Part shown: in pieces, positions 1-64,000 of the stretch
How the letters are laid out: each line of letters begins with the position of its first letter
How positions within the stretch are numbered: the first letter of the stretch is position 1
Origin: Phycicoccus flavus
Lineage (GTDB): Bacteria; Actinomycetota; Actinomycetes; Actinomycetales; Dermatophilaceae
Length of the DNA stretch: 64,000 bases
Assembly (NCBI RefSeq): GCF_004025965.2
Contig: NZ_SAYU02000005.1
Coordinates: forward strand, 1-64,000
Direction of reading: 5' to 3'
Program-made: the position numbers and the translations under genes
Notes under the pieces: generated by a model
The model's database searches: none
What the model saw: only the letters and a program-made list of their open reading frames with translations
What the model was told of the DNA's origin: nothing

Positions 1-2
1 CC

Positions 3-1405
<1,403 letters not shown>

Positions 1406-1408
1406 GCG

Positions 1409-3805
1409 ATGCCGACCTCCTCGAGCGACATCGGCTCCCGGAGGCTCGACCTGGCCGGCACCCGCGACTTCAACGTCGCCGGTGCCGGCCGGGCGCGCCG
1501 GGAGGCGTTGTCCGCGTTCAACCGATCGTGGCTCGCCGAGGTGTGGCGCTCCGCGACGGGCGGGGCGCGCACCGAGGGGGTGGCGCTCGCCGCCGTCGGC
1601 AGCCTGGGCCGCGGTGACGCCGGCCCGCTGTCCGACTACGACCTGCTCCTGCTGCACTCCGAGCGCTCGATGCCCGCCAAGGAGCTGACGGCGCTCGCCG
1701 ACCGGGTCTGGTACCCGATCTGGGACGCGGGGGTCCGCCTCGACCACGGGGTGCGCACCGTCACCCAGTGCCGCCAGGTGGCCGCGTCCGACCTCACGGC
1801 CGCCGTCGGGCTGCTCGACCTCTCGGCGGTCGCGGGGGACGCCGAGATCGTCGCCGCCGCCCGTTCGACGGTCGCCCACGACTGGCGCGGCAACGCCCGC
1901 AAGCGGCTGCCGCAGCTCGTCGAGGCGCTCGCCGCCCGCTACGCCCGCCAGGGCGAGCTCGCGCAGACCATCGAGCCGGACCTCAAGGAGGCCCGCGGCG
2001 GCCTGCGCGACATGACCGTGCTCACCGCCCTGGCCGAGGCCTGGCTCGCCGACCGCCCGCACGGCGGGCTCGACGCCGCGTACGGGCTGCTGCTCGACGT
2101 GCGCGACGCCGTCCACGTCGTCACCGGCCGGGGCCGCAACCGGCTCGGCCGCGAGGACCACGACGCCGTCGCCGCGCTGCTCGGGCACTCCGACGCCGAC
2201 GACCTCCTCACCTCCGTCTCGGACGCGGGCCGGCTCATCGCCTACGCCCTCGACGGCACGATGCGCCGGGCCGGGCAGTCGCAGCGCGCCCGCACCCTGC
2301 GCGTCGGGCCGCGCCGGCCGCAGATGACCCCGCTGGGACACGGCCTCTTCGCCAGCGACGGGGAGGTCGTCCTCGGCTCCTCGCGCCTGGCCGAGGCCGA
2401 CGCCGGCATGCCGCTGCGGGCCGCGGTCGTCGCCGCCCGGGCCGGGCTGCCGCTCGCCCCGGCGACGCTGGACAACCTCGCCGGCGCCGGTCCGCAGCTG
2501 CCCGTGCCGTGGCCGGACCACGCCCGCGACCTGCTCGGCGACCTGCTCGCGTCCGGGCCCGGGCTCGTCACGGTGTGGGAGGGCCTGGACCAGGTCGGCA
2601 TCGTCGAGCGCTGGCTGCCGGAGTGGACCGACGTGCGCTCTCGGCCGCAGCGCAACGCCGTCCACCGGCACACCGTTGACCGGCACCTCGTCGAGACCGT
2701 CGTGCGCGCCGCCGGGCTCGTGCGCCGCACCTCGCGTCCGGACCTGCTGCTCGCCGCCGCGCTGCTGCACGACATCGGCAAGGTCCGCGGCGCGCACGAC
2801 CACTCCGTCACCGGGGCCGCGATCACCCGCGCCGTCGCTTTGCGCTGGGGCTTCCCCGAGCGCGACGTCGACGTCCTCGAGCTGCTCGTGCGCGAGCACC
2901 TGACCCTCATCGAGCTCGCCACCCGCCGCGACCACCAGGACCCGGCCACCGTCGACGCCGCCGTCGCGACGGTCGGCGGGGACCGCGAGGTCTTCGAGAT
3001 CCTCCTCGCCCTCACCGAGGCCGACGCCTCCGCCGCAGGACCGCTGGCCTGGACCGACTGGCGCGCGACGCTGCTCGAGCAGCTGGCCGTCGCCGTCCGG
3101 GCACGGCTCGACGCGCCCCGGCCGGCGGCGGGGGAGGACGTGCCGGTCGCCGTCACCCCGGTCGGCGCGCTCGACCCGGCCGTCGCCGACGCGGTGCGCT
3201 CCGGCGAGCCGCAGGTGCGGGTCGTCTCCGGGGGCGGGTCGCACCGCCTCGACATCCTCGACACCGACAGGGTGGGGCTGTTCGCCGACACCGCCGGGCT
3301 GCTCGCCGCCGAGGGGCACACCGTGCGGACCGCGATCCTGCGCACCGTCGACGGGGTCGCCGCCAACGAGTGGCACGTGGAGTCGCCGAGCGGCGCCGTC
3401 CCCGAGCCGGAGCGCATCGTCCGCGGCCTCTCCCGGCTGGCCCGCGGCGACCGCGGCCCGCTCCAGACCCTCGACCGCCGCCGGGCGCACCTGGCCCGAC
3501 CCTCGCGCGACTCCGGCGTCGGCTCGCCCGGCCAGGCCCGTGCCCTCGTCGTCCCGGGCGCGAGCTCGGAGGCGACGGTGCTCGAGGTCCGCGCCCAGGA
3601 CCGGCCCGGCCTGCTCTACGAGCTCGGGGCCGCGTTCGCCAGGGCCGGCATGTCGGTGCGGTCGGCCCACATCGCCACCTACGCCGGGCAGACCCTCGAC
3701 ACCTTCTACCTCACCGGCAGCGACGGCCTGCCGCTGCCGCCCGCCCGCGTCGCGCAGGCCGTGAGCCTCGTCATCGACACCTGCGACGGCGTCACCCCCT
3801 CCTAG
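1409..3805 (+). CDS. glnD: PII nucleotidyltransferase GlnD
   Basis: A 798-residue bifunctional PII-modifying enzyme. The order of domains is a nucleotidyltransferase core with GSLGRGDAGPLSDYD at residues 64-78, a helical linker, an HD phosphohydrolase domain with LLHDIGK near residue 455, and two C-terminal ACT domains (about 612-690 and 725-798) that sense glutamine. It attaches and removes the nucleotide on GlnK Tyr51. It starts 3 bp after glnK and finishes the amtB-glnK-glnD operon. All catalytic motifs look intact. Confidence 0.96.
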   Translation: MPTSSSDIGSRRLDLAGTRDFNVAGAGRARREALSAFNRSWLAEVWRSATGGARTEGVALAAVGSLGRGDAGPLSDYDLLLLHSERSMPAKELTALADRVWYPIWDAGVRLDHGVRTVTQCRQVAASDLTAAVGLLDLSAVAGDAEIVAAARSTVAHDWRGNARKRLPQLVEALAARYARQGELAQTIEPDLKEARGGLRDMTVLTALAEAWLADRPHGGLDAAYGLLLDVRDAVHVVTGRGRNRLGREDHDAVAALLGHSDADDLLTSVSDAGRLIAYALDGTMRRAGQSQRARTLRVGPRRPQMTPLGHGLFASDGEVVLGSSRLAEADAGMPLRAAVVAARAGLPLAPATLDNLAGAGPQLPVPWPDHARDLLGDLLASGPGLVTVWEGLDQVGIVERWLPEWTDVRSRPQRNAVHRHTVDRHLVETVVRAAGLVRRTSRPDLLLAAALLHDIGKVRGAHDHSVTGAAITRAVALRWGFPERDVDVLELLVREHLTLIELATRRDHQDPATVDAAVATVGGDREVFEILLALTEADASAAGPLAWTDWRATLLEQLAVAVRARLDAPRPAAGEDVPVAVTPVGALDPAVADAVRSGEPQVRVVSGGGSHRLDILDTDRVGLFADTAGLLAAEGHTVRTAILRTVDGVAANEWHVESPSGAVPEPERIVRGLSRLARGDRGPLQTLDRRRAHLARPSRDSGVGSPGQARALVVPGASSEATVLEVRAQDRPGLLYELGAAFARAGMSVRSAHIATYAGQTLDTFYLTGSDGLPLPPARVAQAVSLVIDTCDGVTPS

Positions 3806-3952
3806 TCCGCCGCGACGTCTCCCACGTCCGGGGTGGGCCGACGCCGGCGCTTCTCGCCGGGGCAGCGTGTGCCGGCGGAGCGCGGTCCACCCGCGGCGGC
3901 CCGGGACGCGGGTGGCGGACGCGGTCGGGGCGGGCGGGGGCGGGCCAGCCGT

Positions 3953-3965
3953 TAGGGTTGACCGG
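3953..3965 (+). promoter_or_regulatory. Leaderless promoter of ffh
   Basis: A -10-like TAGGGT lies at 3953-3958 and its end is 6 bp before the GTG start of ffh at 3965. No Shine-Dalgarno sequence fits between them, so the transcript probably begins at the start codon. The same TAGGGT spacing appears before the amidohydrolase gene at 10892. Confidence 0.5.
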
Positions 3966-5578
3966 TGTTCACGAGCCTGTCCGACCGCCTGACCGAGACC
4001 TTCCGCAACCTGCGGACCAAGGGCCGCCTCAGCGAGTCCGACGTCAACAAGACGGTCCGCGACATCCGGCTGGCGCTGCTCGACGCCGACGTCGCGCTGC
4101 CGGTCGTCAAGGCCTTCACCGCCAACGTCCGCGAGCGGGCCCTCGGCGCCGAGGTCAGCGAGGCGCTCAACCCGGCGCAGCAGGTCGTGAAGATCGTCAA
4201 CGAGGAGCTCGTCGACATCCTCGGCGGCGAGACCCGCGGCATCCGCTTCGCCAAGCAGCCGCCCACGGTCATCATGCTCGCCGGGCTCCAGGGCTCCGGG
4301 AAGACGACGCTCGCGGGCAAGCTCGGGTACTGGCTGCGCGAGAAGGGGCACACCCCACTGCTCGTCGCCGCCGACCTCCAGCGCCCGAACGCCGTCACCC
4401 AGCTCGAGGTCGTCGGCGAGCGGGCCGGGGTCAAGGTCTTCGCCCCCGAGCGCGGCAACGTCGCCGGGCACGACGCCGTCGGCGCCGACATCGAGGGCAC
4501 CCGCTCGCACGGCGACCCCGTGTCCGTCGCGCGGGCCGGCATCGCCGAGGCCACCGCCCGCCAGCACGACGTCGTCGTCGTCGACACCGCGGGCCGGCTG
4601 GCCGTCGACGCCGACCTCATGCAGCAGGCCGCCGACATCCGCGCGGCCATCGAGCCCGACGAGGTCCTTTTCGTCATCGACGCGATGATCGGCCAGGCCG
4701 CCGTCGAGACCGCCGAGGCGTTCCTCGAGGGCGTCGGGCTCACCGGCGTCGTCCTGTCCAAGCTCGACGGCGACGCCCGCGGCGGCGCCGCGCTGTCGGT
4801 CGCCTCGGTCACCGGGCAGCCGATCATGTTCGCGTCCACCGGCGAGAACACCAAGGACTTCGAGGTCTTCCACCCCGACCGGATGGCCTCGCGCATCCTC
4901 GACATGGGCGACGTGCTCACCCTCATCGAGCAGGCCGAGAAAGCGTTCGACCGCACCCAGGCCGCGGAGATGGAGCGCAAGTTCCTCGCCGCCGAGGACT
5001 TCACCTTCGACGACTTCCTCCAGCAGATGGCGGCCATCAAGAAGATGGGCTCGCTGAAGTCGATCCTCGGGATGATGCCGGGCATGGGCCAGATGAAGGC
5101 CCAGCTCGACTCCTTCGACGAGCGCGAGTTCGACCGCGTCGAGGCCATGGTGCGCTCGATGACGCCGTTCGAGCGGACCCACCCCAAGCAGATCAACGGC
5201 TCGCGGCGGGCCCGCATCGCGAAGGGCTCGGGCGTGACGACCTCCGAGGTCAACCAGCTGCTCGAGCGGTTCGGCGACGCGCAGAAGATGATGAAGCAGC
5301 TGGCCAAGGGCGGGGGCATGCCGGGGATGCCCGGGATGCCGGGCATGGGCGCCGGTCCCGGCAAGCGCGGCGGGAAGCAGCAGCCGCAGCGCAAGAAGTC
5401 CAAGTCCGGCAACCCGGCCAAGCGCGCGGCCGAGGAGCGCGCCGCCCGCGAGAAGTCGACGCAGCCCCGGCCCACCGGCACGAGCTTCGGCGGCGCCGAC
5501 GGCCCCGGCGGCTTCGACCCCTCCTCCATCGACCCCTCGCAGCTGCCCAAGGGGTTCGAGAAGTTCCTCGGCAAGTGA
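3965..5578 (+). CDS. ffh: Signal recognition particle GTPase Ffh (SRP54)
   Basis: A 537-residue SRP54 protein that binds 4.5S RNA and nascent signal sequences and delivers ribosomes to FtsY. The N-terminal helical bundle is followed by the GTPase domain, with P-loop GLQGSGKTT near residues 108-116, DLQRPNA, the DTAGR G3 motif and SKLDGDARGG. The M domain (about 300-440) ends in a methionine-glycine-rich MPGMPGMPGMGAG finger. A lysine-rich, disordered tail of about 80 residues follows. The GTG start is chosen because of the leaderless -10 element. The location after glnD is standard for actinobacteria. Confidence 0.97.
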   Translation: MFTSLSDRLTETFRNLRTKGRLSESDVNKTVRDIRLALLDADVALPVVKAFTANVRERALGAEVSEALNPAQQVVKIVNEELVDILGGETRGIRFAKQPPTVIMLAGLQGSGKTTLAGKLGYWLREKGHTPLLVAADLQRPNAVTQLEVVGERAGVKVFAPERGNVAGHDAVGADIEGTRSHGDPVSVARAGIAEATARQHDVVVVDTAGRLAVDADLMQQAADIRAAIEPDEVLFVIDAMIGQAAVETAEAFLEGVGLTGVVLSKLDGDARGGAALSVASVTGQPIMFASTGENTKDFEVFHPDRMASRILDMGDVLTLIEQAEKAFDRTQAAEMERKFLAAEDFTFDDFLQQMAAIKKMGSLKSILGMMPGMGQMKAQLDSFDEREFDRVEAMVRSMTPFERTHPKQINGSRRARIAKGSGVTTSEVNQLLERFGDAQKMMKQLAKGGGMPGMPGMPGMGAGPGKRGGKQQPQRKKSKSGNPAKRAAEERAAREKSTQPRPTGTSFGGADGPGGFDPSSIDPSQLPKGFEKFLGK

Positions 5579-5598
5579 CCGCCCGGCCGGCGACGCGA

Positions 5599-6034
5599 CC
5601 CGTCGTGTCGCCGCCCCCGTCGCCGCGCGCCACCCCGTCGCCGACGAGCGGACGACACGATGGTCGTCGGACCCGGCGACACGCCGCTGTCGGTGGCTTG
5701 CGGACCCCGTCGTGTCGTCCTCCCGTTGCGTCACGCACCCAACGGGCGGACGACTCGACGGTCGTCAGGCCCGGCGACACGCCGCTGTCGGTGGCTTGCG
5801 GACCCCGTCGTGTCGTCGCCCCGCTACCCCGCGCCACCCCCGTCCCCGACGAGCGGACAACACGCTGGTCGTCGGACCCCACCGACACGCCGCTCCTGGG
5901 GGTTTTTGGCCCCGTCGCGTGTCGTCGCCCCGCTGCCCCGCGCCACCCCCGTCCCGGACGAGCGGACGACACGACCGTCGTCGGACCTCACCGACACGCC
6001 GCTGTCGGCGGCTTGCGGACCGCGTCGTGTCGCC
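5599..6034 (+). repeat. Array of about four imperfect 98-109 bp repeats
   Basis: The 516 bp between ffh and the hydrolase gene hold no convincing gene and are filled by this array. A core that begins CGACACGCCGCTG and ends CGTCGTGTCG occurs at 5677-5717, 5775-5815, 5883-5924 and 5992-6032. The end of a truncated unit is visible at 5599-5610. Each unit is preceded by a GGACGACACG-like half-site about 27 bp upstream. That half-site is the reverse complement of the unit's end, so each unit is a roughly 70 bp element with about 10 bp terminal inverted repeats. Unit 3 is the most diverged, with a G/T-rich centre. Confidence 0.8.
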
Positions 6035-6094
6035 CCCCCGTCGTGCCGTCGTCCCCGGCCGCCGTCGGCGTCGACCGGTGAGTAGGCCCGCCGC

Positions 6095-6901
6095 ATGAGC
6101 ACACCCCTCAACACCCTCGCCGTCGGCACGGCCGGGCCCCGGGTCGCCTTCCTCCACGGCCTCTTCGGGCAGGGCCGCAACTGGACCCAGATCGCCAAGG
6201 CCCTGAGCGGCCCGGACGGCGACGCCGCGCGCTGCCTGCTCGTCGACCTGCCCGACCACGGCCGCTCGCCGTGGTCGGAGGATTTCTCCTACGCGGGGTA
6301 CGCCGACGCCGTGGCCGCGACGCTCGAGGCGCACGCGCCGGGGGAGCAGTGGGTCGTCGTCGGGCACAGCCTCGGCGGCAAGGTGTCGATGGTCCTCACC
6401 CTGACCCACCCCGACCTCGTGGCGAGCCTCGTCGTCGTCGACATCGCGCCCAGGGGCTACGGCAGCCTCGAGCGCTTCCAGGGCTACATCGACGAGATGC
6501 GCGGGCTGCCGCTGGCCGCGCTGACGAGCCGGGCCGACGCCGAGGGCCGGTTCGCCGAGCCCGACCCGGGCGTCAAGTCCTTCCTCCTGCAGAACCTGCG
6601 CCGCAGCGGCACGGAGTGGTCCTGGCAGGCCAACCTCGACCTCGTCCACGCCGACGCGGAGCGGGGGAGCGGCTCGCTCATCGCGGGCTTTCCGGACCTC
6701 GCCGGCGCGCGCTGGGACGGGCCCGTCGTCTGGCTCGCCGGCGGCGAGTCGGAGTACGTCCGCGACGAGGACGTCCCGGCGATGCGCGCCCTCTTCCCCC
6801 GCACCCGGCTCGTCCGGGTCAACGGCGCGGCGCACTGGGTCCACACCGACGCCCCGGGCGTCGTCGTCGAGACGCTGCGCCGGGTGCTGCGCGCCCTCTG
6901 A
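6095..6901 (+). CDS. Alpha/beta-fold hydrolase
   Basis: A 268-residue alpha/beta hydrolase without a signal peptide, so probably cytosolic. The oxyanion segment FLHGLFGQGRNW is near residue 20, the nucleophile elbow VVGHSLGGK is around residue 88, an acid candidate lies in AGGESEYV, and the catalytic histidine is in NGAAHWVH near the C-terminus. It resembles the YbfF-type esterase group. The substrate cannot be read from sequence. It stands alone between the repeat array and the convergent XRE regulator gene, with only 8 bp to the latter's stop codon. Confidence 0.85.
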   Translation: MSTPLNTLAVGTAGPRVAFLHGLFGQGRNWTQIAKALSGPDGDAARCLLVDLPDHGRSPWSEDFSYAGYADAVAATLEAHAPGEQWVVVGHSLGGKVSMVLTLTHPDLVASLVVVDIAPRGYGSLERFQGYIDEMRGLPLAALTSRADAEGRFAEPDPGVKSFLLQNLRRSGTEWSWQANLDLVHADAERGSGSLIAGFPDLAGARWDGPVVWLAGGESEYVRDEDVPAMRALFPRTRLVRVNGAAHWVHTDAPGVVVETLRRVLRAL

Positions 6902-6909
6902 CCGAAGCC

Positions 6910-7773
6910 TCAGGCGGGCTCGTCACCGGGCGGGAAGGACGTCGTCCCGATGACGCCGAGCAGCCGCAGCCGCTCCGCCGTCTCGGCGCTCGCCGCGGTG
7001 AAGACGAGCAGCGACTGGCTCTGCTCGGCGTCGAACAGGGTCGTGCAGTAGACCTCGAGCAGGCCGACGTCGGAGACGAGCCGCTTGCGCTGGGAGTGCT
7101 TGTGTCGCACGTCGTGGCGCGCCCACAGCGCGCGGAACTCGGCGCTCTCGGCGGTCAGCGCGGCGACGACCTCGCCCGCGGTCGAGGCGTCCCCGTGCCG
7201 GGCGTAGGCGGCCCGCAGGTCGGCGACCATCTCGGCCCCGCGCTGCTCCCGGTCCTGCGCGGGGTAGACCTCGCGCGAGGCCGGGTCGGTGAACCACCGG
7301 TGGACGGCGCTGCGCCCCGGCCCGTCGGCGCCGGTGTGGTCGCCGAACACCGCCGCCGCGGGCGGGGTGATCGCCAGGCACTCGCCGGCCGCGCCGAGGA
7401 CCATCGCCGGGGTGTCCTGGAGCCGGTCGAGGATCCGCATGATCCCGGCGTCGACGTGCTGGTGGCGCCCGGCCCGGCTCGGCGTCGGGAAGCCGCCGAG
7501 CCGGAACAGGTGGTCGCGCTCGTCGAGGCTGAGCCGCAGCCCGCGGGCGAGGGCGGCGAGCATCGGCTCGCTCGGGTGCGGGCCGCGCTGCTGCTCGATC
7601 CGGCCGAGGTAGTCGCTCGACATCCCGGACAGGGCCGCGACCTCCTCGCGGCGCAGCCCGCCGGTCCGGCGGCGCGGACCGCGAGGCAGGCCGACGTCCT
7701 CGGGCCGGAGCGCCTCGCGACGGGTCCGGAGGAAGTGCGCGAGCTGCGCGCGGTCGCCTCTGGTGCCGGTCAC
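6910..7773 (-). CDS. XRE-family regulator with MmyB-like ligand domain
   Basis: A 287-residue transcription regulator. An N-terminal helix-turn-helix (about residues 10-75, with RREEVAALSGMSSDYLGRIEQ) is followed by a C-terminal PAS-like domain of the MmyB type, which in related proteins binds a fatty-acid-like ligand. The GTG start at 7773 is chosen over upstream frames because the HTH begins directly after it and a -10-like GAGGAT lies 6 bp upstream, implying a leaderless message. Regulators of this type commonly sit beside an SDR gene, as here (31 bp downstream of the SDR on the same strand), and probably control it. Confidence 0.85.
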   Translation of the reverse strand: MTGTRGDRAQLAHFLRTRREALRPEDVGLPRGPRRRTGGLRREEVAALSGMSSDYLGRIEQQRGPHPSEPMLAALARGLRLSLDERDHLFRLGGFPTPSRAGRHQHVDAGIMRILDRLQDTPAMVLGAAGECLAITPPAAAVFGDHTGADGPGRSAVHRWFTDPASREVYPAQDREQRGAEMVADLRAAYARHGDASTAGEVVAALTAESAEFRALWARHDVRHKHSQRKRLVSDVGLLEVYCTTLFDAEQSQSLLVFTAASAETAERLRLLGVIGTTSFPPGDEPA

Positions 7774-7787
7774 GCGTCCATCCTCGC
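7771..7787 (-). promoter_or_regulatory. Leaderless promoter/start shared with the Rrf2 gene
   Basis: Reading the minus strand, GCGAGGATGGACGCGTG ends in the GTG start codon of the XRE gene. The identical 17 bases precede and include the GTG of the Rrf2 gene at 15261-15277. GAGGAT is the likely -10 hexamer and no ribosome binding site is present. Confidence 0.5.
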
Positions 7788-7804
7788 GCGGGAGGCGGGC
7801 CCGG

Positions 7805-8587
7805 TCACAGGAGCATCCCGCCCGAGGCCTCGATCCGCTGCCCCGTGACCCAGCCCATGCGGTCGGAGGCGATGGCGGCGACGGCCGACCCGATGTCCTC
7901 GGGCCGCCCGACGTGGCCCATGGCGATGACCTGCGCCAGTCCGGCGCGGATGCCCTCGTCGTCGCGCAGGCCACCCCCGCCGAAGTCGGTGGCGGTCGCC
8001 CCCGGCGCGACGGCGTTGACGGTGATCCGGCGCGGCCCCAGCGCGTGCGCGAGGTAGCGGGTCCAGACTTCGACGGCGCCCTTCACGGCGCCGTAGACGG
8101 CGTAGGTGAACATCGAGCTGAAGCGGGCCAGGCCGCTGGAGGTGTTGACGACGCGCCCGCCGTCGACGAGGTGCGGGACGAGGGCGTCGGTGAGGAGGAC
8201 GACGCCGGTGAAGTGGACGTCGACGAGCGAGGTGACGTGCTCCCTGGTGATCTGGCCGAGAACGGTGTCACCGGAGATGCCGGCGTTGTTCACGAGGACG
8301 TCGAACGTGTCGCGGCCCCACGTCGAGCGCAGGGTGTCGACGAAGGTCGCGGCGAACGCGGGGATCGCGTCGTGGTCGGCGGTGTCGAGCCGCAGGGCGG
8401 CGGCGCGGCGTCCGAGGCCCTCGACCTCGGCGACGACGGCGCGCGCCTCGTCCTCGTGGCTGCGGTAGGTGACGACGACGTCGACCCCGTCCCGGGCGAG
8501 GGCGAGCGCCTCCTCGCGGCCGAGACCGCGGTTGGCCCCCGTGACGAGGGCGATCTTCTGCTGGGTGCTGGTGGTGTTCTCGGTCAT
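7805..8587 (-). CDS. Short-chain dehydrogenase/reductase
   Basis: A 260-residue classical SDR oxidoreductase. It has the cofactor motif TGANRGLG, the NNAG motif, a catalytic serine in VVNTSSG and the YxxxK motif in YGAVKGA. It also has the C-terminal VTGQRIEASGG signature of NAD(P)-binding SDRs. An acidic residue after the second beta strand is lacking (YRSHEDEAR), which leans toward NADP. The start is the ATG at 8587, immediately before MTENTTSTQQKIALVTG. It lies upstream of, and on the same strand as, the XRE/MmyB regulator gene, its probable controller. The substrate is unknown. Confidence 0.88.
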   Translation of the reverse strand: MTENTTSTQQKIALVTGANRGLGREEALALARDGVDVVVTYRSHEDEARAVVAEVEGLGRRAAALRLDTADHDAIPAFAATFVDTLRSTWGRDTFDVLVNNAGISGDTVLGQITREHVTSLVDVHFTGVVLLTDALVPHLVDGGRVVNTSSGLARFSSMFTYAVYGAVKGAVEVWTRYLAHALGPRRITVNAVAPGATATDFGGGGLRDDEGIRAGLAQVIAMGHVGRPEDIGSAVAAIASDRMGWVTGQRIEASGGMLL

Positions 8588-8655
8588 GGCTCCAGCGTGC
8601 GGAGTCGACGCGAGCGGAGGAAGGCCGCACCTAACCCCGGACGAGGAGTCCCCGG

Positions 8656-10002
8656 CTACGGCCGCCGGAGTCGGCGGGGCGGGGCGGCGGGAACCGGCAG
8701 GTCCTCGATGGTGCGCAGTCGCAGGACGGGGGAGCGGACGATCCAGACGAGGCAGAGGACGCCGCCGAGCCCGCCCACGACGATCGCGGGGCCGGTGCCG
8801 ACGAGCCCGGCGAGCAGGCCGCCGCTCGCCGCCCCGAGCGGCCGGACCCCGTAGTTGACGGTGGTGAACGCCCCGCTGACCCGGGCCCGCACGGCGTCCG
8901 GGATGACGACCGTCTTCACGGCGTTCGCAGGGATGTCGAAGAGCATGACCCCGAACGCGCTCACGCACTCGACGGCGCCTAGGACCACGGCCTTGCCCAG
9001 CTGGCCGCCCTGAGCCAGCGGCATCGCGGCGAGCGGGGCGGTGAAGAGCAGTGCGCCGACCGCGAGGGTCCGGCCGACGCCGAGCCGGGTGATCGTCCGG
9101 CTCGTGACCGCCGCCCCGACGAGGCCGCCCACCGCCCCGACCCCCATCGCCAGGCCGATCGTGCCGGCGGGCAGGCCGAGGTCGCGGCTCGCGAAGACGA
9201 CGGTCAGCGAGAACACGACCATCGTGAAGAAGTTGACCCACGTGACGCAGCGCAGCAACGGGGCGAGGTAGGGGTCCCGCAGCAGGAAGCCCACGCCCTC
9301 CGCGAGGCGGCGGCGCAGCGACGTTCCGTCGTCGGGGTCGGGCGCGGGCTCGGTGACGTCCACCGTGCGCAGCAGCAGGGCGGACGCGAGGAAGGACAGC
9401 CCGTCGACGAGCAGGGCGACCGGGGCGGTGAGCAGCTGGACCAGCCCGCCGCCGACGGCCGGTCCGGCGACGAACGACCCGGACCTCGTGGCGCTGAAGA
9501 GGCTGGTGGCCTCGACGTACTGCGAGCGGTGGACCAGGGCGACGAAGAAGGGGTTCCACGCCGAGCGGAAGAACGTCGACCAGGCACCGAGCAGCACGGC
9601 GACGGCGAACAGGTGCGCCAAGCCGAGGACCCCGAGCAGTGCGGCGACGGGCACGGTGACGACGACGGCGGCGCGCACGACGTCGGCCAGCACGAGCAGC
9701 CGGCGCTTGCGGTGCTGCCGGTCCACCCACGACCCGACGAGCAGGGCGAGGACGTTCGGCAGCCAGACGACCGCGGTCAGCAGGGCGACCTCGGTTGCGC
9801 TCGCGTCCAGGAAGGTGACGGCGACGAGGGGCAGGGCGAGCTCGGAGACGCGGTCGCCGAGCTCGGAGACCCCCTGGGCGCCCCAGGCCCGGACGAACCG
9901 GCCGGTGCGCCACAACGGCAGGCGTGACGGGACCGGCGCGTCCGGCGGGTCGTGCACCTCTCGCGGCGGGCCGCCGGCCGCGACGCCGGTGCCGTCAGTC
10001 AT
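8656..10002 (-). CDS. MFS exporter, EntS-like
   Basis: A 448-residue major facilitator with about 12 hydrophobic segments. It belongs to the MFS_3 (enterobactin exporter-like) group, with the VGSWVDRQHRKRRLLV loop between helices 2 and 3. The ATG at 10002 is used because it overlaps the last 8 bp of the upstream ArsR-type gene, implying coupled translation. A longer frame upstream has no family similarity. The pairing suggests drug or metabolite efflux under control of the neighbouring repressor. Two other transporters of the same subfamily occur in the window (31620-32870 and 35929-37170). Confidence 0.88.
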   Translation of the reverse strand: MTDGTGVAAGGPPREVHDPPDAPVPSRLPLWRTGRFVRAWGAQGVSELGDRVSELALPLVAVTFLDASATEVALLTAVVWLPNVLALLVGSWVDRQHRKRRLLVLADVVRAAVVVTVPVAALLGVLGLAHLFAVAVLLGAWSTFFRSAWNPFFVALVHRSQYVEATSLFSATRSGSFVAGPAVGGGLVQLLTAPVALLVDGLSFLASALLLRTVDVTEPAPDPDDGTSLRRRLAEGVGFLLRDPYLAPLLRCVTWVNFFTMVVFSLTVVFASRDLGLPAGTIGLAMGVGAVGGLVGAAVTSRTITRLGVGRTLAVGALLFTAPLAAMPLAQGGQLGKAVVLGAVECVSAFGVMLFDIPANAVKTVVIPDAVRARVSGAFTTVNYGVRPLGAASGGLLAGLVGTGPAIVVGGLGGVLCLVWIVRSPVLRLRTIEDLPVPAAPPRRLRRP

Positions 10003-10576
10003 CGCCGGGGGCCGCGTCGGGGAGGGTGTGGCGCAGCAGCCGGACCATCCGGACGCCCGGAGGAGCCGACGACGGGTCATCCTTGCGCAGGACGTAGGGC
10101 GCGAGCAGCTGCTCGACCGCGGCCTCGAACGCCTGCGCCTCCTCGACGGTGACGAGCACGCGGGTGCTCGACCGCCCGGACACCGCGAGCCACTCCGGGT
10201 CGAGCCGGGGCTCGACCTCGCGGTGCCAGTCGCCGACGACGTCGCCCTCCGTCTCCTCGATCACGCGGGAGAGCAGGCGGGCCGCCTCCGTCCCGCCGGG
10301 GGACGTGCGCTGGAAGCGGAAGCCGCGCGCCGACGCCTCCCACCAGCGCTCGCGGCCGCTGCCGGCGGTGGCGGCGTCGCGGACGAGGCCGTGCTCGGCG
10401 AGGTGGCGCAGGTGCCAGCTCGTGACCGACGGCGAGGCGCCGACCTCGGGGGCGAGCCGGGTGGCGGTACTCGGGCCGCCCAGCTGCAGGCGGGTGAGGA
10501 GGCGGACGCGCACCGGGTGGGCCAGCGCGCGCATGCCGCGGGCGTCGAGCTCGATGTCGCCGTACGGGTTCGTCAC
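9995..10576 (-). CDS. ArsR-type winged-helix regulator of the adjacent MFS gene
   Basis: A 193-residue regulator. The N-terminal winged helix (RALAHPVRVRLLTRLQLGGPSTATRLAPEVGASPSVTSWHLRHLAEHGLV) is the HTH_20/ArsR type. There are no metal-binding cysteines, so it is not a metal sensor. The C-terminal 110 residues would be the effector and dimerisation part. GTG start at 10576. The MFS exporter gene overlaps its 3' end. An imperfect palindrome 29 bp upstream of the start is the likely autoregulatory operator. Confidence 0.85.
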   Translation of the reverse strand: MTNPYGDIELDARGMRALAHPVRVRLLTRLQLGGPSTATRLAPEVGASPSVTSWHLRHLAEHGLVRDAATAGSGRERWWEASARGFRFQRTSPGGTEAARLLSRVIEETEGDVVGDWHREVEPRLDPEWLAVSGRSSTRVLVTVEEAQAFEAAVEQLLAPYVLRKDDPSSAPPGVRMVRLLRHTLPDAAPGDD

Positions 10577-10604
10577 GGTTGCTCCAGATCGTCGTGGCGG
10601 TCAA

Positions 10605-10638
10605 CGTGAGAGAACCCTATCGAGAGGTTCCTCTCACG
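10605..10638. promoter_or_regulatory. Candidate operator of the ArsR-type regulator
   Basis: Imperfect palindrome with arms CGTGAGAGAACC and GGTTCCTCTCACG around an 9-base centre, sitting 29 bp upstream of the regulator start. Symmetry, position and the lower GC content suit a repressor binding site for the regulator-exporter operon. No binding evidence is available. Confidence 0.5.
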
Positions 10639-10655
10639 TCTACGGCGCGCGTGAG

Positions 10656-10740
10656 CTTTCTCGCCTGATCCCGCGAGGTTCGGGTTCGCGCAGGAACCGA
10701 GGGTGCGCGAACCCGAAGGTTCCGGGATCAGGCGAGAAAG
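10656..10740. repeat. 85 bp long inverted repeat between divergent genes
   Basis: Two 36-base arms flank a 13-base centre. They match for 18 bases outside (CTTTCTCGCCTGATCCCG) and 13 bases inside (TTCGGGTTCGCGC), separated by 5 mismatched positions. It lies between the divergent ArsR-type and amidohydrolase genes, so it is not an ordinary terminator. No open frame fits inside it. A REP/MITE-like dispersed element or an RNA structure are the main possibilities. Confidence 0.75.
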
Positions 10741-10891
10741 TTCGGACGGGGGGAGGACGGCAACGGGACGAGGTCGAGCACGGGGGCGGGGACGGGGGAC
10801 GGGTCGGGAGGGGACGGGGGCCGGGGGCGGACGGGGTGGGGCTGGGTCGCGGAGGGGGTGTCGGGGCGGGGGGCCTCGCTAGGGTCGGGCC
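10741..10891 (+). promoter_or_regulatory. G-run tract and leaderless promoter of the amidohydrolase gene
   Basis: The rest of the 315 bp gap 10577-10891. It holds no gene. The plus strand is an uninterrupted series of GGG-GGGG runs separated by 1-6 bases, with cytosine strongly depleted, so quadruplex folding is possible. At its end TAGGGT (10880-10885) sits 6 bp before the ATG at 10892, the same leaderless arrangement as at ffh. Confidence 0.5.
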
Positions 10892-11977
10892 ATGGCATCG
10901 GTGCTGCACCTCACGGGTCCCGTCCTCGTCGGCCGCGAGGAGGAGCGCGCCGAGGCCTGGGTCGTCGGCGGCCGGATCACCTACGACCGGCCGGCGGGGG
11001 ACCACGAGGTCACGACGGTCGACGGCTGGGTGCTGCCGGGGCTCGTCGACGCGCACTGCCACGTCGGCCTCGTCGCCACCGGTGCGACGGACGCGGCGAC
11101 CGCCGAGCAGCAGGCCCTCACCGACCGCGACGCCGGCACGCTCCTCATCCGCGACGCGGGCTCGCCGAGCGACACCCGCTGGGTCGACGACCGCGCCGAC
11201 CTGCCGCGCATCGTCCGGGCCGGCCGGCACATCGCCCGGACGAGGCGCTACATCCGCAACTTCGCCTGGGAGGTCGAGCCCGAGGACCTCGTCGCGCAGG
11301 TCCGGACCGAGGCCCGTGCCGGCGACGGCTGGGTCAAGCTCGTCGGCGACTGGATCGACCGCGACGCCGGCGACCTCACCCCCTGCTGGCCGGCCGACGT
11401 CCTCGCCGAGGCCGTCGCCGCCGCCCACGAGGAGGGCGCCCGCGTCACGGCGCACTGCTTCGGCGAGCAGAGCCTGCACGACCTCGCCGCCGCCGGCACC
11501 GACTGCGTCGAGCACGCCACCGGGCTCGTCCCCGAGAGCATCGACGCCTTCGCCCGGCAGGGCATCGCCGTCGTCCCCACGCTCGTGAACATCGACACCT
11601 TCCCGCAGATCGCCGAGCCGGCACGCGAGAAGTTCCCCGACTACCACCGGCACATGCTCGACCTGCACGCCCGGCGGTACGAGACCGTCGCCGCGGCGCG
11701 GGAGGCCGGGGTCCCCGTCTTCGTCGGCACCGACGCCGGCGGCTCGCTGCCGCACGGGCTCGCCGGCGAGGAGGTGCAGCGGCTCACCCGGTGCGGCTTC
11801 TCCGCGCTCGAGGCCCTCGACGCCGCCACGTGGGCGGCCCGCGCCTGGCTCGGCCGGCCGGGCCTGGAGGAGGGGGAGGAGGCCGACCTCGTCGTCTACG
11901 CCGCCGACCCGCGCACCGACGTCGGCGTCCTCGCCCACCCCCGGGCGGTCGTCCTGCGCGGCGCCGTCGTCGGCTGA
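10892..11977 (+). CDS. Metal-dependent amidohydrolase (imidazolonepropionase-like)
   Basis: A 361-residue member of the amidohydrolase superfamily. The first metal motif is DAHCHVG (about residue 53), followed by a candidate carbamylated lysine or equivalent in GWVKLVGD, histidines in TAHCFG and CVEHATG, and the conserved aspartate in FVGTDAGG. A small beta-sandwich formed by both termini completes the fold. The family hydrolyses cyclic amides or dipeptides, and the actual substrate is unknown. An amidohydrolase gene between ffh and rpsP is common in actinobacteria, so this is probably resident rather than acquired. Confidence 0.85.
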   Translation: MASVLHLTGPVLVGREEERAEAWVVGGRITYDRPAGDHEVTTVDGWVLPGLVDAHCHVGLVATGATDAATAEQQALTDRDAGTLLIRDAGSPSDTRWVDDRADLPRIVRAGRHIARTRRYIRNFAWEVEPEDLVAQVRTEARAGDGWVKLVGDWIDRDAGDLTPCWPADVLAEAVAAAHEEGARVTAHCFGEQSLHDLAAAGTDCVEHATGLVPESIDAFARQGIAVVPTLVNIDTFPQIAEPAREKFPDYHRHMLDLHARRYETVAAAREAGVPVFVGTDAGGSLPHGLAGEEVQRLTRCGFSALEALDAATWAARAWLGRPGLEEGEEADLVVYAADPRTDVGVLAHPRAVVLRGAVVG

Positions 11978-12132
11978 CCCGGGTCTCTCACAGGTCCGGT
12001 CCAGCCACCTCGGAGCCGGCGTCGAGCCGCGGGGCGCAGCGTCGGGAGCGTCCCGCCGCACGGGTGGCGCAGGCCCGCGGAGCCGTCCCGGACCCGCCGG
12101 CCCGGGCCTCGCGGCGGACCGGAAGGACCACC

Positions 12133-14241
12133 ATGCGCCGCCTCGTCCACGGGCTCGCCGCCCTCGTCGTCGGGTCGCTCGCGGTCGGGCTGCTGCTCGC
12201 GGGGCTGGCGGCCCCGGCCACGGTGGCCCTCGACGCCGCGACGACGAGTGGCATCGACGCCTTCGACGACCTCCCGGCCCGGCTGCCCGCCGACGGGCTG
12301 CTGCAGCCCACCCGGATCCTCGACGCCGACGGCCACGTCCTCGCCACCGCCTACGGGGTCGACCGCGTCGTTGTCCCCCTCTCGCGCATCGCGCCGGTGA
12401 TGCAGCAGGCCCAGGTGGCCATCGAGGACAGCCGCTTCTTCAGTCACGGTGCCCTCGACCCGCGCTCGCTGGCCCGGGCCGCCGTCGCCACCGCCGGCGG
12501 CACGGTCGAGGGCGCGTCCACCCTGACCATGCAGTACGTCAAGCTCGTCGAGGAGGAGAACGCCCGGGTGCGCGGCAGCGCCGCGGCCGAGCGGGCCGCG
12601 ACGACCCAGCAGGGTGCCGCCGGCATCGCCCGCAAGGTCCGACAGCTGCGACAGGCCGTCGCCCTCGAGCAACGGGAGTCCAAGCAGCAGATCCTCGCCG
12701 GCTATCTCGACCTCGCCTACTACGGCGACCAGGCCTACGGGGTGCAGGCGGCGGCGGAGCGCTACTTCTCCCTCCCCGCCTCCCGGCTGGACCTCGGCCG
12801 GGCCGCGCTGCTCGCCGGGATCGTCCGCGAGCCGTCGGCCTTCGACCCGCTCCAGCACCCGAGGGCCGCACAGGCCCGCCGCGACGTCGTCCTGGCCCGG
12901 ATGGCCCAGCTCGGCGTCGTCACCCGGCGTCAGGCCCGGGCCGCCCGGCGGGTGCCGGTGTCCGCGCTGCTGCGGCCGAGCGTGCCGCGGGGCACGTGCG
13001 CGAGCTCGGCGCACCCCTACGAGTGCACGTACGTGCTGTCCTGGCTCGCCCAGGACCCCGCCCTCGGGCCGACGCCGGCGGCGCGGCGGGCGGCGGTCGA
13101 CCGCGGCGGCCTGACGATCCGCACCACCTTCCGCCCGGGCCTGTCCGACACCGTCCGGCGGGTGCTGGAGTCGCGCGACCCCGCGGGCGATCCCTCGGGC
13201 GTCGGCTCGGCGGCCACCGTGATCCAGCCGGGCACCGGCCGGATCCTCGCCCTCGGGCAGACGAGCCGCTTCACGGGCAGCCCGAGCACCGAGGTCGACT
13301 GGGCCGCCGACCGCGCCGACGGCGGGTCGACCTACGGCTTCCAGAGCGGCTCGACGGCCAAGCTGTTCGTCCTCGCGACGGCGTTCGCGCAGGGCATCCC
13401 CGAGGACGCGACGGTCGACGCGCCGGCGGCCGGGCCCTCGCAGCCGACGACCTTCACCCCGAGCGAGAACTCCGACTCGTGCACGGCGTGGAACGTCTGG
13501 CAGGTCCGCAACGACGAGCCGTGGGCCGGCGGGCCGATCTCCCTGCGACAGGCGACCGCGCAGTCGGTGAACAGCGCCTTCGCCGCGCTGACGATGCGGG
13601 TCGGGCTCTGCCACGTCGTCGCGACCATGGACGCCCTCGGCATGCACCTCGGCGACGGTTCGCCGGTGCCGTCCGTGCCCACCGTGGCCCTCGGGGCGGC
13701 CACCGTGAGCCCGGTGACGCTGGCCGCCGCCTACGCCGCGGTCGCCGCGCACGGCGTGTACTGCACGCCGGTCCCCGTCGAGTCCGTGACGGACGCCGCC
13801 GGGCACCGGCTGCCGGTCCGCGGCGCGGGCTGCCACCAGGCGATCTCGGCCGACGTCGCCGCCCAGGTGGCCGACATCCTCCAGGCGCCGCTCGACGACC
13901 CGCTCGGCACGGCCACCGGTCTCGGCCTGCCCGGGCGGCCCGCCGCCGGCAAGACCGGGACGACGGACAGCCACGCGCAGACCTGGTTCGCCGGCTTCAC
14001 CCCGCAGCTCGCGACGGCGGTGTGGGTCGGCACGCCGACCGTGCCGTTCGGGATGACGGACGTGACCGTCGGCGGGACGTTCTACCCGGGCGTCTACGGC
14101 TCGAGCATCGCCGCGCCCGACTGGCACGACATCATGACGGCGGCCTCGCAGGGCCTGCCGGTCGTGCCCTTCCCGACCCCGCCGGGCGGCGGGACCGGGT
14201 CGGACGCGACCGGCGCGACCCCCGCCCCGCTCAGCGGCTGA
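12133..14241 (+). CDS. Class A penicillin-binding protein (transglycosylase/transpeptidase)
   Basis: A 702-residue bifunctional peptidoglycan synthase. The ATG at 12133 has GGAAGGA upstream. A single N-terminal membrane anchor (about residues 5-27) is followed by the GT51 glycosyltransferase domain with EDSRFFSHG and TLTMQYVK. The penicillin-binding transpeptidase domain then carries Ser407-Thr-Ala-Lys410, SVN at 478 and KTG at 607. The tail is rich in Pro, Gly and Thr. The GT51 motif TLTMQ replaces the more usual TLTQQ or TITQQ. It is convergent with the TauE-like gene and their 3' ends overlap by 11 bp. Confidence 0.93.
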   Translation: MRRLVHGLAALVVGSLAVGLLLAGLAAPATVALDAATTSGIDAFDDLPARLPADGLLQPTRILDADGHVLATAYGVDRVVVPLSRIAPVMQQAQVAIEDSRFFSHGALDPRSLARAAVATAGGTVEGASTLTMQYVKLVEEENARVRGSAAAERAATTQQGAAGIARKVRQLRQAVALEQRESKQQILAGYLDLAYYGDQAYGVQAAAERYFSLPASRLDLGRAALLAGIVREPSAFDPLQHPRAAQARRDVVLARMAQLGVVTRRQARAARRVPVSALLRPSVPRGTCASSAHPYECTYVLSWLAQDPALGPTPAARRAAVDRGGLTIRTTFRPGLSDTVRRVLESRDPAGDPSGVGSAATVIQPGTGRILALGQTSRFTGSPSTEVDWAADRADGGSTYGFQSGSTAKLFVLATAFAQGIPEDATVDAPAAGPSQPTTFTPSENSDSCTAWNVWQVRNDEPWAGGPISLRQATAQSVNSAFAALTMRVGLCHVVATMDALGMHLGDGSPVPSVPTVALGAATVSPVTLAAAYAAVAAHGVYCTPVPVESVTDAAGHRLPVRGAGCHQAISADVAAQVADILQAPLDDPLGTATGLGLPGRPAAGKTGTTDSHAQTWFAGFTPQLATAVWVGTPTVPFGMTDVTVGGTFYPGVYGSSIAAPDWHDIMTAASQGLPVVPFPTPPGGGTGSDATGATPAPLSG

Positions 14242-15154
14242 CCGGCTCGGTGTCCTCGTCGAGCCGCGCGAGCTCGGCGTCCAGCTCGTCGCGCTCGGCG
14301 CGGTGCGCCCGGACCGACCACGCGACGGCCCCGGCCCACAGCACGGCGACGAGGGCGTAGACGGCGTACCGGGTGGCGTCCGGGGCGTCGACGTAGTCGC
14401 TGCGCAGGATCGTCCGGGAGTTGGTGAGGACGATGAGCCCGCCGACGGCCGAGCCGAGGACGCGCGGCGGGACGTGCCGCACGAGCCACGCGGCCACCGG
14501 GGCGGCGACGAGCCCGCCCGCGAGCAGGGCCGCGACCCACGCGAGGTCGATGCCCGCCGACCCCAGGGCCAGGAGGAAGCCGAGGCTCGCCGCGACGGAG
14601 ACGAGGAACTCCGAGGTGTCGATGGAGCCGACGACCTTGCGCGGCTCCAGCCGTCCGCTGGCGAGGAGGGCGGGGGTCCCGACCGGGCCCCAGCCGCCGC
14701 CGCCGGTGGCGTCGACGAACCCGGCGACGAGCCCGAGCGGGGTGAGGAAGCGCCGGCGCAGCGGCCGGCCGATCCGGTCGCGCCGGATCCCGCGGACGGT
14801 GAAGCGGGTGAGGACGTAGAGGCCGAGGCCGAGGAGCAGCACCGACATCAGCGGGGCGGCGACCGAGGTGTCGAGGGAGGAGAGGAAGGTCGCGCCCGCG
14901 AAGGAGCCCAGGGCGCCGGGGATGCCGATGCGCAGGACGACGCGCCAGTCGACGTTGCCGAAGCGCCAGTGGGAGGCGCCGGAGGCGAGCGTCGTCCCGA
15001 TCTCCGCGAGGTGGACGGTGGCCGAGGCCGCCGCGGGGTTGGCCCCGACGGCGAGCAGCAGCGTCGTCGAGGTGACGCCGTAGGCCATGCCGAGCGAGCC
15101 GTCGACGAGCTGGGCGCCGAGCCCCACGAGGGCGAGGAGGATGAGTCTGCGCAT
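14231..15154 (-). CDS. TauE/SafE-family membrane exporter
   Basis: A 307-residue polytopic membrane protein with about eight hydrophobic segments. The family repeats are visible as GLGAQLVDGSLGMAYGVTSTTLLL and LVAGFVDATGGGGWGPVGTPALL, the two pseudo-symmetric glycine-rich hairpins of TauE/SafE permeases. Members export sulfite, sulfoacetate or other organosulfur anions. The start (ATG 15154) follows an AT-richer promoter region facing a divergent Rrf2 regulator. That suggests control by sulfur or redox status. Confidence 0.88.
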   Translation of the reverse strand: MRRLILLALVGLGAQLVDGSLGMAYGVTSTTLLLAVGANPAAASATVHLAEIGTTLASGASHWRFGNVDWRVVLRIGIPGALGSFAGATFLSSLDTSVAAPLMSVLLLGLGLYVLTRFTVRGIRRDRIGRPLRRRFLTPLGLVAGFVDATGGGGWGPVGTPALLASGRLEPRKVVGSIDTSEFLVSVAASLGFLLALGSAGIDLAWVAALLAGGLVAAPVAAWLVRHVPPRVLGSAVGGLIVLTNSRTILRSDYVDAPDATRYAVYALVAVLWAGAVAWSVRAHRAERDELDAELARLDEDTEPVSR

Positions 15155-15157
15155 GGG

Positions 15158-15211
15158 TCTAAATCCGATCGAGTCAGTAGGAAATTAATCCAGAGCATAG
15201 CGGTAGGAATT
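15158..15211 (-). promoter_or_regulatory. AT-rich control region of the TauE-like gene with GTAGGAA repeats
   Basis: On the plus strand GTAGGAAATT (15177-15186) and GTAGGAATT (15203-15211) form a direct repeat with a 26 bp period in an unusually AT-rich stretch just upstream of the exporter start. Placement between a TauE-like gene and a divergent Rrf2 gene makes these candidate Rrf2 operators. Confidence 0.5.
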
Positions 15212-15274
15212 GACGGCCGACACCACCGTCCACGGCGCGTGTCGCCCGGACCCGCCGCCTGCGAGGATGGACGC

Positions 15275-15733
15275 GTGGACATCTCCGCCCGCACCGACTA
15301 CGCCGTCCGGGCGATGCTCGCCCTCGCGGCGGCCGAGGGGGAGGGGCCGGTCAGCGTCGACGCGCTGGCCCGGGCGCAGGGCCTGCCGGGCAAGTTCCTC
15401 GAGGCGGTCGTCGCCGACCTGCGGGTCGCGGGCCTCGTGCAGAGCCGGCGCGGCGCCCACGGCGGGTACGCGCTCGCCCGTCCGGCCGCCGAGATCGTCG
15501 TCGGCGAGGTGTTCCGGGCCGTCTCCGGCCCGCTGGCCGAGGTCCGGGGGCTGCGGCCGCAGGACACCAGCTACACCGGGGTGGCCGAGCACCTGCCGGC
15601 GCTGTGGGTCGCGGTCCGCTCCAGCCTGCGGGACGTGCTCGACCGCACGACGCTCGCCGACCTCCTCGCGGGTGACCTGCCCGCCCACGTCCGCGACCTC
15701 CTCGAGCAGCCCGAGGCCTGGGTCAACCGCTGA
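15275..15733 (+). CDS. Rrf2-family transcription regulator without cysteines
   Basis: A 152-residue Rrf2 winged-helix regulator starting [14 protein letters not shown]. The recognition helix lies in [21 protein letters not shown] and the wing is [14 protein letters not shown]. There is no cysteine anywhere, so it cannot hold the iron-sulfur cluster of IscR, NsrR or RsrR. It is closer in that respect to CymR-type sulfur regulators. The GTG start at 15275 is chosen because of a leaderless -10 GAGGAT and the exact family N-terminus. It is divergent from the TauE-like exporter, its probable target. Confidence 0.88.
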
Positions 15734-15763
15734 CCCGGCGGCCGATTCGGTCGCCGCGGCCCG

Positions 15764-15835
15764 CTCTGGCAGACTGGACGGCTGTACCCGTCCGGTCGCC
15801 CCCTCCCTCCCGGGAGGCCGCGCGCCGGACCGGAC
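15764..15835 (+). promoter_or_regulatory. rpsP promoter motif and leader hairpin
   Basis: CTCTGGCAGACTGG at 15764-15777 recurs exactly upstream of rplS (19369-19382). Downstream, GTCCGGTC (15790-15797) can pair with GACCGGAC (15828-15835) in the presumed leader. A shared core promoter for two ribosomal genes is the simplest reading. Confidence 0.5.
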
Positions 15836-15914
15836 GCCTACACACCGGGTGGTCGGCACCCCGCACGCACCGTGCGGTCTCGCCGCGCCCACGACGTACG
15901 AGGAGACCACGAGC

Positions 15915-16400
15915 GTGGCCGTCAAGATCAGACTCAAGCGGATGGGCAAGATCCGCACCGCCATCTACCGCGTCGTCGTCATGGACTCCCGCACCAAGCG
16001 GGACGGCCGGGCGATCGAGGAGATCGGCAAGTACGACCCCAACCAGGAGCCCTCGCTCATCGAGATCGACACCGAGCGCGCGGACTACTGGATCTCCCAG
16101 GGCGCCCAGCCCACCGAGGCCGTCGCCGCCCTGCTCAAGCACTACACGGACGGCACCCTCAAGGTCGCCGAGCCGAAGAAGAGCAAGAAGGACGTCTACG
16201 AGGCCGCCCTCGCCGCCGCCGGCTCCACGAGCAGCGACTCCTCCGGTGCGACGACGCCGCGCAAGCGCGCCGCCAAGAGCGCCGAGGCCGAGGCCCCGGC
16301 CGAGACCACCCCGGCCGAGACCGCCCCGGCGGCCGACACCGACTCGGGCAGCGCCGCGGCGGAGTCCACCGACGCCGACGCCGACGCCGCGAAGGCCTGA
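15915..16400 (+). CDS. rpsP: 30S ribosomal protein S16
   Basis: A 161-residue S16. The conserved core ([45 protein letters not shown]) fills the first 90 residues. A tail of about 70 residues rich in Ala, Glu, Thr and Asp follows, with no recognisable domain. GTG start with AGGAGA upstream. It opens the rpsP-khpA-rimM-trmD operon, with khpA 2 bp after its stop. Long acidic low-complexity tails on S16 are common in actinobacteria. Confidence 0.97.
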
Positions 16401-16402
16401 CC

Positions 16403-16645
16403 GTGCTCGAGGAGGCTCTCGAGCACCTCGTCACGGGCATCGTCGACCACAAGGACGAGGTCCGGGTCCGTCGCAAGGAGCTGCGCCGCGGGGAGATCCT
16501 CGAGGTGCGGGTGCACCCCGACGACCTCGGCCGCGTCATCGGCAGATCCGGCCGCACCGCCAGCGCCCTGCGCACCGTCATGGGTGCCCTGGCCGGTGGG
16601 CGCGGGGTCCGGATCGACATCGTCGACACCGACCGGGTCCGCTGA
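16403..16645 (+). CDS. khpA: KH-domain RNA-binding protein KhpA
   Basis: An 80-residue single-KH protein. The RNA-contacting GxxG loop is GRSG in GRVIGRSGRTASALR, followed by VRIDIVD. KhpA binds RNA, usually with KhpB/Jag, and influences ribosome assembly and cell-size control. GTG start 2 bp after the rpsP stop. The position between rpsP and rimM is the standard one. Slightly longer starts are possible but the family begins LEEALEHLV. Confidence 0.93.
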   Translation: MLEEALEHLVTGIVDHKDEVRVRRKELRRGEILEVRVHPDDLGRVIGRSGRTASALRTVMGALAGGRGVRIDIVDTDRVR

Positions 16646-16721
16646 CCCCACCACGTCCCGGCGGGGCGCCCCCGGCAGTGTCCGGGCGGCGCCCCGCCGT
16701 CGTCGTCCCCGAGGAGGCATC

Positions 16722-17258
16722 GTGAGCGAGCGACCCGTCGTCGCCCGGATCGGCCGGCCGCACGGCCTGCGCGGCGAGGTCACCGTGCAGCTCCACACCG
16801 ACGAGCCCGAGCGACGGCTCGCCGACGACACCGTCCTCGCCACCGAGGCCGCACCCGGCTCCGGCGTGCCGCGGGCCCTCACGGTGCGCTCCACCCGCGT
16901 GCACCGCGGCATCTGGCTCGTCGCGTTCCACGAGATCCCCGACCGCACGAGCGCCGAGGGCCTGCGCGGCACGCGGCTGGTGCTCGACGAGGCCGAGGAC
17001 GGGCCGGTCGAGGACGACCCCGACACCTTCGCGGAGGAGCAGCTCGTCGGGCTGGCCGCGGTCGACCCCGAGGGCGCGCCGGTGGGGGAGGTCGTCGGGC
17101 TCGAGGTCGGCGCCGCCCAGGACCGGCTGCTCGTCCGGCGGCCCGACGGCCGGGAGGGCCGCGTCCCGTTCGTCGCGGCGCTCGTGCCCGAGGTCGACCT
17201 CGCGGGCGGGCGGGTCGTGCTCGACGTCCCGGCCGGGCTCTTCGACCTCGAGGGCTGA
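16722..17258 (+). CDS. rimM: 16S rRNA processing protein RimM
   Basis: A 178-residue ribosome maturation factor needed for 30S head assembly and S19 binding. The N-terminal RimM domain carries ARIGRPHGLRGEVTV. The C-terminal PRC-barrel begins around EEQLVGLAAV and contains LLVRRPDGREGRVPFVAALVPEVDL. GTG start with GAGGAGG upstream. It lies 6 bp before trmD in the same operon. Confidence 0.95.
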   Translation: MSERPVVARIGRPHGLRGEVTVQLHTDEPERRLADDTVLATEAAPGSGVPRALTVRSTRVHRGIWLVAFHEIPDRTSAEGLRGTRLVLDEAEDGPVEDDPDTFAEEQLVGLAAVDPEGAPVGEVVGLEVGAAQDRLLVRRPDGREGRVPFVAALVPEVDLAGGRVVLDVPAGLFDLEG

Positions 17259-17264
17259 GCGGCC

Positions 17265-18491
17265 GTGCGCGTCGACGTCGTCTCGATCTTCCCCGAGTAC
17301 CTCGCGCCGCTGGACCTCTCGCTCATCGGCCGGGCCCGCCGTGACGGGCTGCTGGACCTCGCCGTCCACGACCTGCGCGACTTCGCCCACGACCGGCACC
17401 GCACCGTCGACGACACCCCGTTCGGTGGCGGGGCGGGCATGGTCATGAAGCCCGAGCCGTGGGCCGCCGCGCTCGCGCACGTCGTCGCCGCCGGGTCCCG
17501 GCCCGGCGCCCCGGTGCCGCATCTCGTCGTGCCCGGCCCCGGCGGCGTGCCGTTCACCCAGGCCCTGGCCCACGAGCTCGCGGACCAGGAGTGGCTGGCC
17601 TTCGCCTGCGGCCGCTACGAGGGCATCGACGAGCGGGTCTACGAGCACGCCGCCGAGCGGATGCCGGTGACCGTGGTCTCGCTCGGCGACTACGTCCTCA
17701 ACGGCGGCGAGGTGGCGGTGCTCGCGATCGTCGAGGCCGTCGCCCGGCTGCTGCCCGGAGTCGTCGGCAACGCCGCGTCGCTGCTCGAGGAGTCGCACGA
17801 GGGCGGGCTGCTGGAGTACCCGGTCTACACCCGGCCGGCGGTCTGGGACGACGACGGCACGACGCGCGAGGTCCCGCCGGTCCTGCTCTCCGGCCACCAC
17901 GCGGAGATCGGCGCCTGGCGGCACGCGCAGCGGGTGGAGCGCACGGCGGCGCGGCGTCCCGACCTCGTGCCCGCCGCGGCGACGGTGACCGGGCTGGACG
18001 ACCTCGAGGTGCGCGTGGCGACCCCCGCGGACGCCGCCGATCTGCTCGTCCTCCAGCGGGCGTGCTGGATGCAGGAGGGGCGGATCTCCGGGTCGTGGCA
18101 CATCCCTCCGCTGGAGGAGGACCTGGACCAGGTGCTGGCGGGGCTCGGCGCGTGGACGACGTGGGTGGCGCGGGTGCCGGTGGACGGGCGTGCGCCCGGC
18201 CGGCTCGTCGCGTCGGTGCGCGGGCGGCAGCGGCCGGGCGAGGCGTCGGTGTGGGAGACCGGCCGCCTCATGGTCGCCCCGGACCTCCAGGGCCGCGGGC
18301 TCGGGCGGGCCCTCCTCGCCCTCGCCGAGGCCGCCGCCCCCGCGGCGGTGGCGACCTACTGGATCAACACCGGCCGGGTCAGCGAGGGCAACATCCGCCG
18401 CTACCGGCGCTCCGGCTACCGGCTGCTGCCCGGCGAGGGCACCTTCCCCGGCACCGTCGACCTCGTCAAGGCGCGCCGGACCGGCGGCTGA
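17265..18491 (+). CDS. trmD: tRNA (guanine37-N1)-methyltransferase TrmD fused to a GNAT domain
   Basis: A 408-residue protein. Residues 1 to about 240 form the SPOUT methyltransferase that makes m1G37 in tRNA, with [13 protein letters not shown], the knot motifs [11 protein letters not shown] and [17 protein letters not shown], and the C-terminal [11 protein letters not shown]. From about residue 250 a GNAT acetyltransferase domain follows, with [13 protein letters not shown], the acetyl-CoA loop [19 protein letters not shown] and [10 protein letters not shown]. The join is in one uninterrupted frame with no stop. Ordinary TrmD is about 240-280 residues. The acetylation target is unknown. Confidence 0.93.
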
Positions 18492-18524
18492 GGACGCCGC
18501 CGCGTCGACGTCACCGTCCTGCGG

Positions 18525-19283
18525 TCAGGGCCTCAGGGACGCGCGCAGGTCGGCCGGGAGCAGCAGCGCGGCGCCGACGAGCCGCTCGGCGACCACCGCG
18601 GTCACGGTCTGCGCGGCCATGATCCCGACGAGGACCAGCACCTGCGCGGCCGCCGCCTGCGCCGGGGAGCCGCCGCCGAGCAGGACCCCGATGAACGCCC
18701 CGGGCAGCGTGACGACCCCGGCGGTGCGGACCTGGTCCAGGCCGGGGACGAGCGCCTCCGGGACGCGGCGGTGGACGACCTCCTCGATGGCCTGGGCCCG
18801 GGTCAGGCCGAGCGCGAGAGCGGCCTCGTACTGGCCGTGCTCCTCGCGCAGGGCCGCGAAGGCCCGCCGGCAGGCGAGGGTGTGCCCGTTCATCGTGTTG
18901 CCGGCGATGATGCCGACGACGGGCACGAGCGCCAGCCCGGTGGGCGGCACCGTCCGGGTCGCGAGGACGACGACGACGACCGGCAGCAGCCCGGCCAGCA
19001 TGGCCAGCGTCGCCCACGGCCAGGCCTCCCGGGCCTCGATCCGGCCCGTCGTCGTGACGACGGCGACGGCGAACATCGCGCAGAGGAGCAGCACGGAGAG
19101 CCACAGGGAGCGCACGACGGCGGTGATGACGAGGGCCGCCGCGCCGAGCTGGCCGACCGCTCGGGCCATCGCGAGCACGGGGGAGCCGGGGCCGGGGAGC
19201 CGGCCGAGGACGTAGCCGGCGACGGTGATGCCGAGCAGCAGCACGACGGCCAGCGCGACGGGGATCCCCGGGTCGATCGTCAC
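18525..19283 (-). CDS. FetB/UPF0014-family ABC permease without an adjacent ATPase
   Basis: A 252-residue permease with about six to seven hydrophobic segments. The UPF0014 hallmarks are GNTMNGHTLACRRAF, EAALALGLTRAQA and the LVPGLDQVRTAGVVTLPGAFIGVLLGGGSP loop. E. coli FetB works with the ATPase FetA in iron export and oxidative stress resistance. No ATP-binding gene lies next to it, so a partner elsewhere is needed. GTG start. It is convergent with trmD and divergent from rplS. Confidence 0.85.
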   Translation of the reverse strand: MTIDPGIPVALAVVLLLGITVAGYVLGRLPGPGSPVLAMARAVGQLGAAALVITAVVRSLWLSVLLLCAMFAVAVVTTTGRIEAREAWPWATLAMLAGLLPVVVVVLATRTVPPTGLALVPVVGIIAGNTMNGHTLACRRAFAALREEHGQYEAALALGLTRAQAIEEVVHRRVPEALVPGLDQVRTAGVVTLPGAFIGVLLGGGSPAQAAAAQVLVLVGIMAAQTVTAVVAERLVGAALLLPADLRASLRP

Positions 19284-19368
19284 GTGCCGCAGGATAGGCG
19301 GCGGCGGTGACGGCGCCGTGCGGGCCCGGCCGGGACGGCGCGGCTCGGATTTCGCCGGGCCCCTCCGC

Positions 19369-19382
19369 CTCTGGCAGACTGG
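19369..19382 (+). promoter_or_regulatory. rplS promoter motif identical to that of rpsP
   Basis: CTCTGGCAGACTGG, the same 14 bases as at 15764-15777 before rpsP. The interval from here to the rplS start (about 160 bp) has no gene and would be a long leader. Confidence 0.5.
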
Positions 19383-19541
19383 GGCGCTGCGTCCCGCCGA
19401 CGAACGGCCCCCGCCACAGGGGGAGTGCCCCGGACCCCGGTCCGAGCAGGGCATGAGGCCCGGCCGGACGCACCCGATCGACCAGTGCAGCACCGAGAAC
19501 CGCGGATGACCTGTGGCAGCCCGCGAGAAAGCGACACCGTC

Positions 19542-19901
19542 ATGCAGCGTTTCGACGAGCTCGACCGCGCGTCGATGAAGACCGACGTCCCCGCCTTCCG
19601 CGCCGGCGACACGGTCAACGTCCACGTCAAGGTCGTCGAGGGCACCCGCTCGCGCATCCAGGTCTTCAAGGGCGTCGTCATCCGTCGCCACGGCGGCGGC
19701 GTCGGCGAGACGTTCACCGTCCGCAAGGTGTCCTTCGGCGTCGGTGTCGAGCGCACCTTCCCGCTGCACACCCCCATCGTCGACAAGATCGAGGTCGTCA
19801 CCCGCGGTGACGTGCGGCGCGCCAAGCTGTACTACCTGCGCGACCTGCGCGGCAAGGCCGCCAAGATCCGCGAGAAGCGCGACACCCCGGCCGGCGTCTG
19901 A
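19542..19901 (+). CDS. rplS: 50S ribosomal protein L19
   Basis: A 119-residue L19 of normal length, with the conserved [43 protein letters not shown] and the closing [19 protein letters not shown]. It lies at the interface of the two ribosomal subunits. The ATG at 19542 begins MQRFDELD. The upstream ribosome binding site is weak. Signal peptidase genes follow it, as usual in actinobacteria. Confidence 0.97.
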
Positions 19902-19957
19902 GCGACCCCCGGGGAGCGGGGGCCATCCGTCCGGGAACGGCGGTTACCCTCGCTCCA

Positions 19958-20326
19958 GTGACGGCCGCATCCCACCCCGACCCCGGTCCCGCCCTCGCGG
20001 CGGCGCCGGGGCGAGGGCGTCGGGTGGTCGCCACCCTCGCCATCGGTGTCGTCGTCGCGGCCCTCGTGCGCGGGCTGCTCATCGAGTCCTACTTCGTCCC
20101 GTCGGCGGCCGACGCGCCGACCTTCGAGCCAGGAGACCGCGTGCTCGTCCTGAAGACCGACCACCGCGCCGAGGCCGGTGACGTCGCGCTCGTGCAGGGC
20201 GCGGACGGCGCCGCCCGGCTCGTCCCGTCGACCGCGGCCCGCGGCGACGTGGTCGGTTCGGTGGTGTGGCGGTTCTGGCCGCTGGACCGGTTCGGTCCGG
20301 TCGACCTCGTGCGGACCGGCTCGTGA
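19958..20326 (+). CDS. Signal-peptidase-like protein without the catalytic serine
   Basis: A 122-residue protein with one membrane segment (about residues 24-42) followed by a short S26-like stretch, LLIESYFVPSAADAPTFEPGDRVLV. Aligned with LepB next door ([20 protein letters not shown]), the catalytic serine of PSGSM is replaced by alanine. The lysine-containing KRVIGMPGD region is missing altogether. It therefore looks like a partial, inactive paralogue. TACCCT 7 bp before the GTG suggests a leaderless message. Its stop overlaps the lepB start (GTGA), so the two are co-translated. It could act as a LepB partner or be decaying. Confidence 0.75.
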   Translation: MTAASHPDPGPALAAAPGRGRRVVATLAIGVVVAALVRGLLIESYFVPSAADAPTFEPGDRVLVLKTDHRAEAGDVALVQGADGAARLVPSTAARGDVVGSVVWRFWPLDRFGPVDLVRTGS

Positions 20327-21132
20327 GCGCGCCCGAGCAGTCCCGCGAGGACGTCGACGAGCCGCGGGCCACGTCGACGTCCCGGGACGGGGCCGCGTCG
20401 TTCGGCCGCTGGGTCGGCGCCGCCCTCAAGGAGGTCGTCCTCGTCCTCGTCATGGCGATGGTGCTGTCCTTCGTCGTCAAGACCTGGCTGCTGCAGGCGT
20501 TCTACATCCCCTCGGGGTCGATGGAGAACACGCTGCTGGTCGGGGACCGGGTCGTCGTCTCCAAGCTGACCCCGGGCCCGATCGACCTCGAGAGGGGGGA
20601 CGTCGTCGTCTTTGAGGACCCGGGCGACTGGCTCGGCGGGCTCGGCACCGTCGACGACCGCACCGGCGTCGCCAAGGTGACGCACGACGCGCTCGTCTTC
20701 GTCGGGCTGCTGCCGAGCGAGTCCGAGGACCACCTCATCAAGCGGGTCATCGGCATGCCCGGCGACCACGTCGTGTGCTGCGACGCGCAGAAGCGGCTCA
20801 CCGTCAACGGTGCCCCGCTGAACGAGCCCTACATCCACCCCGGCGACGTCCCGAGCACGATGACCTTCGACATCACCGTGCCCGCGAACCGGGTCTGGGT
20901 CATGGGCGACCACCGCTCCGACAGCGAGGACTCGCGCTTCCACGACCCCGACGGGACGGGCCGTGGTGGCTCGGTGCCGATCGACAAGGTCACCGGGCGC
21001 GCCGTCGCCGTCGTGTGGCCGTTCTCGCGGTTCGGCTGGCTCTCCGACTACCCGGCGACGTTCTCCGGCGTCCCGGCGCCGTCGTCGGCCCCGGCCACGA
21101 CGACGTCCCCGTCGCCGACCGCGTCCCCGTGA
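20323..21132 (+). CDS. lepB: Signal peptidase I
   Basis: A 269-residue type I signal peptidase that cuts Sec and Tat signal peptides outside the membrane. One N-terminal transmembrane helix (about residues 33-55) precedes box [13 protein letters not shown] with the catalytic serine, box C GDRVVVSK, box [12 protein letters not shown] with the general-base lysine, and box [13 protein letters not shown]. The tail after about residue 240 is Ser/Pro/Thr-rich. GTG start overlapping the preceding stop; its own stop overlaps the rnhB start. Confidence 0.95.
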
Positions 21133-22013
21133 GCCCGGCCGCCGCGGGCCGGACGACCCGTGCCGCCCGCCCGCCCCAGGGGCCCCGCCGGCCCAGCCTG
21201 CGGGTCGAGCGGGCGCTGCAGCGCGACGGGCACCGGGTGCTCGCCGGGATGGACGAGGTCGGCCGCGGCGCGCTGGCCGGGCCGGTCACCGTCGGCGTCG
21301 TCGTCATCGACGAGACCTGCCGGAGCGCCCCGCAGGGGGTGCGGGACAGCAAGCTGCTGCAGCCGCAGGTCCGCGAGGCGATGGTGCCGCGTATCCGGCG
21401 CTGGGCGCTCTGCCACGCCGTCGCCCACGCCAGCGCCGCCGAGATCGACGAGATCGGGATCATCGCCGGGCTTCGGCTGGCCGGCACCCGCGCGCTCGCG
21501 GCGTGCGGGGTGCGTCCCGACCTCGTCATCCTCGACGGCAACCACGACTGGCTGACCTCGCCCGAGGACGTCGGGCTGCTCGCCTTCGCGCACGAGGACG
21601 AGGTCGTGACGCCTCCGGTGACGACGATGGTCAAGGCCGACCTCAGGTGCTCGTCGGTGGCGGCCGCGAGCGTGCTGGCCAAGGTGACCCGGGACCGGAT
21701 CATGGTCGACCTCGGCGCCGAGGACGGTGAGCACGCCCGGTACGGCTGGGTCGGCAACAAGGGCTACGCCGCGCCGGACCACCTCGAGGCGCTGCGCGTG
21801 CACGGCCCGTCGGTGTGGCACCGACGCTCGTGGCGGCTGCCCGGCGCGATGGACGATGATGGCGGGGTGCTCTCGCCCGTCCCCACCCCCTCCGGCGAGC
21901 CCGCCGACCGTGCCGGGGTGGCCGGTCCGGTCGGCCCCGCCCCGGCCCACCCCGGGGACGAGGTCGCCGACCCGTTCCCGCCCGACCGTCTGATGCGAGC
22001 AGGAGAGCGATGA
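21129..22013 (+). CDS. rnhB: Ribonuclease HII
   Basis: A 294-residue RNase HII that removes ribonucleotides and RNA from DNA hybrids. The catalytic motif is [13 protein letters not shown] (about residues 39-51), with further acidic residues in [10 protein letters not shown] and in [26 protein letters not shown] start overlaps the lepB stop. A Pro/Ala-rich extension of about 55 residues follows the conserved [10 protein letters not shown]. The DUF2469 gene overlaps its stop, giving a tight lepB-rnhB-DUF2469 run. Confidence 0.93.
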
Positions 22014-22324
22014 GCTCGGAGGACCTCGAGAAGTACGAGAGCGAGGCGGAGCTCGCGCTCTACCGCGAGTACCGCGACGTCGTCGGGCTGTTCAGCCACG
22101 TCGTCGAGACCGAGCGCCGCTTCTACCTGTGCAACAGCGTGGACGTGAAGGTCCGCAGCGACGGCGGGGAGGTCTTCTTCGACGTGACGATGCACGACGC
22201 CTGGGTGTGGGACATCTACCGGCCGGCGCGCTTCGCCAAGACGGTGCGGGTCGTGACGTTCAAGGACGTCAACGTCGAGGAGCTGGCCAAGAGCGAGCTC
22301 GAGCTGCCGAAGGGCGACTTCTGA
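22010..22324 (+). CDS. DUF2469 family protein
   Basis: A 104-residue protein matching the actinobacterial DUF2469 family, which is nearly always found after rnhB. It begins [25 protein letters not shown], has the conserved [15 protein letters not shown] and the aromatic [14 protein letters not shown], and ends in an acidic helix. There is no signal peptide or membrane segment, so it is cytosolic. The function is unknown in the family as far as I know. ATGA overlap with rnhB. Confidence 0.9.
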
Positions 22325-22343
22325 GCCCGGCCCCGCCGAGGTC

Positions 22344-23723
22344 CTAGCCGGCGGGGTCGTAGATCAGCTTGGTGTTGACGAACTCGCGGATGCCGAGCCG
22401 GCCGAGCTCGCGGCCGGTGCCCGAACGCTTGGTGCCGCCGAAGGGCAGGTCCGGCATCGAGCCCTGCATGCAGTTGAGCCAGACCATGCCGGTCTCGAGG
22501 CGGTCGGCGACGTCGGCGACGACCTCGGGGTCGCCGCCGAAGACGACGCCGCCGAGCCCGAAGGCGCTCTCGTTGGCGCGGGCCACGGCCTCGTCGGCGT
22601 CGGCCACCCGGTGCACGACGGCCACCGGCCCGAAGAGCTCCTCGTCGTGGGCGCGCATGCCGGGGCGGACGCCGGTGAGCAGGGTCGGGGTGACGTAGGC
22701 GCCGGGGCGGTCGGGGCGCGCGGCGCCGCCCACGACCGCGGTGGCGCCCTGGTCGAGGGCGTCCTGCACCTGCTCGACGAGCGTGGCGGCGGCCCGCTCG
22801 GAGGACAGCGGGGCGAGCGCCGTGCCGTCCTGCGCCGGGTCGCCGGGCTCGAGGGCGCCGAGGGCGGCGGCGAACCTCTCGACGAACTCGTCGTGGACGG
22901 CGTCGGCGACGAAGAACCGCTTGGCGGCGTTGCAGGCCTGGCCGGTGTTCTGCATCCGACCCGAGACGGCGTGCTTGACGGCGCGGCCGAGGTCGGCGTC
23001 GGCGAGGACGACGAAGGGGTCGGAGCCGCCGAGCTCGAGGATGACCTTCTTGAGGTTCCGCCCGGCCTCGGCGGCGACGGCCGCGCCCGCCCGCTCGCTG
23101 CCGGTGACCGAGACCCCGGCGACGCGGGGGTCGGCGACGGCGCGGGCGACCTGGTCGTCGGAGGCCAGCAGCACCTCGTAGGCGCCCTCGGGCAGGCCGG
23201 CGTCGCGCCAGACCTGCGCCGCCGCGGCCGCGCTCTCGGGGCACTGCGGGGCGGGCTTGAGGAGGACGGTGTTGCCGGCGAGCAGGTTCGGTGCGGCCAG
23301 CCGCACGGCCTGGTAGTGCGGGAAGTTCCACGGCATGACCCCGAGCAGCACCCCGACGGGCTCGTGCCGCAGCACCGCCCGCCCGCCGGCGCGGGGGGTG
23401 AAGACCTCGTCCGCCAGCATGTCCGGGCCGTCCTGCGCGTAGTAGTCGAGGATGTCGGCGACGAGCCCGACCTCGCCCAGGGCCTCCTTTCGGCGCTTGC
23501 CCATCTCGCGGGTGACGACGGCGGCCAGGTCCTCGCGCCGTTCGCGGGTCAGCCCGGCGGCGCGGGCGAGGACGGCGGCCCGCTCGGCCACAGGGGTGGC
23601 GCGCCAGGTCCGGGCGGTCTCGTGCGCCCGGCCGAGCGCGGCGTCGACGTCCTCGTCGGTGGCGCCCGGGTGGGTCGCCAGCGTCTCGCCGGTGGCGGGG
23701 TCGACCACGTGGTAGTCGGTCAT
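22344..23723 (-). CDS. gabD: NAD(P)-dependent succinate-semialdehyde dehydrogenase-type ALDH
   Basis: A 459-residue aldehyde dehydrogenase of the GabD1 group found in actinobacteria. It has the substrate and cofactor region MPWNFPHYQAVRLAAPNLLAGNTVLLKPAPQCP, the general-base glutamate in LELGGSDPF and the catalytic cysteine in NTGQACNAAKRF. The reaction would be oxidation of succinic semialdehyde to succinate, feeding 4-aminobutyrate or polyamine breakdown into the TCA cycle. The exact substrate is inferred from family likeness. It is convergent with the DUF2469 gene. Confidence 0.85.
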   Translation of the reverse strand: MTDYHVVDPATGETLATHPGATDEDVDAALGRAHETARTWRATPVAERAAVLARAAGLTRERREDLAAVVTREMGKRRKEALGEVGLVADILDYYAQDGPDMLADEVFTPRAGGRAVLRHEPVGVLLGVMPWNFPHYQAVRLAAPNLLAGNTVLLKPAPQCPESAAAAAQVWRDAGLPEGAYEVLLASDDQVARAVADPRVAGVSVTGSERAGAAVAAEAGRNLKKVILELGGSDPFVVLADADLGRAVKHAVSGRMQNTGQACNAAKRFFVADAVHDEFVERFAAALGALEPGDPAQDGTALAPLSSERAAATLVEQVQDALDQGATAVVGGAARPDRPGAYVTPTLLTGVRPGMRAHDEELFGPVAVVHRVADADEAVARANESAFGLGGVVFGGDPEVVADVADRLETGMVWLNCMQGSMPDLPFGGTKRSGTGRELGRLGIREFVNTKLIYDPAG

Positions 23724-23919
23724 CGGGGGTCCTCACGTCGTCGGGAGCGTCCTCGTCCCCGATGCTCGCACGCCGCGCCGACACCCGGACCGTCCGGACA
23801 GCGGGGCCGGGCCGAGGCGTCGGCCCCGGTCGTCCACAGGCGCCCCGTCGGCCCGCCGTCGTCCACAGATCCGCCGCGCGGGGTGTCCCCGCCCGGGGTC
23901 GTCGGCTTCGCTCGGACCC

Positions 23920-24306
23920 ATGACGACACACGCGGACGACACGGCGCGGCCCGAGCGGGCCCGGCTCGGGGCCTACGGCGAGGACCTCGCCTGCCGCTAC
24001 CTGCGCGAGCAGGGGCTGGAGGTGGTCGAGCGCAACTGGCGCTGCGAGCACGGCGAGATCGACGTCGTCGCACGGGACGGGCCGTGCCTCGTCGTCGTCG
24101 AGGTGAAGACCCGGCGCGGCACCGGCTTCGGCGACCCCGTCGAGGCGGTCACCGTCGCCAAGGCGCTGCGGCTGCGCCGGCTCGCCGCCGCCTACGTCCG
24201 CGAGCACGGACCGCACCGGGGGCCGATCCGCCTCGACGTCGTCGGGGTGCTGTGCCTCCCGGGCTCGCCGCCCCGCCTGCGGCACGTCGTCGGGGTGGGG
24301 TCGTGA
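23920..24306 (+). CDS. UPF0102/YraN family nuclease-like protein
   Basis: A 128-residue YraN protein. It has GAYGEDLACRYLREQGLEVVERNWRCEHGEIDVVARDG and VVVEVKTRR, the E-ID-ExK pattern of the restriction-endonuclease-like fold. Its cellular role is unsettled; it usually neighbours the yifB-dprA competence-like genes, as here. The ATG is followed by a short Asp-rich lead-in. Its stop overlaps the yifB start. Confidence 0.93.
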   Translation: MTTHADDTARPERARLGAYGEDLACRYLREQGLEVVERNWRCEHGEIDVVARDGPCLVVVEVKTRRGTGFGDPVEAVTVAKALRLRRLAAAYVREHGPHRGPIRLDVVGVLCLPGSPPRLRHVVGVGS

Positions 24307-25847
24307 CCCTCGGACTCGGGCGCACCCGGTCGGTGGCGCTGAGCGGTCTGGACGGCACACTGGTCGAGGTCGAGTCGCACATCGCCCAGGGCCTGCCCGC
24401 GTTCATCGTCGGCGGCCTGCCGGACGCCGCGTGCGCGCAGGCGGGGGAGCGGGTCAAGGCCGCGGCGTCCACGGCCGGGACCCCGGTCCCGCCCCACCGG
24501 GTCACGGTGAACCTGTCGCCGGCGTCCATCCCCAAACGCGGCTCGGGCTTCGACCTCGCCATCGCGGTCGCCGTCCTCGCCGCGGCGGGGGTGCTTCCGC
24601 GCGAGGCGGTGCAGGACGTCGTCCACCTCGGCGAGCTCGGGCTGGACGGCCGGCTGCGCGGCGTCCGGGGGGTCCTGCCCGCGGTGCTCGGCGCGCAGCG
24701 ACGCGGGGTGCGCCACGTCGTCGTCCCGGAGGAGAACGTCGCCGAGGCCCAGCTGGTCGACGGCATCGCCGTGCACGCGGCGTCCGGCCTCGCCGAGGTC
24801 ATCGGCTGGTACCGCGAGGCGGCCGACGGCGGGGTGCTGCCGCTCGCCCCGCGGCGGCCCGCCGACGCGCCGGTCGATCGGGTGCCCGTGGACCTGGCCG
24901 ACGTCGTCGGGCAGGACACCGCCCGCACGGCCCTGGAGCTCGCCGCCACCGGGGGCCACCACCTGCTGCTCTCCGGGCCGCCGGGGGTCGGGAAGACGAT
25001 GCTCGCCGAACGGCTCGTCACGGTCCTGCCGCCGCTCACCCGCGAGGAGGCGCTGGAGGTGCACGCCGTCCGCTCGCTCGTGGCGCCGGTCGGGGAGGTC
25101 ACCGCCCTCGACCGGACCCCGCCGTTCGTCGCTCCGCACCACACGACGACCGAGGCGGCGCTCACGGGCGGCGGCTCGGGCACGATCGTGCCCGGGGCCG
25201 TCTCGCAGGCACATCGCGGCGTCCTCTTCCTCGACGAGGCGCCCGAGTTCCGCACCGGGGTGCTGCAGACGCTGCGGCAGCCCCTGGAGTCCGGGGAGGT
25301 CGTCATCGCCCGCTCGCGCCAGGCGGTGCGCTACCCGGCGCGCTTCCTCCTCGTCCTCGCGGCCAACCCGTGCCCGTGCGGGCGCCGGTTCGGCAAGGCC
25401 GTCGACTGCACGTGCTCGGCCCGCGAGCTGCGCTCCTACGGCGGACGGCTGAGCGGGCCGCTCATGGACCGCGTCGACCTGCAGGTGCAGGTGGCGCCGG
25501 TCCGGCCCGCCGCACTGGGGGAGGGCAGCGGCGAGCCCAGCGCCGAGGTCGCCGCCCGGGTCCGGGCGGCCCGCGAGGTGCAGGCCGAGCGCTGGTCCGA
25601 GGGCGGCTGGGGTCTCAACGGGCTCGTGCCCGGACACGTGCTGCGGCGGGCGCCCTACCGCCTCGCCCGGGCCACGACGGCCGTGGTCGACCGGGCGCTC
25701 GACCACGGCCGGCTCACCCTGCGCGGCTACGACCGGGTGCTGCGGGTGGCGTGGTCCGCGGCCGACCTCGCGGGGCGCACCGTGCCCACCCACGAGGACC
25801 TCGCGCTCGGGCTCTCCCTGCGCCGCGGTGAGGACGTGGCGGCGTGA
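24303..25847 (+). CDS. YifB/ComM-family Mg-chelatase-like AAA ATPase
   Basis: A 514-residue ATPase. An N-terminal Lon-like domain (SVALSGLDGTLVEVESHIAQGLPAFIVGGLPDAA) is followed by the AAA core, with Walker A GPPGVGKTML near residue 225 and Walker B VLFLDEAPEF. It also has the cysteine-containing ANPCPCGRRFGKAVDCTC zinc-like loop and a C-terminal lid. ComM homologues are helicases that promote branch migration of incoming DNA in natural transformation. GTG start overlaps yraN; dprA overlaps its end. Confidence 0.93.
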   Translation: MTLGLGRTRSVALSGLDGTLVEVESHIAQGLPAFIVGGLPDAACAQAGERVKAAASTAGTPVPPHRVTVNLSPASIPKRGSGFDLAIAVAVLAAAGVLPREAVQDVVHLGELGLDGRLRGVRGVLPAVLGAQRRGVRHVVVPEENVAEAQLVDGIAVHAASGLAEVIGWYREAADGGVLPLAPRRPADAPVDRVPVDLADVVGQDTARTALELAATGGHHLLLSGPPGVGKTMLAERLVTVLPPLTREEALEVHAVRSLVAPVGEVTALDRTPPFVAPHHTTTEAALTGGGSGTIVPGAVSQAHRGVLFLDEAPEFRTGVLQTLRQPLESGEVVIARSRQAVRYPARFLLVLAANPCPCGRRFGKAVDCTCSARELRSYGGRLSGPLMDRVDLQVQVAPVRPAALGEGSGEPSAEVAARVRAAREVQAERWSEGGWGLNGLVPGHVLRRAPYRLARATTAVVDRALDHGRLTLRGYDRVLRVAWSAADLAGRTVPTHEDLALGLSLRRGEDVAA

Positions 25848-26965
25848 CCGCGCCCGCCGCGCCCACCGCCGACCCCGGGGACGAGCGCTGGGCCCGGGTC
25901 GCCCTGTCCTTCCTCGTCGAGCCGCGGAACGCCGTCCTGCGCGACCTCCTGCCCCGGGAGGGTGGGGCCGCCGTCCTCGCCGCGATCCGGGAGGGCCGCG
26001 GCCGGGTGGGCGAGCTCGGCGTCCGGCTCGGCGAGCTCGACCTCGACGCCCTGGCCCGGGAGGTCCGCCGCCGCCGTCTGCGGGTGGTCGTCCCGGACGA
26101 CCCGGACTGGCCACCCGCGCTGGACCGCCTCCTCCACCCGCCGTACTGCCTCTACGTCGCAGGCGACCTCGACCTCGGCCTCCTCGGCGAGCGGTCGGTG
26201 GCGGTCGTCGGGTCGCGCATCTGCACGGAGTACGGGCGGGAGGTGGCGACCGAGCTCGGGGACGGCCTGGCCCGACGGGGGTGGGTCGTCGTCAGCGGCG
26301 CCGCGGCGGGCATCGACGCCGCGGCGCACCGCGGGGCCCTCGCCGCCGAGGGCGACACCGTCGCGGTGCTCGCCTGCGGTCTCGACCGGGCCTACCCGAC
26401 GCAGAACACCGCGCTCATCGCGCAGATCGGCCGGACGGGGGCGCTCGTCGCGGAGGTGCCGCCCGGTGCCCTGCCGCTGCCCCGCCGCTTCCTCGCCCGC
26501 AACCGCCTCATCGCGGCCCTCGCCCGCGCGACGGTCGTCGTCGAGGCCGGTCTGCGCTCCGGGTCGCTCTCGACCGCGCGGGAGGCGCGCGACCTGCACC
26601 TGCCCGTCGGCGCGGTGCCCGGGCCGGTCACGAGCGCCGTGTCCGCAGGCACCCACCAGCTGGTGCGCGAGTACGGCGCCGACCTCGTCACCGACGCCGC
26701 CGAGGTGCTCGAGCTCGCGGCGCCCGTCGGCGCCGAGCTCGCGCCGCTGCGACGGGGGGAGTCGCGGGTCACGGACGGGCTGTCCGCGCTCGAGCAGGAC
26801 GTCCTCGCGGCCGCGCCGCGCCGGCGCTGGGCCGAGGTACCCCGTCTGGCGGTGCTGTCGGGGGTCGACCCGGGCCGGGTTCCGGCGGCGCTCGCCGTCC
26901 TGGAGATGCTCGGTCTCCTCGAACGCGACGGCGACCGCTGGCGCAGGACCGCCTCCCCGCCCTGA
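25844..26965 (+). CDS. dprA: DNA-processing protein DprA
   Basis: A 373-residue DprA/Smf. It has an N-terminal SAM-like part, a Rossmann core with [40 protein letters not shown] and GSLSTAREA, and a C-terminal winged helix (DGLSALEQDVLAAAPRRRW). DprA loads RecA on incoming single-stranded DNA. GTG start overlaps the yifB stop. Together with yraN and yifB it forms the usual block before xerC. Whether the cell is naturally competent cannot be judged from here. Confidence 0.93.
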   Translation: MTAPAAPTADPGDERWARVALSFLVEPRNAVLRDLLPREGGAAVLAAIREGRGRVGELGVRLGELDLDALAREVRRRRLRVVVPDDPDWPPALDRLLHPPYCLYVAGDLDLGLLGERSVAVVGSRICTEYGREVATELGDGLARRGWVVVSGAAAGIDAAAHRGALAAEGDTVAVLACGLDRAYPTQNTALIAQIGRTGALVAEVPPGALPLPRRFLARNRLIAALARATVVVEAGLRSGSLSTAREARDLHLPVGAVPGPVTSAVSAGTHQLVREYGADLVTDAAEVLELAAPVGAELAPLRRGESRVTDGLSALEQDVLAAAPRRRWAEVPRLAVLSGVDPGRVPAALAVLEMLGLLERDGDRWRRTASPP

Positions 26966-27154
26966 CCCCCGTCGCCCCGCAGCCCGCCGGCCGGGTACGG
27001 CGCGCGCCGTCGGGCGGGTGGCCCTGCCCGGGCACTCACACCGAGGAAAAGCGCGGGGAATGTCCTCGACGCGCCGCAATCCCCCTTTCGGTATGGGATT
27101 CCCGGGTCATTCCTTCGCATTTCGTTGCGGATGGGGTCCGTGGGATGACACGGT

Positions 27155-28072
27155 GTGCGCGTGACCGTCGTCAGTCCCGACGCTGTCGCCGCGTTCGAGC
27201 GCCACCTCCGCGCCGAGCGGGGGCGGTCGGACCACACCGTGCGCGCCTACGCGCGCGATGTCGGCGCGTTCCTGGACGGCGCCGGAGTGGTCGAGGACGC
27301 CGACCTGCGTTCGGTCACGCTCGCGGACCTGCGGGCCTGGCTCGGCACGGTCGCCCGCCGCGGCGCCGCCCGCTCGACGGTGGCCCGCACCTCCGCCTCG
27401 CTGCGCACCTTCTTCCGGTGGTGCGAGCAGACCGGCCTCGTCGAGCACGACCCCGCCCTACGCCTCGCGGCCCCCCGGCGGCACCGCACGCTGCCCCCGG
27501 TGCTGGCCGAGCAGGCGGCCGCCGGCCTGCTCGACGTCGCCGCGACCGCCGCCGACGACGCCGACCCGCTGCACCTGCGCGACCGCGCCTGCCTCGAGCT
27601 CCTCTACGCCACCGGGATCCGGGTCGGCGAGCTCGTCGGGCTCGACGTCGACGACGTCGACCTCGACTCCCGCGTGCTGCGCGTTATCGGGAAGGGCGAC
27701 AAGGAGCGCCGGGTCCCCTTCGGCGTCCCGGCCGCCGACGCCGTGCGCCAGTGGCTCGCCGCCGGCCGCCCGGCCCTGGTCACCACCGAGAGCGGCCCCG
27801 CGCTGCTGCTCGGACGACGCGGACGCCGGGCCGACCAGCGACAGGTCCGCGAGGTCGTCCACCGTCTGCTGCGCGAGGTGCCGGACGCCCCCGACCTCGG
27901 GCCGCACGGCCTGCGGCACAGCGCCGCCACCCACCTGCTGGACGGCGGCGCCGACCTGCGGATGGTCCAGGAGCTGCTCGGCCACGCCTCGCTCGCGACG
28001 ACCCAGATCTACACGCACGTGTCCGTCGACCGGCTGCGCCGGTCCTACGCCCAGGCGCACCCCCGTGCGTGA
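27155..28072 (+). CDS. xerC: Tyrosine recombinase XerC
   Basis: A 305-residue tyrosine recombinase. The N-terminal SAM-like core-binding domain (about 8-95, [23 protein letters not shown]) is followed by the catalytic domain. Catalytic residues are Arg156 in ATGIRVGEL, a lysine in [11 protein letters not shown], His251 and Arg254 in [12 protein letters not shown], His277 in [14 protein letters not shown], and nucleophile Tyr286. It resolves chromosome dimers at dif with XerD. The position after dprA supports XerC rather than an integrase. A GTG 6 bp downstream is an alternative start. Confidence 0.92.
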
Positions 28073-29633
28073 CGACGAGGACGCGGTGGCCGACGTCGCG
28101 CCCGAGAGGAGCGCACCCGAGCACATGCGGCCAGCGAGCCCCGCCGCGCCGATGACGCCCCACGGGCTGGCCGCCGAGCCGCAGTTCACGCACGTCCCCG
28201 AGTGGGTCTCGGAGTTCCGACGCATGTACGTCGAGCCCAAGAGCCGCGCTGAGATGCGCGAGCGCGGCTGGCGTCCGGTCCGGACCACGCGCGCGACGGC
28301 GCCCGTCGGCGGCGAGGGCGGCGAGGACGCCGAGGCCCCCGCCGCGGGCGCCGATGGGGAGGTCGCGACGTACCCGCGCCGGTCCGACCTGCGGTCCGGG
28401 CGGCGTGGCCGCTCCACCTCGACGGGCCGGGGCGAGGGTGCGCCCGGCACCGGTGGCGAAGCTGCCGCCGTCATGGCCACCACGGACCAGGGAGACACCG
28501 CGCCGGCCACCGGCGTGAACGGCGCGACCCCGACGTCGCGGCCCGAAGAGACCCTCACCCTGGCCGACCGCCTCGACAGCTACGGGGCGCGCCGGTCCGC
28601 GATCCGGTCCGGCGCCCGGCCCCCGGCGCCGCAGCCCGAGCCCGAGATCGAAGGAGCCTCCGCGGAGGACGGCGACCTCGAGCCGGCGACCGGCGACGCG
28701 GCCCCGACGGCCGAGGCCGACGACACCGTGCGGGACCGCGGCACCGGCCGTGGACCCGACGGCACGCCGCCCGCCGACGAGACGGTCGCCGACCGCGCCC
28801 CGCTGCGTGACGACGGTCCGCGGACCGCCCCGTCCGGGGTCGACGGCACCGCTCCCGAGGCGAACGTCCCCGATGGTGGCCCGGTCCTCGCGGGCCCGGG
28901 TGCGGACTCGACCGGGCCCCGCGACACCGACCCGCCGCAGGGCGTCGACGATCGTGCTCTCGACCCGGCAGCCCAGCACGGCGTGTCACGGCCGGCGGTC
29001 GACGGGGAGTCGCAGGTCGCGGCGTTCCGCCCGGGGCCGGGGGGACCGCCGGCATCCGCGACCCCCGCGTGGTCCGCCTCCCCGGAGGAGCCGACCACGC
29101 TCGCCCCGACCGCGGCGGCGACGCCGGCGGCACCGGTGAACGACGCTGGTGACGGCCTGCCGGCACGGTCGCAGGCGGGTCGCGGTACCGGGCCGGACGA
29201 CCGACCGGCCGACGCCGGGACCACCTCGATCCTCGACGCCATCCAGCCGCCGGTGGACTCGCTCGCCTGGGGCGACTCACGGGACGGGACCGCCGGGCCG
29301 AACCGCCGCCGGCGGCGCCCGGCCCCCGAGGCGGACCAGGCCGCTCCGGCCGACACCGCGGCTCCCGGCGCCGCCGCTCCCGACTCGGCGCCGGTGCCGC
29401 AGTCCCGGGCCGAGGCCAGGGAGGCCGCCCGTCGGGCCCGGTCCGCCCGCCGGGGGAAGAAGCGGCTCCTCGTCGTCGTGGCCGCCGCCGTGCTGCTCGT
29501 CCTCGCCGTCGCGACGACGTGGTGGATGACGCGCTCCAGCGGCCCGGTCGCCGCCCCCTCGACGAGCCACGTCTCCGCGCCGCTCGTCGCCGGTGCACCC
29601 GGCGGTCCCGGCGCGCCGGCCTCGCTCGCCTGA
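28065..29633 (+). CDS. Long disordered protein with a C-terminal membrane anchor, unrecognised
   Basis: A 522-residue protein I do not recognise. The GTG start overlaps the xerC stop by 8 bp; an ATG at 28124 is an alternative. Most of the sequence is low-complexity Pro, Ala, Asp, Gly and Thr and looks disordered. Short ordered-looking patches are [29 protein letters not shown] (about residues 40-68; key residues W47, R52-R53, W68), [20 protein letters not shown] and [17 protein letters not shown]. After a run of basic residues, [19 protein letters not shown] starts one transmembrane helix near the C-terminus, leaving a short Gly/Ala/Pro tail. That gives a large soluble N-terminal region and a tail-anchor topology. 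Convergent with the M23 gene. Confidence 0.7.
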
Positions 29634-29639
29634 GCCTTC

Positions 29640-30290
29640 TCACGGCCCGCCCACCGGGTACAGCCGCACCCGCCCGGCCGCGAGCAGCGGCCGGGGGTCG
29701 AGGTAGCTCCCGTCCCGGACCGCGCCGAGGTGCAGGCAGGCGGTCGCCCCGCAGTGCGCTCCGGGCCGCAGCCGTCCGAGCACCTGCCCTCGCCGGACCG
29801 GGTCACCGGTCCGGACCCGGGGGTCGAGCGGCTCGTAGGTGCTCCGCAGCCCGTCGGCGTGACGGACGGTGACCGTGCCGCGGCCCGCGACGACGCCGGC
29901 GTGGCTGACGACGCCGTCCTCGACCGCCCGCACCGCGGTGCCCCCGGGGGCGGCGAGGTCGAGACCGCGGTGGCCCGCGCCGAACCGCGAGACCGGCGCC
30001 CGGTAGGCCCGCACGACGGCCGGGCGAGGACGGACCGGCCAGTCCCACCGCGGCCCGTCGGCCCGCTGGGACGACGGGGTGTCGGCCGCGCGGACGCCCG
30101 CGCCACCGGGCGCCGGCGCGGGGGCCGGGACCGGGGCCGGGGCCGCCGCACCGGTGGCCGCGGGACCGGGTGCCGTCAACGTCGGTCCCGCACGGACGGT
30201 CGGGACACCGCCCGGGGCGCGCACGACGGCGCCCACGGCGCTGGCGGCGAGGACCCCGGCGAGGACGAGGGCGGACGGGCGGGCGGGCAT
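29640..30290 (-). CDS. M23-family peptidase-like cell-wall protein
   Basis: A 216-residue protein with a signal peptide or membrane anchor (about residues 5-25) and a Pro/Ala-rich spacer. The LytM/M23 domain includes GHRGLDLAAPGGTAVRAVEDGVVSHAG and CLHLGAVRDGSYLDPRPLL. The zinc ligands of HxxxD (HRGLD) are present, but the first histidine of the usual HxH is cysteine (CLH). That variant is common in actinobacterial paralogues and may lower or abolish activity. It probably acts on, or binds, peptidoglycan outside the membrane. An M23 gene near rpsB is a frequent actinobacterial arrangement. Confidence 0.85.
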   Translation of the reverse strand: MPARPSALVLAGVLAASAVGAVVRAPGGVPTVRAGPTLTAPGPAATGAAAPAPVPAPAPAPGGAGVRAADTPSSQRADGPRWDWPVRPRPAVVRAYRAPVSRFGAGHRGLDLAAPGGTAVRAVEDGVVSHAGVVAGRGTVTVRHADGLRSTYEPLDPRVRTGDPVRRGQVLGRLRPGAHCGATACLHLGAVRDGSYLDPRPLLAAGRVRLYPVGGP

Positions 30291-30443
30291 GTCACCGACC
30301 CTCGCGGGCCGCGTCGTCGCCGGCCAGACGCTCCCGCCGATCTGTGGACGGACCCCGCCCGGGGGAGGCACCTGTGGACGGCCGGTTCGCCGCCCACGGC
30401 CCGCCGGACGACGACCGTCGCCCGCGGGTCACGACCGGCGGGG

Positions 30444-31610
30444 TCAGCCCGCCCGCAGCGTCCCGAGCCGGCGGATCCCCTCGTCGAGCACCTCGTCCCG
30501 CTTGCAGAACGCGAACCGGACCAGGGTGCGCCCGGCGTCGGGGTCGTCGTGGAAGGCCGACGCGGGCACCCCGACGACGCCGGCGGTCTCCGGCAGCTCG
30601 AGGCAGAAGGGCGTGGCGTCCGCGACCCCGAGCGGCGCGGCGTCGGCGAGGACGAAGTAGCCGCCCTCGGGCACCGGCACCTGAAAGCCGGCCGCGCGCA
30701 GCCCGGCCACCAGCCGGTCGCGCTTGGCCGCCAGCGAGTCCGCGAGGCCGTGGAACACGGCGTCGGGCAGGCCGAGGCCGGCGGCGATGGCCGGCTGGAA
30801 CGGGCCCGACCCGACGAAGGTGAGGAACTGCTTGAGCGCCCGCGCGGCCGCGACGACCTCGGCCGGGCCCGTCATCCACCCGACCTTCCACCCGGTGGTC
30901 GAGAACGTCTTCCCGCCCGAGGAGATGGCGAGGGTCCGCTCCGCCATCCCCGGGAGCGTCGCGAGCGGCACGTGCCGGCGGCCGTCGAAGGCGAGGTGCT
31001 CGTAGACCTCGTCGGTGACGACCCAGGCGTCGTGCTCCCGGGCCAGCTCCGCGACGAGCTCGAGCTCCTCGCGGGTGAAGACCTTGCCCGTCGGGTTGTG
31101 CGGGGTGTTGAGCAGGACGACCCGGGTGCGGTCGGAGAACGCGGCCCGCAGCGACGCCTCGTCGACGCCGAAGTCGGGGAAGCGCAGCAGCGAGGTGCGG
31201 CGCACCCCACCGGCGAGGGCGATCGTCGCCGCGTAGCTGTCGTAGTACGGCTCGAAGGTGACGACCTCGTCGCCCGGCCGGACGAGCGCGAGCATCGCCG
31301 TGGCGATGGCCTCGGTGGCGCCGACGGTGACGAGCACCTCGGTGTCGGGGTCGGGGCGCAGGCCGTAGAAGCGCTCCTGGTGCGCGGCGACCGCCCGGCG
31401 CAGCTCGGGGACCCCGGGACCGGGCGGGTACTGGTTGCGCCCGGAGCGGATGGCCTCGACGGCGGCGTCCAGCACCTCGCCCGGCCCGTCGGTGTCCGGG
31501 AACCCCTGGCCGAGGTTGACCGCGTCCTTCTCCAGCGCCAGCTGGGTCATCGTCGCGAAGATCGTCGTGCCGAAGGCGGCGAGGTCCGGGTGGCCGGGAG
31601 TGGAGGGCAT
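30444..31610 (-). CDS. PLP-dependent class I/II aminotransferase
   Basis: A 388-residue fold-type I aminotransferase. It has NLGQGFPDTDGP, NQYPPGPGVPELRRAVAAH, the PLP-contacting NTPHNPTGKVF, DEVYEHLAFDG and the Schiff-base lysine in SSGGKTFSTTGWKVGW. Motifs resemble the kynurenine/methionine aminotransferase and DapC-like groups (YbdL type), so the substrate is uncertain. ATG start at 31610. The MFS gene 9 bp upstream ends just before it, so the two may be one transcript. Confidence 0.87.
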   Translation of the reverse strand: MPSTPGHPDLAAFGTTIFATMTQLALEKDAVNLGQGFPDTDGPGEVLDAAVEAIRSGRNQYPPGPGVPELRRAVAAHQERFYGLRPDPDTEVLVTVGATEAIATAMLALVRPGDEVVTFEPYYDSYAATIALAGGVRRTSLLRFPDFGVDEASLRAAFSDRTRVVLLNTPHNPTGKVFTREELELVAELAREHDAWVVTDEVYEHLAFDGRRHVPLATLPGMAERTLAISSGGKTFSTTGWKVGWMTGPAEVVAAARALKQFLTFVGSGPFQPAIAAGLGLPDAVFHGLADSLAAKRDRLVAGLRAAGFQVPVPEGGYFVLADAAPLGVADATPFCLELPETAGVVGVPASAFHDDPDAGRTLVRFAFCKRDEVLDEGIRRLGTLRAG

Positions 31611-31619
31611 CCCGCCAGG

Positions 31620-32870
31620 CTAGGTGTCCTCGGCCCCCTCGTGCGCCGTGGCGTCGGCGTGCGCGATCAGGTCCAGCCGCCGCCACAGGACGACGAGGGT
31701 GGCGCCGGACCCCGCGAAGGCGAACCAGAACGGCGCCGCGGGGCCGAGGTGCTCGGCGAGGACCCCGCCGAGCAGCTGGCCGACGAGGAGCCCGCCGACG
31801 AGCCCGACCCAGTAGACGCTGCCGACCCGCCCCTGGTAGCGCTCGGGCGTCGCGCGCTGCCGCACCGCCGAGGACAGCGACCCCCAGACGAAGGCGTAGC
31901 CGCCGAAGACGACCATGATCCCGAGCGCGAGCACCCACACGGTCGTCAGGGCGAGGGCCAGGTGGGTGAGCACCTCGAGGGTCAGGCACGCCTTCATGAG
32001 CGCGCCGAGCGGGACGCGTCGCTCCAGCCGGTCGTAGCCGAGCACGCCGGCCACGCCCCCCACGGCGGCGGCCGAGGTGAGCAGCCCGTACCCCACGGCG
32101 TCGACCCCGAGCCGCTCCTGCGCCCAGTACACGAGCACCCCCCACGGCGCGCCCCACGTGACGTTGAAGAGCAGGATGACGACGGTGAGCGTGCGGACCG
32201 AGGCGTTGTGGCGCATCCACCGCAGGCCGTCGACGACGTCCCGGCCGACGTGCTGCACCGGGCCGTCGCGCTCGACGGCGGGCAGGCGGATGCGGGCGAA
32301 GAGGACCACCGACAGGAGCAGGACGGCGGCCTGCACCCCGAAGGGCACGGCGCGGCCGAGGGCGAAGAGGGACGCCCCCACCGCCGGCCCCACGAGCTGG
32401 TTGGCCACGAGGAAGCCCGACATCATCCGGGCGTTCGCGATCCCGAGGTCGGCCGGCGGCACGACCATCGGGGTCACGGCCCGCCAGGCGCTGTCGGCGA
32501 AAACCTCCGCGACGCCGAGGAGGAGCAGCACGAGGAGCAGGACGCCGATCGACACGAGGCCGGTGACGACGGAGGCGACGAGGACCACGAGGACGAGCAC
32601 CCGGGCGAGGTTCGCCGCGAGGACCACCCGGCGGCGGTCGACCCGGTCCGCGACGGCGCCCGCGTAGAGGCCGAGGACGAGGGCCGGGGCCTGCTGCACC
32701 ATCGCCGCGGCCGCGATGAGGACGGGGGAGCGGGTCTGGGACGCGACGAGCAACGGCCCGGCCGCGAGGGCGACGCCGTCCCCGACCTGCGCGACCCACG
32801 ACGACGAGAGCTGCCACCGGAACGCGGTCCCCAGGCGCGGCGGCACGACGACGTCCAGGAGCCTCCCCAC
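31620..32870 (-). CDS. MFS exporter, EntS-like
   Basis: A 416-residue major facilitator of the MFS_3 group, with twelve hydrophobic segments and the [21 protein letters not shown] loop after helix 2. GTG start. It is followed after 9 bp by the aminotransferase gene and is divergent from rpsB. No substrate evidence beyond efflux. It is a separate gene from the related transporters at 8656-10002 and 35929-37170. Confidence 0.87.
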
Positions 32871-33175
32871 GAGGATGGGACGCTACCCCGACGGCCGCCC
32901 GCGGCCGAGCGGATTTCCGCTGCGGACCGCTCGCCCCGTATCCTGTCCGATGGCCTCCGTGCGTCCGCGCACGGGGACCGACATTTCGCGCGTCACCCTC
33001 CGGCGACGAGGTCTCCTCGGACCCGGGGCGCACCACGGCAGTGACGGACACCGGCCCCCGGGCCGTCGTCCGTCCGGGGTGCGTCGCGACGCCAGGCAGG
33101 TGGGTCCACCCCGTCACCGGGGCTCGGACACCACCGACGCAACTGACAACCGCACCCACACCAAGGAGAACGACG
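32871..33175 (+). promoter_or_regulatory. rpsB promoter and long leader
   Basis: 305 bp without a gene between the divergent MFS gene and rpsB. TATCCT at 32939-32944 is a good -10 candidate. Just downstream CCGTGCG-TCCG-CGCACGG (32957-32974) is a perfect 7 bp hairpin. Further GC-rich partial palindromes follow up to about 33125. AAGGAGAA lies just before the rpsB ATG. A leader of more than 200 nt fits autoregulation of rpsB-tsf by S2, known elsewhere but not shown here. Confidence 0.5.
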
Positions 33176-34225
33176 ATGGCCGTCGTCACCATGCGCCAGC
33201 TCCTCGAGAGCGGCGTCCACTTCGGGCACCAGACCCGTCGCTGGAACCCGAAGATGAAGCGCTTCATCATGACCGAGCGCAACGGGATCTACATCATCGA
33301 CCTGCAGCAGTCGGTGACGTACATCAACAACGCGTTCGAGTTCGTCCGCGAGACCGTCGCCCACGGCGGCACGGTCCTCTTCGTCGGCACCAAGCGCCAG
33401 GCCCAGGAGCCCATCGCCGAGCAGGCGACCCGGGTGGGCATGCCGTACGTCAACCACCGCTGGCTCGGTGGCATGCTCACGAACTTCCAGACGATCTCCA
33501 AGCGCCTCACGCGCCTCAAGGAGCTCGAGGAGATCGACTTCGACGACGTGGCCGGCAGCGGTCGCACGAAGAAGGAGCTCCTCATGATGAAGCGGGAGAA
33601 GGACAAGCTCGAGAAGACGCTCGGCGGCATCCGCTCCATGAGCAAGGTGCCCTCGGCGGTGTGGATCGTCGACACCAAGAAGGAGCACCTGGCCGTCGAC
33701 GAGGCCCGCAAGCTCGGCCTGCCCGTCATCGCCATCCTCGACACCAACTGCGACCCCGACGAGGTCGACTACAAGATCCCCGGCAACGACGACGCGATCC
33801 GCTCGGTCACCCTCCTGACCCGGGTCATCGCCGACGCCGCCGCCGAGGGCCTCATCGCCCGCTCCGGGGGCCGCTCGGCCGGCGGTGAGCAGGCCGAGAC
33901 CGAGGAGCCGCTGGCCGAGTGGGAGCGCGAGCTGCTCTCCGGCGAGGCCGAGCAGTCCGCCGAGCAGGTCGCCCCGATGGCCGGCGAGACCGCCGCCGCG
34001 TCCGCGCCGGAGGCCGAGCCGGCCGCCGACGCCGCCCCGGCCGAGGACGTCGCCGCCGCTGCGGAGGAGACCCCCGCCGAGGCGCAGGAGGCGGAGGTGG
34101 CCGCCGACCAGGGCGGGTCCACCGAGGCCGGCGACACCGCCGAGGCCACCGACACCGCCGACGCCACCGACACCGCCGACGCCACCGAGGCGGAGACCGC
34201 CGGGGCCGGGGCCGAGCAGGCCTGA
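33176..34225 (+). CDS. rpsB: 30S ribosomal protein S2
   Basis: A 349-residue S2. The core (about residues 1-245) carries [41 protein letters not shown] and [22 protein letters not shown]. The remaining 100 residues are an acidic, Ala-rich tail with repeats of T-A-D-A-T-D. The ATG at 33176 has AAGGAG upstream; an in-frame GTG at 33041 lies in the leader and is not used. tsf follows, as in most bacteria. Confidence 0.97.
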
Positions 34226-34303
34226 CCTCCACCGCGGGTGGCGGGCCCCTCGGCCCGCCGTCCGCGCTGCCCATCCACCACCGAACGAGCGAGATAGGAA
34301 CCC

Positions 34304-35140
34304 ATGGCGAACTACACCGCCGCTGACATCAAGGCGCTCCGGGAGAAGACCGGGGCCGGGATGATGGACGTCAAGAAGGCGCTCGACGAGGCCGACGGCG
34401 ACAGCGCGAAGGCCGAGGAGATCCTGCGGGTCAAGGGCCAGAAGGGCGTGACCAAGCGCGAGGGACGCACGACGTCCAACGGGCTCGTCACGGCCGAGGC
34501 CGGGGCCGGCGCGGGGACCCTCGTCGAGGTGCTCTGCGAGACCGACTTCGTCGCCAAGGGCGAGAAGTTCGGCGCGCTCGCCGACCAGGTGCTCGCCCAG
34601 GCCGTCGCGACCAAGGCCGGCGACGCCGACGCGCTGCTCGGCTCGACGCTCTCGGACGGCAAGACCGTCCAGCAGCTGCTCGACGAGGCCAACGCGAGCA
34701 TCGGCGAGAAGATCGAGATCAAGCGGGTCGCCCGCCTCGAGGGCGAGCACGTCGTCTCCTACCTGCACAAGACGAGCCCCGACCTGCCCGCGCAGATCGG
34801 CGTCCTCGTCTCGACCACCGGCGGCGACGACGTCGTGGCCCGGGACGTCGCGATGCACGTCGCGGCGTTCAGCCCCAAGGTCCTCACCCGCGACGAGATC
34901 GACGCCGAGACCGTCGAGAACGAGCGCCGGGTCGCCGAGGCCACGGCCAAGGAGGAGGGCAAGCCCGAGGCCGCCCTCCCGCGGATCGTCGAGGGCCGGG
35001 TCAACGGGTTCTTCAAGGAGCAGGTGCTGCTGGAGCAGCCCTTCGCCAAGGAGCCGAAGAAGACGGTCGCCACGGTCCTCGACGAGGCCGGCGCCGAGGC
35101 CACCGGCTTCGCGCGCTTCCGCGTCGGCGCCGACGCCTGA
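34304..35140 (+). CDS. tsf: Elongation factor Ts
   Basis: A 278-residue EF-Ts that regenerates EF-Tu-GTP. The N-terminal UBA-like part has the signature LREKTGAGMMDVKKALDEADGD, followed by the core with CETDFVAKGEKF and MHVAAFSPKVLTRDEI. ATG start 78 bp after rpsB. A strong bidirectional hairpin follows at 35171-35204. In many bacteria pyrH comes next; here about 19 kb of accessory DNA intervenes. Confidence 0.97.
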   Translation: MANYTAADIKALREKTGAGMMDVKKALDEADGDSAKAEEILRVKGQKGVTKREGRTTSNGLVTAEAGAGAGTLVEVLCETDFVAKGEKFGALADQVLAQAVATKAGDADALLGSTLSDGKTVQQLLDEANASIGEKIEIKRVARLEGEHVVSYLHKTSPDLPAQIGVLVSTTGGDDVVARDVAMHVAAFSPKVLTRDEIDAETVENERRVAEATAKEEGKPEAALPRIVEGRVNGFFKEQVLLEQPFAKEPKKTVATVLDEAGAEATGFARFRVGADA

Positions 35141-35170
35141 CCGCGGGCGCGCCCGCGAGGGCGCACCGCC

Positions 35171-35204
35171 GAGAGGCCCCCACCGGATCCGGTGGGGGCC
35201 TCTC
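35171..35204. terminator. Perfect 34 bp palindrome after tsf
   Basis: Fully self-complementary sequence with 17-base arms (GAGAGGCCCCCACCGGA and its complement) and no mismatch, between convergent tsf and the SnoaL-like gene. No U-tract, as usual for GC-rich actinobacterial terminators. It should stop transcription from both sides. Confidence 0.85.
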
Positions 35205-35215
35205 GCCGTCCCGGC

Positions 35216-35599
35216 TCAGTCCTGCAGCTCGGAGAGGTGCGCGCGGCCCGCCGGCCGCTCGTACGGCGCGGGCCACCAGTCCTCGACCGCGACGATCCGG
35301 CCCTCGGCGTCCATGCGGAAGAGGCACAGGCCCGTCATCTCCTCGCCGCCGACCGTGAACGTCGTCCGGCTCATCGCGCCCTCCTCGTCGCCGAGCACCC
35401 GGTCGATGTCCAGGTGCCAGTCGCCGGGGTACTCGCGGTTGAACCGGAGGTAGGCGTCGAGCCCCCGCACCACCTCACGGGTCTGCGGGCAGCGGTAGAC
35501 GACGTCGGGGGAGAGGGTCGCCGCGAACGACTCCCAGTCGCGTGCCTCGGCGGCCGCCCAGTACCGGCGGACGGTCTCGCAGTGCTGGTCGCTGCTCAT
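35216..35599 (-). CDS. SnoaL/NTF2-like small protein
   Basis: A 127-residue protein with the cone-shaped NTF2/SnoaL-like pattern: an N-terminal helix pair (VRRYWAAAEARDWESFAATLSPDVVYRCP) and beta strands ending GRIVAVEDWWPAPYERP. Members are cyclases, isomerases or ligand-binding proteins, often stress-related. The ATG at 35599 is chosen over longer frames. It lies at the tsf edge of the island and convergent with tsf. No sign of a tie to the peptide cluster. Confidence 0.75.
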   Translation of the reverse strand: MSSDQHCETVRRYWAAAEARDWESFAATLSPDVVYRCPQTREVVRGLDAYLRFNREYPGDWHLDIDRVLGDEEGAMSRTTFTVGGEEMTGLCLFRMDAEGRIVAVEDWWPAPYERPAGRAHLSELQD

Positions 35600-35682
35600 G
35601 CTCGGCACGCTAGTCCGGAGGACCGACACGCCCACCCCGGGCCACGGCGCCGTGCGACGATGGTCCCACGGAGGTGGTCCCC

Positions 35683-35880
35683 ATGGCGCGACCCGACGGG
35701 CAGCGGGCACAGGCAGCCGACCGGAGCGAGCTCGAACGGCGGGTGCACGTCGACCTGCCGCGGCTGCGCCCCGAGGACCTCACGACGTCCCAGGCGAGCC
35801 GGCCCGCGCGCGACCCGTTCGGCGGGCGCGACCCCGAGACCGAGTTCATGCTGCGCCAGGCCGGCGCCTTCTGGCCCTGA
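35683..35880 (+). CDS. Small hypothetical protein
   Basis: A 65-residue soluble, charged protein, unrecognised. The ATG at 35683 has GGAGG about 8 bp upstream; a GTG 9 bp earlier is an alternative. It contains ELERRVHVDLPRLRPEDLTTSQASRPARDPFGG and ends DPETEFMLRQAGAFWP (key residues W64-P65). It is divergent from the SnoaL-like gene and convergent with the MFS gene. The codon use and ribosome binding site suggest a real gene. Confidence 0.55.
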   Translation: MARPDGQRAQAADRSELERRVHVDLPRLRPEDLTTSQASRPARDPFGGRDPETEFMLRQAGAFWP

Positions 35881-35928
35881 GCGGGCCGGGGACGAGAGCG
35901 CCGGGACCCCGGCCGCCCCGACGCGACG

Positions 35929-37170
35929 TCACGCTCCGCGACGCCGGGTCCCGACCCCCACGGTCGCCGTCAGGGCCACCGCGACGGCCGCGAAAGCCAC
36001 GAGCACACGGTGGTCGAGCGCCGTCACCACCGCGGCGGTCAGGGCGACCATGACCGTCTGCGGCACGTTGACGACGAGCATCGTGGCGGCGGCGACCCGG
36101 CCCTGGAGATGACCGGGGGTCAGCCGCTGCCGCAGCGTGACGAACGCGACCATCATCCAGGTCACCGCCCAGCCGGCGAGGGCGAGCCCCACCAGGCCGG
36201 TCACGAGGTGCTCGACGAGCAGCAGGGCGATCCCCGTCGCCATGACCACCAGCCCGAGACGGCACACCCGCGCCTCGCCGAGGCGGGAGGTGACCCGGCC
36301 GGCGGTGAGGGCCCCGCACGCCGCGCCGACGCCGTTCGCGGCGACGAGCACGCCGAGCGTCCCCGGCGGGCTGTCGAGGCCCTGCTCCACGAACGGGAAG
36401 ATCGCGACCTGGACGGTGCCGGTGGCACCGAGCCCGACCGCGAGGGTCAGGGTGAGGGTGCGCAGGGCGGGCACCGAGCGCAGGTGCCGGAAGCCGGCCA
36501 CGGCCTGGACGAGCCACCGCTCGCCGGACACCGGGCGCACGCCGCTCGTCGGGGGCCGCCCGCGCAGGAGCAGCGCCCCCGCCAGGACGAAGCCGGCCGC
36601 GGCCACCACCGCGACCACGTGGGGCCCGAGGACGACGTAGGCCCCCGTCGCGACGAGGGGGACCACCAGGCGTGCCCCCTGGTCGATCCCGGCCAGCAGC
36701 CCGTTGCCCCGCGCCAGGAGGGCGTCGGGGAGGAGGTCACGGACGAGCCCGGACTGGGCCGCCGCCCCGAGCTGGGCGGCCCCGGCGTAGACGACGGTGA
36801 CGACGTAGATCCACCCCACCCATCCGGGCCCGTCGACGAGCAGGAGCGTGGCGACGACGACGCCGGCGACGAGGTTGGACCAGCCGAGGACCGATCGCCG
36901 GGGCCACCGGTCGGCGAGGCCCGCGAGCAGCGGCGAGAAGAGCGTCGCGGCGCCGAGCAGGGCGAAGGTGAGGGCGGCGGCGCCGTCGTTCCCGGTGAGC
37001 TCCTTGACCCAGATGGCGAGGACGAGCAGCAGGGCGCTGTCGGCCAGGTTGGCGAGGACCCACGAGACCGTGAGGCGCCCGAAACCCGGCGTGCGCCACC
37101 AACGGCGGCCCTCCACCGGCCGGTGACGGTCCTCGACGTCGCTCCCCTCCCGGGGGTGCGCCGTGCTCAC
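35929..37170 (-). CDS. MFS exporter of the lanthipeptide cluster
   Basis: A 413-residue EntS-like major facilitator with twelve hydrophobic segments and the LLAGLADRWPRRSVLGWSN loop. The GTG start overlaps the flavoprotein stop (GTGA), making it the last gene of the biosynthetic operon. Coupling to a maturation enzyme suggests export of, or resistance to, the product, alongside the MacB-like ABC exporter. Direction and substrate are inferred from context. Confidence 0.85.
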   Translation of the reverse strand: MSTAHPREGSDVEDRHRPVEGRRWWRTPGFGRLTVSWVLANLADSALLLVLAIWVKELTGNDGAAALTFALLGAATLFSPLLAGLADRWPRRSVLGWSNLVAGVVVATLLLVDGPGWVGWIYVVTVVYAGAAQLGAAAQSGLVRDLLPDALLARGNGLLAGIDQGARLVVPLVATGAYVVLGPHVVAVVAAAGFVLAGALLLRGRPPTSGVRPVSGERWLVQAVAGFRHLRSVPALRTLTLTLAVGLGATGTVQVAIFPFVEQGLDSPPGTLGVLVAANGVGAACGALTAGRVTSRLGEARVCRLGLVVMATGIALLLVEHLVTGLVGLALAGWAVTWMMVAFVTLRQRLTPGHLQGRVAAATMLVVNVPQTVMVALTAAVVTALDHRVLVAFAAVAVALTATVGVGTRRRGA

Positions 37171-37802
37171 CCCGGCGCCGCACCCGCGGCGAGGGCGTCG
37201 CCGGACGCCACCGACCGGGCGCGCACGCTGCGGGCCAGCGCCAGGAGCACGGTGTGGATCGGGGCGGGGGACCCCGGCTCGACGGTGCGCGAGCTCGCCG
37301 ACCGGCCCTCGACGGAGTCCAGGACGACTCTCCCGCCGTCACGGAGCCGCTCGACGTTCGCGAGGTGGATCGGTGAGGTGGCCACCACCGGCGAGACCGC
37401 GGGGACGACGACCACGGGGCAGCGGGCGTTCTGGACGACGGTGAGGGCGAAGGTGTCCGCCAGACCCATGGCCAGCTTGGCGACGGTGTTCCCGCTGGCG
37501 GGGAGGACGAGCAGCCCGTCGGCCCAGTCGGCGAGGTCGCGGTGCGGGACCGGCAGGGCGTCGTCGGCGGGCCAGTCCGGACCGAGCAGGCGACCGCCCG
37601 TGGCCGCTCGCAGCGTCGTCGGGGTGACGAAGCGCAGCGCGTTCGGCGTGACGACGACCCTGACCTCGACGCCCGGGTACCAGGCCCGCACCGTCTCGAC
37701 CCAGCCCGGCAGCAGGGACACCGACAGCGCCCCGGTGCCGACGACGAGCAGGTGGCCCCGCGGCAGGTGCAGGTCGGCCGGCCGGAGCCCGACGGAGCTC
37801 AT
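37167..37802 (-). CDS. HFCD flavoprotein, predicted peptidyl-cysteine decarboxylase (LanD-like)
   Basis: A 211-residue FMN-binding protein of the homo-oligomeric flavin-containing cysteine decarboxylase family (EpiD, Dfp/CoaC, PAD). It has the nucleotide-binding start LLVVGTGALSVSLLPGW, the active-site His87 in VPHRDLADWADGLLVL and the PASANT-type motif as PASGNT (101-106). The downstream PAMN-like loop is altered to PAVS. Since the precursors end in cysteine, the expected reaction is oxidative decarboxylation of Cys28 to an aminoenethiol that closes an AviCys/avionin ring. It overlaps both the permease and the MFS genes (ATGA, GTGA). CoaC-type housekeeping function is unlikely in this operon. 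Confidence 0.85.
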   Translation of the reverse strand: MSSVGLRPADLHLPRGHLLVVGTGALSVSLLPGWVETVRAWYPGVEVRVVVTPNALRFVTPTTLRAATGGRLLGPDWPADDALPVPHRDLADWADGLLVLPASGNTVAKLAMGLADTFALTVVQNARCPVVVVPAVSPVVATSPIHLANVERLRDGGRVVLDSVEGRSASSRTVEPGSPAPIHTVLLALARSVRARSVASGDALAAGAAPG

Positions 37803-39070
37803 CGGTTCTCCCGCAGGGCGTCCATGGGATCCATCCGCGCCGCGCGGAGAGCCGGCGGCAGGGCGGCGACGAGCGCGGCGACCGTGACGCCGAGCACGAT
37901 GGCCACGAGGCTCGTGGCGTCGAAGGCGAAGAGCTCCAGACCCGGCAGGTCGAGCCCGGCGAGGTCGAGGGCCATCGGACCGAGCAGTCGCCCGGCCAGC
38001 ACCCCGAGCGCCACGGCGACGACGCTGCCGATGACGCCCAGCAGCGCGGCCTCCAGGGCCACCGAGGAGAAGACGCGACGACGCCCCATCCCGAGGGCGC
38101 GGAACATCCCGATCTGCCGCGTGCGCTCCTGGATCGACATCATCAGCGTGTTGACGATCCCGAACATGGCCGCGACGATCGCGACCCCCGCGAGCAGGTT
38201 GAGCAGCAGCAGGATGCCGTTCACGATGGACTTGTAGTCCCCGACCGTCTGCTCGGCGGTGGCGGTGGCGTAGCCCTGCGCGGCGACGTCCCGGCTGATC
38301 CGGTCCGGGTCCTCGCCGGTCACCAGGACGCTGGAGTACCACTGCGCGTCGTCCTCGGCCGAGCCCGCCCACGAGGCGTCCTGCAGCGCGTCGTCGAGGA
38401 CCTGGTTGCCGAAGGGCAGGTTCCCGCCGATGAGCGACTTCTCCTGCACCCCGACCACCGTCCCGGGCACGGTGCGCACCTCGCCGTCCTGCCCGAGCAC
38501 ACCGATCTCGACCGTCCGGCCGACGGCGTCCTGCGCGCTCGCGAAGCCGAGGGGCCGGGTGGCGTACGACGGGACGATCAGCTGGGCCTGGTCGGTGTCG
38601 TCGCGCAGCTGGTCGCCGGCGACGAGGTTGGCCGTCTTGCCCGGCCAGTAGCCGTTGTAGACGAACCGGTAGCGCTGGCCGCCGTCGTGGGAGTAGTAGA
38701 GGGCGCTCACCTGGCGGTTCGCCGAGTACTCGTCGTCCGGTCCGAGGGCCGAGGTGATCCGCTGCAGGTCCTCCTCGCCGAGGATGCCGGAGCCGACGTC
38801 CATGCCGCGCGCGGTGTCCATGTCGTCGCGGTAGACCTCCATCCGCTCGTTGAGGAAGGACATGACGCTCGTCCCGGTGACCTGGACGGTCCGGCTCGCC
38901 CCGACCGCGCGGGTCTGGGAGTCGATGTAGGTGTTGATGCCCGTGCCGAGGCCGCTCGTGACGGTGAAGGTGAAGGCGCCGATGGCGATGGCGACGATGG
39001 TGAGGAAGGCCCGCAGCGGACGGCGGAAGGTGTTCCGGCCCGCCGACCTGAGCAGGTCGCGGGGGGTCAT
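37799..39070 (-). CDS. MacB/FtsX-type ABC transporter permease
   Basis: A 423-residue permease. One N-terminal membrane helix (RAFLTIVAIAIGAFTFTVTSGLG) is followed by a large extracytoplasmic domain of about 230 residues. Three C-terminal helices carry the FtsX pattern (GIVNTLMMSIQERTRQIGMFRALGMGRRRVF). This is the MacB architecture, used for export or extraction of peptides and lipids. It overlaps the ATPase gene (ATGA) and the flavoprotein gene. It is likely to work with the ATPase in export of, or immunity to, the lanthipeptide. Confidence 0.9.
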   Translation of the reverse strand: MTPRDLLRSAGRNTFRRPLRAFLTIVAIAIGAFTFTVTSGLGTGINTYIDSQTRAVGASRTVQVTGTSVMSFLNERMEVYRDDMDTARGMDVGSGILGEEDLQRITSALGPDDEYSANRQVSALYYSHDGGQRYRFVYNGYWPGKTANLVAGDQLRDDTDQAQLIVPSYATRPLGFASAQDAVGRTVEIGVLGQDGEVRTVPGTVVGVQEKSLIGGNLPFGNQVLDDALQDASWAGSAEDDAQWYSSVLVTGEDPDRISRDVAAQGYATATAEQTVGDYKSIVNGILLLLNLLAGVAIVAAMFGIVNTLMMSIQERTRQIGMFRALGMGRRRVFSSVALEAALLGVIGSVVAVALGVLAGRLLGPMALDLAGLDLPGLELFAFDATSLVAIVLGVTVAALVAALPPALRAARMDPMDALRENR

Positions 39071-39774
39071 CGGACCGGCTCCGTCGCCGCCGGGTCGTCC
39101 GGGGCGAGCTCGCCGTCGACGATGGTCACCCGTCGCCCACAGCGCCGCGCCAGGTCGGTGCTGTGCGTGATGAGCACGAGGGTGATGCCGTCGTCCCGGT
39201 TGAGCTCGAAGAGCAGGTCGGCGACGGTGGCACCGTTCTCGACGTCGAGGGCGCCGGTCGGTTCGTCGGCGAAGATCACCCGCGGCCGGTTCGCGAGGGC
39301 CCGTGCCATGGCCACCCGCTGCCGCTGCCCGCCGGAGAGGTTCGCCGCGTTCTCGTCGGCCCGGTCGGCCAGGCCGAGCCGGTCGAGGACCTCCAGGGCA
39401 CGCTCGCGCCGCTCCTTGGCCGGGACCTTGGCGATCATCATCGGCAGCGCCACGTTCTCCAGGACGCTGGCCCGCTCCTCCAGGTGGAACTGCTGGAAGA
39501 CGAAGCCGAACTCCCGGTTGCGCATCCGGTCCTGGTCCCGGGTGCTCATGGTGTCGACGGGTTCGCCCTCGTAGCGGACCCGGCCGCCGTCGGGACGGTC
39601 CAGCGCACCGAGCAGGTGCAGGAGCGTCGACTTGCCGGACCCGCTCCGGCCCACGATCGCGAGGGAGTCCCCCGTGCGGGCCGAGAGCGAGACCCCCTTC
39701 AGGGCGCGGAACCGGTTCTCACCCGATCCGTAGACCTTCTCGAGGTCCTCGGCCTCCAGCTGTGGCGCGTTCAT
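39067..39774 (-). CDS. MacB/LolD-type ABC ATPase
   Basis: A 235-residue ABC ATP-binding subunit with Walker A VGRSGSGKSTLL, the Q-loop FVFQQFHL, signature LSGGQRQR, Walker B VIFADEPTGALD and the H-loop histidine in LITHSTD. FADEPTGALD is typical of the MacB/LolD/FtsE group. ATG with GGAGG upstream, overlapping the end of the S41 protease gene by 56 bp. Its partner is the FtsX-type permease immediately downstream. Confidence 0.93.
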   Translation of the reverse strand: MNAPQLEAEDLEKVYGSGENRFRALKGVSLSARTGDSLAIVGRSGSGKSTLLHLLGALDRPDGGRVRYEGEPVDTMSTRDQDRMRNREFGFVFQQFHLEERASVLENVALPMMIAKVPAKERRERALEVLDRLGLADRADENAANLSGGQRQRVAMARALANRPRVIFADEPTGALDVENGATVADLLFELNRDDGITLVLITHSTDLARRCGRRVTIVDGELAPDDPAATEPVR

Positions 39775-42388
39775 GGGTGCCTCCTTCGTCGGGTGCTGAC
39801 GCAGCGGGTTCGGGGTGTCGGTGGGCGCCGTCGGGGGTGGCGGGCGGCGGCAGGGGCAGCAGGTCGAGCAGGGCGTCGTCGTGGGCGGGTCCCGCCGCGA
39901 GGTCCTGCTCGCTCCGGCGGTCGGGGTCGAGCCCGCGGTTCTCCAGACCGAGCGATCGGCTGGTGCCCAGGCGGTACTGCGGCAGGACCAGCGACCGGCC
40001 GTCGCCGAGCGACCATCGCCGATGGAAGCCGGTGCCCGCCCCGGCGGTCCGTCGGCCGAGGACGAGGACGCGGGGGTGGCCGGCCAGGGCCGCCGCGAGG
40101 TGCTCGCCGCCGGACCCGGTGTGCTGGTCGACGAGGACGTCGACGTAGCGCGGGCCGCGCAGCAGGGCGTGCTCGCCGGTCCCCGGGGGGCGGGCCACGG
40201 CGTCGCGGGTCAGGAGGTGCAGCAGGAGGGCCGCCAGGTGGTCCGCGAACGGCCCTCCGCGGTTGTACCTGAGGTCGAGCACGAGCGGCTCGTCCCCGCG
40301 CCAGGACCGGCACAGGGCCTCGACGGCACGCAGGCCGGCGGCGGCCACGTCGGGGACGGCGAGGTAGCGCGCCCGCCCGTGGAGCCGGCCCGCGGCTCGG
40401 GCGCGCGCCTCGTCCACTCTCGAGGGGCACGGCGACGGTCCGGCGACGGAGCCGGGGGCGGACGCGGCAGTCGACGTGAGGAGGGCTGCGTGCGAGGACC
40501 CGAGGTCGCGCAGCGCGCTGCGCAGGGCGGTGTCGAGCTCGTCGTCGCCGACGCAGCGGGCGGCCCAGCGCAGGAGGTCGAGCGAGCGGTCCAGGAACGC
40601 CGCGCCCTCGGCCCTGGGGAGCGACCGGCCGGCGAGCAGGTCCAGGCAGCGGCGCATCGTCCGCTCGGCCCGGTCCGGCGGAGCGGGCACGTCGGTCGCG
40701 GCGGGCAGGTCCGGCGACGCTCGGTGCCGGGCCCGGGCCTCCCTCGGCCTGGGAGAGCCGGCCGCCCCGACGCCCGGCACCGGGACGAGGCCTGAGCGCT
40801 CGCGCACCCAGCACCCGGAGTCGTCCGTGACGACCTCGCGCACGTCGTGGAGCCCGCGGGCCAGCACCTGCACCGGAGGCGCCCCGGTCCTGCCGGCCTG
40901 CGCGCGCAGGACCGCGTGGGGGTCGACCGCGCACAGCACGCTGGGCTCGCGGACGGGCGCCGCGCTGCCGGTGAGCGGGCTCACCGGGGTGGAGACGAAG
41001 AGCAGCCGGTCGTCGGCCGCGAACACCGGCAGCCGGACGCCGGCCCCCGGCACGGTCACCGTCGCGCCCTCTCCCGAGGACGTCCGGGCGACCCGCAGGA
41101 CGGCGCCGGCCAGCTCGGTCTCCTCCGTCCACGCGACGACGGAGCCGTCGGCCCTCACCACGGGCGCTCCCCGCCGGTGGGCCGGGCGCGCCTCGAGGCC
41201 CCGGACCGGGCCGGTCCGCGGAACCCACACGACCCCGTCCGCGGCGCTCGCCAGCACGACGCCGGTGGCGGCCACGGCCGCGTCGTCGGCCTGGAAGACG
41301 ACGGCTGCGTCGGGCAGGGCGCGGGGACGGACGGTGGCGGTGGCCGGCTCGACCTCGAGGACGGCGGTGGCACCGCCGACCCGGACCACGGCCGTGAGCG
41401 CGCCGTCGCCGGTCCAGTCGGCGTGGGTCACCCACCCGTGCTCGGCGGGCAGTGCCCACACGTCGTCGTCAGTGGTCACGACGAGCCGTCCTGCGCCCAC
41501 GCGGGCCACGGCCGGCGCCCACGGGCTGCGCGTCGTGGCCTCCGCCGTCCAGGGGCGCGGGCCACCGGCCGGTGCGGTCGCGGCGGCCCCACCGGGGCCG
41601 CGGACCTCCAGGACCGCGTCGTCGGCCGGCCGCAGGGTGAGGACGTCGCCGGACACGCCGACGACGAGCCGGTCGCGGCCGCGGCGCAGCGAGGTGACGC
41701 GGCCGCGCCGCGCAAGGTGGTGACGGCGGACGGGACCGCCCCCGACCGGGACCGAGTACAGGTCCAGGGGGCCGTCGGGGTCGTCGAGCACGAAGACCCG
41801 GCCCCCGAGGAGGCAGGCGTCGGCGGGGTTGCCCCAGGGGTGGGGGTCCGGGGTCCATCGGCCGCCGTCGTCGCGGAGCAGCCGGCGGCGGCTGCCGCCG
41901 CGCCACCCGCGCACGTGGGCCGGGTGGACCCCTGCCGTGACCGCGACCCGGTGGCCTGCGGAGTCCTCGTCGAGGGCGCTGAGATGGGAGAGGGCGGAGG
42001 GGTGCAGGTCGTGCGGGCCGTGGACGTCGAGCTCGACGAGGGTGACGGGCGCATCGTCACCGTCCTCCTCGGGGACGCCCAGGACGACGGTGCCGCGGCC
42101 GCGCCAGGTCAGTGGCACGGGACGGAGCGACCCGGACCAGGCCACGACGGGCTCGGCGTCGGGCCCGGCGAGGACGCGGATCTCCGTCGTGCCGTCGACC
42201 TCGACGACGGCGACGCAGCCGTCGCCGTCGGGGTCGCCCAGCAGGTGCCGGACCCGGCCGCCGCCGACGTCGAGGCGGGCCGGGTCGCCGGTGCCGAAGG
42301 GCACGCACCACGCCTCGCCGGCGCAGAGGTACAGCACGTGCTCGCCGGCCATCGACGGGCTGCTCACGGCGGCGGTGGGTGTGGACAC
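39719..42388 (-). CDS. Tricorn-like S41 protease, candidate leader peptidase
   Basis: An 889-residue protein. The first 550 residues are repeated beta-propeller-like strands (many VxVxxDG..W blades). The C-terminal third is a peptidase S41 domain of tricorn type. Catalytic residues can be placed by comparison with tricorn: Ser632-His633 in LGSSHAA, nucleophile Ser759 in HTGSGGEHL and Glu816 in LENRGLDPD. The substrate-strand region is VLDLRYNRGGPF. No signal peptide, so it is cytosolic. The GTG at 42388 has GGAGGA upstream. Lying directly after the precursor genes, it is the best candidate to trim the leader peptide, possibly after modification. Confidence 0.85.
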   Translation of the reverse strand: MSTPTAAVSSPSMAGEHVLYLCAGEAWCVPFGTGDPARLDVGGGRVRHLLGDPDGDGCVAVVEVDGTTEIRVLAGPDAEPVVAWSGSLRPVPLTWRGRGTVVLGVPEEDGDDAPVTLVELDVHGPHDLHPSALSHLSALDEDSAGHRVAVTAGVHPAHVRGWRGGSRRRLLRDDGGRWTPDPHPWGNPADACLLGGRVFVLDDPDGPLDLYSVPVGGGPVRRHHLARRGRVTSLRRGRDRLVVGVSGDVLTLRPADDAVLEVRGPGGAAATAPAGGPRPWTAEATTRSPWAPAVARVGAGRLVVTTDDDVWALPAEHGWVTHADWTGDGALTAVVRVGGATAVLEVEPATATVRPRALPDAAVVFQADDAAVAATGVVLASAADGVVWVPRTGPVRGLEARPAHRRGAPVVRADGSVVAWTEETELAGAVLRVARTSSGEGATVTVPGAGVRLPVFAADDRLLFVSTPVSPLTGSAAPVREPSVLCAVDPHAVLRAQAGRTGAPPVQVLARGLHDVREVVTDDSGCWVRERSGLVPVPGVGAAGSPRPREARARHRASPDLPAATDVPAPPDRAERTMRRCLDLLAGRSLPRAEGAAFLDRSLDLLRWAARCVGDDELDTALRSALRDLGSSHAALLTSTAASAPGSVAGPSPCPSRVDEARARAAGRLHGRARYLAVPDVAAAGLRAVEALCRSWRGDEPLVLDLRYNRGGPFADHLAALLLHLLTRDAVARPPGTGEHALLRGPRYVDVLVDQHTGSGGEHLAAALAGHPRVLVLGRRTAGAGTGFHRRWSLGDGRSLVLPQYRLGTSRSLGLENRGLDPDRRSEQDLAAGPAHDDALLDLLPLPPPATPDGAHRHPEPAASAPDEGGTHERATAGGRGPREGLRIG

Positions 42389-42433
42389 GCTGTCCTCCTT
42401 TCCGAAGGGGCATGGGTCGGCGGGTGGTCGGGG

Positions 42434-42479
42434 ACCGGTGGGGCGACGCCTCGGGCGTCCGGGGTGCCGCCCCACCGGT
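42434..42479 (-). terminator. Stem-loop between the precursor genes and the S41 gene
   Basis: Twelve-base perfect arms (ACCGGTGGGGCG and complement) enclose 22 bases that contain a smaller ACGCC-TCG-GGCGT hairpin. It begins 13 bases after the stop of the second precursor gene. This position suits an attenuator that keeps precursor mRNA more abundant than the downstream protease and exporter message. Confidence 0.7.
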
Positions 42480-42491
42480 CCTCCTGCCTGG

Positions 42492-42578
42492 TCAGCAGGA
42501 CGTGCTCTGGAAGCTGGCGACGGTGACGTCGGCGGCCACCTCGACGACGTCGAGGTCGTGGATCTCGTCGATGGTCAT
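42492..42578 (-). CDS. Lanthipeptide precursor peptide 2
   Basis: A 28-residue peptide. The ATG has AAAGGAGGGG 8-10 bases upstream, a strong ribosome binding site. The acidic N-terminal part (residues 1-17) would be the leader; it has Ile3, Ile6, Leu9 and Val11-12 spaced like an amphipathic helix. The C-terminus is ASFQSTSC. Ser22-x-x-Ser25-x-x-Cys28 is the class III labionin/avionin spacing, with the cysteine as last residue, as needed for decarboxylation. Thr26 and Ser27 could also be dehydrated. It differs from precursor 1 only at residues 2, 9 and 10 (Thr, Leu, Asp here), and the last 18 residues are identical. The cleavage site is not known. Confidence 0.88.
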   Translation of the reverse strand: MTIDEIHDLDVVEVAADVTVASFQSTSC

Positions 42579-42624
42579 GGGACACCCCTCCTTTCCTGTG
42601 GTCGACGTGACAGGGGCGCTGTGG

Positions 42625-42711
42625 TCAGCAGGACGTGCTCTGGAAGCTGGCGACGGTGACGTCAGCGGCCACCTCGACGACCTCGACGTCGTGGATCTCG
42701 TCGATGGACAT
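42625..42711 (-). CDS. Lanthipeptide precursor peptide 1
   Basis: A 28-residue peptide, the first of the tandem pair in the direction of transcription. The ATG is preceded by GAGAGGAGGAA. It has Ser2, Val9 and Glu10 where precursor 2 has Thr, Leu and Asp; everything from residue 11 to Cys28 is identical, including ASFQSTSC. The DNA of the two genes is also nearly identical, and even the bases around the start are similar, indicating a recent 133 bp duplication. Both would yield the same core peptide. Confidence 0.88.
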   Translation of the reverse strand: MSIDEIHDVEVVEVAADVTVASFQSTSC

Positions 42712-42744
42712 GGGCGTTCCTCCTCTCTCGGCTCGTCGGTCGCG

Positions 42745-42761
42745 ACCCGGCGTCGCCGGGT
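42745..42761 (-). promoter_or_regulatory. Hairpin in the leader of precursor 1
   Basis: ACCCGGC-GTC-GCCGGGT, a perfect 7 bp stem with a 3-base loop, between the GNAT stop and the precursor 1 ribosome binding site. It may be a processing or attenuation site that separates precursor mRNA from the upstream message. No clear promoter was seen in this 62 bp gap. Confidence 0.45.
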
Positions 42762-42773
42762 GCGTCGTCTGGG

Positions 42774-43421
42774 TCAGGCCGACACGTCGGCCCGATCGCG
42801 GAGGGTGTCCCAGGAGCGGGACACCCGTGGCGAGCCGAGGGCGGCCCGCAGCGCACGGGCGCCGCGGTCCAGGTCCTGCGGCTCGAAGTTGCGCGTGGGC
42901 GAGTAGATGCGCCCGGCCGCGACGTGCTCGCGGTACTCGCCCTCGAGCATGCTGGCGACGACCGTCGAGGCGTACCGGCCGTCGACGAAGATCGTGTCCC
43001 GCAGCACCCCCTCCAGCGTCATGAAGCCCGCGCGCAGCATCCCCATCACGTGGTGGTTGAAGGTCGCGGCCCGCAGCTCGATGCGGTGGGCCCGCAGCTG
43101 GTCGAAGAGGTGCCCGATGCCCTGCTCGACGATGAACATCCCGTAGCCGCTGCCGACGAGGTGCGGCGCGACGGCGATACCGATGAAGTAGCTGCCCGAG
43201 CCCTGGTCCACCCAGTTGAAGACCCCGACGATGCCCTCGTCGTCCGTGACGGCGACGCGCAGCCCGGTCCCGGGGCTCGTGGAGGTGAGGTCCTCGGCCT
43301 CCACCTGGCCGTGGACGCCGTGGGCCAGGCGGCCCACCTCGCCCTTGAACCAGCCGAGGATCTCGGGGAGGTCGTCGTCCTCCAGCGGCCGCAGTCGGAC
43401 CGCGGGGTGGTTCTCAGACAT
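42774..43421 (-). CDS. GNAT-family acyltransferase of the cluster
   Basis: A 215-residue GNAT protein of the RimJ/RimL type: VRLRPLEDDDLPEILGWFKGE, the acyl-CoA strand FIGIAVAPHLVGSGYGMFIVEQGI, and NHHVMGMLRAGFMTLEGVLRDTIFVDG. It is about 40 residues longer than minimal RimL because of a C-terminal extension. Its ATG overlaps the LanKC stop by 8 bp and the precursor genes follow. In goadvionin biosynthesis a GNAT enzyme (GdvG) joins the acyl chain to the avionin peptide, so the same job is proposed here. A self-resistance acetyltransferase is the alternative. Confidence 0.85.
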   Translation of the reverse strand: MSENHPAVRLRPLEDDDLPEILGWFKGEVGRLAHGVHGQVEAEDLTSTSPGTGLRVAVTDDEGIVGVFNWVDQGSGSYFIGIAVAPHLVGSGYGMFIVEQGIGHLFDQLRAHRIELRAATFNHHVMGMLRAGFMTLEGVLRDTIFVDGRYASTVVASMLEGEYREHVAAGRIYSPTRNFEPQDLDRGARALRAALGSPRVSRSWDTLRDRADVSA

Positions 43422-45945
43422 GGCATGTCCTCTCGTCGTGGATGGGGGTCGGCACCGGGGCGGGCAGGGGTCCCAGCAGGGGCAGGAGGTGCTCGGCGGG
43501 GTCGGTGACGGCCCGCAGCGCGTGGACGGCGCCGGCGAGCCCGGACCCGAGGTCGCAGGAGAAGCGCAGGCCGAGCAGGCCCGGGAAGTGGACCTCCTCG
43601 CCGACGTGGCAGAAGTAGCGGCGCAGCGCGTCGGTCTGGCGGGCGACGGCGGTCGCCGCGCACTCGCCGTCGGTGGCCGCCGCGAACGCCAGTGCCCCGG
43701 AGCGTCCCTCGAGCAGCCCTTGGGTGGCCCAGCCGGTGACGAGGCACACCCGGAGGGCGGCAGCCCGGACGTCGGCTCCGTCCGCGACGGTGCGGTGCCG
43801 GCCGAGCTCGCGGGCGGCCACGGCGACGCCCAGGGTGCCGGACAGGACGTCGGGAAGCATCCGGCCGGTGCCGTGGTCGACGAGAGCCGTGCCGTCGGGC
43901 CGCGGGACGAGGTGGCGCAGGTCGCGGGCGAGGGCGCGGGTGGCCAGGTCGAGCCACCGCTCGTCGCCGGTGGCCTCGAAGAGCCGGACGGCGAACAGCG
44001 CGATCCCGCTGCCTCCGGCGCCCAGCCCCCGGCCCAGCCGTGCGCCGGACTCCAGCAGGTCGGCGACCCGCCGGCCCAGCCGCTCGGCGCCGGACCCGTC
44101 GCCCAGGCGGAGGGCGGCCAGGCCGACGCCGGACAGCCCGCGCGCGAGGTCGGGGTTGGTCACGCGCTCCGACCAGCGGACCGCGCGGTCGAGTAGGGCG
44201 TGCGCGGTGGCCGGGTCGCCGCAGTCGTGCAGCACGGCGGCGGCGCCCGCGTAGCCGTCGAAGAGGCCCGGAACGGTGCGTGCCGACGCGCCGGCGGCCG
44301 CTCCGAGCCAGTCGACGAGCTCGCCGACGCGGGGGGAGGACGCGTGCCGGACGGTCCAGATCGCCCCCGCGGCGCCGTTCGCCAGGCTCCAGGGCACGGC
44401 GCCCGGTCCGACGGGCACCGGCGAGCACCGGGCGTCCCGGACCGGGAAGGACAGCAGGGTCCGCTCGGCGAGCCCGATCAGGTCCGTGGTCGGCAGGTCC
44501 GGCCGCACCGGGTCCACCCGACCCCAGTCCACGACGGGGGTCCGCGGGCCGGCCGCGGCTCGTAGGGCGGCGAACGTCCCGGGCGCCGGGGCGAACCGGT
44601 CCCGCGCCTCGTCGAGGCAGCGCTCCAGCACGCCGTCGGAGAACTCCCAGTAGGTGTTCTGCGGAGTGAGGAACCAGAGGTGGACCAGCTCCAGGCGCAG
44701 CAGGTCGGCGTGCTGCGGCGAGGAGGCCCGCACCCGGAACCCCGGGGCGACGGTGTAGCCGTCCTCGACCGGCGCCGAGGCCTGGTGGGCGGTCTCCAGG
44801 TCCACGAGGGTGACGGTGTCGTCTGCGCCGAGGAGCAGGTTGCCGGGATGCAGGTCGCCGACGGCGAGCCCGCGCCGGTGGATCTCGGTCACCGTGGCCC
44901 GGAGCGCCGCGACGATCCCGGCGACCCGCTCCGCGTACCGGGCGACCTCGGCCGCGGTGGCGTCGGCCCGCACCTCCGGGTGGAACTGCGCGACGAACTC
45001 GATGGCGCGGCAGCCGTCGACGAACTCCTGGGCCATGAAGACGCGGTCGTCGAACTCGTGCCACCCGAGGACCCGGGGGACCCCCCGGACGTCGGCGAGG
45101 GAGCGCAGGGTGTCGGCCTCGTGCCGCACCCGGCCGGCGGCATCCGAGCCGTCCAGCCCGATGCCCGCGTGCCGTCGCCCCTCCTTGAGGGCGACCTCGG
45201 TGCCGTCCGGGCTCGTGGCCTGGTAGACCCCGCCCCCGGCCGAGACGTGCAGGGCCTGGGACACCGAGTACGGCAGGGTGCGCTCCCGGGCGTTGGTCCG
45301 CCGGTGCTCCCGGGCCGCGGCGACGCACCGCGGCACCTCGACGCCGCCCGGGACCGCGAAGGCCAGCGAGCGCGGGTCCGGGACGGGCTCGCCGTCCGGA
45401 CCGGCGTAGGCCAGCGCGTCGGCGCCCGTGGGCAGGACGGTCCACAGCTCGCGGTAGGCGCCGTGCCGCACGTGCACCGGGGCGCCGCCGACGGCGATGT
45501 CCGTGAGGATGGCGGGCCCGTGTCGGCCCCGCAGGAGCGCGCCGAGGCGCTCGACGACGAGGTCGGTCTGCGCGGCGTCGACCGGGTAGACGGTGACGAA
45601 CTTCCCGCTGCTGGCCCGGGGCGCGTACTTGCTGCTCAGGGCGTCGAAGGCCCGGGGCGAGGTGAGGTGCTTGAAGGAGACGCCCAGGTCGAAGCAGGCC
45701 GCCGCGACGAGCGCGAGCACCTCGGGGGCCTCGCGGCGCACCGTCGACACGTGCACCTTCCAGCCCGCCGGCGGGAGCGTGGTGTCGCGGCCGACCGTCG
45801 TCCAGACGGCCGAGGACGAGGTCCGGTGCCAGCCGTCCGGCAGCTCGGCGTGGACGAACGCGTAGGGCTCGGCGGAGCGGAGGCCGTGGTCGGCGTCGGT
45901 GAAGAAGGGCACGCCGGGGGTGAGATGGAGGCCGAGGTCATGCAC
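43414..45945 (-). CDS. Class III lanthipeptide synthetase LanKC
   Basis: An 843-residue tri-domain enzyme. The N-terminal lyase domain (about 1-215) has HVSTVRREAPEVLALV and SSKYAPRASSGKFVTVYP. The Ser/Thr-kinase-like domain has Lys254 in VALKEGR, the catalytic Asp364 in GDLHPGNLL and the metal-binding Asp382 in TLVDLETAH. The C-terminal LanC-like cyclase (about 500-843) retains the LxxGxAG repeats. At the zinc positions it reads GLLEGRSGAL rather than WCHG, which makes it class III, not class IV. It phosphorylates Ser/Thr of the precursors, eliminates phosphate and forms labionin- or avionin-type rings. GTG start, overlapping the ThDP gene by 8 bp. Confidence 0.93.
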   Translation of the reverse strand: MHDLGLHLTPGVPFFTDADHGLRSAEPYAFVHAELPDGWHRTSSSAVWTTVGRDTTLPPAGWKVHVSTVRREAPEVLALVAAACFDLGVSFKHLTSPRAFDALSSKYAPRASSGKFVTVYPVDAAQTDLVVERLGALLRGRHGPAILTDIAVGGAPVHVRHGAYRELWTVLPTGADALAYAGPDGEPVPDPRSLAFAVPGGVEVPRCVAAAREHRRTNARERTLPYSVSQALHVSAGGGVYQATSPDGTEVALKEGRRHAGIGLDGSDAAGRVRHEADTLRSLADVRGVPRVLGWHEFDDRVFMAQEFVDGCRAIEFVAQFHPEVRADATAAEVARYAERVAGIVAALRATVTEIHRRGLAVGDLHPGNLLLGADDTVTLVDLETAHQASAPVEDGYTVAPGFRVRASSPQHADLLRLELVHLWFLTPQNTYWEFSDGVLERCLDEARDRFAPAPGTFAALRAAAGPRTPVVDWGRVDPVRPDLPTTDLIGLAERTLLSFPVRDARCSPVPVGPGAVPWSLANGAAGAIWTVRHASSPRVGELVDWLGAAAGASARTVPGLFDGYAGAAAVLHDCGDPATAHALLDRAVRWSERVTNPDLARGLSGVGLAALRLGDGSGAERLGRRVADLLESGARLGRGLGAGGSGIALFAVRLFEATGDERWLDLATRALARDLRHLVPRPDGTALVDHGTGRMLPDVLSGTLGVAVAARELGRHRTVADGADVRAAALRVCLVTGWATQGLLEGRSGALAFAAATDGECAATAVARQTDALRRYFCHVGEEVHFPGLLGLRFSCDLGSGLAGAVHALRAVTDPAEHLLPLLGPLPAPVPTPIHDERTCHV

Positions 45946-47572
45946 GATCGCCCACCCCCTCCCGCAGCATCGGGGCGACGTCGTCCCGGGCGACCACCAC
46001 CCGGACCACCGTCGGCACGCCCGCCTGCGCGGCCGCGACCGCCTGCGCGAGCCGCGGACGGACCTGGGCGGGGCGCTCGACGACGAGGACGTCCCCGCGG
46101 TCGGCCGGGCCGAGGAGCCCGCCGGCGCGCTCGAAGCGCTGCGGGGACCCGGCGCCCTCGGCCTGCCGGGCGAGCCACCCCATCGCCCCGTCGTCGAGGA
46201 CGACGTAGAGCAGCCGGCGACGCGACGCGAGGATCTCGTCGGCGTCGGGACGCAGGGTCGCGAGGGCCGCGTCCCCGGTGACGCACACGACGAGCGGCTG
46301 CTCGGTCACCGCCGCCCCGGCGGCCGCGGCGACCCCGAAGCCGAGCGTCGTCTGCTCCGACGGGGCGATCGAGCGGGCCCGGTCCGGCAGCGTGAGGTGC
46401 GGGAACGCGTAGCTCCACATGTCGTGCAGCCCGTTCTCGTGGACCACCACCGCGTCCTCGGGCAGCAGGTCCGAGAGGGCGTGCACGACGAGGGCGCCGA
46501 GCGTGCCCTCGTCGCCCCGCGACTCCAGGAGGCGCGCCCGGACCCCGGCGACCCGTGCGGCCCACGCCGTCCGCTCGAGGACCGGGCCCCGTGCGACGAG
46601 CGCGTCCGCCCAGTCGGCGGCGTCGCGCACCAGGTGCGCCCCGGGCAACCGGTGGTGCACGCCGGCGGGGGTGGCGGTGACCTGCAGCCACGCGGACTCC
46701 GTCGGCATGCCCGTCAGCGCGGTCTCCTCGAGCTGGCTGCCGACGGCCACGACGAGGTCGCTGGACGCGACGAGGTCCCGTACGGGACCGGCCATGTACA
46801 GGCCGGCGACGCCGAGGAAGCGCGGGTGGGACTCGGGGACGCAGCCCCGGCCGGACGCGGTGACGAGGACGGCGGCGTCGGTCCGCGCGGCGAGGTCGAG
46901 GACCTGGGGCCGGGAGAGCGAGCGCGCACCGCTGCCGAGCAGCAGGCACGGCCGGCGCGCGGCGGTCAGGAGGTCGAGCGCCCCGTCGAGGCCCACCGGC
47001 ACGCTCCGGCCGTCGGGACCGGCGTCGACGGGGGACGGAGCGGCGTCGGGCACCTCGAGGTAGACGGGTCCCGCGGGTGCCGCGACCGCACGGGCCAAGG
47101 CCTCGCGGAGCATCGACGCCGCGTGTCGCGGGGTCGGCACCCGTGCCGCCCAGCGCGTGACGGGGGCGACGAGCGCGAGCGTCGGGGCGTCCTGGAAGGC
47201 CCGGTCCTGTAGGCGCTCGGTGGCGGTCCCGGCGGCGAGGACGACGACGGGCGCGTGCCCGTGGTCGGCCTCGAGCAGGCCGGGGACGGCGGCGGCGACG
47301 GCCGGTCCTCGTCCGACGAGGACCACCGCCGGGCGCCCGGTGGCGAGGGCGGACCCGGCCGCCATGTGGACCGCCGTCCGCTGGGACCGGCACCACTCGA
47401 CGGTCACGCCGTGGTCCTCCAGGGCCCGTAGCGCCCGCATGTCGTCGTCCGGCAGGCCGAACACGACCCGCACGCCCTGCTCCACGAGGGTGCTCGCCAC
47501 CTGCGTCCACGGGTCATCGGGGGCGGGGGCCGGGAGGACCGGGGGCGCCGCCACCGCGGTCACGGCGCTCAC
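45938..47572 (-). CDS. ThDP-dependent enzyme, divergent acetolactate-synthase-like
   Basis: A 544-residue protein with the three-domain layout of ThDP enzymes such as acetolactate synthase and benzoylformate decarboxylase. The N-terminal pyrimidine domain aligns as SQRTAVHMAAGSALATGRPAV, so the catalytic glutamate (usual HEQxAxHMA) appears to be glutamine. The central domain is PCLLLGSGARSL. The ThDP/metal motif reads VTGDAALATL...LDDGAMGW instead of GDG...NN. A role in decarboxylating a 2-keto acid or carboligating it to an aldehyde is plausible. The lost glutamate makes ordinary mechanism doubtful, though glyoxylate carboligase also lacks it. GTGA overlap with the ketosynthase gene. Confidence 0.82.
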   Translation of the reverse strand: MSAVTAVAAPPVLPAPAPDDPWTQVASTLVEQGVRVVFGLPDDDMRALRALEDHGVTVEWCRSQRTAVHMAAGSALATGRPAVVLVGRGPAVAAAVPGLLEADHGHAPVVVLAAGTATERLQDRAFQDAPTLALVAPVTRWAARVPTPRHAASMLREALARAVAAPAGPVYLEVPDAAPSPVDAGPDGRSVPVGLDGALDLLTAARRPCLLLGSGARSLSRPQVLDLAARTDAAVLVTASGRGCVPESHPRFLGVAGLYMAGPVRDLVASSDLVVAVGSQLEETALTGMPTESAWLQVTATPAGVHHRLPGAHLVRDAADWADALVARGPVLERTAWAARVAGVRARLLESRGDEGTLGALVVHALSDLLPEDAVVVHENGLHDMWSYAFPHLTLPDRARSIAPSEQTTLGFGVAAAAGAAVTEQPLVVCVTGDAALATLRPDADEILASRRRLLYVVLDDGAMGWLARQAEGAGSPQRFERAGGLLGPADRGDVLVVERPAQVRPRLAQAVAAAQAGVPTVVRVVVARDDVAPMLREGVGDRA

Positions 47573-48831
47573 GACGCCACCCCTGCGAGGACGACCGTCG
47601 CGTTGTGGCCGCCGAACCCGAAGGAGTTCGACATGCACAGCTCCGGCGCCGCGGTCCGGGCCACGTGGGGGACCAGGTCGAACTCGGGGAACTCCGGGTC
47701 GTCCAGGTTGATCGTCGGCGGCAGCATCCGGTCCCGCATGGCCTGGATGCAGAAGATCGCCTCCAGGGCGCCGGCGGCACCGATGAGGTGGCCGGTCGTC
47801 GACTTCGTCGAGCTGATCGGCACCCGGTGCGCGTGCTCCCCGAACACGGCGGCGATGGCGGCCAGCTCGGTCGCGTCGTTGTACGGGGTGCTCGTTCCGT
47901 GGGCGTTGACGTACCCGACGTCCGCGGGCGTGCAGCCGGCGTCGGCGAGCGCCTGCCGCATCGCGAGCTGTGCCCCGACGCCCTCCGGGTGGGGGGCGGT
48001 CGCGTGGTGGGCGTCCGAGGAGCAGCCGTAGCCCCGGACCTCGGCCAGCACCCGGGCGCCGCGGTCGCGGGCGGATGCCTCGGACTCCAGGAGCAGGGCC
48101 GCCGCCCCGGCGGACATGACGAACCCGCTGCGGGACCGGTCGAACGGACGCGAGCCGCGCTCGGGGGCGTCGTTGGAGTCGGTCGCGAGGGCCCGGATGT
48201 TGGCCGTCGCGGCGATGTCCTGGACGTTGAGGGAGTGCTCGGCGGTGACGACGAGGACGGCGTCGGCGTAGCCGTGGCGCACCATCCGCATGCCCTCGCC
48301 GACGCCGACCGTGCCGCTGGCGCAGGCCGCCGCGACGGCGTGGCTCGGGCCCTGGGCGTGCCACTCGACGCTGAGGTAGGAGCTGAGGCTGTCGTGCGCG
48401 CCGTAGACGGCACCGTTCGCCGACACGCCCCGCGGCCCCTTCGCCCCGAGCGACCGGGTGCCGAGATGGGTGACCTCGGTGGGCCCGTAGCCGCTGGCGG
48501 CCAGGACGGAGAACCGGTCGGACCGGAAGGGCGGCGCGCCCTCGTCGGTGACGTGGGCGGACATGGCCTCGCGGGCCGCGGCGACGCCGAGCTGCGCGTA
48601 GCGGCTCAACCGGCGCTGGTCGGGCCGGGACAGGTGCGCGGAGGGGTCGAACCCCGTCACCTCGCCGCCGATCGTCACCGTCAGCCCGTCCAGCTCGACG
48701 TCGGTGAGGGTCGCGATGCCGCTGCGCCCGGACGACGTGGCCGCCCACGCGCTCTCGGCGTCGAGGCCGTTGGGGGCGACCGCCCCGATGCCGGTGACGA
48801 CGACCCGCGCCGGCTCGTGGTGTGTCCTCAT
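47569..48831 (-). CDS. Beta-ketoacyl-ACP synthase (FabF-like)
   Basis: A 420-residue thiolase-fold ketosynthase. The Cys-His-His triad is intact: Cys170 in AVAAACASGTVGV, His311 in VNAHGTSTPYND and His348 in KSTTGHLIGAAG. It performs decarboxylative Claisen condensation on carrier-bound acyl chains. No acyl carrier protein, ketoreductase, dehydratase or chain-length factor is encoded nearby, so it must borrow a carrier or act in an unusual way. ATG start one base after the preceding stop; its own stop overlaps the ThDP gene. Part of the putative acyl-tail module. Confidence 0.92.
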   Translation of the reverse strand: MRTHHEPARVVVTGIGAVAPNGLDAESAWAATSSGRSGIATLTDVELDGLTVTIGGEVTGFDPSAHLSRPDQRRLSRYAQLGVAAAREAMSAHVTDEGAPPFRSDRFSVLAASGYGPTEVTHLGTRSLGAKGPRGVSANGAVYGAHDSLSSYLSVEWHAQGPSHAVAAACASGTVGVGEGMRMVRHGYADAVLVVTAEHSLNVQDIAATANIRALATDSNDAPERGSRPFDRSRSGFVMSAGAAALLLESEASARDRGARVLAEVRGYGCSSDAHHATAPHPEGVGAQLAMRQALADAGCTPADVGYVNAHGTSTPYNDATELAAIAAVFGEHAHRVPISSTKSTTGHLIGAAGALEAIFCIQAMRDRMLPPTINLDDPEFPEFDLVPHVARTAAPELCMSNSFGFGGHNATVVLAGVAS

Positions 48832-48832
48832 G

Positions 48833-51505
48833 TCAGGCGTCCCCGATCGTCGAGCCGAACCGCACGGCGGTCTGCGTGATGTTGACGGGCCCGAGCACCC
48901 GTCCGCCCCGGTGGGCGACGAACCCGGACTCCACCCCGTGTCCGCCGAAGGGCTCGTACGGCGTCGCCGCGTCGGCGAGGCTCTGGTCCATGGCGACCAT
49001 GTAGTGGTCGCAGAGGGTGCGGGCGGCGGTCTCCTCGACGGCGTACAGGGAGACCCCGAACCCGTTCTCCAGGTAGTACCGCGTGCGGAGCAGGTCGAGG
49101 ACCTCGCCGACCGAGCCGAAGCCGGCCATCGTGACGATCGGGGCGAAGTGCTCCACCGGCGCCGCCCGGCCCACGTCGTCCGTGCGCAGGACCGCGGGCG
49201 AGAAGGTCCGGCCGCGGTAGTCGACCTCGCCGCCGCTGACGATCGCCTCGGCGTGGGTGGTCAGGTGGCCCAGGGCGTGCAGCAGCGTCTCGTCCTTGAG
49301 CAGCGGGGCGAGGGCGCCGTCGTTCGCCCGGACGTACTCCGCGGCGGCCTCGACGACGAGGGGCACGAGCGTGTCGACCACGTCGTCGTGGGCGAGCACC
49401 AGGTCGGGGGCGAGGCAGTCCTGCCCGCCGTTGAACAGCCGCGAGATGACGATGTCCTTGGCCGCGGCCCGCAGGTCGGCCCCGCGGTTCACGACGATGG
49501 GGTTGACGCCCCGCCCGAAGAACAGCAGGACGTGCCGCTCGCCGAGCGCCTGCAGGATCTCCTCGGCGTTGGAGCGGCGACCCGTGAACAGCACGAGCGA
49601 CGGCCGGCTCGCCACGGTCTCGACGAAGGCCGCCTGGGTCGAGGTGTCGAGGGCGACGGGGCAGGGTGCCGCAGCGCCGAGCAGCTCGACGACCCGGGCC
49701 ATGACCGTCTCCGTGCCGCGGGCGGGACGCAGGCGTACCTCGCTCGCCCACAGGGACGGCACCAGGCAGTAGATGGCGAACGACTCCAACAGGGCGTTGC
49801 GCGGGAAGAACACGTCGACCGGCACGCGGGGCGGTCGGGTGTAGAGCCCGAGCTCCCCGTCGGCGTGGTTGAGCACGTTGACCAGGGACCAGTAGTCGCG
49901 GTGCGCCGTGGCCCGGTCGCTCGTCTCCTCGATCAGGGCGATGAGCTCCTGGCGGTTCTCGCGGACCGTGGCCCGCAGGCGGCCGGCGGGGGAGTCCGCG
50001 CGGCACTGGAGCGGGCCCTGGGCCTCGCCGAGTCCCTCGGCCAGGGCCCGCAGGCGGGCCCGGCTCACCTTGCCGCTGGAGTCCACCGGCAGGGTCCCGA
50101 GGACGCGGAGGTGGTCCGGCCGCTGGTCCTCGGCCAGCAGCCCGGCGACCCGGCGTCGCCAGACCTCGCGGGGCCGGTGGAGCGGGTCCTGGACGAACAG
50201 CCAGTAGCGGGCGGTCTCGCCGCTCTCGTCGGGCACGGCCACGGCCTCGACACCCTCGGCCGTCAGGGCCGCCTCGACCCAGGCGAGGGAGACGAGGCTG
50301 CCGCCCCGGCTGATCATCCCGCGGCGCCCGAGCACGACGAGCCCGTCGGCGGTCAGGCGGCCGACGTCCCCGGTGTCGAACCACGCCTGCGGGTCCGCCT
50401 CGACCGGGGGCCGCCCGTCGGTCCGTCCGACGAGCACGCGACCCAGCCGGCCGTCGGCGCAGGGCACCCCCGCGTCGTCGAGGACGGCGAGCCGGTAGGG
50501 CTCGACCGGGGTGAGCGCCCCGCGCCCCGGCGTCGACGCGAACGCCACGTTGCCCAGCTGGGTCAGACCGTAGCCGTCGGTCAGCGGCCGGTGGAGCCGC
50601 GCACGGGCGTCGTCCTGGAGGCGCGGTGACAGACCCTCGCCGCCGACCCCGAACAGGCGCACGGCGTCCAGCCGGGCGGTGCCCGCCGGCCGTTTGTCGA
50701 GCTCGTCGAGCAGGGCCCGGTACAGGACGGGCGTCGCGTCCAGGCAGGTGACCCCGTGCCGCTCGACGGTCCGCAGGACCTCGCCCAGCCGGGTGCGGGA
50801 GCAGGTGACGAGCCCGGCCCCGACGACGGCGGCGACGAGCACCGCGGAGGAGCCGTACTGCCCGGCGAGGGGGAGCAGCGGGAGCAGGGTGTCGTCGTCG
50901 TGGTAGCCCAGCGCCGCCGCGGTGGCCCGGGCGTTCTCGAGGAGGCTCGTCCCCGACTTCCACACCAGGGTGGGCTCGCCGGTCGTCGTGCCGGAGCTGA
51001 AGATCCCGAGGGCCCGGGACCGGGCGAACCACGCGCCGAGGTCGACGTCGGCGTCCGTCCGCTCCGTCCGGGCCGCCCACTGTGCCGGGTGCGGCCCCGA
51101 TCCCTCCAGCGGCCCGAAGACCGCCCGCAGGTCGTGTGCGGTGCCGCCGGGGGCCGCCCGCAGCGTGACCCGGACCGCGTCCTGGGGGACCGTGCCCGGG
51201 TGGGCCAGGCGCAGGCGGGCCAGGTCGTCGACGAGGACGACGCCGGCGCCGACGGAGGCCGCGGCCAGCAGGGTCACGATGCCGCGGCCGGTGTCGTCGA
51301 CCTCCAGGACGACCGTGCCGGAGGCGTCGACGCCGAGCTCCGCGAGGGCCGCGGCGGTGATCGCCACGGCATGCCGCAGCGCGTCGCCCTCGAGCGTCGT
51401 GCCGTGCCACGCGACCGAGCGGGGCAGGTGCCGCTTGTTCGGTCCGTCGCCGCGCGCCGGCCCCTCGACCGGCAGCCGCACCGGCCTCGTGGTGGTCGTC
51501 GTCAT
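48833..51505 (-). CDS. Adenylation (AMP-ligase) domain fused to an aldehyde dehydrogenase
   Basis: An 890-residue fusion. The N-terminal ANL adenylation domain has the P-loop SSGTTTGEPTLVWKSG near residues 170-185, DGYGLTQLGN, WFDTGDVGRL and the C-terminal Lys479 in VDSSGKVSR. After about residue 540 comes an aldehyde dehydrogenase superfamily domain with catalytic Cys697 in NGGQDCLAP. Its usual general-base ELGG segment reads FGRGVNP and lacks glutamate, as in acyl-reducing members. No carrier domain lies between. Possible reaction: activation of an acid as acyl-AMP or acyl-CoA and reduction to an aldehyde. First gene of the operon; ATG start. Confidence 0.88.
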   Translation of the reverse strand: MTTTTTRPVRLPVEGPARGDGPNKRHLPRSVAWHGTTLEGDALRHAVAITAAALAELGVDASGTVVLEVDDTGRGIVTLLAAASVGAGVVLVDDLARLRLAHPGTVPQDAVRVTLRAAPGGTAHDLRAVFGPLEGSGPHPAQWAARTERTDADVDLGAWFARSRALGIFSSGTTTGEPTLVWKSGTSLLENARATAAALGYHDDDTLLPLLPLAGQYGSSAVLVAAVVGAGLVTCSRTRLGEVLRTVERHGVTCLDATPVLYRALLDELDKRPAGTARLDAVRLFGVGGEGLSPRLQDDARARLHRPLTDGYGLTQLGNVAFASTPGRGALTPVEPYRLAVLDDAGVPCADGRLGRVLVGRTDGRPPVEADPQAWFDTGDVGRLTADGLVVLGRRGMISRGGSLVSLAWVEAALTAEGVEAVAVPDESGETARYWLFVQDPLHRPREVWRRRVAGLLAEDQRPDHLRVLGTLPVDSSGKVSRARLRALAEGLGEAQGPLQCRADSPAGRLRATVRENRQELIALIEETSDRATAHRDYWSLVNVLNHADGELGLYTRPPRVPVDVFFPRNALLESFAIYCLVPSLWASEVRLRPARGTETVMARVVELLGAAAPCPVALDTSTQAAFVETVASRPSLVLFTGRRSNAEEILQALGERHVLLFFGRGVNPIVVNRGADLRAAAKDIVISRLFNGGQDCLAPDLVLAHDDVVDTLVPLVVEAAAEYVRANDGALAPLLKDETLLHALGHLTTHAEAIVSGGEVDYRGRTFSPAVLRTDDVGRAAPVEHFAPIVTMAGFGSVGEVLDLLRTRYYLENGFGVSLYAVEETAARTLCDHYMVAMDQSLADAATPYEPFGGHGVESGFVAHRGGRVLGPVNITQTAVRFGSTIGDA

Positions 51506-51574
51506 GGCGTGGTCCCCCTTGCTGGTCTCGTCTCCCGGGTGGGTGCTGCGACCCCTCGTCCCCGGCTGTTCTCG

Positions 51575-51636
51575 ACACTAGGAAGGCCGGACCGGCCGCT
51601 CCATCCGTCCTTGGTCGCAGCCCTACGACTTTGGTC
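51575..51636 (-). promoter_or_regulatory. Operon promoter with candidate response-regulator boxes
   Basis: On the minus strand TAGTGT (51575-51580) is a likely -10, 70 bp before the adenylation-ALDH start. Upstream of its -35 region the plus strand reads GACTTTGGTC (51627-51636) and CCTTGGTC (51609-51616), a TTGGTC direct repeat about 20 bp apart. ACTTTGGT recurs upstream of the histidine kinase gene, which points to the cluster's NarL-type regulator. Confidence 0.55.
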
Positions 51637-52384
51637 AGACGCCACCGAACAGCTCCATCACCGCGGGCAGGTTGCGACCCATGAGGACGACCCCGACGAT
51701 GCCGAGGATCCAGCCGAGGGCCTCGCCGCCGTGCGCGGCGAACCAGCGGTCCAGCCGGCGCAGCAGGGGGTCCAGGAGGGGGGCCGCCACGCGGCGGGCG
51801 ACCACGAGGACCACCGCCGGCAGCACCATGACGACGCAGTAGCCGGCCAGCACGAGCGCCTTGACGGCGAACGGCCGGTCGGTGCCGGTCAGCAGGCCGA
51901 TGGCCGCGAGGTAGGGCAGCATCGTGCCGACCTCGACGAGCCCGACCGCCAGGGCCAGTCCCACGAGCGCGCGAGGCCTCGAGGCCCGGCCGGTGTCGTC
52001 GGCCCCGGCGGCCGCGGCCCGCCAGCGTCGGAGCCGCGGGTTGCCGCCGCCGGGACGCGTCGAACCGCCCGGCGGGTGGACGACGAAGCTCGCGCCGAGC
52101 AGGGCCGCACCAGCGAGGAACAGGACCCGCATGGCCGGCGGGCTCTGCCAGTCGACGTCCAGGGTCGCCACGAGGGCGTCCGCGCCGGCCAGCAGGACCA
52201 GCCCGACCCCGACGTAGAAGAGCGCCAGGGCGGCCAGGTACGTGAGGATCCGCCCCGGCCGTGGCCGGCCCGGCGCCAGCAGCAGCCAGACCGGGACGGC
52301 GAGGGTGCCGACGCTCAAGGAGTCCACGAGCGCCAGCGCGACCAGCGCCGGACCGAGGGCGAGAAGCGTGGAGGCACCGTCCAT
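51635..52384 (-). CDS. GAP-family membrane protein
   Basis: A 249-residue membrane protein with six hydrophobic segments, matching the GAP/Sap family related to LysE-type exporters. It starts LLALGPALVALALVDSLSVGTLAVPVWLLLAPGRP and ends WILGIVGVVLMGRNLP. In mycobacteria members help move glycolipids to the cell surface. The ATG at 52384 is chosen over longer frames. It is divergent from the histidine kinase gene and upstream of the biosynthetic operon on the same strand. Export of a lipidated product is a reasonable guess. Confidence 0.78.
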   Translation of the reverse strand: MDGASTLLALGPALVALALVDSLSVGTLAVPVWLLLAPGRPRPGRILTYLAALALFYVGVGLVLLAGADALVATLDVDWQSPPAMRVLFLAGAALLGASFVVHPPGGSTRPGGGNPRLRRWRAAAAGADDTGRASRPRALVGLALAVGLVEVGTMLPYLAAIGLLTGTDRPFAVKALVLAGYCVVMVLPAVVLVVARRVAAPLLDPLLRRLDRWFAAHGGEALGWILGIVGVVLMGRNLPAVMELFGGV

Positions 52385-52443
52385 GCGGGCAGCCTCACCC
52401 GGGCCGCCGTGCCCGTCGTCCGCCGAAGGACCGGCGACGGAGT

Positions 52444-52487
52444 ACCACTTTGGTGTGATGGCCCGCACGCACCGGGGCACCTACGGT
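52444..52487. promoter_or_regulatory. Divergent control region with ACCACTTTGGT box
   Basis: ACCACTTTGGT (52444-52454) shares ACTTTGGT with 51628-51635. TACGGT (52482-52487) is a -10 candidate placed 7 bp before the kinase ATG at 52495, implying a leaderless message with the box near -45. The GAP gene starts at 52384 on the other strand, so one site could serve both. Confidence 0.5.
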
Positions 52488-52494
52488 GGACACC

Positions 52495-53736
52495 ATGCCG
52501 TCCCTGCGCGACCTCGTGAGCGGACCCCGTCCGCCCCGCCGCGCCCCGACCCGTCGGTCCGACGCCGTCATCGCGCTGTCGCTCTTCGCCGTCGGGCTGA
52601 CGATCCTCTCCTCGGGCATCGGCCCGTTCGCGGAGATCCCGGCGCTGGTCCCGGCGACCACCCCGATGTGGCATCTCGTGCCGCTGGCCGTGGGCTGCGC
52701 CGGCGTCACGGTGCAGTCGCGCACGCCGGTGGTCGCGTTCGTCCTCGCGACCGTCGCGCTGGTCGCGGACGTCGTCATCGGCCTGCACATGGCCGTGCTC
52801 GGCGTGTGGGTGAACGCGGTGTACGCCGCGGGACGGCACCTGTCCCTGAGCGCCCGGGGTGCGGTGCGGTGGGTCGTCGGCCTGGTCTGCGCCGCGGTGG
52901 CGGCCTGGGTCCTGGCCTCCGGGCGCGGCGCCGGGGACGCCGTCCTCGGGACCCTCCAGGTGGGGGTCTTCGCGGCCCTGGCGCTGTGGCTGAGCGGGGA
53001 CGCCCGCAGCGGCGACGACCGCGCCGAGCGGGAGCGTCGCCGGTCCGCGGACGAGCGGCGGCGTGCCGTCGCGGAGCAGGCCGAGGTGCTGCAGCACGAA
53101 CGGGCGCGCCTGGCGGCCCAGTTCCACGACACCATCTCCTCGAACCTGTCCTCGATCGCCCTCTTCACGACGGCCGCCCTCGACCGCGACCCCGACACCG
53201 ACCGCGACCGGTCCGTGCTGCACGAGGCCCGGCGGGCGGCCCTGGACGGCCTCACCGACATGCGCGCTCTCATCGACGTGCTCCGCAGCTACGACGTCGA
53301 CGTCGACGACGCCCGCGACGTCGAGCAGCCCAGCCTCGAGGAGATCGTCGCCGGGCTCGAGCCGGCCGGGCTCGAGGTCGACGCCGACCTGGCCACGGTC
53401 GAGCTCGGGCCCGCGCAGGAGCAGGCCCTGGCCCAGGTCGTCAAGGAGTCACTGACCAACGCCCTCAAGCACGGTGACGGCCGCGCGACGGTGCGGCTCG
53501 TGTCCACCGGGACGGGGGTCCGGCTCACCGTGAGCAACGGCCTCGCGGCCTGCGCGGACGGTGACCGCCGGCCGCCGGTCATCGCCGGCGGCATCGGCCT
53601 GGGGTCGATGGCGGCGCGGGTGTCGGCGGTCGGTGGCCGGTTCCGGTCGGGAGAGACCGAGACCGGGCAGGAGCGCCGCTGGAGCGTCGACGCCGAGATC
53701 CCGCGGGTGCCCTCCCGCGACGGGGGACCGAGGTGA
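52495..53736 (+). CDS. NarL-type sensor histidine kinase
   Basis: A 413-residue kinase. About five hydrophobic segments (residues 20-165) form the sensor, with no large external domain. A coiled linker leads to the HisKA_3 dimerisation helix with phospho-acceptor His211 in AAQFHDTISSNLSSIALFT. The ATPase domain has the N-box VVKESLTNALKHGDG and G-box GGIGLGSMAARV. Start taken at ATG 52495 because of the leaderless -10; a GTG 9 bp upstream is an alternative. The response regulator gene overlaps its stop. A signal sensed in the membrane, perhaps the product itself, is plausible. Confidence 0.9.
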   Translation: MPSLRDLVSGPRPPRRAPTRRSDAVIALSLFAVGLTILSSGIGPFAEIPALVPATTPMWHLVPLAVGCAGVTVQSRTPVVAFVLATVALVADVVIGLHMAVLGVWVNAVYAAGRHLSLSARGAVRWVVGLVCAAVAAWVLASGRGAGDAVLGTLQVGVFAALALWLSGDARSGDDRAERERRRSADERRRAVAEQAEVLQHERARLAAQFHDTISSNLSSIALFTTAALDRDPDTDRDRSVLHEARRAALDGLTDMRALIDVLRSYDVDVDDARDVEQPSLEEIVAGLEPAGLEVDADLATVELGPAQEQALAQVVKESLTNALKHGDGRATVRLVSTGTGVRLTVSNGLAACADGDRRPPVIAGGIGLGSMAARVSAVGGRFRSGETETGQERRWSVDAEIPRVPSRDGGPR

Positions 53737-54404
53737 TCCGGGTCCTCATCGTCGACGACCACTCGACGATCCGCGCCGGCCTGCGGCTCATCCTCAGCGA
53801 CGCCCAGGACGTCGTGGTCGTGGGCGAGGCCGCGGACGGTGACGCCGCAGTGCACAACGCCCGGGCCCTGTCGCCGGACGTCGTCCTCATGGACGTCCGG
53901 ATGCCGCGGACGGACGGGGTCGAGGCGACCCGGCGGCTGCGTGCCGAGGGGTACCGCGTGCTCGTGCTCACCACCTACGACCACGACGAGGTCGTCTACG
54001 GCGCCATCCGCGCCGGAGCGGCCGGGTTCCTCCTCAAGACCGCGGAGTCCTCCGAGCTCGTCGCGGCCGTGCGACGGGTGGCGGCCGGCGACGGCGCCCT
54101 CGCGCCCGAGGTGACGGGGCGGGTGCTCGCCCGGCTCACCGAGACCGCCGACGCCGCGGCGCAGGGCCGGGCGGACCGCAGCGGGCTCGAGCGCCTCGAG
54201 CAGGCGGGCCTCACCAGCCGCGAGGTCGAGGTGCTCGCCCACATCGGCCACGGCCGCTCGAACATCGCGATCTCGCGGCGGCTCGACATCAGCCTGGGGA
54301 CGACCAAGACGCACGTCTCGCGCATCCTCATGAAGCTGGGACTGGAGTCGCGGACCCAGGCCGCCCTCATCGCCCGGGACAGCGGCCTGGGCGCGGACGG
54401 GTAG
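53733..54404 (+). CDS. NarL/FixJ-type response regulator
   Basis: A 223-residue regulator. The receiver domain has acidic residues Asp8-Asp9, phospho-acceptor Asp54 in VVLMDVRMP, the Thr of VLVLTTYD and the lysine in FLLKTAE. The LuxR-type HTH at the C-terminus is LTSREVEVLAHIGHGRSNIAISRRLDISLGTTKTHVSRILMKL (about residues 161-203; key Glu165, Val166, Thr192, Val196). GTG start overlaps the kinase stop. Candidate ACTTTGGT boxes lie before its own operon and before the biosynthetic operon. Confidence 0.93.
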   Translation: MIRVLIVDDHSTIRAGLRLILSDAQDVVVVGEAADGDAAVHNARALSPDVVLMDVRMPRTDGVEATRRLRAEGYRVLVLTTYDHDEVVYGAIRAGAAGFLLKTAESSELVAAVRRVAAGDGALAPEVTGRVLARLTETADAAAQGRADRSGLERLEQAGLTSREVEVLAHIGHGRSNIAISRRLDISLGTTKTHVSRILMKLGLESRTQAALIARDSGLGADG

Positions 54405-54506
54405 GTCCGGTCGCGCTCGTCACCGACGGATCGTCCGCGTTGGGTGGGTGTCGTCCCGGTGTGACAGGATTCGGTGACCGCCCTGATCCCCGCCGAGGAG
54501 GCTCTT

Positions 54507-55265
54507 GTGACGACGCCTGCCACCGCCGTGGCCCCCCGAGCCGAGAGCACCGGTGACCGTCCGCGCCGGGTCCTGCTCAAGCTGTCCGGCGAGATGTTCG
54601 GCGGCGGCAAGCTCGGCGTCGACCCCGAGGTCGTGCGCGGCGTCGCCCGGCAGATCGCCGAGGCCGTCCGCGAGGGCGTCCAGGTGGCGATCGTCGTCGG
54701 CGGCGGCAACTTCTTCCGCGGCGCCGAGCTGCAGCAGAAGGGCATGGAGCGGGCGCGGGCCGACTACATCGGCATGCTCGGCACGGTGATGAACTGCCTC
54801 GCCCTCCAGGACTTCCTCGAGAAGGAGGGCGTCCAGACCCGGGTGCAGACCGCGATCACGATGGGACAGGTCGCCGAGCCGTACATCCCGCGGCGGGCCA
54901 TGCGCCACCTCGAGAAGGGCAGGGTCGTCATCTTCGGCGCCGGCGCCGGCATGCCCTACTTCTCCACCGACACCGTGAGCGCGCAGCGCGCGCTGGAGTG
55001 CAAGTGCGACGCGGTCCTCATGAGCAAGAACGGCGTCGACGGCGTCTACGACGCCGACCCGCGGACCAACCCGGACGCGACCAAGCTCGAGGAGGTCACC
55101 TTCGCCGAGGCCCTGCGCACCGGGCTGCGGGTCGTCGACGCCGCCGCGTTCAGCCTGTGCATGGACAACGAGCTGCCGATGGTCGTCTTCGGCATGGACG
55201 GCGAGGGCAACGTCACCCGAGCCCTGCGCGGCGAGCCCATCGGCACGCTGGTCCACGCCGGCTGA
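54507..55265 (+). CDS. pyrH: UMP kinase
   Basis: A 252-residue amino acid kinase-fold UMP kinase. It has [60 protein letters not shown] (key stretch [12 protein letters not shown]) and [13 protein letters not shown]. It makes UDP for nucleic acid and cell-wall precursors. The GTG at 54507 is preferred because GAGGAG lies 6 bp upstream; a GTG at 54474 would add 11 residues without similarity. It resumes the conserved gene order interrupted after tsf. Confidence 0.95.
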
Positions 55266-55353
55266 GGCGCCTCGGGGCGCCGGGGCGTCCCGTTTGACAC
55301 ACTAGGCACGCAGCGCCGCAGCACCGCGGCGTCCACCGAAGGAGAGCGCCGCG

Positions 55354-55911
55354 ATGATCGACGAGACCTTGTTCGAGGCCGAGGAGAAGATGGAGAAGGC
55401 CGTCGAGGTCGCGAAGGAGAACTTCTCCGGGATCCGCACCGGCCGTGCGCACCCGGGCATGTTCCAGAAGCTCCTCGTCGACTACTACGGCGCCCCGACC
55501 CCGCTGCAGCAGCTCGCGTCCTTCCAGACGCCCGAGGCGCGCACCATCATCATCAGCCCGTTCGACAAGTCCTCGATGCACGCCATCGAGAAGGCGATCT
55601 CGCAGGCCGACCTCGGGGTCAACCCGAGCAACGACGGCAACATCATCCGCTGCACGATGCCGCAGCTCACCGAGGAGCGCCGCCGGGAGTACGTGCGGAT
55701 GGCCAACTCCGAGGCCGAGGAGGCCCGGGTGTCGGTGCGCAACATCCGCCGCTCGGCCAAGACGACGCTCGAGAAGCTCGTCAAGGACGGCGAGGTCGGC
55801 GAGGACGAGGGGACCCGCGCCGAGAAGGAGCTGGAGTCGGTGACCAAGCGGCACGTCGACCAGATCGACGACCTCCTCAAGCACAAGGAAGCCGAGCTCC
55901 TCGAGGTCTGA
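55354..55911 (+). CDS. frr: Ribosome recycling factor
   Basis: A 185-residue RRF of exactly the usual length, with the helical hairpin start [28 protein letters not shown], domain II around [30 protein letters not shown], and the C-terminal helix ending [10 protein letters not shown]. It splits post-termination ribosomes with EF-G. ATG with GAAGGAGAG upstream. A TTGACA-like sequence at 55293-55298 may be a -35 of an own promoter. cdsA starts 7 bp downstream. Confidence 0.97.
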
Positions 55912-55918
55912 CCTGCCC

Positions 55919-56872
55919 ATGCCCGACCCCGACACCGACGCCGGACCCGCCGACGGCGTGCCCGCCCCGGACCGCACCCACTCCGGGGAGGTCCTCACCG
56001 AGGCGGGGGACGCCGGGCGGGGTCCCGGCGACGAGCGGTCAGCGGGGGCGGAGCCGCGCCGGGTCCCGAGCGCCGGCCGCGACCTGCGCGCCGCGATCGG
56101 CGTGGGGCTCATGCTCGGCGCGCTCGTCATCGCGACCCTCGTCCTGGACGCCCGCGCCTTCCTCGTCGTCCTCGCCCTGGCCATCGCCACCGGGTCCTGG
56201 GAGGTCCGCCGGGCGGTCGCCGCGAAGTCGATGCGGGTGCCCCTGGCGCCGCTGCTGCTCGGCACGGTCGGCATGGTCGTGTCCGCGTACCTGCGCGGGG
56301 CGGAGGCACTCGTCCTCACCTTCGGGCTCACGGTCGTCGGGCTGCTCGTGTGGCGGGTGGCCGACGGCCTCGACGGCGCGGCCCGCGACCTCGCCGCCTC
56401 CTGCCTCGCGGCGTTCTACCCCGCCTTCCTCGGCGGCTTCGCCTCGCTCATGCTCGCCGAGCCCGACGGCCGGCAGCGCATCATCACCTTCGTCCTCGTC
56501 ACCGTGGCCTCGGACGTCGGCGGCTACGCGGCCGGGGTGTTCCTCGGCCGGCACCCCATGGCACCCTCGCTGTCGCCGAAGAAGTCCTGGGAGGGGTTCG
56601 CGGGCTCGGTGCTCACCTGCGCCGTCGTCGGCGCCGCCGCGGTGCCGCCCCTGCTCGGCGGGCCCTGGTGGGCCGGCGCCGCGCTCGGGCTCGTGACCGC
56701 CGCGGCCGCGACCTCCGGGGACCTCATCGAGTCCAGCATCAAGCGCGACCTCGGCATCAAGGACATGGGCAACCTGCTGCCGGGGCACGGGGGCCTCATG
56801 GACCGCCTCGACTCGCTCGTCGTCGTCGCTCCGGTGGCCTGGGCGCTGCTCCTCTGGCTCGTCCCCGCCTGA
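55919..56872 (+). CDS. cdsA: Phosphatidate cytidylyltransferase
   Basis: A 317-residue CDP-diacylglycerol synthase. After a charged disordered stretch of about 55 residues come eight hydrophobic segments. The CDS signature is near the C-terminus: SPKKSWEGFAGS and GDLIESSIKRDLGIKDMGNLLPGHGGLMDRLDSL (key Asp-x-x-x-D of LMDRLDS). It makes CDP-DAG for phospholipids. ATG start 7 bp after frr. Two hairpins follow its stop. Confidence 0.95.
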   Translation: MPDPDTDAGPADGVPAPDRTHSGEVLTEAGDAGRGPGDERSAGAEPRRVPSAGRDLRAAIGVGLMLGALVIATLVLDARAFLVVLALAIATGSWEVRRAVAAKSMRVPLAPLLLGTVGMVVSAYLRGAEALVLTFGLTVVGLLVWRVADGLDGAARDLAASCLAAFYPAFLGGFASLMLAEPDGRQRIITFVLVTVASDVGGYAAGVFLGRHPMAPSLSPKKSWEGFAGSVLTCAVVGAAAVPPLLGGPWWAGAALGLVTAAAATSGDLIESSIKRDLGIKDMGNLLPGHGGLMDRLDSLVVVAPVAWALLLWLVPA

Positions 56873-56917
56873 GCGGGGCGACCGCTCGGCGGCGCGCCGC
56901 CACGAGAGCCTCGCACG

Positions 56918-56980
56918 ACCGGCCCCACCCCTCCGGAAGGAGGGGCCGGTCGCGCCCGGGACCAGGGGTCGCCGGGCGCG
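56918..56980. terminator. Double hairpin between cdsA and the convergent paralogue genes
   Basis: The first stem pairs CCCCTCC with GGAGGGG around GGAA (56928-56947), extended by outer CCGG bases. The second pairs CGCGCCCGG with CCGGGCGCG (56951-56980). Position between convergent genes fits a bidirectional terminator. Confidence 0.75.
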
Positions 56981-56989
56981 ACCGGGGTC

Positions 56990-57823
56990 TCAGCCGACGT
57001 GGCGTCGGGGCTCGACGAGGGACTCCAGCAGCGGCGTCGGCCGCAGCGCCAGGGTGCCCTCGGGTGTGAGGTGCGTGAGCGTCGTCACGTGCCGGTCGTG
57101 CCAGTGGTAGGTGTGCGGCGACACCGGCCCGACGCCCTCGCCCCACAGCTGCGCCGCGTGCCAGGGCACGAGGTCCAGCGCGGCGCGGGTCTCGGCGGCG
57201 GTCGAGCACGTCTGCAGCACCACCGCGTGACGGTGCGGCATGGCGAACACGACCCCGTTCGTCGCGTCCGCCCCGGGCACCCACCGCGCGACCGCGTCGA
57301 GCAGGAACCGGGCGAAGGACGCCGTGTACGGGGAGTCGCCGTGGACGAGGATGCACGACTGGTCGCCGGCGCTCAGCCGCTCGACGTCGACCTCGGTGGC
57401 GTCCAGCAGACGGCGGAGGTTGGCCCGCCCGAGCTCGAGGAGGGTCGGCACGTACCGGCCCAGGCCCTCGACGCGGGAGTCCGGCAGGGTGACGACCGAG
57501 GTGGGGAGGTCGAGGGTGAGGACCTCGTCGACCCCGTCCGCGAACGGCACGGCGTACGAGAAGCCCAGCCCGGTGTCGTGGAGGCGCTCGGCCCCGGCGA
57601 GCCGTGAGGTCAGCGCCTCGTCGAGCTCCTCGGGCGCCAGCGCGTCGATGTCGGTCTCGGCGGCCTCGGTGAGCCGTGTGAGGTGGTCGCGGATCCAGTC
57701 CTCGAAGGGCGCCGAGAAGTCGTCGACGTCCGGGACGGGACTCACGGTCTTGAGTGGTGGCGGAGCCTGCTGGCCCCGGTCCTGGGCACCGGAGGGTGCG
57801 CGAAATCTGTCGAACAGGCCCAT
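56990..57823 (-). CDS. Uncharacterised tandem paralogue, copy 1
   Basis: A 277-residue soluble protein I do not recognise. It begins MGLFDRFRAP and shares its layout with the two genes upstream: an N-terminal acidic helix (FEDWIRDHLTRL), EALTSRLAG, VDEVLTLDLPTSVVTLP, VHGDSPYTASFARFLLD, NGVVFAMPHRHAVVLQ and [19 protein letters not shown] near the end. There is no signal peptide or membrane segment. The VPH+ and Y-x-A-S pattern faintly recalls DUF1444/YtpQ. A leader hairpin 22 bp upstream of the start is shared with copy 2. It is last in the minus-strand triplet. Confidence 0.75.
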   Translation of the reverse strand: MGLFDRFRAPSGAQDRGQQAPPPLKTVSPVPDVDDFSAPFEDWIRDHLTRLTEAAETDIDALAPEELDEALTSRLAGAERLHDTGLGFSYAVPFADGVDEVLTLDLPTSVVTLPDSRVEGLGRYVPTLLELGRANLRRLLDATEVDVERLSAGDQSCILVHGDSPYTASFARFLLDAVARWVPGADATNGVVFAMPHRHAVVLQTCSTAAETRAALDLVPWHAAQLWGEGVGPVSPHTYHWHDRHVTTLTHLTPEGTLALRPTPLLESLVEPRRHVG

Positions 57824-57844
57824 CGGCCGTCCTTTCCCTGCATC

Positions 57845-57865
57845 CCCGTTCCCCTGCTGAACGGG
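57845..57865 (-). promoter_or_regulatory. 5' leader hairpin of paralogue copy 1
   Basis: CCCGTTC and GAACGGG arms (57845-57851, 57859-57865), beginning 22 bp upstream of the start codon. It is followed on the transcript by GCAGGGAAAGG, which contains the ribosome binding site. The same structure at the same distance precedes copy 2. Confidence 0.6.
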
Positions 57866-57928
57866 AGTACCGCGCCATCGTAGGCCGTGGCCGACGGGCG
57901 CGGCGGCGGTTCGGAGGTTTTGCCGGGC

Positions 57929-58762
57929 TCAGCCGACGCGGGCGCCCGGACGCCGGGTGGCGCCGAGCACGGTGTCGAGGACCGGCGTCGTCGTCAGCGA
58001 CAACGAGCCGTCCGGCTCCTCGGTGGTGAGGCACGTCAGCCGGCGGTGGTACCAGTGGTAGACGTGCGGCGAGACCGGCCCGCTGCCGGTGTCGAAGAGC
58101 AGCCGGGCCTGGGCGGGCACGTGCTCCAACGCGGCCGCGGTCACCGGGGCGGTCGTGCACGGGGAGAGCACGAGCGCGTGCCGGTCGGGGACCGCGAACA
58201 CCACGCCGTTGCCGGTGTCGGCCCCCGGGAGGAAGCGCGCCGCGGCCTCGGAGAGGAACCGGGCGAAGGACCCGGTGTACGGCGAGTCGCCGACGACGGT
58301 GCGGCAGGCCGAGCGGCGGTCACCGACGGCCCGCACCTCGACCTCCGCGGTGCGCAGGGTCCGCTCCAGGTTCTGGCGTCCGATGCTCACCAGGGCCGAG
58401 AACGACCGCTGGCCGACGGCCACCCGCTCCTGGGGCAGCGTGACGACGGCCATCGGCAGGTCGAGGGTGAGCACCTCCGCGACGTGCGGCGCGAACGGGG
58501 TGACGTACTGGTAGCGCCGGTCGCCCGGCGGCAGGTCGCGCTGGGCGACGAGCCGGCTGGTGAGCGCGGCCTCGAACTCCCGCGGCCCGAGGGTGTCCGG
58601 ACTGTTCTCGGCCGCGGCCGTGAGCCGCTCGAGGTGGGCCCGGACGACGTCGTCGAGCGCGGCGTCGTCGGTGTCGTGGACCTCGGCGACGGTGCGCCGC
58701 GGGGTGGACGACGACGGGGTGGTCGTGCCGGCGGAGGCACGCCAACGGTCGAACAGGCGCAT
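57929..58762 (-). CDS. Uncharacterised tandem paralogue, copy 2
   Basis: A 277-residue protein, the same length as copy 1 and clearly related to it: MRLFDRWRAS start, VRAHLERLTAAAE, FEAALTSRLVAQ, VAEVLTLDLPMAVVTLP, VVGDSPYTGSFARFLSEAAARFLPGADTGNGVVFAVPDRHALVL (key residues G, D, S, Y and the D-R-H) and GPVSPHVYHWYHRRLTCLT. The histidine of PHRH is aspartate here (PDRH). The ATG at 58762 is followed downstream by copy 1 after 105 bp. Its function is unknown; a recent duplication is likely. Confidence 0.75.
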   Translation of the reverse strand: MRLFDRWRASAGTTTPSSSTPRRTVAEVHDTDDAALDDVVRAHLERLTAAAENSPDTLGPREFEAALTSRLVAQRDLPPGDRRYQYVTPFAPHVAEVLTLDLPMAVVTLPQERVAVGQRSFSALVSIGRQNLERTLRTAEVEVRAVGDRRSACRTVVGDSPYTGSFARFLSEAAARFLPGADTGNGVVFAVPDRHALVLSPCTTAPVTAAALEHVPAQARLLFDTGSGPVSPHVYHWYHRRLTCLTTEEPDGSLSLTTTPVLDTVLGATRRPGARVG

Positions 58763-58783
58763 GGCCCATCCCTTTCCCTGCGT

Positions 58784-58803
58784 CCCGTTCCCCTGCGAAC
58801 GGG
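58784..58803 (-). promoter_or_regulatory. 5' leader hairpin of paralogue copy 2
   Basis: CCCGTTC (58784-58790) and GAACGGG (58797-58803) with a 6-base CCCTGC-type loop, 22 bp upstream of the start, then GCAGGGAAAGG on the transcript. It matches the copy 1 leader nearly base for base although the surrounding intergenic DNA differs. Confidence 0.6.
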
Positions 58804-58875
58804 ATCTGGCAGGAGGGTAGGGCCCGGCGCGGTCCGGGCGTCGCGGAATCGGGCGCGACACCGTTGCGCCGCAGG

Positions 58876-59850
58876 TCAGGACGGTGCGCCGTCGTCCTCT
58901 GCGGAAAGTGCCGACAGCAGCTCCTCGAGGTACGGGCCGGGCGTGACCGACAGGGTCCCGTCCTCGACGGAGGTCAGCGTCGTCACCTCGCCGTCGCGCC
59001 ACAGGTAGGTGTGCGGGCTCACCGGCCCGGGGGAGTCGGCGTAGGCCCCGGCGGCGAACCTCGGCAGGAGCAGCAGCGCGCCGAGCGCGGCCCCGGGGGA
59101 GTCGAGCACGCGGTAGGCGAGCAGGTGGCGGTGCGGGACGGCGAGGACGACGCCGCCGGAGAGGTCGGCCGCGGGCTCGAACCGCCGCACGAGGTCCGGG
59201 AGGACGAGGGCGAGCGAGGCGGTGTAGAACGAGTCGCCGAGGACGCACCAGATGTCGTGTCCCTCGTGCTCGACGTGCTCGCGCTCCAGGTCCTCGGTGG
59301 CGACGAGCGCCGCCGTGTTCGCCCAGGCGCGGTCCAGGAGTCTCGCGAGGTCGCCCCGTCCCCGCAGCTCCTCGCCCGAGGGGGTGGCCACCGACTCCGG
59401 GAGGTCGAGCGTCGGCAGCCGGACGACCCCGTCGGCCCACGGCAGCGCGTGCTCGAAGCTGCCGAGCAGGGCGCGGGTCGTCTGCTCGTCGACGAGGCGC
59501 ATCCGCAGCGCGGCGAGGTACTCCTCGTCCGACAGTGCGTCCAGGTCGGCGTCGACGACCCGGAAGGTCTTCTCGAAGTGCTCGCGGACGACGTCGGGCC
59601 AGCCGGCGGGACCGCGCTCGTCGCCGTGGGCGTTCGCGGCGACGTTCCACAGGCCCCACTCGCGGCCGTCGTCGGTGACGACCGACTGCGGCCGCAGCTC
59701 GACCTCGCGGCCCATGCCGGCGAGGACCTCGCGGACGACGGCACGGAAGCGGGCGGCCTCGGCGACGGTGAGGAAGGTCAGCTCCGGGTCGGTCTCCCGG
59801 TCCGCCCCGGTCTCCGGCTGCTCCCGCCGGCGGCGTCCGAACAGTCCCAT
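58876..59850 (-). CDS. Uncharacterised tandem paralogue, copy 3 (longer)
   Basis: A 324-residue, more distant member of the same family: [10 protein letters not shown] start, an extra 45-residue N-terminal region ([21 protein letters not shown]), [62 protein letters not shown] and [24 protein letters not shown] near the end. ATG with GGGGGGAG upstream; the leader hairpin of copies 1 and 2 is absent. It is divergent from rlmN. The three copies probably work on related ligands, but no function can be assigned. Confidence 0.75.
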
Positions 59851-59948
59851 GGCTCCCCCCGTCGTCGGCTGGCGGCAGCGTACGCGCTCGGCGGGCCCGG
59901 GGCGGGGGATCGGGACACCGGCGCCGGACCTGCGAGAATCGGCCGGTC

Positions 59949-61154
59949 ATGTCCGATGCCCCGCCCCCCCGCCGCCCCCGTCCCGTCCCCGGCCGGCTGA
60001 CCCTCAGCGCGCCCCGGCGCGGCAAGCCGCCACGCCACCTCGCCGACCTCGACCTCGCCGGACGGCGCGAGGCCGTGAGCGCGCTCGGGCACCCGGCCTT
60101 CCGGGCGAGCCAGCTCTCGACGCACTACTTCGAGCGGCTCGTCGACACCCCCGAGGACATGACCGACCTGCCGAAGGCGGTCCGCGAGGACCTGGTCCGC
60201 GACCTGCTCCCGCCGCTGCTCACGCCGGTGCGCTCGATCACCGCCGACGCCGGCGCCACCGTCAAGCAGGTGTGGCGCCTCTTCGACGGGGCGCTCGTGG
60301 AGTCGGTGCTCATGCGCTACCCGAACCGGGTCACCGTGTGCATCTCCAGCCAGGCCGGCTGCGGCATGAACTGCCCGTTCTGCGCCACGGGCCAGGAGGG
60401 GCTCACCCGCAACATGTCGGCGGGGGAGATCGTCGAGCAGGTCGTCGCGGCCGCGCGGATGCTCCGGCACGGCGGGCTGCCCGAGGCCACCGGCGTCGTC
60501 GACGGCGCCGGTCTCGGGGAGGAGGCGGGCGGCTCCGAGGCGCCGGCCGGCCCGACCCGGGTCAGCAACGTCGTCTTCATGGGGATGGGCGAGGCCCTGG
60601 CCAACTACAAGGCCGCCGTCGGCGCCATCCGGCGGCTCGTCGAGGCGCCGCCCTCCGGGCTCGGCATCTCGGCCCGCGGCGTGACGATGTCGACGGTGGG
60701 CCTCGTCCCCGGCATCGACCGCCTCGCGGCCGAGGGGATCCCGGTGACCCTGGCCCTGTCGCTGCACGCCCCGGACGACGAGCTGCGCGACGAGCTGGTC
60801 CCCATCAACACCCGGTTCAAGGTCGACGAGGCCATCGACGCCGCCCACCGCTACTACGAGGCCACCGGCCGCCGGGTGAGCATCGAGTACGCCCTCATCC
60901 GCGACATCAACGACCAGGCCTGGCGCGCGGACCTCCTCGGCGAGAAGCTCGCCGCCCGCGGCCGGGGCTGGGTGCACGTCAACCCCATCCCGCTCAACCC
61001 GACGCCCGGGTCGAGGTGGACCGCGTCCCGCCGGGGCGTCGAGCAGCAGTTCGTCGAGCGGCTGCGGGCGCACGGCATCCCGACGACCGTGCGCGACACC
61101 CGCGGATCGGACATCGACGGCGCCTGCGGCCAGCTCGCCGCGTCGACCGCCTGA
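59949..61154 (+). CDS. rlmN: 23S rRNA/tRNA adenine-C2 methyltransferase RlmN
   Basis: A 401-residue radical SAM methylase for A2503 of 23S rRNA and A37 of some tRNAs. The radical SAM cysteines are in CGMNCPFC. The two further catalytic cysteines are in VCISSQAGC and near the C-terminus in [10 protein letters not shown]. The SAM-binding GMGEPLxNY motif reads GMGEALANY, with proline replaced by alanine. A Gly/Glu-rich insert of about 25 residues (from about residue 177) precedes that motif. ATG start with a -10-like GAGAAT 9 bp upstream. It closes the pyrH-frr-cdsA-rlmN order. Confidence 0.94.
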
Positions 61155-61182
61155 GGCCGCGCGCCGCGTCGCGAGCGGCCTC
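61153..61182. terminator. Bidirectional hairpin between rlmN and the LOG-family gene
   Basis: GAGGCCGC and GCGGCCTC arms (8 bp, perfect) around a 14-base loop, starting within the rlmN stop codon and ending 5 bp before the convergent gene's stop. Confidence 0.7.
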
Positions 61183-61187
61183 CTGGG

Positions 61188-62282
61188 TCAGGGCTGCAGC
61201 AGGCGCACCGCGTCGGCGGGGTCGTCGACGAGGTGGACGTGGTCGGCCATCGCCCGCCCGGCGCCCAGCGCCGCGAGGGCGGGCCACACCGGCACCGTCT
61301 CGCTCCAGTAGCGCCGGCCGACGAGCACGAGCCGCGGCAGCGGCCGGTCGGGCCCGCCGTAGTACAGCCCGGTGGCGGCCTGGAACACCTCCTGGACGGT
61401 GCCGGCCGCGCCCTCGAGGACGACGACGCCGGCGGTGGACCGGGTGAGCAGGCCGTCCTCGCGGATCGCGTTGGAGAAGTACTTGGCCACACCGTCGCAG
61501 AAGACGTTGGGCGGCTCGTGCCCGTAGAACCACGTGGGGATGCCGACGCTGCGCACGGGGTCGCCCGGCGTGCGCAGCGCCGCGAGGTCGGCGCGCACGT
61601 CGAGGGCCGCCGCCGCCCACGGCCGGACGTCCTCGATGCCCGGGTGCTCGCGCAGCCGGGCCACGGCGTCGGCGAGCGCGTCGGGGCCTGCGGCGAAGGC
61701 CCCGAGGTTGGCCGCCTCCATGGCGCCGGGCCCGCCCCCGGTGGCGACGACGAGCCCGGTCCCGGCCAGGGCGTGCCCGAGGGCCGCCGCCCGGGCGTAG
61801 GCCTCCTCGTCCCGGCGCAGCGCGTGGCCGCCCATGACCCCGACGACGGGCCGGTCCGCGAGGAGGTCGGTGAGCGCGTCGCTCATCGAGTCGTCGTGGA
61901 CGGCCCGCAGCAGCGTGACGAAGGCGTCGTGGGCGACCGCGGCGTCGCGCGACCAGCGGTAGGTGCGGGCGTCCGGCGTCGACTCGTAGCCGACCTCGCG
62001 CAGGCCGTCGTAGAGCTCGGCGGGGGAGTAGAGGGTGGCCCGGTAGGGGTCCACCGGCGCCCGCGGGTCGGTCGGGAAGACGAGCGCGCCGTGGGTGCGC
62101 AGGTGGTGGGCCAGGTCGTCCGGCAGCCGCCCGCCGAGGACGACGAGCCCCTCGACGTCGTCGCGGGCCCGGAGCCGCTCGACGCGGCCGGTGAGGTCGA
62201 GGTCCTGCAGGCGCAGCCCGCGCAGCGGTGTCCCGGCGTCCAGCGCGGCGTCGAGGGCCGCGAGCGTCTCGATCTCCCGCAC
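61188..62282 (-). CDS. LOG-family (lysine decarboxylase-like) protein
   Basis: A 364-residue Rossmann-like protein of the LOG family. It has VVGVMGGHALRRDEEAYARAAALG, the signature VVATGGGPGAMEAANLGAFAAG (key GGGPGAMEAAN) and the usual PGGxGTxxE site as LEGAAGTVQEVFQ. LOG enzymes release nucleobase from cytokinin nucleotides or other nucleoside monophosphates. The N-terminal 140 residues are a longer extension than minimal LOG and the PGG is changed to EGA, so the activity may differ. GTG start. It is convergent with rlmN. Confidence 0.8.
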   Translation of the reverse strand: MREIETLAALDAALDAGTPLRGLRLQDLDLTGRVERLRARDDVEGLVVLGGRLPDDLAHHLRTHGALVFPTDPRAPVDPYRATLYSPAELYDGLREVGYESTPDARTYRWSRDAAVAHDAFVTLLRAVHDDSMSDALTDLLADRPVVGVMGGHALRRDEEAYARAAALGHALAGTGLVVATGGGPGAMEAANLGAFAAGPDALADAVARLREHPGIEDVRPWAAAALDVRADLAALRTPGDPVRSVGIPTWFYGHEPPNVFCDGVAKYFSNAIREDGLLTRSTAGVVVLEGAAGTVQEVFQAATGLYYGGPDRPLPRLVLVGRRYWSETVPVWPALAALGAGRAMADHVHLVDDPADAVRLLQP

Positions 62283-62355
62283 ACCGGCGAACCTACTGCC
62301 TGCCGGGTCGGGCCCTCACCGGCCGGGGCCCACCCACGCCGGGGCTCGACGGGGG

Positions 62356-63726
62356 TCAGTGGCCGCCGGTGAGGCGGGCGAGGAGGGGCGCCAGCCGGCT
62401 CGGGCGGCCGGTGCGGTCCTCCTCGCGGTCGGCCAGCCGGGCCAGCCGCAGCCCGGCGTTGACCCCCAGCCAGCGCAGCGGCTCGGGCTCCCACGACGGC
62501 GAGCGGTGGCCCACCCACGGCAGGTCCAGCAGCGGCGTCGACCGGTCGAGTACGAGGTCGGCCAGCGTCCGCCCGGCGAGGTTCGTCGCCGCCACCCCGT
62601 CCCCGACGTACCCACCGGCGCGGCCGGTACGGGTGGCGGGGTCCCAGACGACCGACGGGTGCCAGTCGCGGGGGATGGCCAGCGGCCCACCCCACGCGTG
62701 GGTGAAGGCCACGCCGTCCAGCGCCGGCAGCATGCGGGTGAGCGTGGTCCGCAGCGAGGCGAACACGGCCTCCTCGTGGTCGAACTCCGGCCGGACCGCC
62801 GAGCCCAGGTGGTACGGCGCGCCGCGTCCACCGAAGGCGATGCGGTCGTCGACGGTGCGCTGGCCGTAGACGACGAGGTGGCCGTGGTCGGTGAAGACCT
62901 CGCGTCCGGCGAGCCCGACGGCGTCCCACTGCGCGGCGGTCAGCGGCTCGGTGGCGACCATGAGCGAGTAGACGGGGACGACGGCCCGCTCGTGCCCCGG
63001 CAGCCGCGGGGTCCAGCCCTCGGTGGCGAGGACGACCGACCGGGCCGTCACCCGCCGGCCGTCGGCGAGCACGACGACGCCGTCCCCGGCCCGCCCCACC
63101 CGTACGCCCTCGGCGACGACCCCGCCGCGCCGGCGGACCGCCGCGGCCAGCCCGTCGGCGAGGTCCCGCGGCTGCACCCGGGCGCAGTGCGGCGTGAACG
63201 TCGCCCCCCGCGTCCCGGTGGCGGCCAGGCGCTCGCGGGCCTGCGCGGCGTCCAGCCAGACCGTGCCCTCGTCCCAGCGCTCGCCGGCGGCGACGGCCGC
63301 CCGGGCCCGGGCCTCCTGGGCCTCGCTGCGCGCCACGGCGAGCGTGCCGCCCTTGACGAACCCGCTGCCGAGGGACTCGGTCTCCTCGACCCGGCCGACC
63401 TCGTCGACGGTGTCCCGCAGCGCGGCCAGGTGCGCCCGGGTGGCCGCCGCGCCCGACCGGGCGGCGAGGACGTCCGGGGCCACCGGCCACAGGGCCGAGA
63501 CCCAGCCGCCGTTGCGGCCGCTGGCGCCGAACCCGACGTGCTCGGCCTCGAGGACGAGCACGCGGGCGTCCGGTCGTTCGCGCAGGACGTAGTACGCGGT
63601 CCAGAGCCCGGTGAACCCGCCCCCGACGACGGCGACGTCGACCGCCGCGGGCAGGTCCGGCGCGTCGCCGGGCCCGGGCGTCGCCCGGTCCTCCCACCAC
63701 AGCGGGGCGGTGCCGGTGGCGGCCAC
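62356..63726 (-). CDS. FAD-dependent amine oxidoreductase (DAO family)
   Basis: A 456-residue FAD enzyme of the D-amino acid oxidase/PuuB-like family. It has the dinucleotide-binding VDVAVVGGGFTGLWTAYYVLRERP, VLEAEHVGFGASGRNGGWVS and the C-terminal FAD contact YVGDGVAATNLAGRTLADLV. PuuB-like members oxidise gamma-glutamylputrescine or other amines. The neighbouring class III aminotransferase upstream on the same strand supports amine or polyamine breakdown. GTG start 3 bp from that gene's stop. Confidence 0.87.
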   Translation of the reverse strand: MAATGTAPLWWEDRATPGPGDAPDLPAAVDVAVVGGGFTGLWTAYYVLRERPDARVLVLEAEHVGFGASGRNGGWVSALWPVAPDVLAARSGAAATRAHLAALRDTVDEVGRVEETESLGSGFVKGGTLAVARSEAQEARARAAVAAGERWDEGTVWLDAAQARERLAATGTRGATFTPHCARVQPRDLADGLAAAVRRRGGVVAEGVRVGRAGDGVVVLADGRRVTARSVVLATEGWTPRLPGHERAVVPVYSLMVATEPLTAAQWDAVGLAGREVFTDHGHLVVYGQRTVDDRIAFGGRGAPYHLGSAVRPEFDHEEAVFASLRTTLTRMLPALDGVAFTHAWGGPLAIPRDWHPSVVWDPATRTGRAGGYVGDGVAATNLAGRTLADLVLDRSTPLLDLPWVGHRSPSWEPEPLRWLGVNAGLRLARLADREEDRTGRPSRLAPLLARLTGGH

Positions 63727-63729
63727 GCG

Positions 63730-64000
63730 TCAGAGGCGCTTCTCGGCCTCGACGATGACGCCGCGCAGCCGGGACTCGATGTCGTCGAACTGCTCCGGGC
63801 CCATCGTCAGCGGCGGGGCGAGCTGGATGACCGGGTCGCCGCGGTCGTCGGCGCGACAGTACAGCCCGGCCTCGAACAGGGCGCGGGAGAGGAAGCCGCG
63901 CAGCAGCCGCTCGCTCTCGTCCTCGTCGAACGTCTCGCGGGTGGCCTTGTCCTTGACGAGCTCGATCCCGTAGAAGTAGCCGGCCCCGCGGACGTCGCCG
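63730..64000 (-). CDS. Class III aminotransferase, C-terminal fragment
   Basis: The last 89 residues of a PLP aminotransferase that continues beyond the window edge. Recognisable are the family's C-terminal patterns GDVRGAGYFYGIELVKDK, LYCRADDRGDPVIQLAPPLTMGPEQFDDI and a closing helix. This is typical of the omega-aminotransferases (putrescine, GABA or diaminopelargonate type). The catalytic lysine is outside the window. It ends 3 bp before the FAD oxidoreductase start, so the two are likely one operon. Confidence 0.85.
   Translation of the reverse strand, partial: GDVRGAGYFYGIELVKDKATRETFDEDESERLLRGFLSRALFEAGLYCRADDRGDPVIQLAPPLTMGPEQFDDIESRLRGVIVEAEKRL

What the first reader, a model, noticed from the sequence alone, without database searches (positions are those of the whole stretch)
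42492..42711. Tandem, nearly identical 28-residue precursor genes with C-terminal SFQSTSC
Both peptides have strong ribosome binding sites and differ only at residues 2, 9 and 10, with identical residues 11-28. Ser22-x-x-Ser25-x-x-Cys28 is the labionin/avionin spacing, and Cys at the very end is what a LanD decarboxylase needs. Genes this short are easily missed by automatic gene calling. The duplication keeps the core fixed while the leader drifts, suggesting dosage rather than diversification.
Basis: partly seen in the sequence, partly recalled or inferred. Interest (0 to 1): 0.9.

Follow-up and report, generated by a model that had tools for sequence, protein, structure and literature searches.

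The report
Twin precursors of a lipidated lanthipeptide
Two almost identical, very short genes encode the peptide part of what looks like a lipolanthine, a small ring-shaped peptide with a fatty tail, and they sit in an operon whose tail-making and processing genes differ from the known examples.

Summary
Two 28-codon genes lie on the minus strand at 42492-42578 and 42625-42711, both ending ASFQSTSC, with strong ribosome-binding sites; shuffled sequence gave no such gene. They sit inside a tight 12-gene operon encoding a class III lanthipeptide synthetase (LanKC), a LanD-type flavoprotein, a GNAT acyltransferase, a ketosynthase, a fused acyl-AMP ligase/aldehyde dehydrogenase, a thiamine-diphosphate enzyme, an S41 tricorn-like protease and exporters. 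The core has the layout of nocaviogua, a published lipolanthine: Ala1, avionin 2-5-8 (PMC10435860). Among 80 named LanKC loci, ten have GNAT plus AMP-ligase/ALDH; by a strict filter nine of those ten, and none of 67 others, have such precursors (the tenth was rejected only for a weak ribosome-binding site), and nine of ten carry them in tandem. So the twin genes are normal for this family. Most likely product: an N-acylated avionin octapeptide. New here are a PKS-free acyl module, a tricorn-like protease beside the precursors, and a leader with IHDL/IHDV where 23 of 23 listed relatives' peptides have LQ. Chemistry and activity are untested.

The parts
42625..42711 (-). LanA1, precursor peptide MSIDEIHDVEVVEVAADVTVASFQSTSC
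   Evidence: ORF and ribosome-binding site; 80 of 84 coding bases shared with LanA2
42492..42578 (-). LanA2, precursor peptide MTIDEIHDLDVVEVAADVTVASFQSTSC
   Evidence: no other copy in the genome
43414..45945 (-). LanKC, class III lanthipeptide synthetase (843 aa)
   Evidence: NF038151 611 bits, cut-off 575; PF25816 RamC_N; the only match to it in the genome
42774..43421 (-). GNAT, proposed N-acyltransferase that joins acyl chain and peptide
   Evidence: PF13302/PF00583; beside the GNATs of ten lipolanthine-type loci in the tree, SH-aLRT 83; AU test p 0.09
37167..37802 (-). LanD-type flavoprotein, proposed peptidyl-cysteine decarboxylase
   Evidence: PF02441; PDB 6jls E 6.9e-19, CypD 6jdd E 4.9e-15, EpiD 3qjg E 8.1e-7; NCBIfam CypD 63 bits but CoaBC 85 bits, both far below cut-off; a separate CoaBC-like hit lies on C120
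45938..47572 (-). ThDP-dependent enzyme (acetolactate-synthase-like), proposed starter-unit step
   Evidence: PF02776/PF00205/PF02775; far below the cut-off of each NCBIfam model shown; GTG start
47569..48831 (-). beta-ketoacyl synthase, FabF type
   Evidence: PRK07314 subfamily model 429 bits, cut-off 387; grouped with L149/L074 KAS, support 96
48833..51505 (-). acyl-AMP ligase fused to aldehyde dehydrogenase
   Evidence: PF00501 + PF00171; GQDC stretch kept in all 20 aligned rows
39719..42388 (-). S41 protease, tricorn-like C-terminal part; candidate leader peptidase
   Evidence: PF03572; tricorn 1k32 E 1.4e-8 over residues 664-827; no match of 50 bits or more in 80 LanKC loci
39067..39774 (-). 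ABC transporter ATPase (LolD/MacB type)
37799..39070 (-). FtsX/MacB-type permease
35929..37170 (-). MFS transporter, last gene of the run, overlaps LanD by 4 bases
   Evidence: PF07690; overlap
51635..52480 (-). SfLAP (Sap) family membrane protein, just upstream of the operon; possible accessory
   Evidence: PF11139
52486..54404 (+). two-component sensor kinase and LuxR-type response regulator, possible regulator
   Evidence: PF07730 and PF00072/PF00196

Best explanation
The two genes are tandem precursor genes of a lipolanthine-type lipopeptide. LanKC binds the helical leader (residues 1-20), phosphorylates and eliminates Ser22 and Ser25 to dehydroalanines; LanD oxidatively decarboxylates the terminal Cys28; the resulting enethiol adds to residue 25 and the enolate adds to residue 22, giving one avionin bicycle. 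The leader is cut off before Ala21, perhaps by the tricorn-like S41 protease. The AMP-ligase/ALDH, ThDP enzyme and KAS make and activate an acyl chain, and the GNAT puts it on the Ala21 amino group. ABC/FtsX and MFS proteins export it. Shown: the genes, the operon layout, the family assignments, and the association of such precursors with GNAT plus AMP-ligase/ALDH. Inferred: every chemical step, the cleavage site, the acyl structure, the activity.
For: Run of 12 genes with junctions from -56 to +103 bases. LanKC, LanD, GNAT, KAS, AMP-ALDH and ThDP families. The core ASFQSTSC has the layout of nocaviogua Ala1-Avi2-x-x-Avi5-x-x-Avi8 with an acyl chain on Ala1 (PMC10435860, parts 1-3 of 4). Short single-Cys SxxSxxC precursors occur in 9 of 10 LanKC loci with GNAT plus AMP/ALDH and in 0 of 67 without, p 6e-11 (77 of 80 loci had enough DNA after LanKC); the tenth, L193, has three copies with a weak ribosome-binding site. 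Tandem copies in 9 of those 10. KAS groups with the L149/L074 clusters, which also carry two identical precursors, LanKC, GNAT, fused AMP-ALDH and ThDP genes, support 96. The other two relatives with LanD close by (L129, L136) also have ASxxSxxC cores. [quoted passage not shown]
Against: LanD was found near LanKC in only 2 of 13 relatives. In the other 11 none lies in the fetched DNA, and in the genome-wide flavoprotein search no hit lies within 60 kb of LanKC on the same contig (contig lengths; one hit of the L193 genome, on C34, could not be placed), so most of the family may make labionin rather than avionin. NCBIfam scores the window LanD higher as CoaBC (85 bits) than as CypD (63 bits), both far below cut-off, and it lacks the PxMNxxMW clamp that I recall for EpiD. 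The LanKC trees do not settle whether this LanKC is kin of lipolanthine-type LanKCs or of a group without acyl genes. GNAT identity to 12 relatives is only 30-37% over the aligned parts; one clade with ten of them has p 0.09, and those ten without the window are marginally rejected as a clade, p 0.048, because a GNAT from a locus without LanKC falls among them. The ThDP enzyme has altered cofactor motifs, and no ACP, KR, DH or ER gene was recognised among the twelve genes. No expression or product data. Nocaviogua itself had no antibacterial effect up to 128 ug/mL.
Confidence: 0.7

Rival explanations
1. A non-lipidated class III lanthipeptide with a C-terminal avionin. GNAT only acetylates (self-resistance or capping), and the KAS, AMP-ALDH and ThDP genes serve another product.
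For: The LanKC placement and non-LQ leaders resemble L057 and L070-L072, none of which showed a GNAT or KAS match in the fetched 20 kb, and L072 has LanD. The GNAT's solved relatives are acetyltransferases.
Against: The acyl genes run into LanKC and GNAT with gaps of at most 1 base. In the 80-locus set only loci with GNAT plus AMP/ALDH have SxxSxxC precursors of this size.
Confidence: 0.13
2. The peptide carries labionin or lanthionine rather than avionin; LanD acts little or on another substrate. (This overlaps with the best explanation except for the ring chemistry.)
For: 11 of 13 relatives with the same precursor type have no LanD in the fetched DNA nor a flavoprotein placed within 60 kb of LanKC, and some relatives' precursors have residues after Cys (L063, L118, L176, L182).
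Against: Both window precursors end in Cys and LanD overlaps both neighbouring genes by 4 bases.
Confidence: 0.15
3. A decayed cluster: the ORFs are intact but the pathway is silent or broken.
For: ThDP enzyme with GDG changed to GDA, Asn to Asp and the usual Glu replaced; long branches in the LanKC and ThDP trees.
Against: No internal stop in any of the 12 frames; strong ribosome-binding sites at the precursors; ALDH GQDC stretch kept; the Glu is also missing in 18 of 19 relatives' ThDP enzymes.
Confidence: 0.08

Closest known systems
Nocaviogua A/B (lipolanthines of Nocardia sp. XZ19_369)
   Same: 8-residue core with Ala1 acylated and avionin at 2, 5, 8 (PMC10435860, parts 1-3 of 4)
   Different: Core ASVSS(D/N)GC against ASFQSTSC; [quoted passage not shown] the parts of the paper that I read do not describe its gene cluster
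Microvionin/nocavionin (Wiebach et al. 2018, 2020; not held, seen through passages of reviews PMC10885120 and PMC10373908)
   Same: LanKC plus LanD (MicKC-MicD), N-terminal fatty acyl group, helix-forming leader sequence
   Different: Leader removal there is by M1-type proteases MicP1/MicP2 encoded outside the cluster; here an S41 protease lies in the operon, though two M1 peptidases exist elsewhere in the genome
Streptoalloteichus tenebrarius DSM 40477 locus (L129/L236)
   Same: LanKC, precursor core ASFSSNSC, AMP ligase, KAS, GNAT, LanD, MFS
   Different: Has a type I PKS with KS-AT-DH-KR-ACP and separate SDR/enoyl-reductase-type genes; single precursor found; LQ leader; its ThDP enzyme is of a different line
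Streptomyces ficellus (L149) and G770 (L074) loci
   Same: Two identical tandem precursors, LanKC, GNAT, fused AMP-ALDH, KAS, ThDP; KAS sister to the window's
   Different: Core GSTISNSC; no LanD found nearby; LQ leader; SDR and NUDIX genes present; no S41 match
Lipoavitides (Ren et al. 2024; paper not held, seen only as a citation and one sentence in PMC13060382)
   Same: [quoted passage not shown] that an acyltransferase joins the parts is recalled
   Different: Recalled: KAS III-based 4-hydroxy-2,4-dimethylpentanoyl group; here FabF-type KAS with AMP-ALDH and ThDP

Membership tests
Class III lanthipeptide | LanKC synthetase (lyase-kinase-cyclase) | tested here: met
   NF038151 611 bits over cut-off 575; class IV model 277 bits, cut-off 650
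Class III lanthipeptide | LxLQ-type leader motif (frequent, not universal) | tested here: not met
   IHDL/IHDV in its place; 23 of 23 listed family peptides have LQ. L057, L070, L072 (H) and L071 (MQ) also lack it. PMC7268733 calls LxLQ a frequently observed motif (passages), so it is not taken as disqualifying
Lipolanthine | 8-residue core with Ser2/Ser5/Cys8 and Ala1 | tested here: met
   ASFQSTSC against nocaviogua; that the core starts at Ala21 is inferred
Lipolanthine | LanD cysteine decarboxylase in the cluster | tested here: met
   gene family met; NCBIfam cut-offs for CypD and CoaBC both not reached
Lipolanthine | Acyltransferase plus fatty-acid or polyketide genes in the cluster | tested here: met
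   GNAT, KAS, AMP-ALDH, ThDP; no PKS recognised
Lipolanthine | Avionin macrocycle in the product | not testable with these tools
   needs mass spectrometry or NMR
Lipolanthine | N-terminal acyl chain in the product | not testable with these tools
   needs mass spectrometry
Lipolanthine | LanKC kin of lipolanthine-type LanKCs | tested here: inconclusive
   one clade with 13 such LanKCs not rejected (p 0.32), one with L149, L074, L063 neither (p 0.56), but the best tree puts it with five others, support 92
Lipolanthine | Repeated theta-xx leader pattern (as quoted in PMC10885120) | tested here: met
   I3-I6-L/V9-V12 in both copies; looked for after seeing the sequence; the four-theta form is in 3 of 23 listed relatives' peptides, the three-theta form in 22 of 23

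The most novel reading that the evidence does not exclude
A lipolanthine line with its own solutions at three steps: a LanKC that reads an IHDL-type rather than LQ leader, an in-operon tricorn-like S41 protease as dedicated leader peptidase (the RiPP-protease review PMC10885120 has no occurrence of 'S41 family' or 'tricorn'), and a PKS-free acyl module (fused AMP-ligase/ALDH, FabF-type KAS and a ThDP enzyme lacking the usual catalytic Glu) that makes an acyl group not yet seen in the family.
Probability: 0.3. Interest if true: 0.6.

Novelty: new variant of a known kind. Interest (0 to 1): 0.5.

Why it matters
PMC10435860 (2023) counts only 12 lipolanthines in three groups before its own two; microvionin acts on MRSA at under 0.46 ug/mL, while nocaviogua showed no antibacterial effect, so activity cannot be assumed. 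This work gives a sequence signature (short, single-Cys, mostly tandem SxxSxxC genes beside LanKC, GNAT and AMP-ligase/ALDH) that marks 10 of the 80 LanKC loci examined, and a cluster without a polyketide synthase, whose acyl route might be rebuilt with few enzymes. The contrast between LanD-bearing and LanD-lacking relatives makes the avionin-or-labionin choice testable with natural enzyme sets.

Tried and rejected
Coincidence: rejected by shuffles and operon context. Genes on the opposite strand: the plus-strand ORFs over the site look like mechanical high-GC ORFs; a home-made GC-position gene picker with a 50-codon floor (so blind to the precursors) chose the minus-strand genes of the operon except LanD, where it took nothing, and ThDP, where it took plus-strand shadow ORFs. 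First genome-contig scan with the window LanKC alone found no relative; the second, with a four-sequence alignment, gave 80 loci. GNAT as a marker: 69 of 185 other family genomes had matches, best E 6e-15, and one of them (L003/L266) sits among the lipolanthine-type GNATs in the tree with no LanKC match in 20 kb, so this GNAT group is not confined to lanthipeptides. Independent assembly of the cluster from another LanKC line: suggested by the first tree, not supported by the tests, so not claimed. Naming the acyl chain: the module also occurs without LanKC, in L109 beside a PKS fused to a class I/II aminotransferase domain and in L115 beside such an aminotransferase and an ACP, and no enzyme in the window fixes the starter unit; a guanidino acyl group by analogy with nocaviogua remains a guess. 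Literature: six searches. In the last, ASFQSTSC and four relatives' core strings had no hit; a fifth relative's string hit 15 papers whose titles (stents, neurons and the like) are unrelated. PMC12291118 was seen as an outline and PMC9415263 in passages; neither is relied on. Structure prediction was not used.

Full report
What is there. Two 28-codon ORFs on the minus strand, 42492-42578 and 42625-42711, encode peptides that differ at residues 2, 9 and 10 and share residues 11-28, ending ASFQSTSC. The DNA differs at four bases: codons 2, 9, 10 (T/S, L/V, D/E) and a silent change at codon 16. Outside the coding parts the best local alignments between the two copies are short and centre on the ribosome-binding sites. 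Only these two ORFs in 64 kb satisfy 'ATG, 20-45 codons, ribosome-binding site, [ST]xx[ST]xxC end'; 40 Markov shuffles gave none. The genome holds no third copy.

The operon. Reading from 51505 down to 35929 the minus strand carries AMP-ligase/ALDH fusion, FabF-type KAS, ThDP enzyme, LanKC, GNAT, LanA1, LanA2, S41 protease, ABC ATPase, FtsX permease, LanD, MFS. None of the twelve frames has an internal stop. Eight of eleven junctions overlap or leave at most one base; the gaps around the precursor genes are 62, 46 and 103 bases (ThDP start corrected to the GTG at 47572). The LanD is a flavoprotein: its closest solved relatives are 6jls 'putative flavoprotein decarboxylase' (E 6.9e-19), 7cfu and cypemycin decarboxylase 6jdd (E 4.9e-15), ahead of CoaBC 6tgv (E 4.4e-12). 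Against this, NCBIfam gives 85 bits to its CoaBC model and 63 to CypD, both far below cut-off; the genome has another, CoaBC-like hit on C120. The S41 protein matches tricorn protease 1k32 over residues 664-827 (E 1.4e-8).

Surroundings. The operon, an SfLAP-family gene, a two-component system and a SnoaL-like gene fill the 19.3 kb between tsf and pyrH. I fetched this interval for 10 of the 11 other genomes of the genus found; one stretch (L263) is cut by a contig end. In the other nine it is about 0.2 to 9.1 kb and has no match at E 1e-8 to LanKC, LanD, GNAT, KAS, ThDP, AMP-ALDH, S41, FtsX or the MFS; two (L258, L260) have a weak ABC-ATPase match (28-29% identity) and three a SnoaL match. The cluster is therefore an accessory island at a variable spot.

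Relatives. In 396 genomes of the order 19 have a LanKC match at E 1e-40 or better, and in 394 of the class 3 at 1e-100; both counts include the window's own genome, and only two candidates per genome were scored. None but the own match exceeds 39% identity. A scan of named genomes with an alignment of four LanKCs kept the best 80 of 552 relatives. I searched them for the window's proteins, helped by a few homologues from L063, L072 and L074, and for short single-Cys ORFs with SxxSxxC at the end. Ten loci have GNAT (60 bits or more) plus AMP-ligase/ALDH (100 bits or more), all ten also KAS: Streptoalloteichus tenebrarius, Streptomyces sp. A3M-1-3, Prauserella salsuginis, S. ficellus, Amycolatopsis jejuensis, Saccharomonospora sp. 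NB11, Kutzneria sp. 744, Saccharopolyspora endophytica, Crossiella sp. SN42, S. endophytica. Nine of them pass the strict precursor filter and none of 67 other loci does (77 of 80 had at least 800 bases after LanKC; Fisher p 6e-11). The tenth, Saccharopolyspora, has three precursor copies with a weak ribosome-binding site that the filter rejected; the filter was not relaxed for the others. Nine of ten have two to four copies. Caveats: the loci were ranked by LanKC similarity to a query set that included such clusters, and 18 of 80 loci are shorter than 22 kb, so acyl genes could be missed in some.

Known chemistry. Nocaviogua, a lipolanthine, is acyl-Ala1-Avi2-Val3-Ser4-Avi5-Asp/Asn6-Gly7-Avi8 (PMC10435860; parts 1-3 of 4 read). 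The window core A-S-F-Q-S-T-S-C fits this register exactly. Microvionin uses MicKC and MicD (PMC10373908, passages), and a leader sequence with repeated theta-xx spacing was critical there for modification (PMC10885120, passages); the window leader has I3-I6-L/V9-V12. PMC13060382 names few GNAT-lipidated lanthipeptides (passages).

LanD and core type. LanD lies near LanKC in the window, in L136 and in L129 (same contig). All five precursor peptides of these three loci have ASxxSxxC cores; of the 29 peptides that I counted in the other eleven relatives two do. This was noticed after the fact. In those eleven no LanD was found in the fetched DNA, and the genome-wide flavoprotein search placed none within 60 kb of LanKC on the same contig (one L193 hit unplaced). 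They may make labionin, or use an unlinked decarboxylase.

Kinship of the parts. The KAS groups with L149/L074 (support 96) and the ThDP enzyme likewise (88, not starred). The GNAT stands beside ten lipolanthine-type GNATs (83; clade test p 0.09); L129 and L136 dropped out of that tree because no ORF fitted, and the ten alone are marginally rejected as a clade, p 0.048. The LanKC is on a long branch: the best tree joins it with L057 and L069-L072 of the same order (support 92), four of which lack the LQ (MTIDQMHDL, MSLDQLHSL and the like) while L069 has it, but a clade with all 13 lipolanthine-type LanKCs is not rejected (p 0.32). I do not claim separate assembly.

Verdict. A real, probably working lipolanthine-type cluster with twin precursor genes. 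Tandem copies are the rule in this family, so that part is ordinary. The PKS-free acyl module, the tricorn-like protease and the leader type make it a new variant. Every step of chemistry is inferred from gene families and from relatives. The rival odds overlap and are not meant to sum to one.

Noticed in passing
45938-47572 and the ThDP enzymes of L075, L149, L109-L119 and others: The acetolactate-synthase-like ThDP enzymes of this module read RDQR (window RSQR) where the more ordinary L129 enzyme has RHEQ, so the usual catalytic Glu position (recalled) is Gln in 18 of 19 relatives and the window; the window also has GDA for GDG and Asp for the metal-site Asn.
   Followed up: partly
35140-54474, and L256-L262, L264, L265: The tsf-pyrH interval is a variable cargo site in this genus: about 0.2 to 9.1 kb in nine relatives, 19.3 kb here.
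   Followed up: partly
L072 (G185), precursor 7854-7952, LanD 234-905: A LanKC cluster in the same family with a LanD and a Cys-terminal precursor MTIDQMHDLESDLQGEELSNARTTLSLFGMHC but no GNAT match: possibly a non-lipidated avionin-type peptide with the same H-type leader.
   Followed up: partly
L109-L117, L119: The AMP-ligase/ALDH, ThDP and, except in L119, KAS genes occur together without a LanKC match; in L109 near a PKS fused to an aminotransferase domain and in L115 near a separate aminotransferase and an ACP, so the acyl module serves other pathways too.
   Followed up: partly
L266 9533-10207 (G066): A GNAT that sits among the lipolanthine-type GNATs in the tree but has no LanKC match in the fetched 20 kb.
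   Followed up: no
35216-35710: A SnoaL-like protein after tsf; homologues lie in the same interval in three of nine genus relatives, so it is probably older cargo of the site and not part of the cluster.
   Followed up: no
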